This document shows, piece by piece, positions 1 through 64,000 of a stretch of DNA of 64,000 nucleotides (within the stretch, counting starts at the first letter, position 1; the number at the start of each line of letters is the position of its first letter). The DNA is taken from positions 1-64,000 of the forward strand of contig NZ_JACSPP010000006.1 in the NCBI RefSeq assembly GCF_014837065.1. Reading direction: 5' to 3'. The notes under the pieces are model-generated. The model had not been told where the DNA came from and made no database searches. It saw nothing but the letters and a program-made list of their open reading frames with translations. The position numbers and the translations under genes were made by a program. The stretch comes from Phocaeicola intestinalis (lineage in GTDB: Bacteria; Bacteroidota; Bacteroidia; Bacteroidales; Bacteroidaceae).

Positions 1-78
1 CCACAAACTGGGTTACAGTACGCACCAAACAGCTCAAAAATGTGGGCTAAATTGGGAACATTAAACTGGACACCCTAC

Positions 79-1224
79 TTATATGGTTAAACACTGTTCT
101 TTGTTGACAACCCTATCCCTGAACAACTTCATATTGGTGAAGTTACGTGAAATATTCTGCACAAGTTCCAGATAGTTGTCGCTACCATCTTCCCATTTGT
201 GGTAGAAGGGCTTTATTGAAACGCAGTTCTCATGCTCAAATACAGTGTTAAGCAAAGTCCTGTCGGAGTTGCCACAAGAATGCCCCATAATCAGCACTTG
301 GAATGGGGCTGCCATCAGGAAGTCAAGCATCTTATGGTAATTCTTTGTTTCCAGATACTTCACAGACTTGACGTTCTTCAACAACTCATTGTCTTGCTTG
401 TCAAGAATGTCCTGATAGTCCTTGTCAAGTTCATCACCATAGCCAAAGATGATGTGTTCAGGGTGCTCCAACTCTCCATGGATGTAATTGAGGATAAGAC
501 CACCATATTGTTCATATTCCTTAACAGTCCCAGTATAATTGAAACACAACAGCATGGTACGTTCTGGGGGCATTCCTGAAAAACGTTCGTCCATATATCG
601 ATTATCATCAAAGGAATTGATGTCATATTCTATGACTCCCATTTTCTTTGCCAATGCTTTTCCCTCAATTGATAAATCCTCTATGCAAATGTTTTCTCTT
701 ATGGCACTATTAATCGTTTCTATCGTTACAGGGACATCAATTGTCCGAAGGTATTCTACCAGCTTTTCCTGCAAATAAGCCAGCTGCTCATTCAGTTCCT
801 TGACTGAGTAACCTCTGCCTGCATTTCCTGTACACTGCTTCAATAGCTGATAGTAGTCGTTCTCAATATCAACCCAGCCTCTTGTTTCTATTGATTGGAG
901 AATTGTCTCAAAGAATTTAGAATACGTCACAGAAAAATCATCTGTATTTTCCTTTATCGCACTTATAATCTCAGTTGGTGGGTTTTTCCACTCCCTTGTC
1001 ATCAAATCCCTAAATGGATGAAAGAAGAAGAAATTAGACCAACTAGCACCATCTTTTGTGTTCTTTATCTCCAACTTGCATAAGCAATCTTCCGAGATAG
1101 GGGCATGCTCTGTCAAAAGTGCTGACAATCTCTGCTCCCAATACCAGTTTATGAAATCCATATAACTGGTTTTGAGGCCATGAGCCATGTCAAAGCCATT
1201 TCCTATGATAACGAGTCGATTCAT
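79..1224 (-). CDS. AbiH-family phage abortive-infection protein
   Basis: The 381-residue product begins with the glycine-rich signature typical of the AbiH family (IIGNGFDMAHGL, about residues 5-16), and a second conserved-looking stretch, GHSCGNSDRTLL, lies near residue 318. AbiH was first described as a plasmid-borne lactococcal gene that aborts phage infection; its biochemical mechanism is not established. No signal peptide or membrane segment is visible, so a cytoplasmic protein is likely. It is the last gene of the leftward defense operon, 18 bases after the hsdR stop, so it is probably co-transcribed with the restriction genes. The ATG start places it cleanly after hsdR. The family call is firm; the activity against phage is inferred from family and neighbourhood. 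Confidence 0.85.
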   Translation of the reverse strand: MNRLVIIGNGFDMAHGLKTSYMDFINWYWEQRLSALLTEHAPISEDCLCKLEIKNTKDGASWSNFFFFHPFRDLMTREWKNPPTEIISAIKENTDDFSVTYSKFFETILQSIETRGWVDIENDYYQLLKQCTGNAGRGYSVKELNEQLAYLQEKLVEYLRTIDVPVTIETINSAIRENICIEDLSIEGKALAKKMGVIEYDINSFDDNRYMDERFSGMPPERTMLLCFNYTGTVKEYEQYGGLILNYIHGELEHPEHIIFGYGDELDKDYQDILDKQDNELLKNVKSVKYLETKNYHKMLDFLMAAPFQVLIMGHSCGNSDRTLLNTVFEHENCVSIKPFYHKWEDGSDNYLELVQNISRNFTNMKLFRDRVVNKEQCLTI

Positions 1225-1242
1225 TTTTGTCCATTCTTTGTT

Positions 1243-4200
1243 TTATGCCACACCACCATATTTTTGACTAACATAGTTGTAAATGGTATCGCGGTAGTAG
1301 TTTATACTTTCTTCGCTATAACTCTCTGGAAGTTCCTGCCACAAAACATCACGTATGGTAATGATAAGAGTAGCACGAGTCGTTGGCTTGTCAAATGGAT
1401 GATCCATTCCTGCCAACTGTTCCTTTATTTTAGCAAGCAACTCTATGGCTACATCCTTCAGCTTTTTGACTTCGGTCTTTGACAGATTGTCTTTCAATAG
1501 GAGGTCATAGAGCGAGAGCTCTTCATCACTCTTGAATCCTTCTCGTACATAACGCTTCTCTTCTTCGCTGAGAGATTGAGACAGATGCATCAACTCTTCG
1601 AAGGTTTTCTCTATCGTTGCGCGATTCTGCTCTTGGTTATATGCCTGAATAATCTCTTGGTACTTCTCGTAGAAGTTGATTCTTGATGGATTATCTGCCA
1701 GCAGACGGGCCAGACGTTCTTGAAGCAGGTCTTGAATGTCTCTTAGTACGAGGTTCTTGTCTTCACGCTTGGCAAACTCTCTTCGCAATAAATCGAAGTC
1801 GATGCCGCTGATGTCAAACCTGCGTCCACCACCATCAGCAACCATCATAGCATTGGAATCTATATCAAGATGCTCATTGACAATATCATTGATTGCTACA
1901 CTCAGGTCTGTGATGTCCGCGTGCTTACGCTTTTTCTGCAATTCCTTGTAGATGGCTTCCAGAGCATCTTTCTTTTTGCGCATATCTTCGGTTATATCTT
2001 CACGATCGAGATATTTCCAAAGTTTGAGCAAGGTAGTCGCAAATGTGCAGAACGACTTACGGGTTTCAATGGTATCACATAGCTGGTTTGCTGCCTTCTT
2101 CAGAAGTGACAGCTTCTCAAATGACATTGCATCAATGAGTTCCTGCAATTCAAAACCTTTTTCATGCAGAAACGTTTCCGCTGTCGAAATGATTTCCCAA
2201 ACATTCTTTATCAGTTCTTCCTTGTTGACTGTAGGGTCGTTGCCGCCGTCTCCGCCATCAGGATTAGCTGTATAGTCAGCCAGTGCCTGGCGGAGTGCTT
2301 TCACAATACCTATATAGTCAATCACAAGACCATTCGACTTACCTTCTGCCACACGGTTTGCACGGGCAATGGTCTGCATCAGGGTATGCGCCTTCATGGG
2401 TTTGTCAATATAAAGGCATGACAGCGTTTTTACGTCAAAACCTGTCAGCCACATGGCACAGACAAAAACCACACGGAGTTTGCCATCGGCATCCTTGAAC
2501 TCCTTGTCAAGTTCGCGCTTCTCCATCTTCTCACGATGTGGAGTGATGTCGAGCCTCCATTTCTTGAATGTCTGGATCTCGTTCTGCTCTTGTGATACCA
2601 CAACAGCCATTTCCGTTTCCTCCATCCATTGCAGTTTGCGCTTTATCTCCTGAACTTCCTGTTGCCATGGATCTTGGTCAATACGTTTGCGTAGAGCCTT
2701 TATCTCTTTTTGCCAATACTCCTGTACGTAGTTGTACATCCTCACGCAAGTTACCTTGTTGAAACTTACCATCATGGCCTTACCGCTCGTCCATAAGTCG
2801 CTATAGTGACGCACAAAGTCCTGTGCCACTACTCGCAGTCGTTTCTCGGCGGTCAGCAGATGCACCTCCTGAGCAAACTCACGTTCCAGTTTGGCTTGCT
2901 GTGATGGATCAAGATTTTCTTCATCAAGACGAGCAGCAATCTCGGCATTTATTTCCGGATTCTTCAGTTCCTGCAACTTCTCCCCGCGATTTTCGTAGTA
3001 AAGGGGTACAGTTGCCTTATCCTCAACGGCACGTTTAAAGTCATAGACCGAAACATACTGTCCGAATGTACGAGCTGTGATATTATCATCCCTGAGCAGC
3101 GGTGTTCCAGTGAAACCGATACGGTTTGCCGTTGGAAGCATATGCATGAGGTTGTCTGCAAAGACACCATTCTGGGTACGATGGGCTTCATCACTCATCA
3201 CTATTATGTCATGATCTGGATAGATAGGTTCGGCATCTGCCTTGTTGAACTTCTGTATCAACGAGAATATGAACGAAGGATTGCCTTGCAGTTTCTGTCG
3301 AAGGTCATCACCACTATGGGCAATGAACTGCTTGGCTTTCAAACCGCCCAACAGTCCGCAATTCTCGAAGGTATCGCTTATCTGCTTGTTCAATTCGTCG
3401 CGGTCGGTCAGTACCACAATCGTAGGTGAGCCTTCAAACTTACGCCTGATTTTCTGAGCAAGGAACACCATCGAATAGCTCTTGCCAGAGCCTTGCGTAT
3501 GCCAGAACACACCCAGTTTACCTTTCATTTCCTCTCGATGGCGATACATCTCCACGGCTTGATTCACACCGAGGTACTGGTGGTTGCGTGCCAGAATCTT
3601 CACCGTCGAACCACCGCTATGGTCGAAGAGAATGAAGTTTTCAAGCAAATCCAGCAGGTTCTCCTTCTTGCAGATGCCACGGAGCATTGTTGGCAATTCG
3701 ATATTGCCGTGATCCAACTCTGTCAATCGTTTCCACTCATGAAAGAACTCCCACTTGGCACCCACCGTACCCACACGGCTTTCCATGCCATTGCTAAGCA
3801 TGATCATGGCATTGTGGTGGAACAAATGCGGTATGGTTTCAAGGTAGTCGCGATAGTTGTCGGTATAAGCATTCTGTATGTCCTGGTCATGATTCTTCAG
3901 TTCGATGAATATAAGCGGAATACCATTCACGAAGCACACCACATCTGTCCTACGCTTGTGGATAGGTCCCTTTATCCAAAGTTCTCTAACGGCAATAAAC
4001 TCGTTGTTATCGACATTGGCAAAATCCATGACGCGGGCACGTACCTGTTCTGTCTCGCCATTAGGTTTCAGGCGAGTGACAGGCACACCATCACGCAAAT
4101 AACCATACTTCTCCTCGTTGATCTGCATCAGCGTCTGCGAGCTCATGTGGCTGGTCATGCGCTCGATGGCTTCCGTCAACTGCTTGTCGGTCATCCAAGG

Positions 4201-4392
4201 GTTGAGACGTTTCAAAGCCATACGGAGATGGCGCATCAGCACCACCTCGCTTTGAGTCTTACGTCCAAGTGTTCCTTGTTCGCCAAGCACCTCATTGTCG
4301 AAAGCATACACAGATTTCCAACCAAGTTCTTGTTCAAGCAACTCGGCTGTCGATTTCTGTATGAGAAGGTCTTCGCTATAGTCTTTTGCCAT
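1243..4392 (-). CDS. hsdR: Type I restriction enzyme, R (motor/nuclease) subunit
   Basis: This 1049-residue protein is full length for HsdR. In order it shows an N-terminal PD-(D/E)XK nuclease (FIELK near residue 162), a Walker A motif (TQGSGKS near residue 300), DEAH (near residue 400), a GFTGTP helicase motif, and a long helical C-terminus that binds the methylase complex. With HsdM and HsdS it translocates and cuts DNA that lacks the host methylation. It lies 7 kb downstream of hsdM and hsdS, separated by mcrBC and a two-gene cassette, while a diverged remnant of another hsdR 5' end lies at 7980-8222. The R subunit was therefore probably exchanged or displaced during island rearrangement. 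The ATG is 12 bases after the mcrC stop. Confidence 0.95.
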   Translation of the reverse strand: MAKDYSEDLLIQKSTAELLEQELGWKSVYAFDNEVLGEQGTLGRKTQSEVVLMRHLRMALKRLNPWMTDKQLTEAIERMTSHMSSQTLMQINEEKYGYLRDGVPVTRLKPNGETEQVRARVMDFANVDNNEFIAVRELWIKGPIHKRRTDVVCFVNGIPLIFIELKNHDQDIQNAYTDNYRDYLETIPHLFHHNAMIMLSNGMESRVGTVGAKWEFFHEWKRLTELDHGNIELPTMLRGICKKENLLDLLENFILFDHSGGSTVKILARNHQYLGVNQAVEMYRHREEMKGKLGVFWHTQGSGKSYSMVFLAQKIRRKFEGSPTIVVLTDRDELNKQISDTFENCGLLGGLKAKQFIAHSGDDLRQKLQGNPSFIFSLIQKFNKADAEPIYPDHDIIVMSDEAHRTQNGVFADNLMHMLPTANRIGFTGTPLLRDDNITARTFGQYVSVYDFKRAVEDKATVPLYYENRGEKLQELKNPEINAEIAARLDEENLDPSQQAKLEREFAQEVHLLTAEKRLRVVAQDFVRHYSDLWTSGKAMMVSFNKVTCVRMYNYVQEYWQKEIKALRKRIDQDPWQQEVQEIKRKLQWMEETEMAVVVSQEQNEIQTFKKWRLDITPHREKMEKRELDKEFKDADGKLRVVFVCAMWLTGFDVKTLSCLYIDKPMKAHTLMQTIARANRVAEGKSNGLVIDYIGIVKALRQALADYTANPDGGDGGNDPTVNKEELIKNVWEIISTAETFLHEKGFELQELIDAMSFEKLSLLKKAANQLCDTIETRKSFCTFATTLLKLWKYLDREDITEDMRKKKDALEAIYKELQKKRKHADITDLSVAINDIVNEHLDIDSNAMMVADGGGRRFDISGIDFDLLRREFAKREDKNLVLRDIQDLLQERLARLLADNPSRINFYEKYQEIIQAYNQEQNRATIEKTFEELMHLSQSLSEEEKRYVREGFKSDEELSLYDLLLKDNLSKTEVKKLKDVAIELLAKIKEQLAGMDHPFDKPTTRATLIITIRDVLWQELPESYSEESINYYRDTIYNYVSQKYGGVA

Positions 4393-4404
4393 AATTATAA
4401 ATAT

Positions 4405-5640
4405 TTACTCCTTTAATGTAGGGACCGATATTGCTATTTTATAGAATAGTGCAAGTCCTCCTACACTCTTCGAACATAGTTTCTTTAATGAAATATTGAG
4501 GAACGGGTTATTTTTCTCCCCACCTTCCTCTGGATAGATAACAACACAGGGTACATTTGGCAATGGCGCCTCTTCCGAAACATCTTCATATCCCAAGTAT
4601 TTCAATATCTTCAAGTCTCTGCTATAACCGCTCAACTGCCTTACAACATCAGTGTCAAGCTTTTGATTCTCATATTTCGGAATATACTTTGTATCGAGAA
4701 TCGCTTTGAAACTCTGCGAATGATAAAGGAAATCAGGTTTTCCTGTCAGGCTACTATACTGATATGTGATTTTGTTCTGATATGCTTCATAGAGCAATCC
4801 ATATACATAATGCTCATAGAGCAATGACATATCCAAAACAAAAGGAACGACTTGCTCCTCGGTGGCAGAAACCTTGTTTATGCTGTAGTCAAAATGACGA
4901 AGAATCAGTTTTGACAATCTTATAGCCTCAGCATATTCCTTGAATAACTTGTGTGCTTTTATCTGGCTTACCTCTTTCAGGTTTACCTCGTCGCTCACAT
5001 TCTCGAACAAAGCAAGACTTTTCCTTATTGCGAGGTTAATATTGTCGTACGATCTATGACCATCTCCCATGTTCTGCATCATTCTCCTTACGAAGAGTAA
5101 TACTTTTTTCAAAAGTCGATTTTCTGGAATATCAGCAGAATACTCATCATACTCGCAATATATACGATCATATCGTTTCTGCAAGATGTTGTTTCTTTCG
5201 TTTTTAAGTATGGCGATGTGTCCTTTCACCTTTTTCAGGTTCTCGCTGTGATGAATATAACCTCGTTTCAGAGTCTTTATTCTTCCAATCACTCCAAGGA
5301 AATGGAGCATAATAAGCGGGCTTAACACGCCTTTGAGTGATGGAGCGTTGATTGAAGGCTTATCATAGTCGATTGAATAGATTTTAGAGAATGACTCCAA
5401 GGCCAAGTTGGAAGAAAAACAAGTCATGAACATTCCAAGAAAGTCAATGTTTTCCATTCCTCGTTTTGCTGTCACTATTAAAGCCTCTTCATTGTCAACC
5501 CATTCTGCTCCAATTTTATACGACGCAAAGTAGCCCCATTCATCACTATTCAATGAACGGGTCCAAGAAACCAACGAAAGCTTATCATATTTCTCGTGGC
5601 GTTCTACTTTCAACTGTTCGTGTTCTCGGAGCTTATGCAT
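4405..5640 (-). CDS. mcrC: McrC-like nuclease subunit of a McrBC type IV restriction system
   Basis: The 411-residue product has the McrC layout: an N-terminal helical/beta region that contacts the McrB ring and a C-terminal PD-(D/E)XK nuclease. The nuclease residues are visible as PDFLY near residue 302 and ILDTKY near residue 318. McrBC enzymes cleave DNA carrying modified bases, with McrB as GTP-driven motor and McrC as nuclease. The gene starts 8 bases after mcrB, the usual tight coupling of the pair. The symbol is used for family membership; which modified base is targeted cannot be read from the sequence. Confidence 0.88.
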   Translation of the reverse strand: MHKLREHEQLKVERHEKYDKLSLVSWTRSLNSDEWGYFASYKIGAEWVDNEEALIVTAKRGMENIDFLGMFMTCFSSNLALESFSKIYSIDYDKPSINAPSLKGVLSPLIMLHFLGVIGRIKTLKRGYIHHSENLKKVKGHIAILKNERNNILQKRYDRIYCEYDEYSADIPENRLLKKVLLFVRRMMQNMGDGHRSYDNINLAIRKSLALFENVSDEVNLKEVSQIKAHKLFKEYAEAIRLSKLILRHFDYSINKVSATEEQVVPFVLDMSLLYEHYVYGLLYEAYQNKITYQYSSLTGKPDFLYHSQSFKAILDTKYIPKYENQKLDTDVVRQLSGYSRDLKILKYLGYEDVSEEAPLPNVPCVVIYPEEGGEKNNPFLNISLKKLCSKSVGGLALFYKIAISVPTLKE

Positions 5641-5648
5641 TTCTGTTA

Positions 5649-7943
5649 TTATATGATGTCCTCGCTTTCTGTATTTTCGCTTTTCATTTCAAACGGCTGA
5701 AGATTTTTCCAAGCATCAAACGCCTTTTTCTTCTCGTCGTTCTTCACATTGAGAATACCGTCGTTTATGTACTCTGTAATGAGAGGCAACACCTCGTACT
5801 CTACCTTTGCCAACAGTTCTTTTTCATTCTTTGCCATGAAGTAACTATGACCCACCATAAGGTCATCAATATCCATGTCGCCAGATAAATGATTTGGATT
5901 CTCAATGAATTTCTTTATATCTTTGAATAGTGTAACAGCCTTATTCTTCAAATCCTCATCACCAAGTGCATCATAATGTTTCTCAACTACAGACACATTC
6001 GATTTCAATGTTACGAAAGCAAACCTTCTACGCAAAGCATAGTCGAGAGTGCCTGTACTTCGGTCGGTAGTATTCATTGTACCGATGAGGTAGAGATTGC
6101 TTGGCACTACAAAATCATCGGTTTCTTCATCATCGAAATTCTTTGAGTATGGTAATTTTACAGTTATAGGGTGAATTGTATTCTCGCCAACTCGTTTATC
6201 AGATTCGAGTAGAGTTATCAATTCCCCGAAGATTTTGGACACATTTCCTCGATTTATCTCATCTATAATGAGAACATAGTTCTTCGCCTCTGTCTTTTCC
6301 ACATTGCTCTTAGTCTCTTTGTTTTTCTCTGAGAACTTCTTTATCTCTTCATAAAGAGGATAATAATAGACAGCATTTCCATGGAATTTTGACTGGCTAC
6401 CATAAACTGGTTTTATATCTAAATAACTTTTTATATTACCAGATAAAAAATCAGCATAGTCACGAACAAATATTCTCTTTGATAGAGATTGTGTAGACCC
6501 ATGTTCACCTTGCCCAATAAGAATACTGTTAATCTTTCCACGTGATCTTGAGATACCACGCATCTTCATTTTGCTCTTAGGGTGTAACATGATAGCAGCA
6601 TCCTCACCATTATCAGCCAACTTTGCCAGTTCTTGTTCTATAAATAAACAATAACTGTCAAAGAGTTCTTCGTAGTTTACTTGTTGAATTGTTTCGGTCG
6701 AAGATTGTCTAAGATTTTCCAAAGCATCATTGCATATCTGCTTGAAAATTCCATCATCTATGCGATACTCCATGCCAATCACATTCCCATCTTTATCCTT
6801 AACAGGAAATGGTTTTAGGCCTTCTACAAAGTCTTCATATTCCATTGATTGATGGAACGTACAAAATGCAATCTGGTGTTTCTTACGCAACTCCTCATAT
6901 CGTTCCATCACAGCCTTGTGGTTAGTTAAATCAACATCTGTCACACCGATTACCGATAGTGCAATGGCTGCTGTATTATAGGTTTTTCCTGTACCAGGAG
7001 CACCTTGAAGGATGATATTCTTTTTCTGCTGAAGAAGAGGTGCGTATTTGCTGATATCGTTGAGCATAGTTTTATCTGATTCTGATAAAGTTATTGTTTT
7101 CTCCATTTCTTCCACCCATTGTCCATACTTGGGAATAATAGTTGGTATACTTAATGCTGAAGCAGGCCAGCGTCCGAGGTGAGTCCACTTGATTTTTCGT
7201 ACATTGCAGAAATCGTCACGTTTTTCGTCATAGAAATAATCTGAAGTTACGACTCCTCGACCAAGAATTTCGCTCAGACCATTTCTAGCATATACGACAT
7301 CCCCTACTTGAATTTCACGGCACATATACCACAATGTGCTGACATCGTTTTTTCTGTAACTATCTTTGCCGTTTGGATACGCTTTCTTGAGTGCAGCATC
7401 AATAGAATTTTTATCCTCGTATTGAGTAAGATTTCCCACCTCGTCCCAACCGACAAGCATTACTCCCTCTGATTTACACTCTTCCCAATGATCGCAAGAT
7501 TCTCCTGGAGCGAAAACCCAATACCTGCGTGAATTAATATCTGAATGCGCTAGTATATCTTCTATCGTCATGCCATTTGGAATCCAATACTTCTTGTTGG
7601 CAGACGCTTCCTCATACTTTGATAACTCAGCTTGCATAAGGGCATCAAGTCTCTCATCGGCCACTTTCTGATAGTACAGATTGATTCTTTTATCGGTATC
7701 AGTGCCATCACCATGATTTTCATCGTGCTTATCTTTGGTGTTATTTAAGTAGCCCACGAATCTGCTTGGAGCAAAACAAATATGACCGTCAATTACCTCA
7801 ACAACCATATTTTTGCCTCGCTTCAATTTATCAACAGCCCATTGCTTGTAGTCTTCACCGCTCTCGCCATGAAGATATGAGTACAAGGTTTCGATGTTCG
7901 AAATGATGTCCTCACGTTTTTCTATGTAATCTGTTCTTTCCAT
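5649..7943 (-). CDS. mcrB: McrB-like AAA+ GTPase with an N-terminal putative modified-base reader
   Basis: A 764-residue protein with a C-terminal McrB AAA+ motor: Walker A GAPGTGKT near residue 316, Walker B LIIDEINRG near residue 560, and the McrB-type MNTTDRS signature near residue 624, followed by LRRRF. The N-terminal half differs from E. coli McrB. Residues about 145-270 (starting RRYWVFAPGE, with VGDVVYARNG inside) look like an EVE/PUA-like fold, a domain type known to read modified bases. The inferred role is recognition of modified invader DNA and loading of McrC. The ATG start is clear. It sits in the middle of a type I restriction operon, directly next to an hsdR remnant, which suggests insertion of mcrBC into that operon. 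Confidence 0.88.
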   Translation of the reverse strand: MERTDYIEKREDIISNIETLYSYLHGESGEDYKQWAVDKLKRGKNMVVEVIDGHICFAPSRFVGYLNNTKDKHDENHGDGTDTDKRINLYYQKVADERLDALMQAELSKYEEASANKKYWIPNGMTIEDILAHSDINSRRYWVFAPGESCDHWEECKSEGVMLVGWDEVGNLTQYEDKNSIDAALKKAYPNGKDSYRKNDVSTLWYMCREIQVGDVVYARNGLSEILGRGVVTSDYFYDEKRDDFCNVRKIKWTHLGRWPASALSIPTIIPKYGQWVEEMEKTITLSESDKTMLNDISKYAPLLQQKKNIILQGAPGTGKTYNTAAIALSVIGVTDVDLTNHKAVMERYEELRKKHQIAFCTFHQSMEYEDFVEGLKPFPVKDKDGNVIGMEYRIDDGIFKQICNDALENLRQSSTETIQQVNYEELFDSYCLFIEQELAKLADNGEDAAIMLHPKSKMKMRGISRSRGKINSILIGQGEHGSTQSLSKRIFVRDYADFLSGNIKSYLDIKPVYGSQSKFHGNAVYYYPLYEEIKKFSEKNKETKSNVEKTEAKNYVLIIDEINRGNVSKIFGELITLLESDKRVGENTIHPITVKLPYSKNFDDEETDDFVVPSNLYLIGTMNTTDRSTGTLDYALRRRFAFVTLKSNVSVVEKHYDALGDEDLKNKAVTLFKDIKKFIENPNHLSGDMDIDDLMVGHSYFMAKNEKELLAKVEYEVLPLITEYINDGILNVKNDEKKKAFDAWKNLQPFEMKSENTESEDII

Positions 7944-7979
7944 CGGAAATTTAAACTGTTAATTCTTCATTCATCAGCC

Positions 7980-8222
7980 TTGGGAGTAAGTGACCACGGC
8001 TTCCGTCATTTGCTTGTCCATCATCCATGGATTCAGACGTTTCAAGGCCAAGCGAAGATGGCGTGTCAGCACAACCTCGCCCTGTGTCTTGCGTTCAAGT
8101 GTCCCTTGTTCGCCAAGTACCTCATTGTCGAAAGCATACACAGACTTCCAACCGAGTTTTTTTCCAAGAGTTCGGCTGACGATTTCTGTATGAGAAGGTC
8201 TTCGCTATAGTCCTTTGCCATA
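7980..8222 (-). pseudogene. Remnant of the 5' end of a second, diverged hsdR
   Basis: Read leftward from 8222, about 240 bases match the first 80 codons of the complete hsdR (4392 down to about 4150), including the start ATGGCAAAGGACTATAGC, with many scattered differences (roughly 85% identity by eye). A frameshift in a T-run near 8155-8165 and the abrupt end near 7980 make it non-functional. Because it is diverged, it is not a fresh duplicate of the neighbouring hsdR; it looks like the stump of an earlier hsdR that once followed the 8226-9308 gene. It marks the right-hand scar of the mcrBC/hsdR rearrangement. Confidence 0.85.
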
Positions 8223-8225
8223 TAA

Positions 8226-9308
8226 TTATATAAGATCTGGTAATGTGGGGTCTATTCTTTTTGCGTTGGTTTGTGCCAAAACACGCCCCATATATGATAC
8301 ATTAAATGCATAAGGAATCGCATCCCACCAATCCCTTATCTGTTTCAAATTTTCATAAGAATTCCACATATTGACAAAATTACTACTTGCTGCTGTAATA
8401 ATAGTTTTATCTTTTGTATACAAGCTCCTAATTTGTAAAATAGACTCTTTATATTGGGGCTTTACATTGTCAATATCAGATATATTTAGTCTCACATAAC
8501 CATCTAAACACTCGTTATCAATAATAACGGAGCTAGAGATATTGTTCATAGCAAGTATTTCATAAGCACGTTTTAATTCATCGGAATCTTTTTTTATTCC
8601 AGCACAAGAGTATTCCTGAAACTTTGAAACAAGTAATGGCTCTGATTTTTTTAAGCCTAATGATGACATTCTTAATGCCCCTAACATATCTAAATGATCC
8701 ATCCAATTCGTTCCTGTTGGCAATTCCAAATACATTAATTTGCCAAACATGTTATTCAGAATATCCAAACCCTCTTTGGCAATACCAGAAACTGGAGAAT
8801 AGAATTGAAAGGCGCAAACAATAGTTAAAGCACAAAGTGCATCATTGTCAATTTCATCTACAATTTTAATTGCATGACTAATGCCGGCATCTATTTTCTT
8901 ATCTTCGCCTTTTAAGACATGGCAAGCTAACAATTCTGACAGCATACATAAATCATCATGTCGATCAGATTTCGCAGCAGTTACTTGGGCATCACCCAAT
9001 AAGAATTCAAATTTGGGATCCATGAATTTTTCTAAAGCCCCCTCTATTTTTTCGAGTCTTGGGAACAATTCACAGCCAAACGCATTTATTCTGTCATTAA
9101 CTGTTGTAGTTGCTATTTCTGCATAATTCTTAGCAGAAAGAGCATACATCTGGTTATATACGGTAGTCGCTACAGAAACCATCTCAGAAGGTGAAGCTCC
9201 AAAATATTGAGTAACTTGAGTAGAATAATTATTATTCTGACTCTCTATTTGATATTGTATGGCATTATCACCTGCCGTTTGTGTCTGCTCTTTTTTAGAA
9301 ATATCCAT
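8226..9308 (-). CDS. LPO_1073/Vpar_1526-like protein, candidate sensor or effector of a two-gene defense cassette
   Basis: The 360-residue soluble-looking protein fits my recollection of the LPO_1073/Vpar_1526 family: an N-terminal polar leader, then a helical segment (ASPSEMVSVATTVYNQMY, about residues 44-61), a helical body, and a C-terminal stretch MGRVLAQTNAKR. I know of no function for this family. The leader carries QTQTAGDNAIQYQ (residues 8-20), the same 13-residue pattern that occurs twice in the tail of the membrane protein encoded just upstream (9311-9541, 2 bases apart). Short Q/N/G motifs shared between adjacent genes are typical of amyloid-type signalling pairs, so joint assembly is my inference. 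The position between hsdS and an hsdR remnant supports an anti-phage role. No catalytic motif was recognised. Confidence 0.7.
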   Translation of the reverse strand: MDISKKEQTQTAGDNAIQYQIESQNNNYSTQVTQYFGASPSEMVSVATTVYNQMYALSAKNYAEIATTTVNDRINAFGCELFPRLEKIEGALEKFMDPKFEFLLGDAQVTAAKSDRHDDLCMLSELLACHVLKGEDKKIDAGISHAIKIVDEIDNDALCALTIVCAFQFYSPVSGIAKEGLDILNNMFGKLMYLELPTGTNWMDHLDMLGALRMSSLGLKKSEPLLVSKFQEYSCAGIKKDSDELKRAYEILAMNNISSSVIIDNECLDGYVRLNISDIDNVKPQYKESILQIRSLYTKDKTIITAASSNFVNMWNSYENLKQIRDWWDAIPYAFNVSYMGRVLAQTNAKRIDPTLPDLI

Positions 9309-9310
9309 AA

Positions 9311-9541
9311 TTAACCGATTTGAATCTGTTCTGAGTTATCACCAGCCTCTTGTTTTTGGGATGTATTTTTTTCATGAGAGTTTTTTATCTCTTGCTTCTG
9401 TTTTGCATTATTTCCTGCCTTTTGCTTTTGATAAATTTTCCCATTTTTATAGAACCTGTATCCTATGCCAGTGGCAAGTAGGCCAACGAGAAGACTAACA
9501 AGTTCAGTTCCCCACCCATCGAAAATTGTATTTAAATCCAT
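9311..9541 (-). CDS. Small single-pass membrane protein with two AG[DN]N repeats, partner of the 8226-9308 protein
   Basis: This 76-residue protein has one predicted transmembrane helix (about residues 12-31, ELVSLLVGLLATGIGYRFY) and a hydrophilic tail with two copies of QxQxAG[DN]N[AS]xQxQ, at residues 38-50 and 62-74. The same pattern occurs at residues 8-20 of the next protein. The codons differ among the three copies, so the similarity is held at protein level. It starts with ATG 19 bases after the hsdS stop and ends 2 bases before the partner. A plausible role is a membrane anchor or membrane-damaging effector triggered through the shared motif; no homolog of known function was recognised. 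Confidence 0.7.
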   Translation of the reverse strand: MDLNTIFDGWGTELVSLLVGLLATGIGYRFYKNGKIYQKQKAGNNAKQKQEIKNSHEKNTSQKQEAGDNSEQIQIG

Positions 9542-9560
9542 ATTTCTTTTCGTTTTAAAA

Positions 9561-10727
9561 TTATACTTCTATTTCGCCGCTCATCAACTTCGGAAGCAAG
9601 CGGTCGCGAGCCTCGGTGAGAAGATGGATTTGCTTATATGCCAGTGCTATCTTACTAAAATAGCATGTAGTAATGCCACAATACCTAACTATCAAATCTT
9701 TTATGGGTACAATGTACTTGAGAGATGATATTGAATTGAGTGTCAATTGTGGTTGCGCAGCACCTGTGCAAATCGCAACGAAATCTAACACTTTAAATGA
9801 TTCAAAAATAAAAGGCAATTTTAGATACCCATATTTGGCACACGGTTCTACTATGAATGAATTGTTTGTCACATATGTTTCATCTTCTATCGTTCGGTGA
9901 ACAAATCCGGCATTACCACGACTTCCTATTAGTACCTTGGGCTCAAAACAATTTGCTTTTGTATATCTGCCAATTTGTTTGCTTGCTCCATAAACGGGTA
10001 TAGGACCATCTTCCACAAAATCTTTTGTCGGCAAAATTTTTCCATACTTGAAGTCAAAAACCTCCGATATAGATTTTTCCTCCCACCCCTCTGGCACACC
10101 ATCGACAATCTTGGTGTTTTCGTGTCCGGGGAAACGGAGGTCAACGAACCATTCCTTATAGAGTCGCTGGGCTGCCTCTTCATGCAACTTTATCTGCTTC
10201 TGATAATTCTCTATTAGTGAGTCGTAGCGAGATAGTATAGAGGCGATGCGGTGCTGGATTTCCATTGGTGGTAATTCCACCTCCATGTTAAGCAAATCGT
10301 TATTTGCAAGACTTGCTCTGGTTGTCATGCTTGAGAATGCCATGAACTGACCACGAAACTTAGGTGTACGTAAATAGTAACCAATGTAGCGTGGGTTAAC
10401 CCTATCTGTTATTGGACGAAGTCTTTTGGTGAAACCATTATATGTCGCGTTTGGATAATCTCTCAGTGCAACAGAACTCATTCCAAGTTCATCCATTGTT
10501 TCGCTTGTACGAGTAATGAAGACATCACCTGCTTTTATCGAACATGATTCACGTTCTTTATCAGTCGTTTGTACAAGAGATTCTAACTGCTTAGGCAAGA
10601 ACCAATTGTTAAATACGTTGGAAAAAGTAAGGAATGGAAAACCTGCTCCAAAGAACTGTCGTCCCTTGGATAAACCGTTGTGAACCTCATAAAGCTCACC
10701 TAATTTGACTTTCTTCCACTCGTTCAT
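9561..10727 (-). CDS. hsdS: Type I restriction-modification specificity subunit
   Basis: A 388-residue S subunit with two target-recognition domains (about residues 1-150 and 205-345), each followed by a conserved helical spacer: IASILSRYDSLIENYQKQI near residue 165 and a C-terminal helix ending in RDRLLPKLMSGEIEV. It sets the DNA sequence methylated and restricted by the HsdM/HsdR complex. Its start overlaps the stop of the DUF1016 nuclease gene by 4 bases (ATGA), indicating translational coupling. Only one complete hsdS is present and no recombinase or spare half-hsdS was seen nearby, so there is no sign of an S-subunit shuffling locus here. Confidence 0.95.
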   Translation of the reverse strand: MNEWKKVKLGELYEVHNGLSKGRQFFGAGFPFLTFSNVFNNWFLPKQLESLVQTTDKERESCSIKAGDVFITRTSETMDELGMSSVALRDYPNATYNGFTKRLRPITDRVNPRYIGYYLRTPKFRGQFMAFSSMTTRASLANNDLLNMEVELPPMEIQHRIASILSRYDSLIENYQKQIKLHEEAAQRLYKEWFVDLRFPGHENTKIVDGVPEGWEEKSISEVFDFKYGKILPTKDFVEDGPIPVYGASKQIGRYTKANCFEPKVLIGSRGNAGFVHRTIEDETYVTNNSFIVEPCAKYGYLKLPFIFESFKVLDFVAICTGAAQPQLTLNSISSLKYIVPIKDLIVRYCGITTCYFSKIALAYKQIHLLTEARDRLLPKLMSGEIEV

Positions 10728-11812
10728 ACCTCATCCTCCTTTCTTTCATGCCCCCATTTAGCTTTTGCGACTTCAAGGGACTTTTGTATCTGTTGAACGA
10801 GAATGTCACGCGGAGGTAATTCTGTCATATACTGAGCGACCTCTATTCCTGATTTGTCGAGTTGGAGAAGTTCAATCTGTTCCTCACTACCTTCGGTACA
10901 GAGTAAAAGACCAAGTGGTGTTTCTTCCCCTGGCTCCATTTCATTTTGTTCAAGCCAACGTAGATAGAGCTCCATCTGACCTTTGTATTGAGCTTTGAAA
11001 CGACCGAGCTTCAGATCAATGGCAATAAGGCGATGTAGCTTGCGGTGATAGAATAGCAGGTCAAGATAGAAATCCTCTCCGTCAATAATCATACGCTTTT
11101 GACGCTCAGCAAAACAGAACCCATTTCCAAGTTCAAGAATGAACTGTTCCAGATGTGCGACAAGACTATCTTCCAAGTCCTTCTCGCTATACAAGCCTTT
11201 TAGCCCAGTAAATTCAAGGAAATAAGGACTTTTGAATACTACATCAGGAGAAACTACTTTATTATCTCTGACATTGGCAAGTTCCTGCTTTACAACGTCC
11301 TCTGGCTTTGACGACAATGCTGTACGTTCGTATAGCATTCCATCAATTTCTTTGCGAAGCTGACGAACGCTCCATCTATTGGCTGATGCCAGCGTGAAAT
11401 AATAATCACGTTGCAGTTCATCTTTCAATGGCAGTAGCTCCACGAAATGTGACCAGGATAATTGTCGCGACGCTGTCGAGACAATCTGAGAATCGGGAAA
11501 AAGGGTTGCGAACTGCATGTGACGATACAAGCTTTTCACATCAAAGCCTTTGTGTCCGTAGATATTCTGTAATTGTCGTGACACTGTCGCGACAATCTGC
11601 TTTCCATAATCAGCTCGTTCATTACCAAGCACATCACGGTTGATTCGTTCACCTATATGCCAGTACATCATGGTAAGTTCATAGTTGGCAGTAGATGCCA
11701 CATGGATTCGCGCTTCGTCAATGATTTGGCGAAGGTCAGACATCAAATTTCCGACTACTGCATCCGTTGGTGAAATATCGGTTGGCACTATTGGTTTTAT
11801 CTCGTTTGCCAT
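10724..11812 (-). CDS. DUF1016/YhcG-type PDDEXK nuclease associated with a type I system
   Basis: The 362-residue product has the two DUF1016 parts: an N-terminal helical domain (about residues 25-170) and a C-terminal PD-(D/E)XK nuclease with DFYLDLLFYH (near residue 247) and AIDLKLGRF (near residue 264). Such YhcG-like proteins are often encoded inside type I restriction operons, but their exact role is not settled. It lies between hsdM (3-base gap) and hsdS (4-base overlap), so it is made together with the methylase. An accessory nuclease role is inferred from fold and position. Confidence 0.85.
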   Translation of the reverse strand: MANEIKPIVPTDISPTDAVVGNLMSDLRQIIDEARIHVASTANYELTMMYWHIGERINRDVLGNERADYGKQIVATVSRQLQNIYGHKGFDVKSLYRHMQFATLFPDSQIVSTASRQLSWSHFVELLPLKDELQRDYYFTLASANRWSVRQLRKEIDGMLYERTALSSKPEDVVKQELANVRDNKVVSPDVVFKSPYFLEFTGLKGLYSEKDLEDSLVAHLEQFILELGNGFCFAERQKRMIIDGEDFYLDLLFYHRKLHRLIAIDLKLGRFKAQYKGQMELYLRWLEQNEMEPGEETPLGLLLCTEGSEEQIELLQLDKSGIEVAQYMTELPPRDILVQQIQKSLEVAKAKWGHERKEDEV

Positions 11813-11815
11813 GAT

Positions 11816-13675
11816 TTACTTCGTGTTAAGAGTTTCCAATTCCTTCATTATCTCACTCATAAGCACGTTGGCTTCGGCATTGAGTATGGCGAGCTCTGCG
11901 TGTATCTCGCTCATACGCTCATGGAAGTCAACCCCATCGTCTTCAACTTCTGCCACTCCTACGTAGGCACCAGGAGTAAGGCTGTAGTTCTTCTCGCTGA
12001 TTTCGTCGGTGGTAGCAATCTTGCAAAGACCCAATACGTCCTGATACTCGCCATCAAGTCCGAATTTAGAAGTCAGCCAGATGGCTTCATTGACCATATC
12101 TTTGGTTTCGAGGGTATAGGCGAGTTCTGCTTCATTGGCTGCAATGATTGCCTTCAATTCATCCTTATCCTTCTTCCCTTTCGTTTTTTTGAGAGTATCT
12201 TGCTGTTCTTTGATGTACTTTTTGTATGATGCCTCTTCAGAATCAAGAATACCAAGAGCCTTCTCGAAAGTCATTTCACTATCTTGCCATGCAGTATTAT
12301 CATGTCTTTCTGCATGTTCGCTAAGAGCATTCCAATACTCTTTGATAAGCGACTTATACTTGTCTTGTTCTCCACGATAGAGGTGAACAATGGCTTGTAG
12401 ATTCTTCAACTGCCATTCAGACCACTCATTGAGAGTACGGTCAACGACGGTGTAATAGTTTCGAGCATCGATGAAGAGCACACGATTCTTGTTCTCTAGA
12501 CGCTTCGCCTTATCGAAGAACCACAGCGAGCATGGCAGCGAAAGGGTGTAGAAGAAGTTGTTGCCCACACTAACCATCACATCCACATCGCCCGTCAGGA
12601 CAAGTTTCTCACGGATGTCACGATCCTTATTGGCACTATCCGTTGCCGATGATGCCATGACGAATCCTGCACGACCATGGTCGTTGAGGTAGGCATAGAA
12701 ATATGAAATCCAGAGATAGTTGGCATTACCAATCTCTTTTGTCTTAGCATTAACACCTGGCAAGCCGAATGGCAAACGACCGGCAGCAGATGCTGATTCC
12801 GCCTTCACCTTATCAACATTGAATGGAGGATTGGCCATCACGTAGTTACACTTGCCTGCCAAGTTGTGTGCATCATGATAGAAAGAGTTGGCCTCGTCGC
12901 CGCTGATGATACGGCCGTTCAACCCATGAACCGCCATGTTCATCAGACATAGCTGGGCGTTGTACTCCACCTTCTCCTGACCGTAGAAGGTCATCTGCGT
13001 ATTGGCATTCATGCCACCTGCATTCACAAAGTCGCCAGTCTGCACGAACATACCTCCCGAACCACAAGCAGGATCAAGCATTATGCCCTGTTTTGGTTCC
13101 AGTACATTTACAAGCATCTTTACCAAAGACTTTGGAGTGAAAAACACGCCATCGTCTGATGCCACAGCCTTGGCAAACTTCGAGAGGAAGTATTCATAGA
13201 TGCGGCCAATCACATCGCCACCAATCTCGTCCAGCGTCTTATTGTTGAAAATGCGAAGCAGTTCACGCAACAGCTCATCGCTGAACATCGTATATGACTT
13301 TGGCAGAATACCGGTCAATTGTTCGCTCTGTCCTTCAACCAATGTCATGGCATGGTTTACCGCCTCGCCCAAAGGCTGGTTGTCCGGGAGATTGACCAAA
13401 TAGTCAAACTGAGCCTCACGAGGAAGGTAAAGCGCACTTTTAGCAGCAAAGTCACTTGGTTCAACAGGCATCACACGACCGCCACGACTTGGGCGATTCT
13501 TTAGCAGTTCTGCTTCAACCATCTTAAAACGGCTATAGGCGTATCTTAGAAACAGCAATGCCAAAACTGGCATACAGTATTGGCTCGATGTAAGTTTACT
13601 TCCAGCACGAAGCAAGTCTGCCGACTCCCAAAGGTCAGCTTCCAGTTTGCGGATATTTATCTTGTTGTCTGCCAT
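11816..13675 (-). CDS. hsdM: Type I restriction-modification methyltransferase subunit
   Basis: A 619-residue N6-adenine methyltransferase with an N-terminal helical HsdM_N domain, the SAM-binding motif DPACGSGGMF near residue 203 and the catalytic NPPFN motif near residue 285. An extended helical C-terminus (about 420-619) is rich in Lys and Glu. It methylates adenine in the site chosen by HsdS and protects host DNA. It is the first structural gene after the small XRE regulator and starts with ATG 12 bases after that gene's stop, so it should be expressed early in island establishment. Confidence 0.95.
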   Translation of the reverse strand: MADNKINIRKLEADLWESADLLRAGSKLTSSQYCMPVLALLFLRYAYSRFKMVEAELLKNRPSRGGRVMPVEPSDFAAKSALYLPREAQFDYLVNLPDNQPLGEAVNHAMTLVEGQSEQLTGILPKSYTMFSDELLRELLRIFNNKTLDEIGGDVIGRIYEYFLSKFAKAVASDDGVFFTPKSLVKMLVNVLEPKQGIMLDPACGSGGMFVQTGDFVNAGGMNANTQMTFYGQEKVEYNAQLCLMNMAVHGLNGRIISGDEANSFYHDAHNLAGKCNYVMANPPFNVDKVKAESASAAGRLPFGLPGVNAKTKEIGNANYLWISYFYAYLNDHGRAGFVMASSATDSANKDRDIREKLVLTGDVDVMVSVGNNFFYTLSLPCSLWFFDKAKRLENKNRVLFIDARNYYTVVDRTLNEWSEWQLKNLQAIVHLYRGEQDKYKSLIKEYWNALSEHAERHDNTAWQDSEMTFEKALGILDSEEASYKKYIKEQQDTLKKTKGKKDKDELKAIIAANEAELAYTLETKDMVNEAIWLTSKFGLDGEYQDVLGLCKIATTDEISEKNYSLTPGAYVGVAEVEDDGVDFHERMSEIHAELAILNAEANVLMSEIMKELETLNTK

Positions 13676-13687
13676 TTGATCTCTGCT

Positions 13688-13897
13688 TTAAGGTCGTTCA
13701 TTGCTTACAAGGTCGCTCATTTTGACCTGTAGAATTTCTGCAATCTTTTTGATAGTCTCTAATGATGGCTGTGCTTTGTTGGTACACCACTTGCTAATAG
13801 TCGCAGGATCTTTTTCCATTTGTTCTGCTAACCATTTTGCCGTTTTGTGCTGTTCAACAAGCACCACTTTCAATCTATTGAGGTCGTTTTTTGCCAT
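13688..13897 (-). CDS. XRE-family regulator of the restriction operon
   Basis: From the ATG at 13897 this encodes about 69 residues with one helix-turn-helix (AEQMEKDPATISKWCTN, followed by PSLETIKKIAEILQV), typical of small XRE controllers that time expression of restriction operons. A longer frame from a TTG at 13921 exists, but a TAnnTTTG -7 box (TATTTTTG) lies at 13926-13919, so the transcript should start downstream of that TTG and the ATG at 13897 is preferred. It is the first gene of the leftward operon, 12 bases before hsdM. Confidence 0.88.
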   Translation of the reverse strand: MAKNDLNRLKVVLVEQHKTAKWLAEQMEKDPATISKWCTNKAQPSLETIKKIAEILQVKMSDLVSNERP

Positions 13898-13918
13898 TTT
13901 GCGAAAATTTTTATGTGG

Positions 13919-13926
13919 CAAAAATA
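13919..13926 (-). promoter_or_regulatory. -7 box of the restriction operon promoter
   Basis: On the minus strand this reads TATTTTTG, matching the Bacteroides -7 consensus TAnnTTTG. No good TTTG -33 element was found at the usual 19-21 base spacing. Transcription would start around 13912, about 15 bases before the ATG of the XRE regulator. Confidence 0.5.
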
Positions 13927-14157
13927 CTAATTATTCATGTAAAACGTGTAATAATAAACAAAAATATTACAAAGCTTGGCAATTTTCTTTGCTATTTAGT
14001 TCAATTGAGACTAGAGAGCACAACGTCAACACCAAATATTTTTCGCTTGATAATTGAAATGTCGCTCAATTACTAACCGTTTCGTGAAATTTCAAAAGGT
14101 CACGGGAGATGAGTTTTGTCTCGAAAAGGTCACTTGAAGGTCACTAACAAAAGAAAA

Positions 14158-14187
14158 AAGCACCTACGATTGCTCGTAAGTGCTTGA
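14158..14187 (-). terminator. Intrinsic terminator downstream of the left tRNA copy
   Basis: On the minus strand a GCACTTACGA / TCGTAGGTGC hairpin with a 4-base loop is followed by a run of T. It lies just 3' of the tRNA-like gene at 14197-14302 and suggests that the gene is still an independent transcription unit. Confidence 0.75.
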
Positions 14188-14196
14188 TTTTTAGTG

Positions 14197-14302
14197 TGGA
14201 CCAGCTAGGGCTTGAACCTAGGACCTCCAGATTATGAGTCTGTTGCTCTCTTCGGCATAGAAAAGCTGCGCTTTCCTATGCAACCAACTGAGCTACAAGT
14301 CC
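14197..14302 (-). tRNA. tRNA(CAU)-like gene with a 32-nt hairpin inserted in the D-loop
   Basis: This copy matches the intact tRNA at 21825-21898 throughout except for a 32-nt insert between the GGTT of the D-loop and AGAGC of the D-stem, plus two changes in the T-stem. The T-stem changes are compensatory (CCAGG/CCTGG becomes CTAGG/CCTAG), so pairing is kept. The insert itself folds into a near-perfect hairpin (GCATAGGAAAGC against GCTTTTCTATGC). A promoter-like site (14383-14413) and a terminator (14158-14187) flank it. Total length is 106 nt against 74. It may be a pseudo-tRNA at the element end, or an expressed tRNA with an extended D-arm. Confidence 0.75.
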
Positions 14303-14348
14303 TTTGCACATCATTGCTAACAAGTTAATGAACTCTATTAAGAATGAA

Positions 14349-14369
14349 TTAGTCAACAATCAGTCAACA
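14349..14369 (+). repeat. Left copy of the AGTCAAC double repeat (possible integrase arm site)
   Basis: Two AGTCAAC units 10 bases apart. The 21 bases here differ at one position from those at 21689-21709, in the same orientation, near the opposite end of the element beside the integrase start. Direct repeats at both ends next to the tRNA att sites fit arm-type integrase binding; no direct proof is available. Confidence 0.55.
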
Positions 14370-14382
14370 TTCGTTCTTGTTG

Positions 14383-14413
14383 CAAAGATAGTCATTCTTA
14401 TGGGTTTATGCAA
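14383..14413 (-). promoter_or_regulatory. Candidate promoter of the left tRNA copy
   Basis: On the minus strand a TTG (14413-14411) is followed after 20 bases by TATCTTTG (14390-14383), matching the Bacteroides -33/-7 pattern. The transcript would start near 14376 and run through the AGTCAAC repeat into the tRNA-like gene. Confidence 0.55.
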
Positions 14414-14515
14414 TGATAAAGGCTATATTTAGTAAGTTGTTTGCAACTATTCCTATATTGAGAGATAGTATAGTTTTTATGATAAGGTATTTGTTCCGGT
14501 AGGTGATTCCTGCTT

Positions 14516-14686
14516 TTATATCAGTATTCCCGTTTTGAGAATGTCTGCATAGAGAGGATTGTTAATGTCCTCTGTATGGTTGCCTTTGCTGTATGAGCCA
14601 TAAAGGTAAAGAGCCTTTAAGGGCAACCGTTCTGCGACTGCCGCTTTATATCGCTGTGCCAATTTTATAGCTTGCTCTTTATCCAT
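14516..14686 (-). pseudogene. Truncated MNT-type nucleotidyltransferase
   Basis: A 56-codon frame starting at the ATG at 14686 contains LYLYGSYSKGNHTEDI (residues 27-41), the GSxxxG core of minimal nucleotidyltransferases of the kind found in MNT/HEPN toxin-antitoxin modules. The catalytic aspartates expected just after this core (consensus ...SDIDL) are missing and the frame ends 15 residues later, so the domain is truncated. It lies 14 bases downstream of the zeta-like toxin gene on the same strand. Confidence 0.65.
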
Positions 14687-14700
14687 AGACAAAACTACCT

Positions 14701-15297
14701 TTATTTTAGTTTATCAAATGCTTCTGCAAAGAAACGGTTAAACCATTCGTAGCTCTGATTAGTGATTTCGTGTTTAGCTGATTTCTTGATATAGATTGCC
14801 ACTATTTCTCCATAATTGGAGTTCCCGTCTACAAATGTGATATTGTCAAACAGATGCAGATTTTCTTGTACACGCTTGATTCCCTCATAGAAGTTGTATT
14901 CTATGATTTCATTCGCAACATCGTGTCCTCCAAATAACTTTCTCTGCATCACCCTTGTTGTGCTTTCTTCCAAAGACCCTAAGCCGAAATATAAAAGCGA
15001 GATTTTATATCCGGCTTCCTTGAACTCCCCAATCATGTTCAAAATAAGGTCGTTGGAGAAGTTTGTTTCAAAAGCGAAGTCTTTATGCTGTGCAATGGCT
15101 TCATCTTTTTGCTTCTGCAATTCGCTTGCTACTGTACCACTTATCCAGCGTTCTATCCAATCAGGATGTTCCTTACGCAGATTGAGTGCAAGCAAATCAC
15201 CATCAAAAGATTTGCAATGCAAATAATAAGGAGACAAACGGCTCTTACCAGCTCCGTTTGCACCTGCTATTACTGTAAATTCAGGACGTGTTTCCAT
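14701..15297 (-). CDS. Zeta-toxin-like P-loop kinase
   Basis: The 198-residue product has the zeta-toxin layout: P-loop AGANGAGKS near residue 12, an acidic SFDGD segment near residue 30, FAFETNFSND near residue 74, and an LLYFGLGSLEEST strand with downstream arginines. Zeta toxins phosphorylate UDP-N-acetylglucosamine precursors or other small substrates and are held inactive by an antitoxin; many chromosomal relatives of this shape have untested substrates. It starts with ATG 2 bases after the small 15300-15581 gene, which is the probable antitoxin. It is accessory cargo of the integrated element. Confidence 0.8.
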   Translation of the reverse strand: METRPEFTVIAGANGAGKSRLSPYYLHCKSFDGDLLALNLRKEHPDWIERWISGTVASELQKQKDEAIAQHKDFAFETNFSNDLILNMIGEFKEAGYKISLLYFGLGSLEESTTRVMQRKLFGGHDVANEIIEYNFYEGIKRVQENLHLFDNITFVDGNSNYGEIVAIYIKKSAKHEITNQSYEWFNRFFAEAFDKLK

Positions 15298-15299
15298 TC

Positions 15300-15581
15300 C
15301 TATTTGTTTAACAGGTAAGCGTATCTGCCTTTCCCCTTGTCTGCAACTCTTGAAATAACCTTGTAGCTTCTTTCCTTACGGTTGAACTCTACCAAATCTT
15401 CACTACCGTCAGGATTAGCCAAATAGAAGTTGCCTTGCTTATCCCAAAATGGAATAGAAATGCCTTTTGCCCAGCCCTCCAAGTAAATGTGTTCCACTTC
15501 CTTGCGGACATTCTCATTCACTTCCTTGACGGTCTTTCCATTGGAGAGTTGAATGTTTTCTATTTCTGCATATTCGCACAT
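15300..15581 (-). CDS. Probable antitoxin of the zeta-like toxin
   Basis: A 93-residue acidic/basic mixed protein, not recognised by sequence. It directly precedes the zeta-like kinase with a 2-base gap, the usual arrangement for an antitoxin-toxin operon. Visible features are a short helical region (VKEVNENVRKEVEHIYLEGWAKG, about residues 18-40) and a beta-rich C-terminal half. It does not look like the classical three-helix epsilon antitoxin. The function is inferred only from position. Confidence 0.55.
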   Translation of the reverse strand: MCEYAEIENIQLSNGKTVKEVNENVRKEVEHIYLEGWAKGISIPFWDKQGNFYLANPDGSEDLVEFNRKERSYKVISRVADKGKGRYAYLLNK

Positions 15582-15790
15582 AATAGTCTATGATTTGTTT
15601 TGAGCAAAGGTAGTGAATATTGTTGAATTATAGTACAATAAGCCACTGATAAATGCCTTTCAAGTATGATTTTTAGCAAGAGGACTATTTTCTACTCCGT
15701 CTTATAAATTGGATTCCGTTCAAAAAAAGTACCAGCTAAAAAGAAACGGCATCCATATTGAATAAATGCCATTTCTTCTTATCAAGTTTT

Positions 15791-16307
15791 TTAGAAGCCG
15801 AAGCCAATAGAAACAGACACACCATGAGGGTAAATATCCGTTTTATTTTGTTCTGACACCCATCCCATTTCATTTGGCTTTATCCAATCATCACAAGGGT
15901 TGGCATTGTAGGTATATCCAACTTTTAGAAACACAGATAATCCTTTATAGAAGTTCCAATTAACACCCACTCCCGGATTCATCAAGTAGGCTATATCCGA
16001 TTTTTGCATCTATGAAGGGAGAAACTTTCTTCTTTAACATGGTGTAGTTAACATCTGCATATATGGGAATGGCAGTATAGCTATCTCCTAAACGTATTCC
16101 AGCACCTGCACCCACATAAAGGTATGGGTTAAATTGAAAACCATGTGTTGTGTAAATATCAGTGGTACTAAACAGTCCCATATCATCGGTATGCAGTGTT
16201 CTGCCACCCTCAATAGAGCCTTTATAAGTTTGCACATTGCTTGTTGTGGGAGCTATGCTCAATGTAATAAGAGCAAAGAGCAACCCCATAATTCTTAATG
16301 TTTTCAT
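15791..16307 (-). pseudogene. Outer-membrane beta-barrel protein split by a frameshift
   Basis: The first frame (start ATG at 16307) encodes a signal peptide (about residues 1-24) and amphipathic strands as far as IDAKIGYS, then runs into a stop at 15960. The continuation is in another frame (NPGVGVNWNFYKGLSVFLKVGYTY and a final SVSIGFGF) and ends at 15791. Joined, they make a roughly 170-residue OmpW/porin-like barrel ending in phenylalanine. The shift lies near 15985-16000. It may be a true inactivation or a sequencing error; the rest of both parts is undamaged, which points to a recent event. Confidence 0.75.
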
Positions 16308-16341
16308 CTGTCTTTTGTTTTTATATTAAACGTATATCTTG

Positions 16342-16713
16342 TTACTCGTTTGTCACTCTTATATATTTCTCAATCTCTCCGCTTACAAGTTCGTCTATGC
16401 TGTCTGCATATATCCTTTGCCGTCTAAGTTGCTTTATAAGGCTGTCATTGGATAGTTTGAGTATCTTGAAATGCTGTTCTCCAAAGCCCTTATTATAGAT
16501 AATCAACAAATCAGGCTTTATCAGGTGGTAGGTAAATTTACCCGTTTCAGGTGGGCAGTCAGCCTTACCGTTCTTGTAAAAACCAAGTGTGTCAAGAACA
16601 TTAACATAACCATCAGCATATTCCACCATTTTCCATTTGCCAACTATCAAGCTGTCGATAGAAGCATAATTTATAGGTTGCTGTTTGTTTTTGCAACTAT
16701 AAAAGAATGACAA
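16342..16713 (-). CDS. Small putative lipoprotein of the integrated element
   Basis: The frame shown starts at a TTG and gives 123 residues beginning SFFYSCKNKQQ, that is, a lipobox-like cysteine at once. No in-frame ATG exists. Upstream codons in the same frame (RRIIGITLSFFYSC) would complete a lipoprotein signal peptide but overlap the end of the helicase gene (stop at 16722) and lack a standard start, leaving ATT, ATA or TTG. The mature part (WKMVEYADGYVNVLDTLGFYKNGKADC...) resembles small lipocalin-like Bacteroides lipoproteins. The function is unknown and the start is unresolved. Confidence 0.6.
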   Translation of the reverse strand: MSFFYSCKNKQQPINYASIDSLIVGKWKMVEYADGYVNVLDTLGFYKNGKADCPPETGKFTYHLIKPDLLIIYNKGFGEQHFKILKLSNDSLIKQLRRQRIYADSIDELVSGEIEKYIRVTNE

Positions 16714-16721
16714 AGTTATTC

Positions 16722-18482
16722 CTATAATTCTTCGACTTGGAAGAACTCACGAATCGTCTGTGCTGTAACCGTATCTTTGGGCGATATGTCAAGCATCTTA
16801 TAAAGTCTGACTAATTCAGCCTTTATATATTTCAATGTATAGCATTTCCCTACTTGAAAGGAGTTCTTCAATAGTTGGACAAACTCAACACCTGTCGTCT
16901 TTTCCCGATAGCGTTTCAGTATCATGGCTTCTTTGATTTTCTTCGGTGAGTAATTGTTAATCTCTATCACTTCCTTTCCTACCGTTTCATAGGCTTCCAC
17001 TATAAAAGGGTCAAGTCTGCGAAGTTCCCTTATGTGCGTTTGGACAATGGGAGAATCCATGTCGTTTTTCAAAGATTCAAGAATCTCCACCAACTTTTTA
17101 CGGCTTTCCTTTATTGATGTATTCTTGTTCTCCAATGTCAACCGTTCCTTGTCGCCTAATGGATAAAATAGCGAATCGGATATTTCCGCTCTGAAATGGC
17201 TTGTCTTTCCATAGAGTGACATGAGCAAGTCAATGTTGTTGTATGAGGACTTAACCAATGCTTCATCCATATAGTTGTCAATGGCAAAATAATCAATCTT
17301 GCCGTTTTTCAGCATCTTGTTAAATGGCAATATATCCAACGCTGCCTTAAAAGCGTTTCTTGTTTCCAAAGAGGTTGTACAATCATATATCCGTTTTATC
17401 GTCATATATGCTTCTCTACTTGCTTTTAGATATTCTACTATGCCGGACTTTGTTCTAACAGGGTAGCTTTCATTGGTGTTCACGATATGGTGTATGGTGG
17501 AAACTCCACCCCTAAACCGTCCGATTGCCTGTACCGCATCCGTGCAAGGGTCTATCATAGTATATTCAGCAAAGTAAGGCTCTGTCACAAAGGCAACATC
17601 AGGTTTCTCGTCAAGTTCTATATCCAATGCACTGTAAAAACGGCTTGTAAAGAACATATAAGGCTTCTTGTGCTTGTCGTTCCAATTATCATAAGCTCGG
17701 TTGAATCCGCTTCGTTTCAGTTTATCCACGCTCTTTGCGGAACAAAACACCACACTGTCCTCAATGATATTCAGCTTATTCATAAGTTGAAGAATCATGT
17801 CTGTGCTGTTGATGAAAAAGCAAATGCTTCTCGGTTCTTCCTGTACCTGTTGAATTTGGGGCAGGGTCACTTTCAACGCTTCAAGCACGTTGTTTGTATG
17901 GACTATGTTCATTGCTTTGGTATAATCATAATCGGGCTTGACTTCTACAAGTATAAAATTTTGTTCTTCAAAACGTAGGTCAGAGGGAATAATCGGGGTT
18001 GCTGACACCATAGCTTTCCCGTCAAAATGAAAGAAATCGTCTATTGGCAAAGTTATATCCTCCCGATAATCGTTGTCCTTGACAAGTTTGTGGCACTCAT
18101 CTAACAACATGAAGCACATTGTGTACATATTCAGTTCCAAGTATTCAAAGGCTTGCTTGACCTTGTAGAAACTTTCGGGTGTACATAGTATCTTAATGAG
18201 TTTACCATTGGCAATGGTGTCTTCAAGATATGCAATCACATCATCTACCGTGACTTTCTGCATTACCCCGAAAAGGTTGTCTTTCTTGTGTTTCGGGTCT
18301 TTACATTTGCCCACAATGGGCGGTTGGTTTAACTCTATAATAATAGAATGGCGTTCAGCCTTGATTTCTGAATAAGTAGCTCCCAATCCTGTAAGCGTCT
18401 TACAAAGAATAGTATTTGTTTCAATCGTGTAAATATCAGACAAGCGTTGCCCTTTATTTATTGGTAAGATTATATTTATCAT
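16722..18482 (-). CDS. SF2-like DEAD-type helicase with a non-standard P-loop
   Basis: From the ATG at 18482 the product is about 586 residues. Motif II-like LLDECHKL lies near residue 133, SATPI (motif III-like) near residue 160, and a C-terminal helicase domain has AIGRFRGG near residue 325 (motif VI-like). Where a Walker A would be expected it reads CKTLTGLGATYSE (near residues 28-40), with Ala in place of the usual Lys; I recall similar GxGAT loops in helicases of Bacteroides phages and elements. A longer TTG-started frame exists but the ATG is preferred. It probably serves DNA replication or maintenance of the element. Confidence 0.7.
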   Translation of the reverse strand: MINIILPINKGQRLSDIYTIETNTILCKTLTGLGATYSEIKAERHSIIIELNQPPIVGKCKDPKHKKDNLFGVMQKVTVDDVIAYLEDTIANGKLIKILCTPESFYKVKQAFEYLELNMYTMCFMLLDECHKLVKDNDYREDITLPIDDFFHFDGKAMVSATPIIPSDLRFEEQNFILVEVKPDYDYTKAMNIVHTNNVLEALKVTLPQIQQVQEEPRSICFFINSTDMILQLMNKLNIIEDSVVFCSAKSVDKLKRSGFNRAYDNWNDKHKKPYMFFTSRFYSALDIELDEKPDVAFVTEPYFAEYTMIDPCTDAVQAIGRFRGGVSTIHHIVNTNESYPVRTKSGIVEYLKASREAYMTIKRIYDCTTSLETRNAFKAALDILPFNKMLKNGKIDYFAIDNYMDEALVKSSYNNIDLLMSLYGKTSHFRAEISDSLFYPLGDKERLTLENKNTSIKESRKKLVEILESLKNDMDSPIVQTHIRELRRLDPFIVEAYETVGKEVIEINNYSPKKIKEAMILKRYREKTTGVEFVQLLKNSFQVGKCYTLKYIKAELVRLYKMLDISPKDTVTAQTIREFFQVEEL

Positions 18483-18550
18483 AATTCGAGTGTTTTTTAA
18501 GAGAGTGGAGAGCTTTTGGTTGCTCCCCAACTCTCGGTTGGTAATAATGC

Positions 18551-19039
18551 CTATCTAATCAATCCTCTTTCTCGCAAATAGCTTGTGATTTCCTCGTCAC
18601 GCTCCATAAAGAAAAGGATAGTTCCGTAACGGAAGTTGGCTACTCCCGTAAGTTTGCCTGTCCTGTCCCGAAATTCAGGGGTAAACTGAATGTTTCCTAT
18701 TCCGTTTTCCACAAACAGTTTCAACATATCCTTGCGGAACTTGTTAGCGTCTGTTTCTTCGGACTTGGCTACCGCATCGGGCTTCACGTTGAAGTCCTCG
18801 GTTTCACCTTTCAATAGATAGTTCATCACCCATGCAAATGCTTCTTGGTTGATTTGATAGGCAAAGTTCTTGGTTGTCTTGCTTTCCACTCTAATTGCTT
18901 CATAGCCGTATCGGTCTATGGTGAAGTAGAGGGATAATCTTTCATTGCGATTCATCATCGCTTTTAACTCGGTGTGAGCTGCCGTATTATTATATGACTG
19001 CTCAACTTGTAGCATAATGCCAGCAAATGTAAAACTCAT
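18551..19039 (-). CDS. Conserved-looking hypothetical protein of the integrated element
   Basis: From the ATG at 19039 this encodes 162 residues without signal peptide or membrane helix. The first half looks beta-rich (MSFTFAGIMLQVEQSY; LSLYFTIDRYGYEAIRVES), and the C-terminal part is mixed, ending EEITSYLRERGLIR. It was not recognised. It lies between the 331-residue protein and the helicase, 68 bases upstream of the helicase start, so it may be a replication accessory. An ORF starting at an upstream TTG exists but the ATG is preferred. Confidence 0.6.
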   Translation of the reverse strand: MSFTFAGIMLQVEQSYNNTAAHTELKAMMNRNERLSLYFTIDRYGYEAIRVESKTTKNFAYQINQEAFAWVMNYLLKGETEDFNVKPDAVAKSEETDANKFRKDMLKLFVENGIGNIQFTPEFRDRTGKLTGVANFRYGTILFFMERDEEITSYLRERGLIR

Positions 19040-19254
19040 GTTGTTCAATTTTGTACTTTTAACTCTTGCGACCTACCCACTTAAAGCTATGCTGCATCTC
19101 GCTTTTCGTATCGGATTGCGTTGCAAAGGTCGGTATTATTCTTGGGGAACATTGGTAAGTAATTAAAGCTGTTTTTAGAGAGTTTTTTACTAAACAAAAA
19201 GGGTGTGTCTATTCGGACACACCCTCTAAAAATCATATCGAATGAAAAGGCTTG

Positions 19255-20250
19255 CTAATAATATCTTGATGAATCTGTATTATTGGGAGAGGTCTTATAT
19301 TGCTTTGCTTTGATTATATCGTCAATCGAATCATATTGCATGAGATAATTTTTTAACGACACGCGAATTCTCTCCCCATCCATATAATCCAAAAAGCTTT
19401 CTTTTTCCTTGTACTCAATTAAATTGAGCCTGTTCAACAAGTCTGCGATAATCCTGCCTTGTTTTTTGGTTACAGATTTTTCAGTCTTGGACTTGCAGTT
19501 AGGTATATCTTGCAGCAAGTGATAAGTTCCCCACATAAATCTTATTGCGTTCACATTCATTTTAGCCCCAACAGTTTTTCCATAAATGGCATATAATTCC
19601 TGCTCGGCTTCTTTTACGCTTTTTACACCAAGATATTTTTCAAGATAACGGTCAAGTGCTTCCTGAAACCACGGTGTCTGCTCGTCTATCTTTATAGGGC
19701 TTAAATCACCAAATGATATTCTGCATTGTTTGTGGTATTTCTTGACTTTATCATTCAGACTATCGTTGTGGTGCAAGCCTATGTATAGTTTCAACATATC
19801 AGGACGGATGGCATGGATGTATTCTTGATATTCGTAATTCATATCTTCCTGTGTGGATTCCGTTGTTTCCAATTTATTTCTCATTAATAGGGCACAGGCA
19901 TAGAGCAAGACTTGGTAAACTTCGTCTTTCTCTGTAATTTCAAGTTGGTTTTTCTCGCAGAAATCCTCTATGGTAAGCAAATAGGTATCTGTTGATATTC
20001 TCATAGGCAATTCTTCTTTTGCTAACGCTTCAAAATGCGCTTCTGCGTAAGCATTGACATCATAATGCCCTTTTTCATTCATGTATCTTTCTTTGTTGGA
20101 AGATTCATCTAACTTTATGCTTGCATAGTTACCAAAAAGTTCTTGTATGTACGGATTGTTTCTATCTATTCCAAACCATTTCTTTAATCGAGGTTCAAGA
20201 CGTATGAATTCCTCCATTGTGAACAGTAGTCTTAAATAATCTCTTTCCAT
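19255..20250 (-). CDS. Hypothetical helical protein of the integrated element
   Basis: A 331-residue, highly charged, mostly helical protein starting with ATG (MERDYLRLLFTMEEFIRLE). No catalytic motif, signal peptide or membrane segment was recognised. It is the first gene after the integrase on the leftward strand. The position between integrase and helicase suggests a replication or regulatory function for the element, but this is context only. Between its stop and the next gene (19040-19254) lies a short hairpin (GGTGTGTC ... GACACACC, about 19201-19223) near the 3' end that could be a terminator. Confidence 0.6.
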   Translation of the reverse strand: MERDYLRLLFTMEEFIRLEPRLKKWFGIDRNNPYIQELFGNYASIKLDESSNKERYMNEKGHYDVNAYAEAHFEALAKEELPMRISTDTYLLTIEDFCEKNQLEITEKDEVYQVLLYACALLMRNKLETTESTQEDMNYEYQEYIHAIRPDMLKLYIGLHHNDSLNDKVKKYHKQCRISFGDLSPIKIDEQTPWFQEALDRYLEKYLGVKSVKEAEQELYAIYGKTVGAKMNVNAIRFMWGTYHLLQDIPNCKSKTEKSVTKKQGRIIADLLNRLNLIEYKEKESFLDYMDGERIRVSLKNYLMQYDSIDDIIKAKQYKTSPNNTDSSRYY

Positions 20251-20324
20251 ATTTTATGTTATTCATTATAGGGCAAAGTTACAAATAATCCCGCCTATCG
20301 TTCTGATAAACAGGATTATTTTTA

Positions 20325-20403
20325 TTAAAGTAGTGATTTCATCGCTTCATCAATCTGCTCATTGTCAAAGCTGTCAAGATAGATTTGCGTCACTCTTTCA
20401 GAA
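20325..20403 (-). pseudogene. C-terminal stub of another tyrosine integrase
   Basis: On the minus strand these bases encode SERVTQIYLDSFDNEQIDEA and four more residues before TAA at 20325. This is the characteristic end of Bacteroides tyrosine integrases, including the VTQIYLDSF segment that carries the nucleophilic tyrosine. It directly follows the stop of the complete integrase and is not in its frame. It looks like the stump of an integrase whose 5' part was replaced by the present gene. Confidence 0.7.
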
Positions 20404-21681
20404 CTATTTACCAAACACATATCTCACCACCTTATCATTAGCTTTATTCTCATTCACAAAATCACGCTCTATATAAATATCAGTCACTTTCATAGAATCG
20501 TCAATGTGGTTCAAAGCTGCATGAACTACATATTTATCAATGCCGACTTTGTTCAAGGCAATGGTAGCCCAACTATGGCGGGCAGCGTAATATTCCAAAT
20601 CATCCACTTCTAATATAGCACCAATCTCTTTAAGCCCATAGTTGATGGCTTTGTTGAAGCCTTTTTCATCTGCATAGTATCGATAGAAGTTGAATAACCG
20701 CTTACCTGTCTTGTCCTTGTACTTCTCTATTAAAGGCAAAATTATTTGAGGAACATCTACTACCATCTTCGCATTATCCAATCTGCGGTCTTTCGTTTTG
20801 GTTCTATAATAGGTGATAATGTTATTCTTTATTTCTGTGGCATTATAAAGGTCTGCTGAATTGATTCCCATTAAACAGAATGAGAGAATAAAGCAATCTT
20901 TTGCCAAATTATAGCGGCAAGTGGCTTTATAGCCTTTCTTCATGTCTTTATAAGGCAACTTCCATATCTTCTTTATGATGTCTGTGGATATGGCTCTTTT
21001 GCGTGTGGCTTCTTGTTTGGGTATGGCAAAGTCCTCAAAAGGTGAGTGGGGTATCAGAATCAGGTTCTTGTCTTTTTTGTTGTACTTCTTTTTAGCTTCA
21101 TTAAATAGTTTCTTTATGCTCACCAAATAAAGGGACAAAGAACGGTTAGAGGGAACACGCTTACCTTGTGCTATCAGCTTCTTAGTTCTTGCTTCACGTT
21201 CTTTATTTAGAAACGCTTTGAAATTCTCCAAGAAATCAAGGGTTATCAGATTCACGTCCAATTCTTCTTTACCAATGAAGCGGATTAGCGCATTAAGGGC
21301 AGAAGTGTAATTGGGTGCTCCTTTGATAGTGGTTGAGGCTATCCATTCACGGCTGAACTTTATAAAGTCAATAGTTTGCTGCTTCTGACGTTCACCGTCC
21401 AAATAGTCCATTACTTCATCAAGTGTATAATGGTTTAGTTCAATTTGTAGCTTGGCACACTTCTCCTGATAACTGCGAATCAGGCTATCCACTTCTTGCC
21501 TGATAGATGATGTCTGTTTGATTTTCAAGTCTTTAGTTAAGTCTTTGTTGGTGACAAACAAACTCGTTGACAAACGCTTTACTTTCCGGTCAAGGGTAAA
21601 CCGTAGCTTGACATTGTACGTTCCATCCAACTTCTGTTCTTGCTTCTTGATTTCTGCTTTGATAGTCAGCATCTTGCACAT
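20404..21681 (-). CDS. Tyrosine-type site-specific integrase of the element
   Basis: The 425-residue protein has an arm-binding N-terminus, a SAM-like core-binding domain (about 100-215) and a catalytic domain. ARHSWATIAL (HxxR region) lies near residue 367 and DIYIERDF near residue 403 carries the probable nucleophilic tyrosine. The usual first arginine is not obvious in CLMGINSADLYNA near residue 275. It sits next to the intact tRNA (21825-21898), the arrangement expected for integration into the tRNA 3' end. The start may be the ATG at 21681 or the one at 21672. The AGTCAAC double repeat lies immediately upstream. Confidence 0.88.
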   Translation of the reverse strand: MCKMLTIKAEIKKQEQKLDGTYNVKLRFTLDRKVKRLSTSLFVTNKDLTKDLKIKQTSSIRQEVDSLIRSYQEKCAKLQIELNHYTLDEVMDYLDGERQKQQTIDFIKFSREWIASTTIKGAPNYTSALNALIRFIGKEELDVNLITLDFLENFKAFLNKEREARTKKLIAQGKRVPSNRSLSLYLVSIKKLFNEAKKKYNKKDKNLILIPHSPFEDFAIPKQEATRKRAISTDIIKKIWKLPYKDMKKGYKATCRYNLAKDCFILSFCLMGINSADLYNATEIKNNIITYYRTKTKDRRLDNAKMVVDVPQIILPLIEKYKDKTGKRLFNFYRYYADEKGFNKAINYGLKEIGAILEVDDLEYYAARHSWATIALNKVGIDKYVVHAALNHIDDSMKVTDIYIERDFVNENKANDKVVRYVFGK

Positions 21682-21688
21682 CTTTTAA

Positions 21689-21709
21689 TTAGTCAACAAT
21701 TAGTCAACA
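21689..21709 (+). repeat. Right copy of the AGTCAAC double repeat
   Basis: The same double unit as at 14349-14369, same orientation, one base different, 8 bases upstream of the integrase start. A probable arm-type binding site or integrase operator. Confidence 0.55.
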
Positions 21710-21778
21710 AATGATGTGAAAGGCACAGATAACTGTATGTTTAAGATTGCCACAGGAGCATAAAGAGGGCAAAAAGAA

Positions 21779-21814
21779 AAGCGTTAACTGCTTGATTTCG
21801 TGCAATTAACGCTT
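21779..21814 (-). terminator. Terminator of the intact tRNA(CAU)
   Basis: On the minus strand AAGCGTTAA and TTAACGCTT form a stem followed by TTCTTTTTG, 10 bases past the tRNA 3' end. Confidence 0.65.
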
Positions 21815-21824
21815 TGTTTTCGAG

Positions 21825-21898
21825 TGGACCAGCCAGGGCTTGAACCTGGGACCTCCAGATTATGAGTCTGTTGCTCTAACCAACTGAGCTACAAGTCC
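21825..21898 (-). tRNA. tRNA with CAU anticodon (probably elongator Met)
   Basis: A 74-nt cloverleaf: acceptor GGACTTG/CTGGTCC with discriminator A, D-arm GCTCAGTTGGTTAGAGC, anticodon loop CTCATAA with CAT, and T-arm CCAGG TTCAAGC CCTGG. CCA is not encoded. It resembles elongator tRNA-Met; a lysidine-modified tRNA-Ile2 cannot be excluded from sequence alone. It is the intact copy next to the integrase and the likely attachment gene of the element. Confidence 0.92.
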
Positions 21899-22018
21899 TA
21901 TTAGAAGTATCCCTTAAAAACTGGTGCAAAAGTAATTGTTTTGACTGACTTTTGCAATACTTAAGCGGTTTTTTTGCAAAAAAAAACTAATCACGAGCAA
22001 TGCTTCCAATATATATTG

Positions 22019-22026
22019 TATTTTTG
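22019..22026 (+). promoter_or_regulatory. -7 box upstream of the P-type ATPase
   Basis: TATTTTTG matches TAnnTTTG, 31 bases before the ATG. No TTTG was found at the -33 spacing. Confidence 0.45.
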
Positions 22027-22057
22027 CGGCACTTAAATTAACTAATAAACAGGCATT

Positions 22058-24703
22058 ATGTCACAAAAAACTAATGAACCGCACCTGACTGGATTGTCTG
22101 ATCAGGAAGTTCTCTCCAGTCGTGAGAAGTATGGAGTCAATCTTCTGACTCCTCCCAAACGACCATCTATGTGGAAACTGTATCTGGAAAAATTCCAAGA
22201 CCCTGTTATCCGGGTGTTGTTGGTCGCTGCAGTCTTTTCACTTATCATTTCTATTATTGAGAATGAATATGCCGAAACCATTGGCATTTTCTTTGCTATC
22301 TTTTTGGCTACAGGCATCGGATTCTATTTCGAATACGATGCGAACAAAAAGTTCGACCTGCTGAATGCAGTGGGCGAAGAAACTCCTGTTACGGTTATCC
22401 GAAACGGGAAGGTACACGAGATTCCCCGCAAAGATGTGGTGGTAGGTGATATCGTCATTCTGAACACGGGTGAAGAAGTGCCAGCCGACGGTATCTTGCT
22501 GGAAGCCGTATCGCTTCAAGTGAATGAATCGAGTCTGACAGGAGAATTGATGGTAAACAAGACTACAGTGGAAGCTGACTTTGATGAAGAGGCTACCTAC
22601 CCCTCGAACAGCGTGATGCGCGGTACAACCATTACTGACGGGCATGGCATGATGCGGGTAGAACGTGTGGGCGATGCTACTGAAATCGGTAAAGTAGCGC
22701 GCCAGGCTACGGAGCAAAGCCAGGAACAGACTCCGCTGAACATTCAGTTGACCAAACTCGCCGACTTAATCGGGAAAATCGGATTTACGATTGCGGCACT
22801 TACCTTTATTATATTTACCTCGAAAGATCTGTATGCTTACTTGCAAGTGAATACAATAAGCGACTGGCATCAATGGCTTGACATCGCCCGCATTGTATTG
22901 AAATACTTCATGATGGCGGTTACCTTGATTGTCGTGGCTGTTCCCGAAGGCTTGCCGATGAGTGTTACGCTTAGTCTTGCCTTGAATATGCGCCGGATGT
23001 TGAAAACCAATAACCTGGTGCGGAAGATGCATGCTTGCGAAACAATGGGTGCCATTACCGTAATTTGTACGGATAAGACCGGTACACTGACACAGAATCT
23101 GATGCAGGTATATGACGCAAAACTGGATGAAAGCCAACCCGACCTGATAGCAGAAGGCATTGCGGCAAACTCTACCGCTTTCCTTGAAGAGAAAGCGGCA
23201 GGTGAAAAGCCGTCGGGTGTAGGAAATCCAACTGAAGTGGCACTGCTGCTTTGGCTCAACGGCAAGGGTAAGAATTATGAAACGCTGCGGGCAGGTGCTA
23301 AAGTGGTGAACCAACTTACGTTCTCCACCGAACGCAAGTATATGGCTACGCTGGTAGATTCGCCTATCCAGCAAAAGCGGATACTTTACGTGAAAGGTGC
23401 ACCTGAAATCGTGATGGGAAAATGCAACGTAAGCAAGGAACAGGTAGATGCCAATAATGAGCAGCTGCTTGCTTACCAGAACAAGGCAATGCGTACCTTG
23501 GGGCTTGCCTATAAGATAGTGCCCACGGATGCATCGACCGATTGTGCCGAATTGGTAAACGAGGGCGGATTGACCTTCTTGGGCATCTTTGCCATCAGTG
23601 ACCCGATTCGTCCCGATGTGCCCGATGCCGTAAAGAAATGCCAGTCGGCAGGCATCAGCGTGAAGATTGTGACCGGCGATACACCGGGAACAGCTACCGA
23701 GATTGCCCGTCAGATAGGTTTGTGGAAACCCGAAGATACCGAACGCAACCGCATTACGGGCGTGGAGTTTGCCGCTTTGAGCGATGAAGAAGCACTCGAC
23801 CGTGTACTCGACTTGAAAGTGATGAGCCGTGCCCGCCCGATGGACAAGCAACGATTGGTGCAACTCCTGCAGCAGAAAGGTGCTGTAGTGGCTGTAACAG
23901 GCGATGGGACCAACGATGCCCCGGCATTGAACCACGCACAGGTAGGACTTTCGATGGGTACAGGTACATCGGTGGCTAAAGAGGCGAGCGACATCACCTT
24001 GCTCGATGATTCCTTCCATAGCATTGCCACCGCCGTGATGTGGGGACGCTCCTTGTATAAGAACATCCAACGCTTCATCGTGTTCCAGCTGACCATCAAT
24101 GTAGTAGCTTTGCTGAGCGTATTGTTAGGCGCATTCTTCGGCACTTCCCTTCCGCTTACGGTGACGCAGATGCTTTGGGTGAACTTGATTATGGACACCT
24201 TCGCCGCCATGGCACTGGCATCTATTTCGCCCAGCATGGACGTGATGAACGAGAAACCTCGTAAACGTACCGACTTCATCATCACGCCGGCGATGCGCAA
24301 CAACATCTTTGGCGTAGGGTTGGGATTCCTCGTCATCCTGATGGGTATGTTGGCTTATTTCAAGGGATTACCCGAAGGCTTGCTTCCCAACGGCGAAATG
24401 AACGTGCACTACCTTACCGTATTCTTCACGGTATTCGTCATGCTCCAGTTCTGGAATCTGTTCAATGCCAGCGTATTCGGAACCAACCATTCCATCTTCC
24501 GTGACGCCAGCCACGCATTGGGTATGCTGAGTGTGGCATTGATTATCCTGGTCGGACAGTTCATCATCGTCACCTTCGGCGGCAAAGTGTTCCGCACCGA
24601 ACCGCTTCCGCTTATGGAATGGCTTTATATCATCGGCGGCACGTCGTTCGTATTATGGATTGGCGAGATTTGGCGAGGCATCAAGCGTTTGTCTAAGAAC
24701 TGA
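22058..24703 (+). CDS. Calcium-translocating P-type ATPase (PMCA/PacL type)
   Basis: An 881-residue P2-type ATPase: cation-ATPase N-terminal domain, actuator domain with SSLTGEL near residue 163, membrane motif VPEGLPMSVTLSLA near residue 305, phosphorylation site DKTGTLT near residue 343 (the Asp is phosphorylated), hinge GDGTNDAPAL near residue 630, and a six-helix C-terminal membrane region. PEGL with this overall layout is typical of calcium pumps of the PMCA group. The actuator loop reads TGEL where TGES is usual; the catalytic Glu is kept. It stands alone, just outside the integrated element, with its own -7 box. Confidence 0.9.
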   Translation: MSQKTNEPHLTGLSDQEVLSSREKYGVNLLTPPKRPSMWKLYLEKFQDPVIRVLLVAAVFSLIISIIENEYAETIGIFFAIFLATGIGFYFEYDANKKFDLLNAVGEETPVTVIRNGKVHEIPRKDVVVGDIVILNTGEEVPADGILLEAVSLQVNESSLTGELMVNKTTVEADFDEEATYPSNSVMRGTTITDGHGMMRVERVGDATEIGKVARQATEQSQEQTPLNIQLTKLADLIGKIGFTIAALTFIIFTSKDLYAYLQVNTISDWHQWLDIARIVLKYFMMAVTLIVVAVPEGLPMSVTLSLALNMRRMLKTNNLVRKMHACETMGAITVICTDKTGTLTQNLMQVYDAKLDESQPDLIAEGIAANSTAFLEEKAAGEKPSGVGNPTEVALLLWLNGKGKNYETLRAGAKVVNQLTFSTERKYMATLVDSPIQQKRILYVKGAPEIVMGKCNVSKEQVDANNEQLLAYQNKAMRTLGLAYKIVPTDASTDCAELVNEGGLTFLGIFAISDPIRPDVPDAVKKCQSAGISVKIVTGDTPGTATEIARQIGLWKPEDTERNRITGVEFAALSDEEALDRVLDLKVMSRARPMDKQRLVQLLQQKGAVVAVTGDGTNDAPALNHAQVGLSMGTGTSVAKEASDITLLDDSFHSIATAVMWGRSLYKNIQRFIVFQLTINVVALLSVLLGAFFGTSLPLTVTQMLWVNLIMDTFAAMALASISPSMDVMNEKPRKRTDFIITPAMRNNIFGVGLGFLVILMGMLAYFKGLPEGLLPNGEMNVHYLTVFFTVFVMLQFWNLFNASVFGTNHSIFRDASHALGMLSVALIILVGQFIIVTFGGKVFRTEPLPLMEWLYIIGGTSFVLWIGEIWRGIKRLSKN

Positions 24704-24735
24704 TAAGTAAGTGTGCAAAATTAAATGAATATTAC

Positions 24736-24897
24736 CAGAAACACAGATTTTCGCGGATTAGCGCAGATTATTGTAATTTGCGATTTGACAATTTACTATC
24801 TACTATTTGAACTTTAAATCGTACTTCGTAAATCGACAATAGTAAATTAAAAGAATCCGCGAAAATCTGCGTTAATCTGCGTTTCTGAGCCGACACA
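24736..24897. repeat. Inverted intergenic repeat, ATCTGCGTTAATCTGCG family
   Basis: An arm near 24736-24768 (containing CAGATTTTCGCGGATTAGCG) and an arm near 24853-24890 (containing CCGCGAAAATCTGCG) are imperfect inverted copies that could fold into a long hairpin between the ATPase and ribF. Related words recur at 25855-25890 and 28618-28650. Confidence 0.6.
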
Positions 24898-24926
24898 TTA
24901 TATAAACTAATTCTCAACATCTACTT

Positions 24927-25847
24927 ATGGAAATAATCAGTGCCGAAAGCCCATTTGCGTTTCCGCCTTGCGCAGCCACTATCGGGTGCTTCGACGGCGT
25001 GCATCGCGGACATCGATACTTGATAGAGCAAGTGCACCGCGAAGCCCAAGCCAGGGGATTGCAGAGCACGCTGGTTACTTTCCCTGTCCATCCCCGGCAG
25101 GTCATGCAAAGCGGTTATTGTCCGCAATGGCTCACTTGCCTTCCTCAGAAAAAAGATTTGTTACAGCAAGAGGATGCCGATTATTGCATCCTTTTGCCGT
25201 TTACGCACGAACTGTCACTGCTTTCGGCACGTCAGTTTATGGAACTGCTGCACGTCCGTTTCAACGTGCAGGCACTGGTTATCGGTTACGACCACCGCTT
25301 CGGGCACAACCGGAGCGAAGGGTTCGAGGACTATTGCCGCTATGGGAAAGAGTTGAGTATGGAGGTAATCCATGCCCAGGCGTTGGAAGAAGACGGCTTG
25401 TCTATCAGCTCCAGCCTCATCCGCAACCTATTGAAAGAAGGTGACGTGGTGCGTGCCAACCGCTATCTGGGCTATCGCTATTACCTCGACGGGCAGGTGG
25501 TAAGCGGCTATCAGGTGGGGCGCAAACTGGGTTTCCCTACCGCCAACCTCCAACCGTCCTGCCCCGACAAGCTGGTACCGAAAGAAGGGGTCTATGCCGT
25601 TTACGCGTATGTGGAGGGGAAACGCTACGCCGGCATGCTGAACATCGGCAGCCGCCCCACGATAGGCAACGGCACCGAGCGGAGTATCGAGGTGCACCTC
25701 ATCGGCTTCGAAGGCAACCTGTACCAGCACGCTCTTCGGGTAGAGTTCATGCAATACATCCGTGAGGAACAGAAGTTCGAAGGCATCGGTGCTTTAGTTG
25801 CCCAGCTGCAACAAGACAAAGCAACGATTATCCGGCTGTTGGGTTGA
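24927..25847 (+). CDS. ribF: Bifunctional riboflavin kinase / FAD synthetase
   Basis: A 306-residue RibF. The N-terminal FAD synthetase domain shows GCFDGVHRGHRYL (residues 18-30), and SISSSLIRNLL near residue 170 ends it; the C-terminal riboflavin kinase domain has GRKLGFPTANL near residue 197. It makes FMN and FAD from riboflavin in the cytosol. The ATG start gives standard length. A broken second copy of its 3' end lies at 28469-28614, flanking the sigma-barrel and methyltransferase genes, so that two-gene segment sits between one whole and one ruined ribF. Confidence 0.95.
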   Translation: MEIISAESPFAFPPCAATIGCFDGVHRGHRYLIEQVHREAQARGLQSTLVTFPVHPRQVMQSGYCPQWLTCLPQKKDLLQQEDADYCILLPFTHELSLLSARQFMELLHVRFNVQALVIGYDHRFGHNRSEGFEDYCRYGKELSMEVIHAQALEEDGLSISSSLIRNLLKEGDVVRANRYLGYRYYLDGQVVSGYQVGRKLGFPTANLQPSCPDKLVPKEGVYAVYAYVEGKRYAGMLNIGSRPTIGNGTERSIEVHLIGFEGNLYQHALRVEFMQYIREEQKFEGIGALVAQLQQDKATIIRLLG

Positions 25848-25894
25848 AAGTTTGAAACGCAGATTAGCGCAGATTTCCGCAGATTATTCTTTAT

Positions 25895-25972
25895 TTACCA
25901 CAGAGGACGCAGAGTATCACAGAGTCTTTTAAAAAATTCTCTCTGTGCTATTCTGTGACCCCTGTGGTGAAT
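25895..25972. repeat. Palindromic CCACAGAGG intergenic repeat
   Basis: TTTACCACAGAGGACGCAGAG faces an inverted, imperfect CTCTGTG ... CCTGTGGTGAA. Other members of the family lie at 28655-28685 (partial), 47271-47349 and 51119-51186. Confidence 0.65.
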
Positions 25973-26035
25973 TTTATCATATAAGCTAATTATGAATAGT
26001 TACTTACCTAATATAAGTTAAAAGGCGAATGCCCG

Positions 26036-26065
26036 TGCAGTCTTTCATGTCATGTCTTATCATAT
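26036..26065 (+). promoter_or_regulatory. Candidate ECF-type promoter of the sigma-barrel gene
   Basis: TGCAGTCTTT, 10 bases, CTTATCATAT. The same two words with exactly the same spacing occur upstream of the methyltransferase gene (27604-27633), while the 10 bases between them differ. Nothing else nearby matches the housekeeping TTTG/TAnnTTTG form. The 3' word ends 21 bases before the ATG. This looks like the target of the sigma domain encoded just downstream. Confidence 0.6.
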
Positions 26066-26086
26066 ATAAATGGACTGAAACATGAT

Positions 26087-27586
26087 ATGAGCAACGAAGA
26101 ACTAATAGAATTGTGCAAGCAAAGGGATGAGCAGGCTTTAAGTCTGCTCTATACTACTTACGTGCATAAAATGAGAAAGATTTGCTGCCAATATGTTGCT
26201 GACAAAGAGATTGTAAACGATCTCCTGCACGATGGTTTTATCATAATCTTCACATCTATCAGTGACTTGCGTTCTCCCGATAAATTGGAAAGCTGGATGG
26301 GGAAAATCATGAAGAATATCTCACTGAAATATTTGGAGCAATGCCGTTCCGTCGTCACAAAGCCTTTAGATGATATAAAAGAAGATGAAGAACCCCTGGC
26401 ACTATCTTATGACGCAAATGAGATCCCCACTTATAACACTATACTTGAGATAATAGAAAGATTGCCCAAAGGCTATCGCCACATCTTTAAGTTAGCGGTA
26501 TTGGAAGGGCTTTCCCACAAAGAAATAGCCCGATTATTGAAAATAGCCCCTCATTCTTCCTCACAACTGTCAAGGGCAAAGGACATGTTGCGTAAACTGC
26601 TGATCCAATACCGCATCGTGGCAGGGCTGCTTGCATTATCTTCTATCATATCTTTATACATCTTTTTGTACACGCCTAAAAAACAATCAAAACCGAAGCT
26701 CACATCAACGGATAAGCCACAAAAGGAACAGCAGGTCGAAACTATTTTATTATCAGATTCAAACATCTATGCGTCCAATCCCCGGCACGCACATGCTGAA
26801 CCCCAAGAAACTATCAAAACGAAACAAGAAATGGTTTCACAAGACAATCCTACCGAGAAAAAAGACAGTACATCATTGCCTGAACGAAAAACAACGGACA
26901 ACCAATATGCCATAAGCGATAAAAACACTCCTTATGGTATGATGCCCTCATACGTCTCTAACAGTAAAAAGAACTGGACTTTAAGCTTGTCTTATTCGGG
27001 AGGAGAAAAACATACAGATGCCCACAAGAGATTCATTCCTTCCGATGACATCATATCAGGAGAACCCAAAGAAGAACTGAAGAAATCACATCACCGGATG
27101 CCTGTCACATTCTCCCTTACACTGCATAAAAACATAAATGAGCGTTGGGGCGGAGAAATCGGTCTCCAATACACGCATTTGCGCTCTGATTTTACCATAA
27201 TTGGTGACAACCGCATGGAAGGCATTCAGAAAATCAACTACATCGGAATACCGCTTAAAGGAACATTGAATATATGGAAGCAAAAGAGCTTTTCCATTTA
27301 TACCTCGGCAGGAATCACCTTGGACATACCTGTGGAATCCACTTTCGAAAAATCCGTTTGGGAGAACGGGCAACTCATCCTTCGCCAAAAGAACAATTTA
27401 TATCCGTCTTTGCAATGGTCAACAAGTTTTGGCATCGGCATCCAATACCAACTTGCTCCTAACATTGGCATCTATGCGGAACCCAATTTACACTATTACT
27501 TCAACAATGGAGATAACATTGAAACAATCCGAACGGAAAAACCATTAAACGTGACGCTGCCTATAGGCATCCGCTTTTCTTGGTAA
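26087..27586 (+). CDS. ECF sigma factor fused to a transmembrane helix and an outer-membrane beta-barrel
   Basis: A 499-residue single frame with three parts. Residues 1-175 are an ECF sigma factor: region 2 (LLYTTYVHKMRKICCQY; NDLLHDGFIIIF) and region 4 (IIERLPKGYRHIFKLAVLEG, then LSHKEIARLLKI). One hydrophobic helix follows (about 180-198, VAGLLALSSIISLYIFLY), then a polar linker of about 100 residues rich in Lys, Glu and Gln. The C-terminal 200 residues are amphipathic strands of an OMP barrel, ending in an aromatic residue (GIRFSW). This predicts one chain from cytoplasm to outer membrane, with sigma activity presumably released by proteolysis. No separate anti-sigma gene is adjacent. The reading frame is continuous, so it is not a sequencing join. 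Confidence 0.85.
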   Translation: MSNEELIELCKQRDEQALSLLYTTYVHKMRKICCQYVADKEIVNDLLHDGFIIIFTSISDLRSPDKLESWMGKIMKNISLKYLEQCRSVVTKPLDDIKEDEEPLALSYDANEIPTYNTILEIIERLPKGYRHIFKLAVLEGLSHKEIARLLKIAPHSSSQLSRAKDMLRKLLIQYRIVAGLLALSSIISLYIFLYTPKKQSKPKLTSTDKPQKEQQVETILLSDSNIYASNPRHAHAEPQETIKTKQEMVSQDNPTEKKDSTSLPERKTTDNQYAISDKNTPYGMMPSYVSNSKKNWTLSLSYSGGEKHTDAHKRFIPSDDIISGEPKEELKKSHHRMPVTFSLTLHKNINERWGGEIGLQYTHLRSDFTIIGDNRMEGIQKINYIGIPLKGTLNIWKQKSFSIYTSAGITLDIPVESTFEKSVWENGQLILRQKNNLYPSLQWSTSFGIGIQYQLAPNIGIYAEPNLHYYFNNGDNIETIRTEKPLNVTLPIGIRFSW

Positions 27587-27603
27587 AAAAGTGATGGCTT
27601 TCA

Positions 27604-27633
27604 TGCAGTCTTTTACCCAAGGGCTTATCATAT
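27604..27633 (+). promoter_or_regulatory. Second copy of the candidate ECF promoter, upstream of the methyltransferase
   Basis: TGCAGTCTTT, 10 unrelated bases, CTTATCATAT; ends 30 bases before the ATG at 27664. Identity of both words and of the spacing with 26036-26065 suggests one regulator for both genes. Confidence 0.6.
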
Positions 27634-27663
27634 CCATGGAGAATAACTCAAATAATCATCAGT

Positions 27664-28452
27664 ATGCAAAAGCGTCACAAAGACAGGACTGTTTATTTCA
27701 AAGAGCTTTCCATTACGAGTAAGAACTATTTTATTCCCTATATCCGGAAGTGGCATCCGGTAGAAGCAGGAATGAAGGTATTGGAGATTGGTTGTGGTGA
27801 AGGCGGAAATTTGCTCCCTTTCTCTGAAATGGGATGTAATACCACTGGGGTCGACATCGCGGAGAGCCGGATCAAAGATGCCATGGCATTCTTCAAGGCT
27901 GCTCATGCAAAAGGAGTGTTTATCGCACAAGACATTTTCCTGTTAAATGAATTGAAACAGGATTTCGACATCATCATTTGCCATGATGTATTGGAACATA
28001 TTGTCGATAAAGAACTGTTTTTAGTTCATCTGAATAAATACCTGAAACCTCAAGGCATTGTTTTTATGTCATTCCCAGCATGGCAAATGCCGTTCGGAGG
28101 GCATCAACAGATTTGCAGAAGCAAAATCTTGTCCCACTTGCCTTTCATTCATTTGCTACCTGCTACAATCTACCGGTTATTGTTAAGGGCTTTCAGGGAA
28201 AGCGATGGCTGCGTGGCAGAATTACTTTCCATCAAATATACACGCGTAACAATAGAATCGTTTGAGAATTTAGTCAAAAAAACATCCCTAAGCATCCAAA
28301 ACAGGGAACTATGGTTTATCAATCCTCACTACAAAATAAAATTTGGATTATCTCCACGCAAGCTAAGCAAATACATAGCCCGCATTCCTGTTTTTAGGAA
28401 TTTTTTCAGCACAAGCTGCTTCTATATCCTAACCAGAAAAAAACTTACGTGA
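27664..28452 (+). CDS. Class I SAM-dependent methyltransferase
   Basis: A 262-residue protein with the SAM-binding motif VLEIGCGEGGNLLPFSEMG near residue 39, GVDIAESRI near residue 60 and DIIICHDVLEHI near residue 101, the usual Methyltransf_11/23 pattern. A basic, hydrophobic C-terminus (IARIPVFRNFFSTSCFYILTRKK) could contact the membrane. The substrate is unknown; relatives often act on polysaccharides or lipids. It follows the sigma-barrel gene by 77 bases and shares its upstream motif, so it is probably a member of that sigma factor's regulon. Confidence 0.85.
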   Translation: MQKRHKDRTVYFKELSITSKNYFIPYIRKWHPVEAGMKVLEIGCGEGGNLLPFSEMGCNTTGVDIAESRIKDAMAFFKAAHAKGVFIAQDIFLLNELKQDFDIIICHDVLEHIVDKELFLVHLNKYLKPQGIVFMSFPAWQMPFGGHQQICRSKILSHLPFIHLLPATIYRLLLRAFRESDGCVAELLSIKYTRVTIESFENLVKKTSLSIQNRELWFINPHYKIKFGLSPRKLSKYIARIPVFRNFFSTSCFYILTRKKLT

Positions 28453-28468
28453 GTTCATAACAGTGTTT

Positions 28469-28614
28469 CCAAGAGACAGGCAAGGGTTACGGAGCGTGTT
28501 GGTTACTTCCCCTGCCTGCCCCAGAAAGAAGACGAACAGAAGTTCGAAGGCATCGGTGCTTTAGTTGCCCAGTTGCAACAAGACAAAGAAACGATTATCC
28601 GGCTGTTGGGTTGA
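28469..28614 (+). pseudogene. Scar of a second ribF
   Basis: The first part (about 28469-28530) resembles the ribF sequence around 25046-25150, and from about 28534 it matches the ribF end (25768-25847) almost base for base, including the stop. The interior is deleted. The following 60 bases also match the sequence downstream of ribF (25848-25900). A duplication of ribF and its 3' flank therefore brackets the sigma-barrel and methyltransferase genes. Confidence 0.85.
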
Positions 28615-28808
28615 AAGTTTGAAACGCAGTTTAGCGCAGATTTCCGCAGATTATTCTTTATTTACCACAGGACACAGAGAAATAAAATAAAGTAATGTCA
28701 TTCTTCGCTACGCTCTCTTATTGTTTTTTTCAGATAATCAAATTGTCTTAATCCATGTCTCTGTGTTCGAACTGTTTAATTGGGAAAACAAAGAAAAAGC
28801 AGGGAAAA

Positions 28809-28840
28809 TTTGCGGATATGTATCTGATTAGTTACTTTTG
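28809..28840 (+). promoter_or_regulatory. Consensus promoter of the toxin-antitoxin operon
   Basis: TTTG (28809-28812), 20 bases, TACTTTTG (28833-28840): a full match to the Bacteroides -33/-7 consensus. The expected start of transcription falls at or next to the toxin ATG at 28845, so the mRNA may be almost leaderless. Confidence 0.7.
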
Positions 28841-28844
28841 CGAT

Positions 28845-29203
28845 ATGGAAGGGAACAAGATATACATACGAAACATCTATTGGACGGCAGAATTTGTGCA
28901 ATTCTACAACGAGCTTTCGGATAAAGTCAGGATAAAATTCGATTATGTGCTCGAAATAGTCAAAACAGAACGTGTCATATCAACAAAATTCGTGAAACGT
29001 CTGGAGAATACAGACTTATACGAAATGCGAGTATCTGTAGGCGGAAACGAATATCGGACGGTAATGTTCACAATGAGAATGTTATACTGGCAACAGAAAT
29101 AACCCTGCTGAACGCATTCATGAAGAAGTCGTCCAAAGACTATAAGAAACAAATCAGCTTAGCAGAAAACATATTAAACAGAATCAGCTATGAGAAAGAT
29201 TGA
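28845..29203 (+). pseudogene. RelE/HigB-type toxin broken by a frameshift
   Basis: From the ATG at 28845 (MEGNKIYIRNIYW) the frame has toxin features (VRIKFDYVLEIV; LYEMRVSVGGNEYRTVMF) but leaves frame near 29066-29075 and stops at 29102. In the next frame the expected C-terminus continues (NENVILATEITLLNAFMKKS ... NILNRISYEKD) to 29203, overlapping the antitoxin start by 14 bases as normal for such pairs. So the gene is intact except for one shift of a few bases, which probably inactivates an mRNA-cleaving toxin while the antitoxin stays whole. A sequencing error is possible. Confidence 0.8.
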
Positions 29204-29492
29204 TACAAGCAAACTGGTTGATGCCGAAACGGTATTGACAGACAAGTACGGCGCACCCGGTACCGAGAGCCGGCGTGAGTTCGAGGCGAAGGCACGTGCG
29301 TATTATTACGGTGTCATTCTGCGTGACAGGCGCAAGGAATTGAAGATGACACAGAGCGAGCTTGCCGACAAGGTAGGCACTGCAAGAAGTTATATTGCCC
29401 GCGTGGAGCGAGGGGAAACGGATATGCAGCTTTCCAGTTTCCTGCGAATAGCCCAGGCTTTGCAGATAGACTTCACTCCGGTCTTTATATGA
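29190..29492 (+). CDS. HigA-type XRE antitoxin
   Basis: A 100-residue protein with a helix-turn-helix (MTQSELADKVGTARSYIARVERG, about residues 52-74) followed by a typical XRE core. The N-terminal 40 residues probably bind the toxin. It overlaps the frameshifted toxin reading frame and would repress the consensus promoter at 28809-28840. With the toxin broken, it may survive as a free repressor. Confidence 0.88.
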   Translation: MRKIDTSKLVDAETVLTDKYGAPGTESRREFEAKARAYYYGVILRDRRKELKMTQSELADKVGTARSYIARVERGETDMQLSSFLRIAQALQIDFTPVFI

Positions 29493-29551
29493 CAGAAGTG
29501 AACAGCATATCTCGCTTTTTTATGGAAATCACTGCTCCGTCCGACGCATCT

Positions 29552-29656
29552 CAGTCCTCCTAAAATCCTAATAAGGCAGGACTGCAGTCCTAATAGGGGT
29601 AGGACTGGAGTCCTAGGCTGTCAAGACAGCAGTCCTACTCTGCTAGGAGTGAGGAC
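29552..29656. repeat. Cluster of AGTCCT/AGGACT words
   Basis: Within 105 bases AGTCCT occurs four times and AGGACT twice on the + strand, several joined to CTGC or TA so that small palindromes form. It lies in the 331-base gene-free stretch 29493-29823, which otherwise shows nothing recognised. Possible roles are a terminator region or a protein-binding array. Confidence 0.5.
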
Positions 29657-29823
29657 ACAAGCAGATGTATATACACAATCATCTAAGGTGATATATTGTT
29701 GGCTGCCTTTTGCTTCGTAAAGATAGTTAGCATAATCGGCGGATTAGGCAACGGTTTGGCGGTCGGATTATCAGGCAAAAACAAATCCGCAGGAGCCGGA
29801 AACGGGGCTGCTGCGGATTCGGT

Positions 29824-30306
29824 TTAGAGTTCGAAGATAACATAGCAGGGCTTGCGGTCGATTGCGAAAAGAATCTTATACAATCCCTTTTTTACCGAAG
29901 AGGCGGAATAATTGTAGAGCGGAATTTCCGTCGTGTAATCCACTCCGGCGAAAAGATAAGAATCCCCCATAAGGATTTTGCGGAATGCTTCCCGCAGTTC
30001 GGGGGCAATCGTCTCCTCGGTGATGTCTTTCCATTGCCCGTCTTCGTAATAGTATAGCGCATATTCCTCTCGCCCGTGCGCCCATGGGTACACGGAACTC
30101 CGTGTCCAAATCACGTCATCAAGCGAATAGTTAAAGGTTACTTTCAGTACGACTTCGCACTTTACGTTCATCCCCTTCGGGAAACCGTATGCGCCGGGCT
30201 GCGGCACTTCGACCGTCTTCTTTTCTTCCGTCTCTTGTGCCTTGCCCCCGCAGCTGAGGAGGCAGAGGCACAAAAGTATTCCTAAGAGCCTGTTTTGAAT
30301 TTCCAC
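29824..30306 (-). CDS. Small lipoprotein, Ig-like fold, paralog of 38960-39499
   Basis: A 160-residue lipoprotein: signal RLLGILLCLCLLSC with the lipobox cysteine at residue 20, then a beta-rich domain ending YSASSVKKGLYKILFAIDRKPCYVIFEL. The end matches the paralog at 38960-39499 (KKGLYRLTFLLAGRRCHIVFQL) and resembles bacterial Ig-like domains. The start is GTG and aligns with the ATG of the paralog; the 5' end lies inside a dispersed intergenic repeat (30291-30365). It is the last gene of the SusC-SusD-TlpA row, 57 bases after the TlpA-like gene. The function is unknown. Confidence 0.7.
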   Translation of the reverse strand: MEIQNRLLGILLCLCLLSCGGKAQETEEKKTVEVPQPGAYGFPKGMNVKCEVVLKVTFNYSLDDVIWTRSSVYPWAHGREEYALYYYEDGQWKDITEETIAPELREAFRKILMGDSYLFAGVDYTTEIPLYNYSASSVKKGLYKILFAIDRKPCYVIFEL

Positions 30307-30365
30307 AAAAGGTTTTTCTTGGCCTGATGTATTCGTTTTCGTATATGCTTTGGGCGAGTTCTTTT
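30291..30365 (+). repeat. Dispersed repeat starting near GCCTGTTTTGAATTT
   Basis: About 75 bases are closely related to 49396-49470 (shared words include TTCGTTTTCG and GCTTTGGGCGA), and a reversed, more diverged copy lies near 36466-36565. The 49396 and 36466 copies both end in a GATAGYCCGCTATC palindrome. The repeat overlaps the start of the neighbouring lipoprotein gene. Confidence 0.6.
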
Positions 30366-31569
30366 AGTGTTGATAGGTTTCTTTCAGGAACTTGTCGAGT
30401 GCTGGACCTCGCATATTCACTTTATAGAAGCGGCCTTCCGGATCGAGTACGATGCAGGTCGGTACAGCAGTGATATTGTATTTCTTCACTGTGTTTCCCA
30501 TAATGCCGTCGGCGATACGTGCCTGTGTCCACGACATATTTTCTTCTTTCAGTGCCTTTAGCCATTCTTCTCTTTTTTCGTCTACCGAAATGCTGATAAT
30601 GGCAAAATCTTTGTATTGCTTGTTCACTTTTACCAAATGCGGGATTTCTGCCCGGCACGGACCGCACCAGCTTGCCCAAAAGTCCAGCAGTACATATTTG
30701 CCCGAAGGTATCAGTGACGCGAGTTTAACGCTCTTTCCATCGGGATTTTCTACATCGATGTCTATGTACTTATTACCTAAGGCAAGGGGGGTTATTACGT
30801 TCACCATGGAGTCCAGTTCAGCCAGTTGAGGAGTTCCTTGCCAAGCATCCGTTATCCAACTTTTCATTTCTGTAATTTCTTTTTCATTGAAATTGACGGT
30901 AAGCCCAGAGAATAAGGCTTTCAATTGGTCTAAAGCTACTACGGAAGAAGGGTTTTGTTGGATAAACGCTTTTACTTTTTGTATATATTGTTGTTGGTAG
31001 TCGGCTTGTTTTGTTACTAAGTTGATGCCAATATCGGTATAATCTTTTTTGTGTTCTCGGTCTGCCATCATCGGTTTAGTATATTCTTCGAGGAACTGGC
31101 GGTCGATGGCCTGCAAGGAATCGCTGTAAGGTTTCAGTGTTGTCAGCAGTTGTTGGTAGAGGTCTTGAGTGGCAGATCCTTTGATGACCGGTGGGATTAC
31201 TTTACGGTCTGGAGTCCAATAAATACTGGGCAGGCAATCGAATTCGCCTTCGATGGTGATGGGCGAATTTTCCAAATAGAAATTGGTTACGAATACTTTT
31301 CCTCTTGGGCTTTCTTGAGGATTGGTACGTGTGTCTATGTACAAGGTATACATTTCCGGCTGGTTTATTTGTCCTTGTAGCCGGAATTTTCCATGTTCCA
31401 TAACGGCACTGTCAATGCGCATCACTTCGAAAGGGAGTTGTTTTTGCAGGTAAACCTTGCCTTCGGGAATGCTGTCGCCCGTCAAGGTTCCTTCGATGGT
31501 ATATCCTTTTTCTTGGGGTTGGCAAGCTGCCAGTGTGGCAAGTGCTGCCAGTAAACATAATTTTTTCAT
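30364..31569 (-). CDS. TlpA-like thiol:disulfide lipoprotein with N-terminal DUF4369
   Basis: A 401-residue lipoprotein (LAALATLAACQ, cysteine at residue 16). The N-terminal region (KGYTIEGTLTGDSIPEGKVYL) is DUF4369-like, a helical middle follows, and the C-terminal thioredoxin domain has FWASWCGPCRAEIP near residue 292 with both redox cysteines. Such proteins act in the periplasm to reduce disulfides or take part in outer-membrane uptake systems. It lies 28 bases after susD on the same strand, so it belongs to this SusC/SusD operon. Confidence 0.9.
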   Translation of the reverse strand: MKKLCLLAALATLAACQPQEKGYTIEGTLTGDSIPEGKVYLQKQLPFEVMRIDSAVMEHGKFRLQGQINQPEMYTLYIDTRTNPQESPRGKVFVTNFYLENSPITIEGEFDCLPSIYWTPDRKVIPPVIKGSATQDLYQQLLTTLKPYSDSLQAIDRQFLEEYTKPMMADREHKKDYTDIGINLVTKQADYQQQYIQKVKAFIQQNPSSVVALDQLKALFSGLTVNFNEKEITEMKSWITDAWQGTPQLAELDSMVNVITPLALGNKYIDIDVENPDGKSVKLASLIPSGKYVLLDFWASWCGPCRAEIPHLVKVNKQYKDFAIISISVDEKREEWLKALKEENMSWTQARIADGIMGNTVKKYNITAVPTCIVLDPEGRFYKVNMRGPALDKFLKETYQH

Positions 31570-31597
31570 AAGAATGTTGTTTGGATGGTTTTTACTA

Positions 31598-32998
31598 TTA
31601 ATTCAGGGTGTATGAAGGGTTTTGTTCCAGTAGCTTGTTTCCGCTTAGGGCCGACCGGGGAATAGGCAAATTGAGATGTGCCATTGAATGCACATATCCC
31701 AAGCTTACGAAGTCGGTACCGTCCAGTTGTGAATATCGTACCATATCATACCACTCTTCGTAGTTCTCGGCACTCAATTCCAGGTATTTGTGCCGGAAGA
31801 TAGCAAGCAGCAGATCGTTGTCGGCTATTGTGTCTACATAGCCTGCGGCATATCCGGCACGGTCGGTTAGGGGTTTCAGCGCCATACGGGCCGCTGCATA
31901 TTGCCCGTTTCTGGCTTCTGCCTCAGCTTTTATTAAATATACTTCGGCAAGGCGCATCAGGTAGTATGTATTATTGTCGCCGGTAGCCGCGTCGTTCAGT
32001 ACGTATTTTTGCAGAAGGTTTCCCGCTTCGGTGCTTAGGTAGGTTTGTGTATAGCGCGGGTCATTGCCAGTAGGGTCTAATTCTTCGGCAATCAGCTTAA
32101 TGGTAGTGCCGAAGCCGCGCATAGCGGCGTCTGTCACTTTGGAGCCATATATTTGTTCCTGTGGATACGATACGTAGGGTGCCATCAGCAATTCGTGTGA
32201 ACTGAATCCTTGAGAAAAAATGTTCAAGTAATTGCTTTCTAATGCCATGCCGCTTCCCAAGGCTTCGTCGATGGTGGCTTGTGCGGTCTGTGCCGCTTCC
32301 GCATACCGGTTCAGGTAGAGCAATACGCGTGCCTTCAGGGCGTTTACGGTAATTTTGTTCACCTTATAAGCCATGCCGGCGTAAGCCGGAGCTTGTTCGG
32401 CTTGTTTCAAGTCAGACAAGATTTGGCTGTAACATTCGGCTACGGTAGAGCGTCCTTTTGCTTCGCTGTTGTCGCGTACCGGTTCGTTGTATAAGATGAT
32501 GCCGTATTCGGATTTTTGGTCCCAAAATTCTCCGAAGGCACGTAGCAACATAACTTCGGCAAAAGCCTTGTGGAAATAGGCTTCGCCCAGAATTTCCGAT
32601 TTTCGTGTATCGGAAAGTCCTTGCGGCCGCTTGTTTTCCAGTTGTACGATGAGGGAGTTTGCCTGGTTGATGATGCTATAAAGTACAGTATAATAATTGA
32701 GCACGGCATTGTTTTCTATTCTCACGTCATTATTGGCAAAGTTAGTAGAACCTTCTACGTCCGAGTTGAGCAACGTGCCTGTCAAGATAAACATTGCGGG
32801 GCGCAAAGAGGCGAACTCTCGTTGGCGGTAGTATTGGTAGATGCCGTTCAGCAAGTATTCGGCAGAGTTGGCGTCGGTGATGACGTTGTCGTCTGTCAGT
32901 ACATAGTCGGGATGTATATCGTCTACTGGCCCCAGCAGGTTACATGCCGAAAAGGAGACTCCTGCAAGCAAGGTATAAATAAGGTGTTTGATTTGCAT
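31598..32998 (-). CDS. SusD/RagB-family nutrient-binding lipoprotein
   Basis: A 466-residue surface lipoprotein (LLAGVSFSACN lipobox near residue 19) with TPR-like helices (AYFHKAFAEVMLLRAFGEFW; NALKARVLLYLNRYAEAA) and the SusD C-terminus (RHKYLELSAENYEEWYDMVRY; HLNLPIP). It caps the SusC transporter and binds the ligand outside the cell. The gene follows susC by 19 bases. No polysaccharide-degrading enzyme is encoded next to it; together with the thioredoxin partner this suggests a substrate other than a large glycan, but it cannot be named. Confidence 0.93.
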   Translation of the reverse strand: MQIKHLIYTLLAGVSFSACNLLGPVDDIHPDYVLTDDNVITDANSAEYLLNGIYQYYRQREFASLRPAMFILTGTLLNSDVEGSTNFANNDVRIENNAVLNYYTVLYSIINQANSLIVQLENKRPQGLSDTRKSEILGEAYFHKAFAEVMLLRAFGEFWDQKSEYGIILYNEPVRDNSEAKGRSTVAECYSQILSDLKQAEQAPAYAGMAYKVNKITVNALKARVLLYLNRYAEAAQTAQATIDEALGSGMALESNYLNIFSQGFSSHELLMAPYVSYPQEQIYGSKVTDAAMRGFGTTIKLIAEELDPTGNDPRYTQTYLSTEAGNLLQKYVLNDAATGDNNTYYLMRLAEVYLIKAEAEARNGQYAAARMALKPLTDRAGYAAGYVDTIADNDLLLAIFRHKYLELSAENYEEWYDMVRYSQLDGTDFVSLGYVHSMAHLNLPIPRSALSGNKLLEQNPSYTLN

Positions 32999-33017
32999 AT
33001 TGATGTTTGTTTTAGGG

Positions 33018-36000
33018 TTAGAATTGAAGTTTTACGCCTATCGAGAAAGTTTTCGATAAGGGATAGGAATCGTAGTTGGTACCCATAAGTGTGGTGCCCG
33101 AACCTACCGATTCCGGATCAAGTCCCGGCCAGCCGCTTACGGTGAATAAGTTAGTAGCAACGGCATAGACGGAAGCTCCGGCGATGTGTAGTTTGGAGAG
33201 CCACGGCTTAGGGAGATTGTATGAAAGGGTGATGTTTTTCATCCTGAGATACGAAGTGCTGAATACATATCGGTCCAACAGGGAAGTATTGTAATTGTAT
33301 ATGCCATCGCCTATGCGAGCATACTTGGCGTCGCGGCGGTCGGGAGTCCAGAAATTGTCATACAGTTCGGGATTGATGCCTTTGCCTGCTATTCCTATCA
33401 TATCGGCGGCAAGGTCATTGTATAAGGCTTCTCCTCCTTGTGAGAACTGCATCAAGATGGAGAGCGACCAGTTTTTGTAACTGAAGGTGTTGTTCCATCC
33501 GCCGAAGAAGTTTGGCTCAGGATTGGCTATTACGGTTTTGTCGCCGGTGGTCGAGAATACGCCATCGCCATCCAGGTCTTTCAGTAAATAGTCGCCTACA
33601 CCTGTAGTAGCTTGGTATACTGTTCCTTCTCCATATCGGGCGGCAGCTTGCGCATTGAGCCGGTCCAGTTCGCTTTGGTCTTGCACGATGTGGTCTACTA
33701 TGTATCCTTGTACTACCCCAACTGGCTTGCCTACCACGAAGTAGTCTTGCATATAGGTGTCTATCTGCGCGTTGTTCAGCTCTTCCACGCGGTTGCGGTT
33801 CAAAGACAAGTTGAGGATAGAACTCCAGTTGAAGTTGTTGGTGCGCACGATGTCGGTACCTAGTGACAATTCAAAGCCGCGGTTGCTCATGTCGATGATA
33901 TTGTCGTAATAGGTATTCATGCCCGCTTCCCAGATGTGGGGCGCAGGAGCCAGCGCGCCATCGGTATAGCGGTAATACCAGTCAAGGCTTCCGTACAGCC
34001 GGTTATCGAATAAGCCGAAGTCCAACCCTACATTGACTTCACTGGTCTTTTCCCATCCGATGTTCCGGTTGGGGAGGGTGCCGTTCAGCACGATGGTACT
34101 TCCGTTGCCGTAAGGATAGTCGCCATACGTATAATATTGCTTGTACACAAAGTCTGCCACGTTGGTCGAACCGGTCTGTCCCAGGCTGAGGCGGAACTTC
34201 AAATTGTTTATCTGCTTTTTGTTTTTGATAAAGTCCTCTTCGCTGATAATCCATCCGGCAGACAGGGCAGGGAAGAAGCCCCACTGGTTTTCGGGGCCGA
34301 ATTTCGAAGAAGCATCCGCACGCATACTCAATTCTACCAAGTAACGTCCGTCATAGTCGTAATTTACACGTCCGTATACCGAGTTCAGTCCGTTTTTGCT
34401 GGAGGTTTCGCTTTTGCCGTACAAAGTTTGGGCTGAACCTATGTTGTTCAGGTTTTCGTCGTCGGGGAATCCTTGGAAGGTAAACGAACGGCTATGTGCC
34501 TTGCTGCGTTCAGAGCCGTAGCCCAGCATTGCGCCGAAGAGGTGTTTACGGATATTGAGGCTGTAGTCCAAACGGAAATTCAATGACATTGTCGTGTATT
34601 TGCTGTCGCTGGTAAGCAGTGTCGATTCTAGCGGAAGCCCTAAGTTCGACATATCTATGCTTGCTACCTTTGGAGTGAAATATTCCGATTCGAAGGTATA
34701 GTTGGTCATGCTGAAGTCTGTACGGAATTTCAGCCCTTTCATCAGGTCGATTTCGGCGAAAAGGTTTCCTAAGAATTGATTGCTTGAGTAAGTGGTGCGG
34801 CGTTGCGTCAAGGCTACAGGGTTGGGCTCCAGTTGCAGTCCTGCCATGCCATACATTTCCAATCCAGTGTCAATGCGTGTGTAATTGCCGTCTTCATCGT
34901 ATACAGTTATGTCGGGTCGTACCAGCCAAGGCTTGGTGTCGCTGCTTGCTGTGCCTAGCCCGTCGCTGGTGCTGCGTCGGTTGGTTTCCGAGTAGTTCAT
35001 TACGCCGCCTATCCGTATGTGGTTGTTCAGGTCGGTATTGAGCGCAAGGCGTCCTCCGTAAGTTTCCAGGTTATCATTGCGGTAAAGCCCTTGTTCGTTT
35101 TGGCCGTTAAGCGAGAGAGAATAATTGGTTTTAGCCGAGCCTCCGCGTATCGAAGCCGTATATTGGTGGGTCAGCGCGTTGCGGTTCATCACTTCGTCGG
35201 TCCAGTTGGTGTTTGCCGTGCCGAACATGGCTTGGTTCAGTCCGTGGTAGATGTACGAACCGTCTTCAGCATAGCTTACGTTTGCCAGGGCATCGATGGC
35301 GGCTGAGTAGCCGATGCCTTGATTCCAGGCATCAACGGCGTTGCGCAGGTTTTCGTCGGTATATTTCAGGAAGGCCTCGTTGCTCATGGTGTCAAACATT
35401 TTCGTGGGGTTGGCTATCGAAAGGGTATATCCTACCTCTACCGAAGGCTTGCTCTCTTTGCGTCCGTCTTTTGTCGTTACGATGATGACTCCGTTGGCTC
35501 CGCGTGAGCCATAGATGGCGGTGGCGGAAGCGTCTTTCAGCACATCAATGCTTTCGATGTCGTTGGGAGAAAGGTTTTGCAGGGGATTGATGCTGGTGCT
35601 TTCGGCAAACAGGGGCACGCCGTCGATTACGTAAAGCGGCGCATTGTTGTTGGTTCCTGTCTGCATATTGGGATAAGGGGCGGTGACGCCGCGCACGTTG
35701 ATGGTGATGGAAGCGCCCGGTTCGCCGCTGTTTTGTGTGGCAAGCACACCTTTCACCATGCCGCCTCCCAGCAGGTCTTGGATGTTGTGTGATACGGGTG
35801 CCATCCGTTCGATATCTTCTTTCTTTACTGATGAAATAGAGCTGGTCAGACTTTTACGGTTTTTGCTTCCATATCCTATGACCACTACGTCTTCCAATGC
35901 CACATGGTCATCGCGCAAGGTTACGTTCAACTGGTGTTGCCCTTTATAGGCGATGTGCTGGGTTTGCATTCCGATGAAAGAGAATACCAAAGTAGCGTTG

Positions 36001-36266
36001 TGTTGTTCCTTTCCTATTTTTAGTTGGTAGCGTCCGTCAATGTCGGTGATGGTTCCTGTAACTGTCCCTTCTATCGACACCGATACGCCCGGCAAAGGTT
36101 CTCCGTGGCTGTCGGTCACAATTCCCGTCAATGTCGGCCCGTTTTGCCGGGCGTAGCTTGCCGACGGCATCTGGCTTTCTTGAGGCATATCCGTTCTTGC
36201 GGCATAAATGACGGTGCCGCTGCATAAAGCAAGAAATATGCACGCAAACGTTTTTCTTGTATTCAT
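33018..36266 (-). CDS. SusC/RagA-family TonB-linked outer-membrane transporter
   Basis: A 1082-residue transporter: signal peptide, carboxypeptidase-regulatory-like domain (LTGIVTDSHGEPLPGVSVSI near residue 46), TonB box/plug region (VVIGYGSKNRKSLTSSIS near residue 129), SusC signature (IESIDVLKDASATAIYGSRG near residue 235), and a long barrel ending in FSIGVKLQF. There is no N-terminal STN domain, so it does not signal to a FecR/ECF pair directly. It is the first gene of the four-gene leftward operon. Confidence 0.95.
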   Translation of the reverse strand: MNTRKTFACIFLALCSGTVIYAARTDMPQESQMPSASYARQNGPTLTGIVTDSHGEPLPGVSVSIEGTVTGTITDIDGRYQLKIGKEQHNATLVFSFIGMQTQHIAYKGQHQLNVTLRDDHVALEDVVVIGYGSKNRKSLTSSISSVKKEDIERMAPVSHNIQDLLGGGMVKGVLATQNSGEPGASITINVRGVTAPYPNMQTGTNNNAPLYVIDGVPLFAESTSINPLQNLSPNDIESIDVLKDASATAIYGSRGANGVIIVTTKDGRKESKPSVEVGYTLSIANPTKMFDTMSNEAFLKYTDENLRNAVDAWNQGIGYSAAIDALANVSYAEDGSYIYHGLNQAMFGTANTNWTDEVMNRNALTHQYTASIRGGSAKTNYSLSLNGQNEQGLYRNDNLETYGGRLALNTDLNNHIRIGGVMNYSETNRRSTSDGLGTASSDTKPWLVRPDITVYDEDGNYTRIDTGLEMYGMAGLQLEPNPVALTQRRTTYSSNQFLGNLFAEIDLMKGLKFRTDFSMTNYTFESEYFTPKVASIDMSNLGLPLESTLLTSDSKYTTMSLNFRLDYSLNIRKHLFGAMLGYGSERSKAHSRSFTFQGFPDDENLNNIGSAQTLYGKSETSSKNGLNSVYGRVNYDYDGRYLVELSMRADASSKFGPENQWGFFPALSAGWIISEEDFIKNKKQINNLKFRLSLGQTGSTNVADFVYKQYYTYGDYPYGNGSTIVLNGTLPNRNIGWEKTSEVNVGLDFGLFDNRLYGSLDWYYRYTDGALAPAPHIWEAGMNTYYDNIIDMSNRGFELSLGTDIVRTNNFNWSSILNLSLNRNRVEELNNAQIDTYMQDYFVVGKPVGVVQGYIVDHIVQDQSELDRLNAQAAARYGEGTVYQATTGVGDYLLKDLDGDGVFSTTGDKTVIANPEPNFFGGWNNTFSYKNWSLSILMQFSQGGEALYNDLAADMIGIAGKGINPELYDNFWTPDRRDAKYARIGDGIYNYNTSLLDRYVFSTSYLRMKNITLSYNLPKPWLSKLHIAGASVYAVATNLFTVSGWPGLDPESVGSGTTLMGTNYDSYPLSKTFSIGVKLQF

Positions 36267-36372
36267 TTTTGTCTTTTTTTGAGGGTTAAATATAGTAATC
36301 CGTTGGCTGGCCTCGGGTACGAGGTTTTATCTTGATGTAAGTCTATCAGGCAGCAATTGGATTATGGTTTTA

Positions 36373-36409
36373 CAAAATTTGCGAAAATTATTCATATTTG
36401 CAAATTTTG
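36373..36409. promoter_or_regulatory. Palindrome upstream of the SusC operon
   Basis: CAAAATTTGC (36373-36382) and its exact inverse GCAAATTTTG (36400-36409) lie about 110 bases upstream of the susC start, inside the gene-free stretch 36267-37370. A possible operator; no clear -7 element could be assigned. Confidence 0.35.
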
Positions 36410-36670
36410 CTTTGATAATCTCTGAAAAATGAGGGGCATTCAAGATGGTTATCTAAGCAAATACGTCAAGACAAGAAGTCAGATAGTCCGCTATCCTCCT
36501 TATAAAATCAGAAAAACAATCTTCGAAAACAATTCTTAAAAAAACCTGAGCAAAATTCAAACAGGCTTTAATCGGGAGTGATAAAAAAGATATATTTGTT
36601 AATACAAGATAAGGAAAAGAATCTAATTATTAAAGCGTGTTATAAAGCATAAGATTTTTGTTCTTATCGC

Positions 36671-36768
36671 TTGCTATATTCCGGAAAGTCCGTACATTTG
36701 CAATGTGTTTTTCATAGTATTAGATTTAAGGTTAACAAAGGTTGGAGTACAGCGGTACTCCTTTTTTT
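36671..36768 (+). ncRNA. Candidate small RNA with its own promoter and terminator
   Basis: TTG (36671), 19 bases, TACATTTG (36693-36700) forms a near-consensus promoter. About 60 nt follow, including TTTTTCATAGTATTAGATTT and GGTTAACAAAGG, ending in the hairpin GGAGTAC-AGCG-GTACTCC (36744-36761) and seven T. I recall very similar stretches at many Bacteroides loci, possibly related to the Bacteroidales-1 RNA family, but the family name is uncertain. No convincing coding frame is present; the 64-codon frame here runs straight through the hairpin. Confidence 0.6.
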
Positions 36769-36868
36769 ATGCCCGCACGCTTCATTTGCCGGGCTTTTCC
36801 GGAGCGGTCTGTAAATCCGGTAAGGAGAATGGGTTGCCACATTCATTCTATATAACCGTATCGCCAAC

Positions 36869-36906
36869 ACGATTAGTAATCGTCAAGCTGCACGATTAGT
36901 AATCGT
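36869..36906. repeat. Two tandem 15-bp palindromes (ACGATTAGTAATCGT)
   Basis: Perfect palindromes at 36869-36883 and 36892-36906, 23 bases centre to centre, about two helical turns. This looks like a pair of operator half-sites or a binding array; no gene directly downstream explains it. Confidence 0.55.
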
Positions 36907-36977
36907 ATCGGTATTGCAGTTATATGCCCAAACTCCAGTTTCAACAGTTTGTTTTATAGTAAAACAAAATTGGTTTG

Positions 36978-37137
36978 CGAAAAAATGGAACGCAGAGACG
37001 CAAAGACGTGGGGAAATAATTTAGAGAGAAGGCAAAGAACACGGAGCCAAATGTCACTCTCTGTGTGCTTTGCTCTTAAAAAAATAAACTTTGTGCTTCC
37101 GCGTCTCTGCGTTCCATTCCATTTTTCGTAATCCATT
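36978..37137. repeat. Inverted repeat of the GGAACGCAGAGACGC family
   Basis: The left arm near 36978-37006 (CGAAAAAATGGAACGCAGAG) faces the right arm near 37099-37131 (CTGCGTTCCATTCCATTTTTCG). It is related in style to the CACAGAGG palindromes elsewhere. A small frame across it is an artefact of the repeat. Confidence 0.6.
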
Positions 37138-37162
37138 TTTGATAGACTATATCTGGCTATAT

Positions 37163-37296
37163 AGTTCCTATGTTGGTAATGTGCTAGCAAAATAGCATAA
37201 AGTCATGGGTTTTATTAAGTTATTTCTTTCATTTACAAATTTAATAATTCTCTTGGCTTTATGCTATTTTGCTAGCACATTACAAACATAGGAACT
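37163..37296. repeat. 40-bp near-perfect inverted repeat around a 54-bp AT-rich centre
   Basis: The arm 37163-37202 and the arm 37257-37296 are inverse complements with one mismatch; each contains GTGCTAGCAAAATAGCATAAAG or its inverse. The centre has no gene. The size and form fit a MITE-like element or a very stable hairpin. Confidence 0.75.
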
Positions 37297-37370
37297 AAAA
37301 ACTTAATATCTTTCATAATGGAATTTTTTCTTATACTTCGGGCTGCATTAATTTGTGCATTTTGTATATG

Positions 37371-38093
37371 TCATGTAGTAGAGACGATGTGCACATCGTC
37401 TCTACAGAAACAGTGCGAAATGTTCAATGAAATGCACAAATTCATGTCGTACATGGTATAATTTCGGATGCCAAGGTGCAATTGGATATCAGCTCTATCT
37501 GCTTCAACGTTCTCTTTTAATATACTAATGGGCTGTTCGCCATGTACTGGTTTAAACCAGATGGCAGGGGAATCGGAGACATTTCTCTTGAACTCCTCAA
37601 TTTTTGCAGGAGAATATTCCAGCAATCCTACTACTACAACGTTTGCCGAATCAAGCACATAGCAATAGATGAAATTGCTTGCCTTGTAATCTTTATTCTT
37701 TATCATGTGGTCGGTCAGTTCATCCATTACCTGATTCAGATAATTATAAGAAAATTTGCAAGGCTTGAAAACAAGGTTGCCGGCATTTTCCGTCATCGAT
37801 TTTATCTGCGCTTGCCCGCTTTCGTTCGTAGCCAACACAACCAATTGTTTTTGGTCGTTAATGAAACATCCGCCATAGTAATCGGGATAGATAGAGGTTG
37901 CACCACGGGCGGCGGCCTGCTTGAACCCTGCTATCAGCTTCGCATGGGTTTCCAACGCTTTCTCTTCGGTATTCACTTGAAGAGCAGGTTCACTCTGAGC
38001 ATTGACTTCTGTCAATACTTCGTTTTCTGAACACGATATCAATTCCATCGGAATCAGTACCAACAATCCGATTAAACAATAAATTCTTTTCAT
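37371..38093 (-). CDS. Putative lipoprotein, apparently truncated at the C-terminus
   Basis: A 240-residue protein with a lipoprotein signal (LIGLLVLIPMELISCSEN, cysteine at residue 21) and a soluble domain (AAARGATSIYPDYYGGCFINDQKQLVVLATN) that resembles the N-terminal region of some Bacteroides trypsin-like lipoproteins. No serine-protease triad follows. The last 15-20 residues (LCISLNISHCFCRDDVHIVSTT) are encoded by a 28-base perfect palindrome (37378-37405) and its flank, so the natural C-terminus seems lost to a repeat. Upstream it shares a 75-base region with the 38960-39499 gene. Confidence 0.6.
   Translation of the reverse strand: MKRIYCLIGLLVLIPMELISCSENEVLTEVNAQSEPALQVNTEEKALETHAKLIAGFKQAAARGATSIYPDYYGGCFINDQKQLVVLATNESGQAQIKSMTENAGNLVFKPCKFSYNYLNQVMDELTDHMIKNKDYKASNFIYCYVLDSANVVVVGLLEYSPAKIEEFKRNVSDSPAIWFKPVHGEQPISILKENVEADRADIQLHLGIRNYTMYDMNLCISLNISHCFCRDDVHIVSTT
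37378..37405. repeat. Perfect 28-bp palindrome
   Basis: GTAGAGACGATGTG followed by its exact inverse complement. It overlaps the 3' end of the truncated lipoprotein frame. It could act as a terminator stem or be the core of a repeat element. Confidence 0.6.
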
Positions 38094-38118
38094 GATTATT
38101 GGTTTTTATATTAAACAT

Positions 38119-38193
38119 TCTCAAAGATAGGCTTTTTCGTGATAGTCTGTTACATCTCCCGCCTTTTTAACTTCCTCTTTTAACAATGTGAAC
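38119..38193 (-). promoter_or_regulatory. Upstream region shared with the 38960-39499 gene
   Basis: About 75 bases are nearly identical to 39530-39602, and each lies just before a leftward lipoprotein gene (starts 38093 and 39499). On the minus strand they contain TGTAACAGACTATC and, after a short spacer, TATCTTT. This resembles an ECF-type -35/-10 pair more than the housekeeping promoter form; it is inferred to be a common promoter. Confidence 0.55.
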
Positions 38194-38336
38194 GACGTAA
38201 AACGTTTCATAGTATGTCGTTTTTTAATGAAACAATTAAATTAATACAAGATGACGTCATTTGCGTGGCAAGTTGGATGAAAAAGCAAAAGAATTTGATA
38301 GTTTTTATAGATTTGCCCGTGTAAAATTTTGTGCCT

Positions 38337-38852
38337 ATGAAAACAATTCTCTTTTTATTATTATCGCTTGCCCTGTTTTCTTGCCAAGGAGGACACAAGC
38401 AGGACGTCAAATCCACTGAAGAAACAAAACATCAGATTGTGGATACTGCTTCAGTCTATTATATTAACCCTTTGCCCCTCTATTTCATTTTAGGAGGCGA
38501 TACGGTATATACGCTTGTTGACGGCGGTCTTGTATTTCCCATACATACCTCTGCTCCCGATGATCCAGACTTGTTTATCGACTTGAATAATTATGTGAAG
38601 AAAAAGGTGGCAAACGCACATCTTGGCAAAGGGTCAGTAGATCTCGTTTTCATCATCGACAAGGAAGGGTATGTCCGGGACGTGACTATTGAAAAATCGG
38701 CGAAAGAAAGCGGTGCCAATCCCAATGTGGCTGCCCGTATGGATTCTATAGCCTGCAAAGTAATAGCCAATCTGCCCCGCTTCACCGCTCCGGCAACAAG
38801 AAAAGGTAAGTCTGTGAATTTCTTAAAGAGATGGACGGTACGGTTTGAGTGA
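38337..38852 (+). CDS. Lipoprotein with a TonB C-terminal-like domain
   Basis: From the ATG at 38337, 171 residues: a lipoprotein signal (LFLLLSLALFSCQGG) and a C-terminal domain (KGSVDLVFIIDKEGYVRDVTIEKSAKE; ANLPRFTAPATRKGKSVNFLKRWTVRFE) that matches the TonB C-terminal fold with its typical VxFxVxxdG and lPxfkPg patterns. It lacks a membrane anchor of TonB type and a proline-rich linker, so it is not a normal TonB. The role is unknown, perhaps periplasmic protein contacts. A GTG two codons upstream is less likely as start. Confidence 0.75.
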   Translation: MKTILFLLLSLALFSCQGGHKQDVKSTEETKHQIVDTASVYYINPLPLYFILGGDTVYTLVDGGLVFPIHTSAPDDPDLFIDLNNYVKKKVANAHLGKGSVDLVFIIDKEGYVRDVTIEKSAKESGANPNVAARMDSIACKVIANLPRFTAPATRKGKSVNFLKRWTVRFE

Positions 38853-38959
38853 CTGAAGTTACCCGTTCTTGCAGATTTGCAATCCGGCAAACATCTAAGC
38901 TACTGCTTTCTGGTAGGTATCTGTTAAGCGGATTAAAATTGACTTCGTCGACCTTCGGT

Positions 38960-39499
38960 TCAGAGCTGGAAGACGATGTGGCAACGCCTGCCTGCCAGCA
39001 AGAAGGTGAGGCGGTACAGCCCTTTTTTCACCTTGCCTTCCGTGATGTTATAGAACGGGATGTCGAACCGGACCGGTTTGCCCGGACGGAGGATTTGCCA
39101 AGCTTCTATCTTTACCAGGTTGCTGGCTTCAAGCTCTTCTTCGGATTGCGGGTTTGCCTCCACGTAGTTTCTTTCTTTTTTCTTGTGTGCGGACGGGCGG
39201 GGCAGCTTCATTTGTCCGGTCACTTCTTTCCACCCTTCGTTGTCTTGATAATAAATATAGCAAGGGTACTTCGGCAGGTAGTCGTGCATCAGCAGCGTGC
39301 AATCCTTTTCCGACTGATTGACCATCGCCACAATTACCATCGTGTCCTCCGGGCTGACGCGCCACGCCACCTTTATCCATTCTGGAAAGCCGGACGCGCC
39401 AAGGGGGTATGCCTCGGCTGTCTTTGCTTTCTTGCTTCCGCAGCTGAGGAAGCAGAAGCAGAGCAGAAGGAACAGTCCTTTAAAAGCGTTTGTTTTCAT
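38960..39499 (-). CDS. Small lipoprotein, paralog of 29824-30306
   Basis: A 179-residue lipoprotein (GLFLLLCFCFLSCGSKK, cysteine at residue 20) with a beta-rich domain and the ending KKGLYRLTFLLAGRRCHIVFQL, shared with the 29824-30306 protein. Both also share the YGFP/SGFP motif after the signal. An Ig-like domain is likely. It stands alone behind the repeated 75-base upstream region (39530-39602). The function is not recognised. Confidence 0.75.
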   Translation of the reverse strand: MKTNAFKGLFLLLCFCFLSCGSKKAKTAEAYPLGASGFPEWIKVAWRVSPEDTMVIVAMVNQSEKDCTLLMHDYLPKYPCYIYYQDNEGWKEVTGQMKLPRPSAHKKKERNYVEANPQSEEELEASNLVKIEAWQILRPGKPVRFDIPFYNITEGKVKKGLYRLTFLLAGRRCHIVFQL

Positions 39500-39529
39500 A
39501 GGAATAAGCTTTATGTGTTGAATGTCCTC

Positions 39530-39602
39530 GAAAGATAGGCTTTTTCGGGATAGTCTGTTACATCTTCCGCCTTTTTAACTTCCTATTTTAACATTATGAA
39601 CG
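39530..39602 (-). promoter_or_regulatory. Second copy of the shared lipoprotein upstream region
   Basis: See 38119-38193: the same TGTAACAGACTATC and TATCTTT words on the minus strand, about 30 bases before the ATG at 39499. Confidence 0.55.
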
Positions 39603-39634
39603 GATCGCCTGTCCGTGCCGGGGCATCTCTTGCG

Positions 39635-40000
39635 TCACACACCTAATACGATGTTTGCATCAATGCTTAATTTCCGGCTTATCTCACGGGCTACTTTCAG
39701 TGTAGGTTCGCATTTCCCGGAGATGTAATCGCTTAGACGTGAAGGGCTGACGCCAATCAGTTTAGCCAAAGACTTCTGGTTCAACCCCATTTCGTACATA
39801 CGGAGTTTGAGGATGTCGACAAGCGTAGGTTCTCCCAATGCGAAATGCTCTTCCGAATAGTCAGCAACAAGGTTGGACAGCAATTCCAATTCGATGCTGC
39901 TAGGGTCATCGAGAGGCGTCTCGTCCGTAACCAACGGAAGAAGTTCCTCGACTCTTTTTACAGCCCAATCGTATTGAGCTTTTGTTTCTATCTTTGTCAT
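39635..40000 (-). CDS. higA: HigA antitoxin (XRE family)
   Basis: A 121-residue protein with N-terminal toxin-contact helices and a C-terminal helix-turn-helix (NQKSLAKLIGVSPSRLSDYISGK, about residues 75-97), the usual order in HigA of the HigBA type. It neutralises the HigB ribonuclease encoded 4 bases upstream and represses their shared promoter. Confidence 0.9.
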   Translation of the reverse strand: MTKIETKAQYDWAVKRVEELLPLVTDETPLDDPSSIELELLSNLVADYSEEHFALGEPTLVDILKLRMYEMGLNQKSLAKLIGVSPSRLSDYISGKCEPTLKVAREISRKLSIDANIVLGV

Positions 40001-40004
40001 AAGT

Positions 40005-40301
40005 TTAAATTTTAGAGCAATCAGCTATTTTGTCATATTCCGAATGAGTCCCAATGAAACGAATATAAACAAACTTTATCGTGAATTTTATTACTACAAT
40101 CAGCCTGTAATTATTACCTTTGATATTGAATACGTAATGCTGGTTGCCTACGTTATCCACACTGTTAAACGATTTCTTTACATCGGCAAAACACGTCCAT
40201 TGGCTCTTCTTGACTATAGTGGCCCATTCTTGCAAAGCCACTTTCGCATCGGGATGAGTCTCCGAATACTCTTTTATCGCCTGTTCTGTAAATATTCTCA
40301 T
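40005..40301 (-). CDS. higB: HigB-type mRNA interferase toxin
   Basis: A 98-residue protein matching the HigB_toxin pattern: basic surface helices (ALQEWATIVKKSQW), then DVKKSFNSVDNVGNQHYVFN, a beta core NIKGNNYRLIVVI and FVYIRFIGTHSEYDKI with the conserved GTHxEYD end. It cleaves mRNA on the ribosome when free of HigA. The toxin gene is first, as in all higBA operons. It is intact, unlike the toxin at 28845-29203. Confidence 0.92.
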   Translation of the reverse strand: MRIFTEQAIKEYSETHPDAKVALQEWATIVKKSQWTCFADVKKSFNSVDNVGNQHYVFNIKGNNYRLIVVIKFTIKFVYIRFIGTHSEYDKIADCSKI

Positions 40302-40324
40302 TGGGCCGTTTGATTATCACAGCA

Positions 40325-40355
40325 CAAAGATAGGAAAAGAGTTCTGATTTTCAAA
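40325..40355 (-). promoter_or_regulatory. Consensus promoter of higBA
   Basis: On the minus strand TTTG (40355-40352), 19 bases, TATCTTTG (40332-40325). It is a full match to the Bacteroides consensus, with transcription expected from about 40318, 17 bases before the higB ATG. Confidence 0.8.
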
Positions 40356-40449
40356 ACAATATTTTGATATTTATAATTATGCTATAAAAATAGCGGTACC
40401 CCGAAAGATACCGCTATATGCAACTCGGTGTTTCCGTGTTCATTTTTAA

Positions 40450-42558
40450 TTACAGCTCCTTAATGCTGATAGCCACACCGCCGCTGGGCGCGAGGCGTTG
40501 CTTCAGCACGGTCTTGCTGGAGACTTTCTTGGTAGAGATGACGTAGTCTTGCGGATTGGTGCGCCAGTCTGCCTTTTTGCCGTCGGCATAAATGGTGGCT
40601 TCGTATTTCTTGCCTTCGGGCAGGAAGCTGAGGTCGATGACGGCTTCGCGCGCATTCTCGTCAGTGATGCTGCCGATGTACCATTCGTTCTTGCCTTTCG
40701 CCTTGCGGGCTATGGTTACATAGTCTCCCGGCTTAGCTTCCAGAATATACGTATTGTCCCAGTCTACCGCCACGTCTTTGATGAACTGGAAGGCATCAAG
40801 GTGCTTCTCGTAGCTTTGGTACAGGTCGGCTGCCATCTGGAGCGGGCTGTACATCGTGACGTAGAGGGCAAGTTGTTTTACCAACGTGGTGCTCAGCTTC
40901 GCCTGGTTCGAGCCGTATTGCGAGAGGTCTCCCTCGAAGATACCCGGCGTATAGTCCATCGGACCGCCCATCAGGCGGGTAAACGGCAGGATGGTGGTAT
41001 GGTCGGGGCGGTTTCCTTTGAAGGATTCAAACTCGGTGCCACGTGCCGACTCTTGCGCAATCCAGTTGGGATATGTACGGCATAAACCTGTCGGGCGGAC
41101 GGCTTCGTGCGAGTTGACCATAATCTTATATTGTGCAGCCGTTTTCGCCACGCGGAGATAATGGTTCACCATCCATTGTCCGTCGTGATGTTCGCTGCGC
41201 GGGATGATGCCACCTACGTAGCCCGTCTTTACGGCATCATATCCATATTTGTTCATAAAGCGGAACGCATCGTGCATCTGGCGTTCGTAATCGGCTACCG
41301 ATGAGGTGGTTTCGTGGTGCATGATGATTTTCACGCCTTTCTCCTGGGCATAGCGTTGCAGTTCGGCTACATCGAAATCGGGGTAGGGCTTGTCGAAATC
41401 GTAAATGAATTCCTTGCTGTAGGCATAGTTGTCTTCCCAGCCTTCGTTCCAGCCTTCCACCAGCACGGCGTCAAACCCGTGCTTCGAGGCGAAGTCGATG
41501 TATTCTTTTACGTGTGCCGTGTTGGCTCCGTGGTGTCCGTTCGGTTTCAGTTTCGTATAATCGGTCTTGCCGATAACGATGTCCTGCGTGTCGGTATATG
41601 CCCATGTGGAGCCTTGTCCCGTAAAGTATTCCCACCATACGCCGACATACTTCGTAGGATGAATCCACGAGGTATCCGCCAGCTTGCAAGGTTCGTTCAG
41701 GTTCAAGATGAGGCTGGAAGCCAAGATGTCGCAGGCATCGTCGCTTACTACGATGGTACGCCACGGCGTAACGCTTCCGGTCTGCACGTAGGCTTTCGTG
41801 CCGTTGCGGTCGGGAGTGAGGTGCGTGCTGAGTACGAAGCCTTTGTCGTCCAGATTCAGCTGCATGGCAGGATAGTTCACCAGTGCGGCTTCGTGGATAT
41901 TGATGTATAAGCCGTCGTCCGATTTCAGCATCAACGGCGATTGTACGGCAAGGTTCGGGGTAGCCGAACGGATGGCGAGTGGTTCCTGGCGCACGCTGTC
42001 AATCAGGCTTGCCACTTCCGAGAGTTTCGAAGTCGTAGTGGGATATTCGTTCGTATCATAGTCACCCGGAAGCCAGAACGCCTTATGGTCGCCGGTCAGG
42101 CGGAATTCGGTTTCTTCTTCGTTCACCGTAAAGTGGCGCAGTTCTTTCTGCACCGGGAACTCATAGCGGAATCCCAGCCCGTCATTGAACAGACGGAAAC
42201 GGAGGTTCAGCAGCCAGCCCGTTCCATTTTGCTTCATGGCGATGAACAATTCGTTATGGTGGTCGTGGATTTCACTGTATTGCCCCCATACGGGCTTCCA
42301 GGTAGTGTTGCTTTCCGAAGTTTGTGTGTCGGTCACCGTAAAGTTGCGGTCGAACTGATAGTCGGGACGCACGCTGAATCCCAACTTGCTCTCCTTGATG
42401 ACGTCTTTTCCTTTGTATTGCAAGGAATAGACCGGTGTGCCTTCAGCCGAAAGACGGAACTGCAGGGTCAGGTTTCCGTCCGGCGATTTCAGAGTCTGTG
42501 CAAACATTGTTCCTGCCCAGACAAGCAGAAACAGGCAAATCATGCTTAGTCGTTTCAT
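40450..42558 (-). CDS. Glycoside hydrolase family 97 enzyme (alpha-glucosidase-like)
   Basis: A 702-residue periplasmic enzyme with a signal peptide (ICLFLLVWAGTMFA), an N-terminal GH97 beta-sandwich, a TIM-barrel catalytic domain and a C-terminal beta domain. LVEGWNEGWED near residue 368, VKTGYVGG near 443, HEAVRPTG near 484 and RGTEFESF near 507 are visible. The glutamates in the first, third and fourth are those used by the inverting SusB-type alpha-glucosidases, whereas the galactosidase branch uses an aspartate nucleophile; the inverting type is therefore favoured. It is monocistronic here, without a neighbouring SusC/SusD pair. Confidence 0.9.
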   Translation of the reverse strand: MKRLSMICLFLLVWAGTMFAQTLKSPDGNLTLQFRLSAEGTPVYSLQYKGKDVIKESKLGFSVRPDYQFDRNFTVTDTQTSESNTTWKPVWGQYSEIHDHHNELFIAMKQNGTGWLLNLRFRLFNDGLGFRYEFPVQKELRHFTVNEEETEFRLTGDHKAFWLPGDYDTNEYPTTTSKLSEVASLIDSVRQEPLAIRSATPNLAVQSPLMLKSDDGLYINIHEAALVNYPAMQLNLDDKGFVLSTHLTPDRNGTKAYVQTGSVTPWRTIVVSDDACDILASSLILNLNEPCKLADTSWIHPTKYVGVWWEYFTGQGSTWAYTDTQDIVIGKTDYTKLKPNGHHGANTAHVKEYIDFASKHGFDAVLVEGWNEGWEDNYAYSKEFIYDFDKPYPDFDVAELQRYAQEKGVKIIMHHETTSSVADYERQMHDAFRFMNKYGYDAVKTGYVGGIIPRSEHHDGQWMVNHYLRVAKTAAQYKIMVNSHEAVRPTGLCRTYPNWIAQESARGTEFESFKGNRPDHTTILPFTRLMGGPMDYTPGIFEGDLSQYGSNQAKLSTTLVKQLALYVTMYSPLQMAADLYQSYEKHLDAFQFIKDVAVDWDNTYILEAKPGDYVTIARKAKGKNEWYIGSITDENAREAVIDLSFLPEGKKYEATIYADGKKADWRTNPQDYVISTKKVSSKTVLKQRLAPSGGVAISIKEL

Positions 42559-42611
42559 AAAATGGTATGTTTTTAGGTAAAGGTTACTCCTTATATATTA
42601 TATATGCTGTT

Positions 42612-42646
42612 TCGCCACAGCGGACATCGTGCCCTCCGTGGCGAAA
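42612..42646. repeat. Hairpin-forming inverted repeat TTTCGCCAC/GTGGCGAAA
   Basis: A 9-bp stem with a 17-base loop in the 339-base gap between the GH97 gene and DUF3836. No T-run follows. It resembles the dispersed intergenic palindromes. Confidence 0.5.
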
Positions 42647-42758
42647 TGTCTTTATATAAAAAACAACTGAAAACCTTAATACACTTAGGCGCGAAAGAAG
42701 AAAAACCAATCCCTTTTATCCTTCTCACAAGCCTTTATAACCGCATTTCATTAAAAAA

Positions 42759-42839
42759 TTATCGTTTTTCGATAAATTTTTCTCGAAAATCTTTGGTAGT
42801 ATAAAAATAATACGTACATTTGCATATCGATAAACGATA
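42759..42839 (+). promoter_or_regulatory. Consensus promoter flanked by two TATCG-N5-CGATA operators
   Basis: The promoter is TTTG (42792-42795), 19 bases, TACATTTG (42815-42822). The palindrome TATCG-TTTTT-CGATA lies just upstream (42760-42774) and TATCG-ATAAA-CGATA just downstream (42825-42839), with a further TTATCG at 42845-42850. Their centres are 65 bases apart. A dimeric regulator bound at both could loop out or cover the promoter. It drives the 42898-47264 operon; the XRE-like protein at its end is a candidate ligand. Confidence 0.7.
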
Positions 42840-42897
42840 AATAATTATCGAATAGAGAACAAAACAAGATTAATAAAAACATTAAAGACATACGATT

Positions 42898-43314
42898 ATG
42901 AAAAAGACATTTGTTACCAAAGCTATCGCCGCTATCTTCGCAACCGCTATGATGAGTTTTACAACCGCTACCGAAGCCGGTGCACAGAACACCTTTGTTT
43001 ACGGACAAGACGGAAACACAATGACCGTTTCTACGCTGAATGCCGATGGCATCTCGATTACGCCGAAGCTGAAATACGAATACCAATACGATGCCAACGG
43101 AAACCTGGCGGAAAAGAAGGCTTACCGCTGGAATGCCGATAACCGTTCGTGGCAACCGGCTTATCTGCTGAACTATCTTCCGGGCGAGGGCATCTACCTG
43201 ATTGACTATGCCGAATACGACAAGGCTTCGGGCGCGTTTACGCAAAACATCCAGACCAGCATCTATTACCAGCAAGCCGAAAACGGTATGTTGTTGACCG
43301 ACATTCAGAGATAA
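42898..43314 (+). CDS. DUF3836-family secreted protein
   Basis: A 138-residue exported protein: signal peptide ending near residue 29 (TTATEAGA-Q), then a beta-rich domain with repeated YDANGNLAEKKAYRWNADNRSW-type units, as in the DUF3836 proteins of Bacteroides. The function is unknown. It is the first gene after the operator-flanked promoter and 44 bases before the CPBP protease. Confidence 0.85.
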   Translation: MKKTFVTKAIAAIFATAMMSFTTATEAGAQNTFVYGQDGNTMTVSTLNADGISITPKLKYEYQYDANGNLAEKKAYRWNADNRSWQPAYLLNYLPGEGIYLIDYAEYDKASGAFTQNIQTSIYYQQAENGMLLTDIQR

Positions 43315-43358
43315 TCCACTTGATTCATTCACCTATCAATATATAAGGAGATACAACT

Positions 43359-44201
43359 ATGGGACGCGTTATTAAACTGGTTATTTATTATTTCTTATAC
43401 AACTTGGTTTTTATGGGCGTTGTGTTCGGGGTCTATGGATTTGTTAATCATACTTCCGATATGCCGCAAAGTGGTCCTGTTTACTTTAACCTCTCGATGT
43501 GGGTGCAGCTGTTTGCTACATTAGCTTTAGGTATTCATCTGTTGGCTTGGAAGTATGTGACCCGCAAAGATTTAAGTTTTGATTTCCCGAACACGGCTAA
43601 GGTGCTGCTTGCCTCCGTTGTACTTAGTGTAGGCATGGGACTTTGGACAAATTATTTGACCGAGCTGACCGAATTGCCCAATGTCATGGAAGACCTATTC
43701 AATAAAATGATGTACAACCCGTTGGGCGTTATCTCCATCGTCGTAATGGCTCCCATTGTGGAAGAACTTTTGTTCCGCGGAGGAATGCAAGGCCACTTGT
43801 TACGCAAATGGAAGAATCCCGCCTGGGCGATTCTGGTGTCTGCCCTTATCTTCGGTATCGTACATGGCAATCCCGTGCAAATGTTTTTCGCTTCCATCCT
43901 GGGATTGGTACTGGGCTGGGTATATTACCGCACCGGAAGCCTGTTGCCCTGTATACTGATGCACTTTATCAATAACGGTACCTCAGTATTGCTCTTCCAC
44001 CTGTCGGGAGGGAAAGACGAGACCATGACCGAAGCCTTGGGCACCGCCGGAGCCATTTGCCTTGCCCTCGTGGGTGTAGTCTTGACCGTATGGAGCATCT
44101 GGTACATCAAGACCCGCCTGATTCCGAATCAGATAGCATGGAAAGAAACGCCCGCTCCGGCAGAAGAAGTGATTGCATCAGAGAATAAAGAACAAGCCTA
44201 A
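43359..44201 (+). CDS. CPBP-family intramembrane protease
   Basis: A 280-residue polytopic membrane protein with the three CPBP motifs: EELLFRGGMQG (motif 1, Glu-Glu and Arg, near residue 130), FGIVHGNPVQMF (motif 2, His, near 164) and HFINNGTSVL (motif 3, His and Asn, near 201). These residues form the active site of Rce1-type glutamate proteases. Some members process small peptides or act in bacteriocin immunity. It is the second gene of the operon, 12 bases before the first DUF2975 gene. Confidence 0.9.
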   Translation: MGRVIKLVIYYFLYNLVFMGVVFGVYGFVNHTSDMPQSGPVYFNLSMWVQLFATLALGIHLLAWKYVTRKDLSFDFPNTAKVLLASVVLSVGMGLWTNYLTELTELPNVMEDLFNKMMYNPLGVISIVVMAPIVEELLFRGGMQGHLLRKWKNPAWAILVSALIFGIVHGNPVQMFFASILGLVLGWVYYRTGSLLPCILMHFINNGTSVLLFHLSGGKDETMTEALGTAGAICLALVGVVLTVWSIWYIKTRLIPNQIAWKETPAPAEEVIASENKEQA

Positions 44202-44213
44202 TTCATCACGCTT

Positions 44214-44828
44214 ATGAAAACCGTACGCATTTTAGGAATTATCGTGATATTGGCGCTGATAGGAGGTGCTCTTAAAGATGCCATTCCCGGATTTATAGAC
44301 GGGTGGAATGATGCCGAAACCGATTCCCAACTGGTCTTGCCTGCCGACTTTAATTCGGTGTCTTTATCGGTAGAAGGATATAAAGACGGGGTTCCCGATA
44401 GCCTGTTCAACCGGGCTATGCAAGCCAATGTGCCCTGCGAAGTGAATGGGGTGAACACCTACGTGAAGCATAATTCATGGGTACATGCCATGGGATTTGT
44501 GATTCTACCTGTTATATTGCTCGTCTTTTATGGAGTTTATTGTCTGATACGCTTGTTGATATCGGTGAGCCGGGGAGAAATATTGATTCGGAAGAACATA
44601 CGCCGCCTGCGTTTCTTCATTTATCCGATAATGGCATTCTCTGCCTTGTACGAACTTCAGAACTATATCCTTTATCGGATTGCCACCAGCGAGCTGGTAT
44701 CTTCCGGGTATGTGTTCGATGATTTCCACTTGAAATATTCGTGGACTTTCATGTTGGTGATAGCCCTCTTGACCGAGATTTTCGCCCAAGCGGTACGCAT
44801 CAAAGAAGAGAACGATTTAACCATATAA
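44214..44828 (+). CDS. DUF2975 membrane protein, copy 1
   Basis: A 204-residue protein with four predicted membrane helices (N-terminal one at 5-22; others near 87-110, 134-158 and 174-195) and an external loop between the first and second. It ends with RIKEENDLTI, a C-terminal motif shared by all four copies in this operon. DUF2975 proteins are often encoded with a small XRE regulator, as here. The molecular function is unknown. Confidence 0.85.
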   Translation: MKTVRILGIIVILALIGGALKDAIPGFIDGWNDAETDSQLVLPADFNSVSLSVEGYKDGVPDSLFNRAMQANVPCEVNGVNTYVKHNSWVHAMGFVILPVILLVFYGVYCLIRLLISVSRGEILIRKNIRRLRFFIYPIMAFSALYELQNYILYRIATSELVSSGYVFDDFHLKYSWTFMLVIALLTEIFAQAVRIKEENDLTI

Positions 44829-44887
44829 ATAAACACTTCCGTTCGGCCTGTTTGCTTGCCTTGAAAAGTAATATATACTTCATCGCC

Positions 44888-44956
44888 AGTTTCAGTACTA
44901 CTGAAACTTCCATAGAAGATATATTCAATGGCAAACGCAGATATATTCGTTTGCGG
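44888..44956. promoter_or_regulatory. Two palindromes in the gap between DUF2975 copies 1 and 2
   Basis: AGTTTCAGTA-C-TACTGAAACT (44888-44908) and GCAAACG...CGTTTGC (44933-44956) lie in the only long gap of the operon (182 bases). The first could fold into a stable hairpin. They may attenuate or process the transcript, or bind a regulator. Confidence 0.45.
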
Positions 44957-45010
44957 AGGCATGTAAATAGGCTATAACGGGAATTTGAACAGCATTAAAT
45001 AGTATATCTT

Positions 45011-45655
45011 ATGAAATACATCAGCCTTTTAGGAATCATCACCATTATCGCCCTTTGCGCAGAGTTCGTTTTACAGATGTCTGGCGGAGATGCAATAGAA
45101 AGCTTTAATGCCGGACGTGAAACCGGAGCACAACAAGCGGAAAGTGGTGCAAGTTATGTCCATTCTTTCCTTCTTCCCGTAAAAGCCAAAGTCATTCCCG
45201 AAGGAATGGAGGGTGAAGCCACCTTGCAACTTGCGGATGGGACAAAGACCGTGCCCTATAGTATTGCCGAAGTAAAATGTGAAGTGCGCCCCAGCTGGTT
45301 CATTGCGATAGCTCTTACCTTCGGCTCTTTCTTTGTTGCCCTTATCGGCATCTATTCCATTTATTGCCTGATCCGCTTGCTGGTACGTGTGGCGAAACGT
45401 GATATTTTTTCCCGTCGTAACGTATACTGGATACGCTGGTTCGCCTACGTCAATGCCGGAGTTTACCTGGGATTGATGCTCTTCGAATGGTTGTTGGAGC
45501 GCGATGTGGTAAGCCAGCTCCGTATTCCGGGCTATCAGGTCATCGGCATCGAACATACCGTTTACGATTTCAGTTCCTTCTTTGTCATCGTCTTACTGGC
45601 AGAGGTCTATGCCGTAGCGGTAAAGATTAAGGAAGAACAGGATTTAACCATTTAA
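45011..45655 (+). CDS. DUF2975 membrane protein, copy 2
   Basis: A 214-residue paralog of the preceding gene: N-terminal helix, a longer extracytoplasmic segment (about residues 30-90), three further helices (SIYCLIRLLVRVAKRDIFSRRN around the second) and the end KIKEEQDLTI. The segment IYxxYCLIRLL is shared with copy 1. The order after a 182-base gap suggests either its own start signal or a processed polycistronic RNA. Confidence 0.85.
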   Translation: MKYISLLGIITIIALCAEFVLQMSGGDAIESFNAGRETGAQQAESGASYVHSFLLPVKAKVIPEGMEGEATLQLADGTKTVPYSIAEVKCEVRPSWFIAIALTFGSFFVALIGIYSIYCLIRLLVRVAKRDIFSRRNVYWIRWFAYVNAGVYLGLMLFEWLLERDVVSQLRIPGYQVIGIEHTVYDFSSFFVIVLLAEVYAVAVKIKEEQDLTI

Positions 45656-45681
45656 TTACACATTGCAAATTATTACGCCTT

Positions 45682-46332
45682 ATGAAAAAAAGACTAAACC
45701 TCATCTGCTTGGGAATTGTGCTCGCCGTTCTTGTCTCCATGTCCTTCTTGTTCAGCACATTCTATTATGGTTTCAAAGCAGGGATTGACGCTTACGAACA
45801 AGGAGCGGCGGGAGTGGAAAAGCTTGACGTGACTTACAAAATGATTGGCACGATGCCGACCGATGTCATCACCAACGAAACCGCTACGGCTATCAATGAG
45901 AAAGACGGTTCCACCGTGTCTATTCTTCCTTTTATCAGCATGATAGGAGTTCCGAACGAGAAAGTGGATGCTACCGATTCCATATTCCTTTCATTGCTGG
46001 ACTGGATGGTAATGATATGTTGCATTTATGCCATTGTCCAATTTGTCAAAATGATTCGGAACATCCACCGCAACATCATTTTCGATTGGGCGAATGTGAA
46101 ACGCCTGCGCCGGCTGGGCCTCTCGCTTATCCTCTGCTTCTGTTGCTCGTTGGTGACGTTCGCCATCAACAATCATTTAGTCTCTCAAGTGATAAGTTTG
46201 AAGGATTGTGACTTTTCCATTGCTTTCCAGTTTTCAGACCCGACATTGCTCATCGGCTTCACCTCCCTGCTGTTCGCCGAGATTTTTGCAATCGGGTTAA
46301 GGCTGAAAGAAGAGAATGATTTAACCATCTAA
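45682..46332 (+). CDS. DUF2975 membrane protein, copy 3
   Basis: A 216-residue paralog with the same four-helix plan, extracytoplasmic loop (about residues 28-85) and end RLKEENDLTI. It starts 26 bases after copy 2. Sequence between the conserved parts has diverged well beyond recent duplication, so the copies are old. Confidence 0.85.
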   Translation: MKKRLNLICLGIVLAVLVSMSFLFSTFYYGFKAGIDAYEQGAAGVEKLDVTYKMIGTMPTDVITNETATAINEKDGSTVSILPFISMIGVPNEKVDATDSIFLSLLDWMVMICCIYAIVQFVKMIRNIHRNIIFDWANVKRLRRLGLSLILCFCCSLVTFAINNHLVSQVISLKDCDFSIAFQFSDPTLLIGFTSLLFAEIFAIGLRLKEENDLTI

Positions 46333-46346
46333 AAAACGGACCGCTT

Positions 46347-46799
46347 ATGAAAACAAAACCCGATAAACAATTGGTGCAATATTGCGAAGCGCTGATGGTG
46401 CTTTCTGTATTTAGCGCAACATGCTTTGGCGTATCGAACATTTTCCCAATCTGCTACGAGTTGGGCAAAGACGCAAGTGAAACATTCATCTGGTTTGCCT
46501 TGGTGCAAGGCATAAAGGCATACGCGATGTTCTTCATCGCCGTTCTGACCTACTTTCTGGCACGCAACGTGCGGAACGGATTGGTCTTTACTTCAGCCAA
46601 CCAACGCATTCTGCTTGCCATTGGCGGCTCGACCGTTATTTCCGGCGCGCTTATCAATGCTATTATCAACTGTTCTCCCCTTGAGATGCCGACCGATACC
46701 AGCCTGTTGCTCATCATCATCGGATTGTTCATCGTCCTTGTCTCGCTGATGTTCAAGATAGGCATCCGCATGCAAGAGGAACAAGACCTTACCGTTTAA
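46347..46799 (+). CDS. DUF2975 membrane protein, copy 4 (short form)
   Basis: A 150-residue, four-helix version lacking the large extracytoplasmic loop of copies 1-3, with the end RMQEEQDLTV. This loop-less form is closer to the usual DUF2975 size. It starts 14 bases after copy 3. Confidence 0.85.
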   Translation: MKTKPDKQLVQYCEALMVLSVFSATCFGVSNIFPICYELGKDASETFIWFALVQGIKAYAMFFIAVLTYFLARNVRNGLVFTSANQRILLAIGGSTVISGALINAIINCSPLEMPTDTSLLLIIIGLFIVLVSLMFKIGIRMQEEQDLTV

Positions 46800-46806
46800 A
46801 CTCATT

Positions 46807-47046
46807 ATGCTTATGAAACCGAAAAGCAACTATACCCGAGTAATGGCAGGATTTTACATCTTCCTGTGCCTTATCGCCTCGATGATTGTAGGCGAACTCA
46901 TCTATTTTTTAGTGATAGTCCCATTGGTGCCCAAGCAGACTTGGCTTCCGCTCATGAATGTGGCTTGGGTTTATCTTGTGGTTGCTATCTATTACAAACT
47001 GACCCGCCGTTATACCAAATGGTGGAAGAAACTGGAAAATAAATAA
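46807..47046 (+). CDS. Small two-helix membrane protein
   Basis: 79 residues from the ATG at 46807 (or 77 from 46813), with two predicted membrane helices (about 13-35 and 48-65) and a basic tail (RRYTKWWKKLENK). It is not recognised. Tightly packed between DUF2975 copy 4 (7 bases) and the regulator (2 bases), so it is part of the same module. Confidence 0.75.
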   Translation: MLMKPKSNYTRVMAGFYIFLCLIASMIVGELIYFLVIVPLVPKQTWLPLMNVAWVYLVVAIYYKLTRRYTKWWKKLENK

Positions 47047-47048
47047 TA

Positions 47049-47264
47049 ATGCCTATGCCGATAATAGTAAATCTTGATGTGATGATGGCGAAACGGAAGA
47101 TTTCGCTGGGAGAGCTTGCCGAACGGATTGACCTGACACCGGCAAACCTTTCTATCCTGAAGACAGGAAAAGCCAAAGCGGTGCGCTTCTCTACGCTGGA
47201 AGCCATCTGCAAGGAACTGAATTGCCAGCCCGGCGACATACTGGAATACCAATCGGAAGAATAA
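47049..47264 (+). CDS. Cro/CI-type regulator of the DUF2975 operon
   Basis: About 70 residues from the ATG at 47049 or 47055. The helix-turn-helix core (ISLGELAERIDLTPANLSILKTGKAK) and the end FSTLEAICKELNCQPGDILEY match the YozG-type XRE proteins commonly encoded with DUF2975. As the last gene of the operon it may regulate it through the TATCG-N5-CGATA sites at 42760-42839; this link is inferred. Confidence 0.88.
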   Translation: MPMPIIVNLDVMMAKRKISLGELAERIDLTPANLSILKTGKAKAVRFSTLEAICKELNCQPGDILEYQSEE

Positions 47265-47270
47265 CCGATA

Positions 47271-47349
47271 TTCACCACAGAGGTCACAGAGTATCACGGA
47301 GGAATAAAAAATGAAAACCCTGTGTGCCTCTGTATCCCTCTGTGGTGAA
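47271..47349. repeat. Palindromic CCACAGAGG intergenic repeat
   Basis: TTCACCACAGAGGTCACAGAG faces CTCTGTATCCCTCTGTGGTG in inverse. It separates the DUF2975 operon from the DEAD-box gene. Confidence 0.7.
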
Positions 47350-47428
47350 ATAGCAACAGCAAGACACTTTCCTTCCTTTTTGTCAGCAAAAAAACGGGCA
47401 AACATACGTATATATCGTTAATTCTCTG

Positions 47429-47436
47429 TATCTTTG
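47429..47436 (+). promoter_or_regulatory. -7 box of the DEAD-box helicase gene
   Basis: TATCTTTG, a full TAnnTTTG match, 26 bases before the ATG at 47463. No TTTG at the -33 position. Confidence 0.5.
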
Positions 47437-47462
47437 CAGCCGAATTAGACAGTTATAGATAA

Positions 47463-49310
47463 ATGAAGACATTTGAAGAACTTGGCGTAGCTCCCGAAAT
47501 ACGCAAAGCGATTGAAGAAATGGGTTACGAGAACCCGATGCCCGTACAAGAAGAAGTAATCCCTTACCTGTTGGGAAACGGGAACGATGTAGTGGCTCTG
47601 GCACAGACCGGAACCGGAAAGACAGCCGCATTTGGTTTGCCGCTGATACAGAAAATTGACGTTAGCAACCGCGTGCCTCAGGCATTGATACTCTGCCCTA
47701 CACGCGAACTCTGCCTGCAGATAGCAGGTGACCTGAATGACTATTCGAAGTATATCACCGACCTGAAGATAATACCCGTTTACGGAGGTTCGTCTATCGA
47801 GAGCCAAATCAAGAGCCTGAAGAAAGGCGTACATATCATTGTTGCCACTCCGGGACGTCTTATTGACCTGATAGAACGTAAAGTGGCGAAACTGGAAACC
47901 ATCCGTGACGTAGTGATGGATGAAGCCGACGAAATGTTGAACATGGGCTTTACCGACAGCATCAACGCTATCTTGGAAAAGGTGCCCGAAGACCGCAATA
48001 CCTTGATGTTCTCGGCTACGATGAGTCCGGAAATCTCACGCATTGCCAAGACCTACCTGCGTGACGCAAAGGAAATCACCATCGGCACGAAGAACGAAGG
48101 TACGAAGAACGTGCATCACGTGGCTTACATCGTGCATGCCAAAGACAAATACCTTGCCCTGAAACGTGTGGTAGACTTCTATCCGATGATTTACGGCATT
48201 ATCTTCTGCCGTACCCGGTTGGAAACGCAGGAGATTGCCGACAAGCTGATACAAGACGGCTATAACGCCGACTCGTTGCACGGTGAACTGAGCCAGGCGC
48301 AACGTGACCTGGTGATGCAGAAGTTCCGCCAGCGTCATTTGCAATTGCTGGTTGCTACGGATGTGGCTGCCCGCGGACTGGACGTGAACGACCTGACCCA
48401 CGTCATCAACTATGGCTTGCCCGATGATGTGGAAAGCTATACCCACCGAAGCGGACGTACGGGACGTGCCGGCAAGACAGGTATCTCTATCGCCATCATG
48501 AACCTGCGCGAAAAAGGTAAGATGAAGCAGATAGAACGCATCCTGAACAAGAAGTTCAGTGTTGAGACCTTGCCTACGGGACAAGCCATCTGCGAACAGC
48601 AGCTGATTAAGCTGGTAGACGATATCGAAAAGGTAAAGGTGGACGAAGAAGAAATCGAAGCATTCTTGCCGGGCATCTACCGCAAACTGGAATGGCTGAG
48701 CAAGGAAGACCTTATCAAACGCGTTGTTTCGATGGAGTTCAACCGCTTCCTGGACTATTACAAGAATGCACCGGAAATAGACCAGCCCAGTGCCAACGAA
48801 AAAGGAAAAGACAAGAAAGAGAAGAAAAAAGGAGAACGTCCGGAGCGCAGAGAGCGTTCGCGCAAAGCCGAAAAGGGTTATACGCGCTTGTTCATCAACT
48901 TAGGCAAGACCGACGGTTTCTTTCCCAATCAGGTTATCGAACTCATCAACCGTAACCTAAAGAAAGAGCGTATCGAAGTAGGACGCATCGACCTGATGCA
49001 GAATTTCTCGTTCTTCGAAGTGATTGAGGCACAAGCACCGAAAGTGGTAAGAGCCTTGAACAAGACGACTTACAACGGACGCAAAGTCGTAGTAGAAGTG
49101 GCAGAAGAAAACGAAGGCAAAAGCGATAAGAGTGGAAAGAAACACTCCAAGGAAACAAAAAAAGTAAAAGCCGACCGTAGCGGGGAGCGGACTGCACGAG
49201 CACCGAAACAGGAAGACGACTGGCGTCAGTTTTTCCAAGAAGACGGATTCTCGGATGTAGACTTTAGCGGAATGCCTGAGTGGGTAAAAAAGAAAAAGAA
49301 ACGGAAATAA
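47463..49310 (+). CDS. DEAD-box RNA helicase with DbpA-type RNA-binding domain
   Basis: A 615-residue ATP-dependent RNA helicase: Q motif near residue 20, AQTGTGKTAAF near 51, PTRELCLQI near 80, ATPGRLIDL near 129, DEAD near 156, SATMS near 188, and HRSGRTGRAGKTG near 329. A Lys/Glu-rich linker (about 445-475) leads to a DbpA RNA-binding domain (TRLFINLGKTDGFFPNQVIE near 480) and a basic tail. It resembles DeaD/CsdA-type proteins for ribosome assembly and RNA decay. The perfect stem at 49321-49374 ends the unit. Confidence 0.93.
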   Translation: MKTFEELGVAPEIRKAIEEMGYENPMPVQEEVIPYLLGNGNDVVALAQTGTGKTAAFGLPLIQKIDVSNRVPQALILCPTRELCLQIAGDLNDYSKYITDLKIIPVYGGSSIESQIKSLKKGVHIIVATPGRLIDLIERKVAKLETIRDVVMDEADEMLNMGFTDSINAILEKVPEDRNTLMFSATMSPEISRIAKTYLRDAKEITIGTKNEGTKNVHHVAYIVHAKDKYLALKRVVDFYPMIYGIIFCRTRLETQEIADKLIQDGYNADSLHGELSQAQRDLVMQKFRQRHLQLLVATDVAARGLDVNDLTHVINYGLPDDVESYTHRSGRTGRAGKTGISIAIMNLREKGKMKQIERILNKKFSVETLPTGQAICEQQLIKLVDDIEKVKVDEEEIEAFLPGIYRKLEWLSKEDLIKRVVSMEFNRFLDYYKNAPEIDQPSANEKGKDKKEKKKGERPERRERSRKAEKGYTRLFINLGKTDGFFPNQVIELINRNLKKERIEVGRIDLMQNFSFFEVIEAQAPKVVRALNKTTYNGRKVVVEVAEENEGKSDKSGKKHSKETKKVKADRSGERTARAPKQEDDWRQFFQEDGFSDVDFSGMPEWVKKKKKRK

Positions 49311-49320
49311 CTTGATAACA

Positions 49321-49374
49321 AATCCTAACGAATAAAGGATGTGCTCAACAGTACATCCTTTATTCGTTAGGATT
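49321..49374 (+). terminator. Perfect 22-bp hairpin after the DEAD-box gene
   Basis: The arms 49321-49342 and 49353-49374 are exact inverse complements with a 10-base loop, followed by TATTTG. It probably terminates the helicase transcript and, being symmetrical, could also work from the other side. Confidence 0.75.
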
Positions 49375-49395
49375 TATTTGATTTAAGAAGTTGGA

Positions 49396-49515
49396 AACTG
49401 TTTTGAATTTCTCCAAAAAGTTTTTCTCGTCTTGAGATTCGTTTTCGTGTGTGCTTTGGGCGATTCTTTGGATTCTTTCCGTTTCTGTTCTTCGTCAGAT
49501 AGCCCGCTATCTGTT
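49396..49515 (+). repeat. Second copy of the dispersed repeat
   Basis: CTGTTTTGAATTTCTCC onward matches 30291-30365; the part after 49490 includes CAGATAGCCCGCTATCTG, a palindrome also found (as GATAGTCCGCTATC) near 36481. Confidence 0.6.
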
Positions 49516-49600
49516 GATGCTTATAACACAGCATGCACAAATCTATACCGTACAGATATAGCCTGATGACGGTTGGGTAAAAACAGGAAGAAATAACTGC

Positions 49601-51082
49601 TTATCTTAATTTTTTTATTCTCAATCCCTTCAACAAGTCTTTTTTTACGATATAACCCGCAAAGCACAACAACAAAAGGGTATGAAACACCAGTCGCCAG
49701 ATAATGTTTGTAATTGTCATTTCCCGCGCAATAATGTACAATACAGCGGCAAAAACCAGATAAACCGTCATGTCTTTCAACGGATAAACTACGGGGTATT
49801 TCTTCTGTCCTATCACATAGGAAAGCAGGGTGATAAGCCCGTATCCGGCTACCGAAGCCCAGGCGGAAGCCACATAGCCGTATCGCGGAACCAGCCAGAT
49901 GTTTAATATCAGGATAACGGCACAACCGATGATGGAGAAATAAGCCCCCCACTTTGTCTCATCGGTCAACTTGTACCAGAACGATAGGTTGAAATAAATG
50001 CCTTTCAAGATTTCCGCTCCCATCACAATTGCCACGACACCCAGTCCTTCCCAATAGTCGGGTGCAATGAGATAGCGCAAAATGTCCATGTAGAACATTA
50101 CCGCAAGAAAAGCCAGAAGCGAGAAGATAAAGAAGTATTTCATTGCCTTGGCGTACATTTCCCGGTTATCTCCTTCCTTGTTCTTGCCAAAGACAAAAGG
50201 CTCGTAAGCATAGCGGAAGGCTTGTGTAAACATCGCCATGACCATCGCCACCTTACTTGTCGCACTATAGATGCCCAGCTGCACCAAACCTTCTTGCCGG
50301 TCATCGAACAAAAATGGATAAATCATCTTGTCTACCGTTTGGTTTAAAATACCTACTAACCCGAATATCAGGATAGGGAATGAATAACTCACCATTTGCT
50401 TCATCAACGGGCGGTCCAACCGATAGGAAAAGCCTCTGAGTTCGGGGATAAAGAAGAACATCTGCACCGCCGACATGATAAGGTTGGATACGAAAATGTA
50501 ACCCACCAGATAATCGGGGCGGTAGAACCAGCTGATTGTTTCGGGCGACACCTTATATATATAGGGGCACAACAAGAGGAAGAAAAGGTTCAGCACGATA
50601 TTCCCGATGATGTTGAACAACTTGATGGCAGCAAACTTCATCGGTTTCTTCTGATAGCGCAAATAGGCGAAAGGGATGCACTGGAACGAATCGAGTGCCA
50701 CTACAATCACCATCATGGCGATATAGTCAGGATGGTCGGGGTATTCCAGAAAGGCAGATAACGGATGGATGAACGCAAGGCAAAGCGCGACAAACAACAG
50801 GGATAATCCGCCCACAAACAACAGCGCATTGGCATACACATGTTTCGGGTCGGCATCGGTCTTGTTGGCAAAGCGGAAGAACCCTGTTTCCATGCCGAAA
50901 GTCAGCAATACCAATATCAGTGCCGTATAGGCATATACGTTCGACACTACGCCATAACCGCCCGATACAGCCGGGATGACCGCCGTATAGAGAGGCACCA
51001 GCAAATAATTCAAAAACCGTCCGACAATGCTGCTCAGTCCGTAGATTGCCGTATCTTTAGCCAATGATTTCAGTCCAGCCAT
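49601..51082 (-). CDS. Polysaccharide flippase (Wzx/MATE-like)
   Basis: From the ATG at 51082, 493 residues with about 12-14 predicted membrane helices and the polysaccharide-biosynthesis-protein start (LKSLAKDTAIYGLSSIVGRFLNYLLVPLYT). It should move lipid-linked oligosaccharides across the inner membrane. It stands alone here, without glycosyltransferases, and shares a gap with ruvB that holds a CCACAGAGG palindrome. A TTG start three codons upstream is less likely. Confidence 0.88.
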   Translation of the reverse strand: MAGLKSLAKDTAIYGLSSIVGRFLNYLLVPLYTAVIPAVSGGYGVVSNVYAYTALILVLLTFGMETGFFRFANKTDADPKHVYANALLFVGGLSLLFVALCLAFIHPLSAFLEYPDHPDYIAMMVIVVALDSFQCIPFAYLRYQKKPMKFAAIKLFNIIGNIVLNLFFLLLCPYIYKVSPETISWFYRPDYLVGYIFVSNLIMSAVQMFFFIPELRGFSYRLDRPLMKQMVSYSFPILIFGLVGILNQTVDKMIYPFLFDDRQEGLVQLGIYSATSKVAMVMAMFTQAFRYAYEPFVFGKNKEGDNREMYAKAMKYFFIFSLLAFLAVMFYMDILRYLIAPDYWEGLGVVAIVMGAEILKGIYFNLSFWYKLTDETKWGAYFSIIGCAVILILNIWLVPRYGYVASAWASVAGYGLITLLSYVIGQKKYPVVYPLKDMTVYLVFAAVLYIIAREMTITNIIWRLVFHTLLLLCFAGYIVKKDLLKGLRIKKLR

Positions 51083-51118
51083 AGATGTCAATTAGTTTAT
51101 AATCTGCGCTCGTTTTAT

Positions 51119-51186
51119 ATTCACCACAGAGGACACGGAGAGATATTTTATTTCCTCTGTGATACTCTGTGCCCTCTGTGGTGAAA
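51119..51186. repeat. Palindromic CCACAGAGG intergenic repeat
   Basis: TTCACCACAGAGGACACGGAG faces CTCTGTGCCCTCTGTGGTGAA in inverse, between the flippase start and the ruvB stop. Confidence 0.75.
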
Positions 51187-51196
51187 TCAAACACGC

Positions 51197-52222
51197 TCAA
51201 TCGAATAATGTTTTTTGTTCATTCCACCGGCTTCTGCCCAGATGCTGGTATGCCAGTTCGGTCACTTCCCGTCCGCGGGGTGTACGCTTCAAGAAGCCTT
51301 CCTTGATAAGAAAGGGTTCGTATACTTCTTCTATCGTGCCGGGGTCTTCTCCCAATGCCGTAGCAATGGTGGTCAATCCTACAGGACCGCCCCGGAACTT
51401 GTCGATGATGGTGCAAAGCAACTTGTTGTCTATCTGGTCCAAGCCGTAACGGTCTATGTTCAATGCCTCCAATGCGAACTGGGCAATCTTCAAGTCGATG
51501 CGTCCGGAGCCTTTCACTTGCGCGAAATCACGCACCCGCCGGAGCAAAGCGTTGGCGATACGGGGCGTTCCGCGGCTTCGCGAGGCAATCTCTCCAGCCG
51601 CTTCCGTATCACAAGGCACCCCCAGAATCTTAGCCGAGCGCAAGATGATTTTGGTCAGCGTGCTGTCTTCGTAGTATTCCAAGTGCAAGTTGATGCCGAA
51701 GCGTGCCCGCAACGGTGCGGTCAGCAAGCCGCTTCGGGTCGTTGCTCCTACCAGGGTGAACGGGTTTAAGTCAAGCTGGATGCTGCGTGCCGACGGGCCT
51801 TTGTCTATCATGATGTCTATCCGGTAGTCTTCCATTGCCGAATACAGGTATTCTTCCACGACCGGACTCAAGCGGTGTATTTCATCGATAAACAATACAT
51901 CGTTCGGTTCCAGGCTGGTCAGGACTCCCGCCAGGTCGCCGGGCTTGTCCAGTACCGGACCGGATGTGACACGGAACCCTACGCCCAGTTCATTGGCAAT
52001 GATGTTGCTCAGCGTAGTCTTCCCCAGTCCGGGAGGGCCGTGCAGCAATACATGGTCAAGTGCCTCGGCACGAAGCCGTGCCGCCTTTACAAAAATACGC
52101 AGGTTATCCACCACCTTATCTTGCCCGCTAAAGTCTTCAAACTGAAGCGGACGCAGCGCGTTCTCGAAATCACGCTCCTTTCCGGTAGGCTTATAATCGC
52201 GTATGTCGAACTGTTCTTCCAT
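51197..52222 (-). CDS. ruvB: Holliday junction branch-migration helicase RuvB
   Basis: From the ATG at 52222 the product is 341 residues starting [12 protein letters not shown], the usual RuvB length. It shows [13 protein letters not shown] (Walker A near residue 56), DEIHRLSP (Walker B), the [18 protein letters not shown] sensor region and the winged-helix C-terminus ending near [15 protein letters not shown]. It drives branch migration with RuvA during recombination repair. An ATG 21 bases further upstream is unlikely because the -7 box lies at 52252-52245. Confidence 0.95.
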
Positions 52223-52244
52223 AATTTTCTTTCTGAATCTCATG

Positions 52245-52283
52245 CAAAGGTAATGAATAATCTGAGTTATTTTATTACTTTTG
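52245..52283. promoter_or_regulatory. Divergent -7 boxes for ruvB and the ferredoxin gene
   Basis: On the minus strand TACCTTTG (52252-52245) precedes ruvB; on the plus strand TACTTTTG (52276-52283) precedes the gene at 52323. Both match TAnnTTTG, 23 bases apart, so the two promoters are back to back. Confidence 0.6.
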
Positions 52284-52322
52284 TATTATTTCAGGTGACA
52301 AGTTAACTAATCAATTAACAAT

Positions 52323-53108
52323 ATGACTACATTTCAAACCACACACATTGTTTATTTCTCGCCGACACATACCACAGAGAAAATAGCCCGTGCCATTGCC
52401 GAAGGCATCGGAATGGAAAGACGCATCGAAACCGACCTTACATTGGATGAATCTGTCTCTGCCATCGAAATCAATCATTCGCTGACCATACTTGCCACAC
52501 CTGTCTACAAAGGACGTGTGGCACCTGTCGCCTTGCAACGCATGAAACGTCTGAAGGCCAGCGGCTCACCGGTAATATTGGTCGTCGTTTATGGCAACCG
52601 TGCCTATGAAGACGCACTGGTAGAATTGCGGGATATGGCTATCGAATTGGGATTTACGCCTCTGTCCGCAGGTGCTTTTATCGGAGAGCACAGCTACAGC
52701 ACGCCGCAACGGCCGATAGCAGCAGGCAGACCCGATGCCGATGATTTGTACCAGGCAATGCAGTTCGGCAAAGACAGTTTGTCGAAGCTGGAACGAACAA
52801 ATCTGCCGGTCCCTGCGTTTTATATCAAGGGAAATGTTCCATATAAACCTTTTATTACAGGAACACCTTCGGCTCCGGTTTGTAACGAAAACTGTTTTGT
52901 ATGCGGAGAATGTGTGGAAGTATGTCCTACCCATGCTATCCGTATCAGTCCGGACGGTACCAGCATCGAGACTGATGTGAATCGCTGCATCCGTTGTTGT
53001 GCTTGCGTAAAAGTTTGCCCGAACGGAGCACGTGTTTACGATAACCCCTTTGCTGCATTCCTGCATGAAAACTTCAGCGCAAGGCGTGAACCGGAATTGT
53101 TCCTATAA
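52323..53108 (+). CDS. EFR1-type flavodoxin/ferredoxin fusion protein
   Basis: A 261-residue protein: an N-terminal flavodoxin-like domain (IVYFSPTHTTEKIARAIAEG, residues 8-27, the FMN-phosphate loop) and two C-terminal 4Fe-4S motifs, CNENCFVCGECVEVCP near residue 188 and CIRCCACVKVCP near residue 223. This is the EFR1 family layout. It should carry electrons in the cytosol; the partner is unknown. It is divergent from ruvB with its own promoter. Confidence 0.88.
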   Translation: MTTFQTTHIVYFSPTHTTEKIARAIAEGIGMERRIETDLTLDESVSAIEINHSLTILATPVYKGRVAPVALQRMKRLKASGSPVILVVVYGNRAYEDALVELRDMAIELGFTPLSAGAFIGEHSYSTPQRPIAAGRPDADDLYQAMQFGKDSLSKLERTNLPVPAFYIKGNVPYKPFITGTPSAPVCNENCFVCGECVEVCPTHAIRISPDGTSIETDVNRCIRCCACVKVCPNGARVYDNPFAAFLHENFSARREPELFL

Positions 53109-53259
53109 GCAGACGCCTGTGCAGATAGGTGCGATGACAGGTGGAAATAGTTGGAACGTCCGTTGCATATATAATCAAAAAACATCCGCTTCCGGCTTCT
53201 GACGGAGAGAAGCGGGGTATAACTCCTTAACTCCTTTAACTTCTAAAAAAGAACAAAAT

Positions 53260-54405
53260 ATGACAAAAGACAAACGGGTATTGGTGGGAATGAGCGGAGG
53301 CATAGACAGCTCTGCTGCCTGCATCATGTTGCAAGAGCAAGGATATGAAGTGGTAGGTGTTACCATGCGCACATGGGACATCCCCTCACATTTTTCTTCC
53401 CCCGATCAGGAACAACCCAATGAAATAATCGAAGCACAACACGTGGCTGCCCGTTTGGGTATCGAGCATCATGTCGCAGACGTGCGGGAAGAATTTCGAA
53501 AAGTCATCGTACAATACTTTATAGATGAATACATGAAAGGACGTACGCCCAATCCTTGTGTGCTTTGCAATCCATTATTCAAAGAACGCATCTTGTGCGA
53601 ATGGGCCGACCGTACCGGTTGTCAATGGATTGCTACAGGTCACTATTGCCGGTTGGAAGACCGGAATGGATTGCGTTACATCATTACAGGAGACGATCCG
53701 GTGAAAGACCAGTCGTATTTTCTTTGGAAGTTGCCGCAATCGATTTTAAAACGTATGCTGGTTCCTTTGGGTGGGATGACTAAGGAAGAAGTGCGCAATT
53801 ATCTTGCCGGCAAAGGATTCGAAGCTAAGGCACGTGGTGGGGAAAGTATGGAGATTTGTTTTATCGACAGAGATTACCGGGAGTTTCTGCGCGAGCATTG
53901 TCCCGATATTGACGAAAAGATAGGGCCAGGATGGTTTGTCGATAGCAAAGGAATGAAATTAGGACAGCACCAAGGGTTTGCTTATTATACAATCGGCCAG
54001 CGTAGGGGATTAGGAATCGCACTGGGCGAACCTGCATATGTATTGAAGATCAATCCGGAAAAAAATACGGTAATGCTGGGAAACGTTGAACAGCTAAAGA
54101 CGGAATACATGCTGGTAGAATCGCCCGAAACTCCCGATTTAAACGAGTTGCTTGCCTGCCCGAATTTATCTGTGCGTATCCGTTACCGGAGTCGTCCGAT
54201 ACCTTGCCAGGTAATCCTGTTGGATAACGGTTGCCTGTTGGTAAAATTCAATACCGAAGCCTCAGCTATCACGCCGGGACAATCTGCTGTGTTTTATGAT
54301 GCCAACCGGGTATTAGGCGGAGGGTTCATCGCATCGCAACAAGGAATCCGAAAGATTTCGGCAGAAAATAGTTATAAATTCGATAAAAAGAACGGACAGA
54401 TATGA
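53260..54405 (+). CDS. mnmA: tRNA-specific 2-thiouridylase
   Basis: A 381-residue MnmA: PP-loop [11 protein letters not shown] (residues 8-18), TPNPCVLCN near residue 96 with the first catalytic Cys, GHYCRLE near 126, and [11 protein letters not shown] near 199 with the second Cys; the C-terminal beta-barrel domain follows. It thiolates U34 of tRNA-Lys, -Glu and -Gln. Bacteroides genomes often carry more than one mnmA-type gene, so this may be one of two paralogs. Confidence 0.92.
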
Positions 54406-54552
54406 AACAAAAGAAACTTTCTGTTTGTTTCCTATGTTAAAGAAAGACGATTAAATTTATAAAAAGCACCCCAAAAAAGTGCAAGCTATGCTTTTTTTTT
54501 ATATCTTTACTTTCGGTAAGCAATATCTGTATAACACAAAAATAAAAAGATT

Positions 54553-55659
54553 ATGAAACTAAGAAGAAACCTTACCGCACTCGTACTTGGATTAAGCACG
54601 ATTGCAGCGTTTGCCCAAAGCGGCAACACAGAGACACGCCAGATTAAAGAAGAAGGCAAAACCGTATTTAACCCGCACTGGTTTATGCAGGTTCAGGCCG
54701 GAGCCTCACACACCGTAGGAGAAGCCAAATTCGGAGATCTGATTTCTCCGGCAGCTGCACTGAATGTCGGATATCAGTTTACCCCCTTATGGGGATTGCG
54801 TGCCGGTCTGAGTGGCTGGGAAGCTAAAGGTGCGTGGGTAAGCCCTGAAACTATTTACAAGTATAATTATTTGCAGGGAAATGTAGATGCTACACTTGAC
54901 TTAAGTAATCTGTTCTGCGGTTACAATCCGACACGTTTCTTCAACGCGTATTTGTTCGGCGGTATTGGTGTGAACGGAGCATTCAACAACGATGAAGCCG
55001 TAGCCTTGAACGATGCCGGACACCGCTTGGAATATCTGTGGCGCGACAGCAAAGTAAATGTCGTAGGCCGTTTCGGCTTGGGCACGAACTTACGCATCAG
55101 CGACCATGTATTCTTCAACATCGAAGTGAATGCCAACACGATGTCTGATAAATACAATTCGAAGAAGGCAGGTAATTCCGACTGGCAGTTCAATGCTTTA
55201 GCTGGATTTACATTCAAATTCGGAAAAACTTATACAAAGACAGAACCTGTTTACTACGAGCCGACTCCTGTTCCTCCAACCCCAGAACCTGTAGTAGAAG
55301 AAAAGAAAGAAGAACCGGCTCCCGAACCTGTCGTTGTTCAACCGATGAAACAGAATATTTATTTTGTTATCAATTCATCCGAAATCCGCAATTCAGAACA
55401 GAGCAAAGTCAGTGCTCTTGCCGCTTACCTGAAAGAACACACTGACGCAAAAGTTTCATTGTGCGGATACGCTGACAAGAATACTGGAAATGCACGTATC
55501 AACAAGAAGTTATCAAAAGAACGTGCAGAAGCTGTAGCAGAAGCATTGAAAGCGCAAGGCATTTCGGCAGACCGTATTACCGTTGATTATAAAGGTGATA
55601 CCGTACAGCCGTTCTCTACTATGGAAGAAAACCGTGTGACGGTTTGTATTGCCGAATAA
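54553..55659 (+). CDS. OmpA-family outer-membrane protein
   Basis: A 368-residue protein: signal peptide (LTALVLGLSTIAAFA), N-terminal eight-strand type barrel (about residues 40-225), a Pro/Glu-rich hinge (PTPVPPTPEPVVEEKKEE) and a C-terminal OmpA domain that binds peptidoglycan (FVINSSEIRNSEQ; LCGYADKNTGNARINKKLSKERA). It links the outer membrane to the cell wall. It is monocistronic and ends in a strong terminator. Confidence 0.93.
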   Translation: MKLRRNLTALVLGLSTIAAFAQSGNTETRQIKEEGKTVFNPHWFMQVQAGASHTVGEAKFGDLISPAAALNVGYQFTPLWGLRAGLSGWEAKGAWVSPETIYKYNYLQGNVDATLDLSNLFCGYNPTRFFNAYLFGGIGVNGAFNNDEAVALNDAGHRLEYLWRDSKVNVVGRFGLGTNLRISDHVFFNIEVNANTMSDKYNSKKAGNSDWQFNALAGFTFKFGKTYTKTEPVYYEPTPVPPTPEPVVEEKKEEPAPEPVVVQPMKQNIYFVINSSEIRNSEQSKVSALAAYLKEHTDAKVSLCGYADKNTGNARINKKLSKERAEAVAEALKAQGISADRITVDYKGDTVQPFSTMEENRVTVCIAE

Positions 55660-55682
55660 AAACTATTCATTTTCTTAATTAG

Positions 55683-55731
55683 ACTGTATCCTGTAGAAGT
55701 TATTACCTTTCTACAGGATACAGTTTTTTTA
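55683..55731 (+). terminator. Terminator of the OmpA-family gene
   Basis: ACTGTATCCTGTAGAA and its exact inverse TTCTACAGGATACAGT, 10-base loop, followed by TTTTTTT. Confidence 0.9.
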
Positions 55732-55746
55732 TACTTGCAGTAAGTC

Positions 55747-56859
55747 ATGGGAATCTTATTGTGTAAAAGAAAACTGAAAAATGGGCGCATTTCGCTCTAT
55801 TTGGACTGTAATGTTGAAGGAAAACGTTATAAAGAGAACCTGGGCATCACCCTAGAAGCACCTGTAAGCAAGGAAATACGTCAGGCAAATTGTGCCAAAT
55901 TGCAATTGGCTAAACTTTTACGTGCACAACGTGAAATCGATTATCTCCACAATCACTATTGGGCGAAACTGCCTCCATTATTTCACTCTCAGGTTAGAGA
56001 AGATGAAACGGCAGGCGAACCTTTACCCGACTTTTTCCTTGTATCGATAGGATACCTTAATATTTATCAGCCCAAAGATAGCCGTATGGTACAGGCTGCA
56101 TTTTCATACCTCCGTCAGTTTCATCCTGCTTCTTTGCCTGTGAACCATATTACACATAGCTTTTGTACACGGTTCTTTCGCTTTTTACAAGAAAGATTGC
56201 ATGGCAATACACCTGTCAATTACTTCAAGAAATTCAAAATGTGTCTGGATTATTGCGTAGAAGAAAACCTTCTGCCCTCTAATCCGGCAAAAGGCATCCG
56301 GCTGCCTCAATATAACGATGTGACTAAACAGATTTTGTCGCCTAAAGAACTGGTAAAACTTACTCTCACACCTTGTCGCAATCCGGAAGTGAAACGGGCT
56401 TTCCTGTTTTCGTGCCAAAGCGGATTGCGTTGGTGCGATATACAAGAATTGTGTTATAAGAATATAGACTTTGCACAACGCCATCTGATGTTGGTTCAAA
56501 AAAAAGTTGCAGGTCATTCACAAAAGCCTGTCTTGCATATCTATCTGAATGAAAATGCCATGAAACTGTTGCAGGAATCACAAGGTACTCCCGATGATTT
56601 CATTTTTCATCTTCCTTCCCATTCATATAGCTTGCGTATCATCAATGAATGGACCAGGCGTGCCGGATTGCGCAAACATATTTCTTTCCATTGTGCCCGC
56701 CATACCTTTATTACTTCCATTATGGCCAGGGGAGCAAGCATCAAGACAGCAGCTTCTTTGGCTGGACATTCCAGTACCAGGCATACGGAAAAATATATAC
56801 ACATCATCGATCAGCAGAAACAACAAGCGGTAGAAAGTCTTCCAGATCTTCCACTTTAA
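55747..56859 (+). CDS. Tyrosine-type site-specific recombinase
   Basis: A 370-residue recombinase: arm-type N-terminus (LLCKRKLKNGRISLYLD), core-binding domain, and a catalytic domain with SGLRWCDIQEL (Arg I near residue 220), HCARHTF (HxxR near 318) and GHSSTRHTEKYIHI (Tyr near 350). It stands alone after the OmpA gene without other element genes. Such lone recombinases in Bacteroides often invert promoters of surface genes; the PL29_N-type surface gene lies 1 kb downstream, but no invertible repeat pair was found. A remnant of an old element is the other option. Confidence 0.88.
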   Translation: MGILLCKRKLKNGRISLYLDCNVEGKRYKENLGITLEAPVSKEIRQANCAKLQLAKLLRAQREIDYLHNHYWAKLPPLFHSQVREDETAGEPLPDFFLVSIGYLNIYQPKDSRMVQAAFSYLRQFHPASLPVNHITHSFCTRFFRFLQERLHGNTPVNYFKKFKMCLDYCVEENLLPSNPAKGIRLPQYNDVTKQILSPKELVKLTLTPCRNPEVKRAFLFSCQSGLRWCDIQELCYKNIDFAQRHLMLVQKKVAGHSQKPVLHIYLNENAMKLLQESQGTPDDFIFHLPSHSYSLRIINEWTRRAGLRKHISFHCARHTFITSIMARGASIKTAASLAGHSSTRHTEKYIHIIDQQKQQAVESLPDLPL

Positions 56860-56993
56860 AACAGATTAGGTTTTCAGTGCTATCGAAGCTTTTTCTTTGG
56901 GCAACTTTAACACCATGATAGGTAAGCCTTGTTAGAAAGTGAAGAATTTTGAAAAAAAGACATCAATTTCTCGGGAAATCAATCTTTTTTATA

Positions 56994-57001
56994 TACATTT
57001 G
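56994..57001 (+). promoter_or_regulatory. -7 box upstream of the 57034 gene
   Basis: TACATTTG, full TAnnTTTG match, 32 bases before the ATG. Confidence 0.45.
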
Positions 57002-57033
57002 TGCCATGTAATAAATAAATTTAATACGAGTTT

Positions 57034-57468
57034 ATGAATGAACTGAAAGTAAGCCTTAAAAGAATAGCCGAAGATGGCTTTACCCGCAACGACGAAATAT
57101 TGGCAGACGAATCAAAAACATTGATTCCTCAGATGGGGTTCGAGTTGCTTTCTGATATTAATAAAAACATGTTGACCATTGTAGCGCATGTCGGTTATGT
57201 TACTCCTGCAAAGGAAGTTGGAGCAGCGTTACGCTTCCGATTCTCGCTAGAAGTGGACAGTTTGAGTAATCTGGAATATGTTACCAATCCGCAAAAGGGT
57301 ACCCATCAATATAAGTTCCCTAATGGTTTCATCGAAGCAGTCCTTACCGATGTGTATGCTACTGCCCGTATACTGATAGCACAAAAACTGAGAGGTACAC
57401 GTCTTGAAAACATTTACTTACCTTTTGGAGGTGCGGGCAGTTTGGTTCGCATGATGCAGAAGAAATAA
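57034..57468 (+). CDS. Hypothetical protein
   Basis: A 144-residue soluble protein without signal peptide. An N-terminal beta-rich part (MNELKVSLKRIAEDGF ... LTIVAHVGYVTPAKEVGAALRFRFSLEVDSL) is followed by a helix (VYATARILIAQKLRG) and the end ENIYLPFGGAGSLVRMM. The strand order and the final segment recall SecB-like folds, but this is only an impression. It has its own -7 box and a good terminator, so it is an independent gene. Confidence 0.65.
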   Translation: MNELKVSLKRIAEDGFTRNDEILADESKTLIPQMGFELLSDINKNMLTIVAHVGYVTPAKEVGAALRFRFSLEVDSLSNLEYVTNPQKGTHQYKFPNGFIEAVLTDVYATARILIAQKLRGTRLENIYLPFGGAGSLVRMMQKK

Positions 57469-57493
57469 GATAAATCTTTTTCTATAAGACAAT

Positions 57494-57540
57494 AGCAGGA
57501 GACATAAACATTCGAATACTGTTATGCCTCCTGCTTTTTT
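57494..57540 (+). terminator. Terminator after the 57034-57468 gene
   Basis: AGCAGGAG-a-CATAA faces TTATG-c-CTCCTGCT, followed by a T-run at 57535-57540. Confidence 0.85.
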
Positions 57541-57613
57541 AGCGCACCCATACTTGTCAAATTATTTTGATAAGATATCTTTTTTCTCCGACTCAACTAT
57601 CCGACTATTTAAT

Positions 57614-57635
57614 CGGCACATTTTCGGCACATTTT
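57614..57635 (+). repeat. Tandem CGGCACATTTT repeat
   Basis: Two direct copies of the 11-base unit, followed by GTTGTCAAC. It lies in the 355-base gap 57469-57823. The style (two head-to-tail copies of about 10 bases in an AT-rich setting) is like the AGTCAAC pairs at the tRNA element, so it may be an integrase arm site or att scar. The rest of the gap holds a short GC-rich stretch (57711-57749) with an ACGGG...CCCGT hairpin, perhaps a leader of the surface gene. Confidence 0.45.
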
Positions 57636-57823
57636 GTTGTCAACTTCGCATGTGTAAATATCTAAACTTTTATTTATCAATTAATTAGCTCATTCCGCAC
57701 TTGTAGCCGGCGCGGCGACTGACGGGGCTTTCCGCCCGTGCTCTCCAGAATATAGTTGTACTTGTAAAGGCTTGAGTTAGAACGATTTGAGTTTTTTAAT
57801 TTATAAATTAAATTTAATTTGTT

Positions 57824-59029
57824 ATGAGAAAAAAGTATTTAAGTGCACTGCTGTTCGGAGCGCTTTTGTTCGCTTCAACAGGAACTTTTACCTCTTGTAA
57901 GGATTATGATGATGACATCAATAACCTGCAACAGCAAATCACTTCTAACAAGGATGCAATCGCAGCCTTGCAGAAGCTGGTAGGCGAAGGCAAGTGGGTA
58001 TCATCGGTTACTCCTATCGAAAATGGTTTCACTGTAACCATGAACGACGGTACCACACAGAACATCACCGGTATCAACGGTGAAGACGGAAAACCGGGTA
58101 CTGTCATCACACTTGACCCCACTACCAACAACTGGGTCATTGACGGTGTAGACACTGGCGTTTGCGCTAAAGGTGAAAAAGGCGAACAAGGTGAACAAGG
58201 CGAGCAAGGTGAAGCTGGCGAACAAGGTCCTGCCGGTGAAGCTGGCGAACCGGGCAAGTCTCCTTACATCGACAAGGAAACAGGCAACTGGTTTGTTTGG
58301 GAATGGGACGAAGTTACAAGCGAATACAAGGCTGTTGACTCAGGCGTATACGCTGGCTCTACCCAGATTTATGTAGTAGAAAAAGATGGTTTCATCGAAC
58401 TGAACGTAGACGGAACTGCTTACTTGTTGCCTACTACTTCGGACGCTTATACAGTGGAAGCTCCGGCTGACCAAGTTAAGGTCGAATTTGAAACAGCTGA
58501 GTGGACTGAGTGGAATTCTAATAATGCAGACGCAAAGACATTGCTGAAACAATTCCCGGAATTAGCAGAAATCAAGAAAGATGCAGTTGTAAAACAAGGT
58601 GGAAAATTACCTTTGATTGTAACGCCAGCCAGCATAGAATTGGATGATCAATATACTTATTCATTAGTAAACTTGAAAGGTGAAACGGCCGAAATTACGG
58701 TTTCTTCTCCTGTAAAAGGATTGCCGGAAGGCTTGGAATGGGAGAATGATGGTAAATTGGTATCACGTTCTGCAGACGCAAGTTCTTGCTTGTGGACATT
58801 GAATGTAGATCCGGCTAAGGCTTCTATTAGATGGAATTTGGAAGACCTTAAATTCTCGGCTGTCCAGTTGGATAATTTCTTAAGTGGCAATGTAAAACTC
58901 ACCGCAACAAGAGAAAAAGATGATAAGAAGTATGTAGCTTACAATGGTTCGATTACATGGTATAATGCAAACGGTCAAGAAACTATTTATTCAAGTTTCG
59001 CAAGTTCAACTTGCAGCTTTTTCATATAA
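57824..59029 (+). pseudogene. Surface lipoprotein with PL29_N-type start and collagen-like repeat, cut off by the conjugative element
   Basis: The 401 residues present start with a lipoprotein signal (LLFGALLFASTGTFTSCKD) and a coiled-coil (INNLQQQITSNKDAIAALQKLV), followed by WVSSVTPIENGFTVTMNDGT, a repeated unit, then a collagen-like Gly-X-Y run (about residues 117-145, EKGEQGEQGEQGEAGEQGP) and beta-rich domains. This matches large S-layer-like surface lipoproteins of Bacteroides, commonly much longer. The last residues (FASSTCSFFI) are unlike the rest, and an IntDOT-type integrase begins 326 bases later, so the 3' part was probably displaced by integration. It may still produce a shortened surface protein. 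Confidence 0.7.
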
Positions 59030-59354
59030 AGTTATAACAAAAAAGTGAGATGCGGAAGAATATGGTAATAGATTTGATTTACAGGGGTTTCATTTAATCT
59101 GCCAATTATTCCGAAAGCCATTACAATCCTTGCCGAAGCCAAATCAAGACACCGCTGCGTTACTTGTTCGTAACCACGCCAAACAGGTGACGAAATGGGT
59201 ATGAATGGCAAAACAAGGCGTTATGATATAGTGAGTTACTGACAACTCACACAACAAATCCGGTTACGGAAAAAGATTGCGCCGTTCTTCCGTGTTCTGC
59301 GTATCAAAGGAGAACTCTTCACCGACTAATTTTGAACCCAAAAAGTTAAAGACG

Positions 59355-60590
59355 ATGAAGAGTACATTTTCAGTTATCTACTACCTCAAGCGTCAGGTAG
59401 TGAAAAAGGACGGGACAGTTCCCGTCATGGGACGCATCACGGTGGACGGCAGCCAGACGCAGTTCAGTTGCAAACTGACCGTCGATCCCAAGCTGTGGGA
59501 CACCAAAGGCGGACGTGTCACGGGCAGAAGTACGGCAGCACTGGAAACGAACCGTATGCTTGACAAGATGCGTGTACGCATCAACAAGCACTATCAGGAA
59601 ATCATGGAACGTGACAACTTCGTCACGGCGGAGAAGGTAAAAAACGCTTTTCTCGGACTGGAACACCGCTATCACACTTTGATGCAGGTATTCCAGCAGC
59701 ACAACGAGGATTACGCCAAGCAGGTAGAGGCAGGCATGAAAGCCAAAGCCTCGTTTGTCAAATATAAGAGCGTTTACAAACACCTTCAAGAGTTCCTTTC
59801 CATCCGTTACCATGTAAAGGACATCGCATTGAAGGAACTTACTCCAGCCTTTATCTCTGACTTCGAGATGTTCCTGCGCACGGACAAGCACTGCCGTACC
59901 AATACCGTGTGGCAGTATGTCAGCCCGCTTAGGACTATGGTGTTCATCGCCATCAACAACGAATGGTTGACACGTGACCCGTTCAGGGAGTATGAAGCCA
60001 AGAAAGAGGAAACGACACGCAGCTTTCTGACAAAAGATGAGATCCACTTGCTAATGGACGCCAAATTGAAAAACGCCAAGCAGGAACTATACCGCGACCT
60101 CTATCTGTTCTGCACTTTCACCGGCCTGTCATTCGCAGATATGCGTAACCTGACGGAAGACAATATCCGCATCTATTTCGATGAACATGAATGGATAAAC
60201 ATCAACCGCCAGAAGACTGGCGTGGTGTCCAATATCCGCCTGCTCGACATAGCGAAACACATCATCGACAAATACCGTGGTCTGTGCGAAAACGGCAGGA
60301 TATTTCCCGTTCCGCATTACAATACCTGCCTGCAAGGAATCCGTGCCGTCGCCAAGCGTTGCGGCATCACCAAGCATATCACATGGCATCAAAGCCGACA
60401 TACGGCAGCCACGACGGTGTTCCTCTCCAACGGTGTACCCATCGAAACGGTAAGTTCCATGTTGGGACACAAGAGCATAAAGACAACGCAGATATACGCG
60501 AAAATCACCAAGGAGAAACTCAACCAAGACATGGAGAACCTTGCTGCGAAGTTGAACACGATTGAGGAATTTGCGGGTTGCACTATCTAA
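59355..60590 (+). CDS. IntDOT-like tyrosine integrase of a conjugative transposon
   Basis: From the ATG at 59355 the product is 411 residues, the length of IntDOT, starting MKSTFSVIYYLKRQ. The catalytic domain has FTGLSFADMRNL near residue 258, with Ser where most tyrosine recombinases have the first Arg; this substitution is known for IntDOT. HQSRHTAATT (HxxR) lies near residue 345 and GHKSIKTTQIYAKI near 370 holds the nucleophilic Tyr. It integrates and excises the element. An upstream extension of the frame from 59277 is not needed. Confidence 0.93.
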   Translation: MKSTFSVIYYLKRQVVKKDGTVPVMGRITVDGSQTQFSCKLTVDPKLWDTKGGRVTGRSTAALETNRMLDKMRVRINKHYQEIMERDNFVTAEKVKNAFLGLEHRYHTLMQVFQQHNEDYAKQVEAGMKAKASFVKYKSVYKHLQEFLSIRYHVKDIALKELTPAFISDFEMFLRTDKHCRTNTVWQYVSPLRTMVFIAINNEWLTRDPFREYEAKKEETTRSFLTKDEIHLLMDAKLKNAKQELYRDLYLFCTFTGLSFADMRNLTEDNIRIYFDEHEWININRQKTGVVSNIRLLDIAKHIIDKYRGLCENGRIFPVPHYNTCLQGIRAVAKRCGITKHITWHQSRHTAATTVFLSNGVPIETVSSMLGHKSIKTTQIYAKITKEKLNQDMENLAAKLNTIEEFAGCTI

Positions 60591-60601
60591 AAAGAGAAGC
60601 C

Positions 60602-60964
60602 ATGACACGAGGAATCATCATCATAGAGGACAAGATGGTCAGCGTAACCGGTAACGATGTTTGGATGACCGCCGGAGAAATCGCAGGACTGTTCCACACG
60701 GGAGTCCCGACAGTGAACGCCACCATCAAAGCCATCCGCAAGTCGGACGTGCTGAACGATTACGAGGTATGCCGTTACATACAACTTGAAAACGGTCTGT
60801 ACGCGGATGTCTATTCAATTGAAATCATCATCCCCATTGCCTTCAGGCTGAACACCTACTGCACCCACGTGTTCCGTACATGGTTAGTTGGCAAAGCACT
60901 ATCTAAGGAAAAGCGGCAGGCATACGTGATGTTCATACAGAACGGCAAAGCCGGGTATTGTTGA
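60602..60964 (+). CDS. RhuM-like / HTH protein of the conjugative element
   Basis: From the ATG at 60602, 120 residues. A winged-helix-like start (NDVWMTAGEIAGLFHTGVPTVNATIKAIRKS) is followed by DYEVCRYIQLENGLYADVYSIEIIIPIAFRLN, which resembles RhuM/KilA-type proteins. It lies 11 bases after the integrase stop and is probably co-transcribed. The role is unknown; a DNA-binding accessory for excision or regulation is likely. Confidence 0.75.
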   Translation: MTRGIIIIEDKMVSVTGNDVWMTAGEIAGLFHTGVPTVNATIKAIRKSDVLNDYEVCRYIQLENGLYADVYSIEIIIPIAFRLNTYCTHVFRTWLVGKALSKEKRQAYVMFIQNGKAGYC

Positions 60965-60987
60965 ACACAAATATAGATAACTAAAAA

Positions 60988-61027
60988 GGAAACGGGCAAC
61001 TCCATCGGGGCTGTCCGTTTCCTTTTT
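60988..61027 (+). terminator. Terminator of the integrase operon
   Basis: GGAAACGG (60988-60995) and CCGTTTCC (61015-61022) followed by TTTTT. It lies between convergent genes. Confidence 0.8.
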
Positions 61028-61043
61028 CATTTTCTTGTCTTCT

Positions 61044-61349
61044 TTATCCCAACGGCTTGCGGTAATTTGCTTCTAACAGTTCGCGAAGTCCCGATTCGGG
61101 ATAAAGTACCTTGCCCGCCAAGAGGATAAAGGGTAGTACCCTGTTGTTGCGGTACTCCTGCAAGGTACGGCGGCTCACACGGAGCAAGTCTGCCACTTCC
61201 TTGTCCGTCAGGTAACGCTCCCCATCCAGCGGCGGACGGTAGCCTTCCAAAAACGTGGAGAGCCATCTGGAACCTTTGCGCATATTCTGCACCACGGTGG
61301 CAATCGGCTCGTCCTCCATCGTGAGGATTTCATCGTTCTCGTTCATCAT
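61044..61349 (-). CDS. Excisionase-type HTH protein, leftward 2
   Basis: From the ATG at 61349, 101 residues with a MerR/excisionase-like HTH_17 motif (YLTDKEVADLLRVSRRTLQEYRNNRVLPFILLAGKVLYPES, about residues 50-90). It follows the next HTH gene by 34 bases on the same strand. A TTG start at 61382 is less likely. It probably helps element excision or controls its transfer genes. Confidence 0.8.
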   Translation of the reverse strand: MMNENDEILTMEDEPIATVVQNMRKGSRWLSTFLEGYRPPLDGERYLTDKEVADLLRVSRRTLQEYRNNRVLPFILLAGKVLYPESGLRELLEANYRKPLG

Positions 61350-61383
61350 AACTTCGGATTCAGTGGATTGTAAATAAATCAAT

Positions 61384-61689
61384 TTATTTGCCGCCGGGAT
61401 AAAGCGTGCCGATAAGCGGAATCAGCCGTTTGACCTCCTCCGGCTTGTAATAGAACCTGCGGTTTATCTGCGAATAGCCGATAAGCCTCCTGTCACGTAA
61501 CGCCTGTAATGTGCGCGGGCTGATTCTCAACTGCCCGCAGACCTCCTCGCCCGTGAGCCATCTTTCCAGCCTCCTGCCGTCGCCCTTGCTTCTCAGGGCG
61601 GCGACTTTCTCCGAGAGGGCGTTGAATGACGCCAGCATCATCTCGAAGGTCTTTTTCTCGATAGATACGATTTCCATATTCAAATACAT
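61384..61689 (-). CDS. Excisionase-type HTH protein, leftward 1
   Basis: 101 residues from the ATG at 61689 or 97 from the ATG at 61677 (MEIVSIEKKTFEMMLASF), the usual start in CTnDOT-like elements. HTH_17 motif: LTGEEVCGQLRISPRTLQALRDRRLIGYSQINRRFYYKPEEV. On the minus strand a TACCTTTG -7 box near 61712-61705 precedes it. Confidence 0.85.
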   Translation of the reverse strand: MYLNMEIVSIEKKTFEMMLASFNALSEKVAALRSKGDGRRLERWLTGEEVCGQLRISPRTLQALRDRRLIGYSQINRRFYYKPEEVKRLIPLIGTLYPGGK

Positions 61690-61885
61690 TTAGAGTTTGC
61701 CGCAAAGGTAACGAGGCCGTCCTTAAACCGTGCCGTTTTCCACTGAAAGGCAGCATGTTTCGCCGTCTGTCCGGGTTACGGAGCCATTTCCAATAAAAAT
61801 CTTACGTGAGTCACGTAGTGAGCTGTTAAAGCCCCTTTTGTTTATTGCCGAATTTTGCCGCAGAAACAACAAAAGACAACCGGAT

Positions 61886-62242
61886 ATGAAAGTGATAACA
61901 ATGGAAAGTTCCGCCTTTACCGCCCTGATGGAACAGATAGCCGAAATAGCGGCACACGTGCGTGCCGTTTCCGGCGAAAGGAAGGAAGAAGCCGCCGACA
62001 GGCTGCTCACCACCCGCGAAGCGGCGCACCTGCTGAACGTGAGTACCCGTACCCTCCAGCGTATGCGCAGCGAACAACGCATCGCCTATGTCGTGCTACG
62101 CGGCAAATGCCGCTACCGCCAGTCGGAAATAGACCGCCTGCTTGCGGACTGCACCGTCATGGAGGATGCAGTGACACCCAAAGACCTGAAACATAACCAC
62201 ACGCTGCGCACGGGCGGCAAACCCAAAGGAAGGAGGACATAA
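61886..62242 (+). CDS. Excisionase-type HTH protein, rightward 1
   Basis: From the ATG at 61886, 118 residues. Helical N-terminus (MESSAFTALMEQIAEIAAHV), then HTH_17 (LLTTREAAHLLNVSTRTLQRMRSEQRIAYVVLRGKCRYRQSEI). It is divergent from the 61384-61689 gene across a 196-base control region. It corresponds in form to the Xis2-type proteins of CTnDOT. A GTG-started extension to 61730 crosses the promoter region and is rejected. Confidence 0.85.
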   Translation: MKVITMESSAFTALMEQIAEIAAHVRAVSGERKEEAADRLLTTREAAHLLNVSTRTLQRMRSEQRIAYVVLRGKCRYRQSEIDRLLADCTVMEDAVTPKDLKHNHTLRTGGKPKGRRT

Positions 62243-62245
62243 CGT

Positions 62246-62596
62246 ATGGAACTGCTTACCCGAAACAATTTCGAGAACTGGATGCGGAAGCTGATGGAAC
62301 GGCTCGACCGGCAGGATGAACTGTTGCTTTCCTTGCAGCCGTCCGGCAAAGCCCCGAATCCGCTGGAAAGTATAAAGATGTTCGACAACCAAGACCTCTG
62401 TATGCTGCTCCAGATTAGCAAGCGCACCCTGCAACGCTACCGCAGCATCGGCGCGTTGCCGTACAAGACGCTCGGCAAAAAGACCTATTACAGTGAAGAG
62501 GACGTGCTGAAGTTCCTCTCCGAACATGTAAAGGATTTCCGCAAGGAAGATATAGCCTTCTACAAGGCGCGTATCCATAATTTCTTTAATAAATAA
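62246..62596 (+). CDS. Excisionase-type HTH protein, rightward 2
   Basis: A 116-residue protein with N-terminal helix (LLTRNNFENWMRKLMERLDRQDELL) and HTH_17 (MFDNQDLCMLLQISKRTLQRYRSIGALPYKTLGKKTYYSEEDV). It starts 3 bases after the previous gene, so the two are translated together. It is the second of the Xis2c/Xis2d-like pair. Confidence 0.85.
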   Translation: MELLTRNNFENWMRKLMERLDRQDELLLSLQPSGKAPNPLESIKMFDNQDLCMLLQISKRTLQRYRSIGALPYKTLGKKTYYSEEDVLKFLSEHVKDFRKEDIAFYKARIHNFFNK

Positions 62597-62615
62597 CCCA
62601 TTAAACATTTTTCAA

Positions 62616-64000
62616 ATGGCAAAGAAAAAGACAGAAAAGGATGTGCTGATAGTCCGCGACGAGAAAACGGGCGAGATCAGCGTGGTAGCCGGGCTGGATG
62701 CCGACGGCTCTCCCAGGCGCACCCCCGCGAAAGCGGAGAACGCACAGAGTTTCCTGCAATTCGACCGACACGGTGATGTGCTAGACAACTTCTTCAGGAA
62801 CTTCTACCGGCAGTGCAAGGAACCCAGCCGCTTCGGTTTCTACCGCATCGCGGCAGACCAGGCCGACCATCTGCTGGAGGTCATCAAGGACTTACTGAAA
62901 GACCCTGAAGCCAACAAGGAACTGCTTGCGCCCCACAAGGTGGACACTTCCGGCTACGAAAAGCAGGTGAAGGAAGAACAGACGACTGAAAAACCGGAAC
63001 AAACGGAACAGAAACAGGAAGAACAACCGAAAGAAACCCAAAAACAGGAAAACATGGAACAGAAGCAGGAACAGAATCAGGAAAGCCCGCAGCAACAGGC
63101 GCAGGGCAGACGGGGCTACCAGCCCATTGACGAGAGCAAAATCAACTGGCAGGAGTTGGAAGAGAAATGGGGCGTGAAGCGCGCCGACCTCGAAAAGTCC
63201 GGCGACCTCCAGAAAATGCTCAACTACGGCAAGTCCGACTTGGTAAAGGTGTCGCCCAATTTCGGCGGCGAATCCTTCGACCTTGATGCCCGCCTCTCCT
63301 TCAAGAAAGACGGTGAAGGCAATATCAGCCTCGTGCCGCACTTTATCCGCAAGGAGCAGAAACTCGACGAATACAAGGGACACAAGTTCTCCGACGAGGA
63401 CAGAAAGAACCTGCGCGAAACGGGCAACATGGGCAGGAAGGTGGATCTGGTGGACAAGGAAACAGGCGAGATTATTCCTTCCTACATCAGCATCGACCGG
63501 AAGACAAACGAGATTACCGATGTCTCCGCGAACAGGGTACGTATTCCGGAGCGTATCGGCAAGACGGAAATCACCAAGCAGGAGCAGGATATGCTCCGCG
63601 CCGGCCTGCCCGTGCGCGACAAACTCATTGAGCGCAACGACGGCAGGAAATTCGTCACCACCCTGCAAGTGAACGTAGAGCAGCGCGGAGTGGAGTTCGT
63701 GCCGGGAACGGGCAAGTCGCCTCGTACAGCCCAGACTATTGAAGAAAAGAACAATCCCAAACAAATGCAAGGACAAGCACAGGGTGCGGGAAATACGTCA
63801 TCTACCCAAAAAGAGCAACGCCGCAATACATGGACAAACGCCGACGGCAGCATCCGCCCCATCAGCAAATGGAGCGGTGTGGACTTCACCGACCAGCAAA
63901 AAGCCGACTATGCGGCAGGCAAAGCGGTGAAATTAGAGAACGTAACCGACAAACAAGGCTTCCACGCCACGATGTACATCAAGTTCAACCCGGAGAAAGG
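62616..64000 (+). CDS. DUF4099/DUF3945-domain protein of the conjugative element (3' end outside the window)
   Basis: An open frame from the ATG at 62616 to the window end, 461 codons without stop. The N-terminal part (about 1-110; KSFLQF-like and DHLLEVIKDLLKDPE helices) is followed by a Gln/Glu/Lys-rich low-complexity linker (about 115-165), then INWQELEEKWGVKRADLEKSGDLQKML (DUF4099) and DUF3945 units (GHKFSDEDRKNLRETGNMGRKVDL; KTEITKQEQDMLRAGLPVRDKL). Such proteins are standard in Bacteroides conjugative elements just after the HTH genes; the function is unknown. Confidence 0.88.
   Translation, partial: MAKKKTEKDVLIVRDEKTGEISVVAGLDADGSPRRTPAKAENAQSFLQFDRHGDVLDNFFRNFYRQCKEPSRFGFYRIAADQADHLLEVIKDLLKDPEANKELLAPHKVDTSGYEKQVKEEQTTEKPEQTEQKQEEQPKETQKQENMEQKQEQNQESPQQQAQGRRGYQPIDESKINWQELEEKWGVKRADLEKSGDLQKMLNYGKSDLVKVSPNFGGESFDLDARLSFKKDGEGNISLVPHFIRKEQKLDEYKGHKFSDEDRKNLRETGNMGRKVDLVDKETGEIIPSYISIDRKTNEITDVSANRVRIPERIGKTEITKQEQDMLRAGLPVRDKLIERNDGRKFVTTLQVNVEQRGVEFVPGTGKSPRTAQTIEEKNNPKQMQGQAQGAGNTSSTQKEQRRNTWTNADGSIRPISKWSGVDFTDQQKADYAAGKAVKLENVTDKQGFHATMYIKFNPEK

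Follow-up and report, generated by a model that had tools for sequence, protein, structure and literature searches.

We found that a gene of Phocaeicola intestinalis encodes, in a single polypeptide, an ECF sigma factor, a transmembrane helix, a disordered tether and a beta-barrel of the outer-membrane kind, and that its product is a protein of the Dma3 type. The gene lies on the forward strand of a 64,000-nucleotide stretch of contig NZ_JACSPP010000006.1 (hereafter, the window) and has a rare promoter-like element on either side, the second of them ahead of a methyltransferase gene. In our preferred reading, which we hold at a probability of about 0.6, the locus is a Dma3-type unit whose tethered sigma domain would be freed by proteolysis and would then drive its own gene and the adjacent methyltransferase. 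What is read from sequence in this account comprises the domain order, the absence of a segment known from two-gene relatives, a single group in trees, purifying selection in relatives, the rarity of the element pair and the linkage to the methyltransferase.

The gene (26087..27586, forward strand, as are all features below) is translated as one frame of 499 amino acids without a stop, and domain searches recovered the layout that the original prediction had read from the letters. Pfam placed Sigma-70 region 2 (PF04542, Sigma70_r2) at residues 21–84 (26147..26338) and region 4 (PF08281, Sigma70_r4_2) at residues 118–165 (26438..26581), both above cut-off. The most hydrophobic 19 residues, 177–195 (26615..26671), form the transmembrane helix, which begins about three residues beyond the sigma domain; no anti-sigma segment separates the two. 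Then follow a linker of 101 residues up to the first strand (26672..26974), predicted to be disordered and probably periplasmic, and a barrel of OmpA-like fold at residues 297–499 (26975..27583), recognized by Pfam, AlphaFold and Foldseek, in which the OMP_b-brl domain scores above cut-off at residues 333–479 and the last residue is Trp; the anticipated lengths of linker (about 100 residues) and barrel (about 200) and the aromatic end of the latter are thus borne out. The AlphaFold model of the whole protein is weak overall (mean pLDDT 58, pTM 0.37); it shows the sigma helices, disorder at residues 193–293 and strands at 297–498, with a low-confidence helix at 158–195 connecting region 4 with the membrane segment. 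The top Foldseek match for the model was OmpA (E 7.4e-8), and sigmaE, AlgU and SigW were among the 50 matches listed. The same architecture recurs in relatives: across 37 distinct single-chain genes, with near-identical sequences removed, the start of the helix ranges from −3 to +5 residues relative to where the sigma domain ends, the linker measures 97–142 residues (mean 113) and all but one protein (36/37) end in Trp.

The single-chain architecture is already in print as Dma3. The founding paper for Dma is reportedly a 2024 PNAS article. In its accessible parts, a 2026 paper places the sigma domain of Bacteroides thetaiotaomicron Dma3 at the N-terminus, applies the label ECF21 to Das/Dma and describes Dma3 as a protein of which very little is known (PMC13088901). 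Compared with Dma3 by its description, the window protein has the same N-terminal sigma domain, helix, disordered tether and C-terminal barrel. The accessible part of another study has BT_2778 annotated as a sigma-70 factor and lists it at 2.3-fold in the −Fe/+Fe comparison (PMC10434189). A Dma3 promoter, a link to a methyltransferase and a missing anti-sigma segment are not mentioned in the accessible parts of PMC13088901, nor is Dma3 in those of PMC12596196, and we found neither the element pair nor the association with the methyltransferase described in the mainly non-subscription literature on dma3, BT_2778/2779, ECF21 promoters and tethered sigma factors.

The original prediction had contrasted the gene with surface signaling through separate FecR and TonB receptor genes. 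The single-chain layout from sigma factor to outer membrane stood, but the comparator did not: Pfam at E ≤ 1 found neither a FecR domain nor a TonB-receptor domain in the 499-residue protein, so we dropped that comparison, and the appropriate one is the Das/Dma family. By the same search the protein lacks the FecR-like periplasmic domain of IutY and FecR-type surface signaling. Homology to Das/Dma is evident within the genome itself, which also carries a two-gene pair (C85, locus L002) whose sigma factor and Dma-like protein are encoded separately, with 45% identity to the single-chain protein over the sigma part and 39% over the barrel. Two-gene systems of this kind (Dma1, Dma2 and the C85 pair) share with the window protein a homologous sigma factor and barrel, a helix and a long stretch ahead of the barrel; they differ in that the sigma factor is a separate protein and that Dma carries, before its helix, residues that the single-chain form does not have. 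These residues number 49 at the median in 68 two-gene Dma ORFs (a set that includes duplicates and the broken gene L065, and of which 60 are listed), and in many rows they contain the motif DYSEP.P..LW. The N-terminal, cytoplasmic anti-sigma segment of the Dma1/Dma2 type, of about 49 residues, was absent from the 37 single-chain genes examined, and the protein is therefore not simply a sigma factor joined to a whole Dma.

Within the genus, 9 of 61 genomes gave a full-length single-chain match and a tenth, G036, has a 574-residue frame. At the family level 57 of 399 genomes matched at E ≤ 1e-42; of the 24 loci that this search added, 21 were single frames and the rest were L052, cut by a contig end, L053, with a frame break, and L065, with a stop. 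An order-wide sample gave matches at E ≤ 1e-25 in 75 of 344 genomes, mostly as separate sigma or barrel matches. Among its 28 new loci the single-chain genes were L089, in the window's family, and L088, from a genome of another family (G763) that carries a second single-chain copy; a broken single-chain gene, L090, came from G843, of the same family as G763. Among the matches read, single-chain genes outside the window's family occurred in one other family. Frames of 590–650 residues had been considered as a second kind of fusion and were rejected, as L028, L034, L093 and L102 each proved to be a pair of neighboring genes that share a frame and are separated by a stop; frames of similar size in G019, G023, G053, G652, G846 and G833 were left out of the fused count.

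An assembly error is an unlikely source of the single frame because the same gene is present in another species (G025), within a 4.24-Mb contig and differing by two substitutions and an additional Ser codon, and because the layout was found in 39 distinct single-frame genes, the window and G025 copies included. Some relatives are broken: L044/L053, L065, L082, L084 and L090. In L044/L053, from Bacteroides pyogenes, the single-chain gene is divided between two frames. L065 (G207) has one in-frame TGA between sigma region 4 and the helix, at a position where many relatives have Trp; this codon would yield a free sigma factor and is either a real stop or an error.

The window allele has a peculiarity of its own. 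Where G025 reads APHSSSSQ, the window reads APH-SSSQ, one Ser codon of region 4 being missing at about position 26552. The segment concerned has seven residues in 37 of 39 distinct single-chain sigma sequences (G025 and 36 others) and six in the window, one of the 39 sequences falling outside the search pattern. The missing codon adjoins a TTC repeat and sits at what we take to be the start of the recognition helix of ECF region 4. It may reflect real slippage that weakened the protein, or an error, and the window allele may therefore be impaired. The deletion, together with the breakage of some relatives, would suit an explanation in which the sigma part no longer functions in the window strain and the gene acts only as a barrel; we consider this very unlikely, given that the window retains the element pair and that sigma dN/dS is low in relatives. 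In 11 pairs of relatives, none of which contains the window gene, sigma dN/dS was 0–0.24 in ten and 0.47 in the last (L056/L057). The barrel and linker values of L056/L057 were dropped, as the domain split failed there; of the ten usable pairs, nine had a barrel dN/dS of 0.09–0.36 and L015/L017 one of 0.70, and the linker value exceeded the sigma value in all ten and the barrel value in eight. The low ratios at both ends indicate that, in these relatives, the sigma domain and the barrel are as a rule under purifying selection.

In phylogenetic trees, the single-chain genes form one group, apart from the two-gene das/dma pairs. One branch separated 38 single-chain rows from 64 others in the unrooted sigma tree (100/99) and 40 from 58 in an unrooted quick tree of the barrel (SH-aLRT 98), genes cut by a contig end, a stop or a frameshift being classed as single-chain. 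In an earlier sigma tree, whose root was set by other ECF factors, the single-chain genes and three broken relatives made up a clade of 42 rows (99/99). Six other ECF sigma factors of the window genome were dropped from the larger sigma and barrel trees, and near-identical sequences from the rooted sigma tree and a larger tree set. Multiple origins were considered and rejected: the first one-clade test spoke against a clade (p-AU 0.002) because the broken relatives L065, L082 and L084 had been left outside the group, and the larger sets with broken genes reclassed gave one branch. The possibility that homologs keep sigma factor and barrel as separate genes is thus realized in distant relatives, one pair of which resides in the same genome, but not in the single-chain genes, which are a group of their own. 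One two-gene row, L029, adjoins this group in the rooted sigma tree (95/84) and also in the larger sigma tree (100/91) and barrel quick tree (79); L029 sits on a long branch, and its placement is less sure.

In the mechanism that we propose, the barrel would reside in the outer membrane, the linker would span the periplasm and the helix would fix the sigma domain to the inner membrane. As long as no signal arrives, tethering, with region 4 beside the helix, would keep the sigma factor inactive in place of a separate anti-sigma segment. Signal perception by the barrel would expose the linker to proteolysis, after which an RseP-type protease would cleave within the membrane and free the sigma domain. 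We regard proteolytic release as plausible, by analogy with IutY of Pseudomonas putida and from the presence of an M50 (RseP-type) protease gene in the window genome. According to the accessible parts of two papers (PMC5411451, PMC8999054), IutY (ECF243) similarly joins a sigma factor and a membrane regulator in one chain, and its sigma part is freed by Prc and RseP; unlike the window protein, it has an anti-sigma domain in the periplasm, and its receptor, IutA, is a separate protein. The review among them names IutY as the only ECF sigma factor whose proteolytic activation has been characterized, and describes ECF48, ECF52 and ECF53 of Actinobacteria, which likewise carry a C-terminal membrane extension on the sigma factor but have a zinc-finger anti-sigma region and one or two helices, an outer-membrane barrel not being mentioned in its accessible text (PMC8999054). 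An alternative is that the sigma domain works while tethered, the state of the barrel or linker altering how freely it binds RNA polymerase close to the membrane, without any cut. The presence of both sigma regions is compatible with this, as are the lack of a separate anti-sigma segment and of an identified protease site; we nevertheless think it quite unlikely, as region 4 abuts the helix, which should hinder promoter binding, and as the characterized precedent, IutY, needs Prc and RseP (PMC8999054, accessible part).

Once free, the sigma factor would direct transcription from TGCAGTCTTT-N13-ATCATAT, of which the genome has two, one for its own gene and one for the methyltransferase. Should every release of a sigma domain use up one sensor molecule, autoregulation would be a sensible form of resupply, replacing the sensors consumed by cleavage. 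The first element (26036..26065) ends 21 nt ahead of the start codon and is conserved upstream of relatives; the second (27604..27633) begins 17 nt past the stop codon, before the methyltransferase gene. The full pattern matched twice in the 4.07-Mb window genome, both times at this locus, with no match to the reversed-pattern control. A looser one, TGCAGTNTTT-N9-14-ATCAT on both strands, again gave two matches in the same genome (26036–26063 and 27604–27631), with one to its control. Shuffles of the window gave no element match; at window position 22228, inside a gene, there is a short element lacking the second half. A scan for Sigma-70 promoters over 25700–28800, which was not used, found 14 sites where shuffled sequence gave 7.9 on average (sd 2.9), and it picked up neither element.

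Relatives showed the same arrangement with variation in the second half. The 85% consensus of 15 aligned upstream regions from the window's clade was TGCAGT.TTT with ATC.TA 12–13 nt on; the second half is of the GGAC type in a 14-member group that includes L018 and L055, and of an ATC type in most of 11 other upstream regions. In the 39 distinct single-chain genes, near-identical sequences having been removed, TGCAGTNTTT occurred within 200 nt upstream of 29 and within 200 nt downstream of 27, against an expectation of 0.009 per 200 nt from a rate that itself counts these elements; it was missing upstream in 10 and downstream in 12. In eight other genomes, all 12 exact matches to the ATCWTA form were at single-chain loci, and the reversed-pattern control gave none. 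The rule is weaker with variant second halves. Across eight genomes, 7 of 9 matches to the GGAC form were at single-chain loci and the other two elsewhere in G763, four genomes having none. For the ATCT form, eight genomes gave eight matches (none in two of the genomes), four at single-chain loci, three at L029-type two-gene loci (G008, G060) and one elsewhere in G202, so that seven were at single-chain or neighboring two-gene loci. Nearly all of the genomes searched had been picked for carrying such genes and the patterns were composed after the loci had been seen; the informative part of these searches is the fewness of matches elsewhere. The variant matches away from a single-chain gene (G763 C7:119265 and C11:164; G202 C1:61568) are possible further targets.

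The elements might instead be read by other Das sigma factors, the gene being mainly an output of the two-gene Das/Dma systems. Of 68 two-gene das genes, 28 do carry TGCAGTNTTT in the 200 nt upstream, mostly as TGCAGTATTT with a CATTT-like second half, and the das gene of L029/L180 has TGCAGTCTTT itself upstream; as a neighboring two-gene lineage thus has the same first half, the element does not need a single-chain sigma factor. Moreover, B. thetaiotaomicron mutants in dma1 and dma2 show induction of the dma3 locus bt_2778-2779, according to the accessible parts of PMC13088901. However, the common two-gene form differs from the single-chain form by an A for C at position 7 and in its second half, and an element downstream of dma was found in only 1 of 60 two-gene loci, that of L029. 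G060, in which we found only two-gene pairs, has no element of the ATCWTA form genome-wide, though it has the ATCT form at its L029-type locus. On balance we judge reading by other Das factors to be distinctly unlikely, and prefer recognition by the single-chain sigma factor.

The putative output gene of the preferred reading (27664..28452) encodes a class I SAM-dependent methyltransferase of 262 residues (Pfam Methyltransf_23/31). A methyltransferase gene adjoins the single-chain gene in many relatives and is as a rule the next gene in the window's clade; in other clades the next gene resembles a radical-SAM protein, a small lipoprotein, a family 2 glycosyltransferase or an acyltransferase, names that come from our reading of the sequences without Pfam. 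The two-gene loci L180 and L181 (G008, G060; of the L029 type) have TGCAGTCTTT before das and again after dma, and then a similar methyltransferase gene; the circuit therefore exists both with and without fusion. The methyltransferase probably modifies a molecule of the envelope. Its sequence matches were varied methyltransferases, and its structure model, at pLDDT 60, is too weak for naming a substrate.

Comparison with G025 gave two side observations on this region. Five successive 500-nt blocks over 26000–28500 are 99.2–100% identical between the two genomes, other blocks being at 79–99%; the single-chain gene and the methyltransferase were possibly exchanged recently, although a few other blocks also reach 99%. 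The stretch 28652–40448 is absent from G025, which matches both flanks, and it opens with a short ORF that is weakly Gp49-like (below the Pfam cut-off) and an HTH ORF, resembling a toxin-antitoxin pair.

The nature of the signal invites a further alternative, a monitor of envelope stress, in which failed insertion of the barrel would leave the linker open to proteases and free the sigma factor, the signal then being the assembly of the barrel or stress in the periplasm and not a ligand at the surface. An OmpA-like barrel with the nearly universal C-terminal Trp would fit this, and Pfam found no sensory domain besides the barrel in the 499-residue protein. In the accessible parts of PMC13088901, Dma1 and Dma2 affect vesiculation in B. 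thetaiotaomicron; the vesicle phenotype of dma1 and dma2 mutants persisted there when dma3 was deleted, a finding that counts against the preferred reading. The element, however, stands at one or two genes and not at an envelope-repair regulon, and we consider such a monitor unlikely. For the preferred reading, in which a signal at the barrel leads to proteolysis that frees the sigma domain, the original interpretation is as a whole partly supported.

We would go further only tentatively, at somewhat less than even odds. The locus may be a route from cell surface to promoter in one polypeptide, with a regulon of its own promoter and one adjacent envelope-modifying gene. Such a route may have arisen once from a two-gene das-dma-methyltransferase circuit by fusion and deletion of the anti-sigma segment, membrane attachment replacing the anti-sigma factor, and lineages may then have swapped the output (methyltransferase, radical SAM, lipoprotein, glycosyltransferase) without losing the promoter pair. 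New in our results are the single-chain group in trees, the absent segment of about 49 residues, the rare element pair and the neighboring two-gene lineage with a similar pair and a methyltransferase. The element pair offers a precise two-promoter regulon for testing. By means of the two-gene lineage, whose element pair is similar and whose output is of the same kind, anti-sigma control can be set against tethering by the membrane alone. The locus contains both signal and output, and the system could be a small model for surface-to-transcription signaling in gut Bacteroidota.
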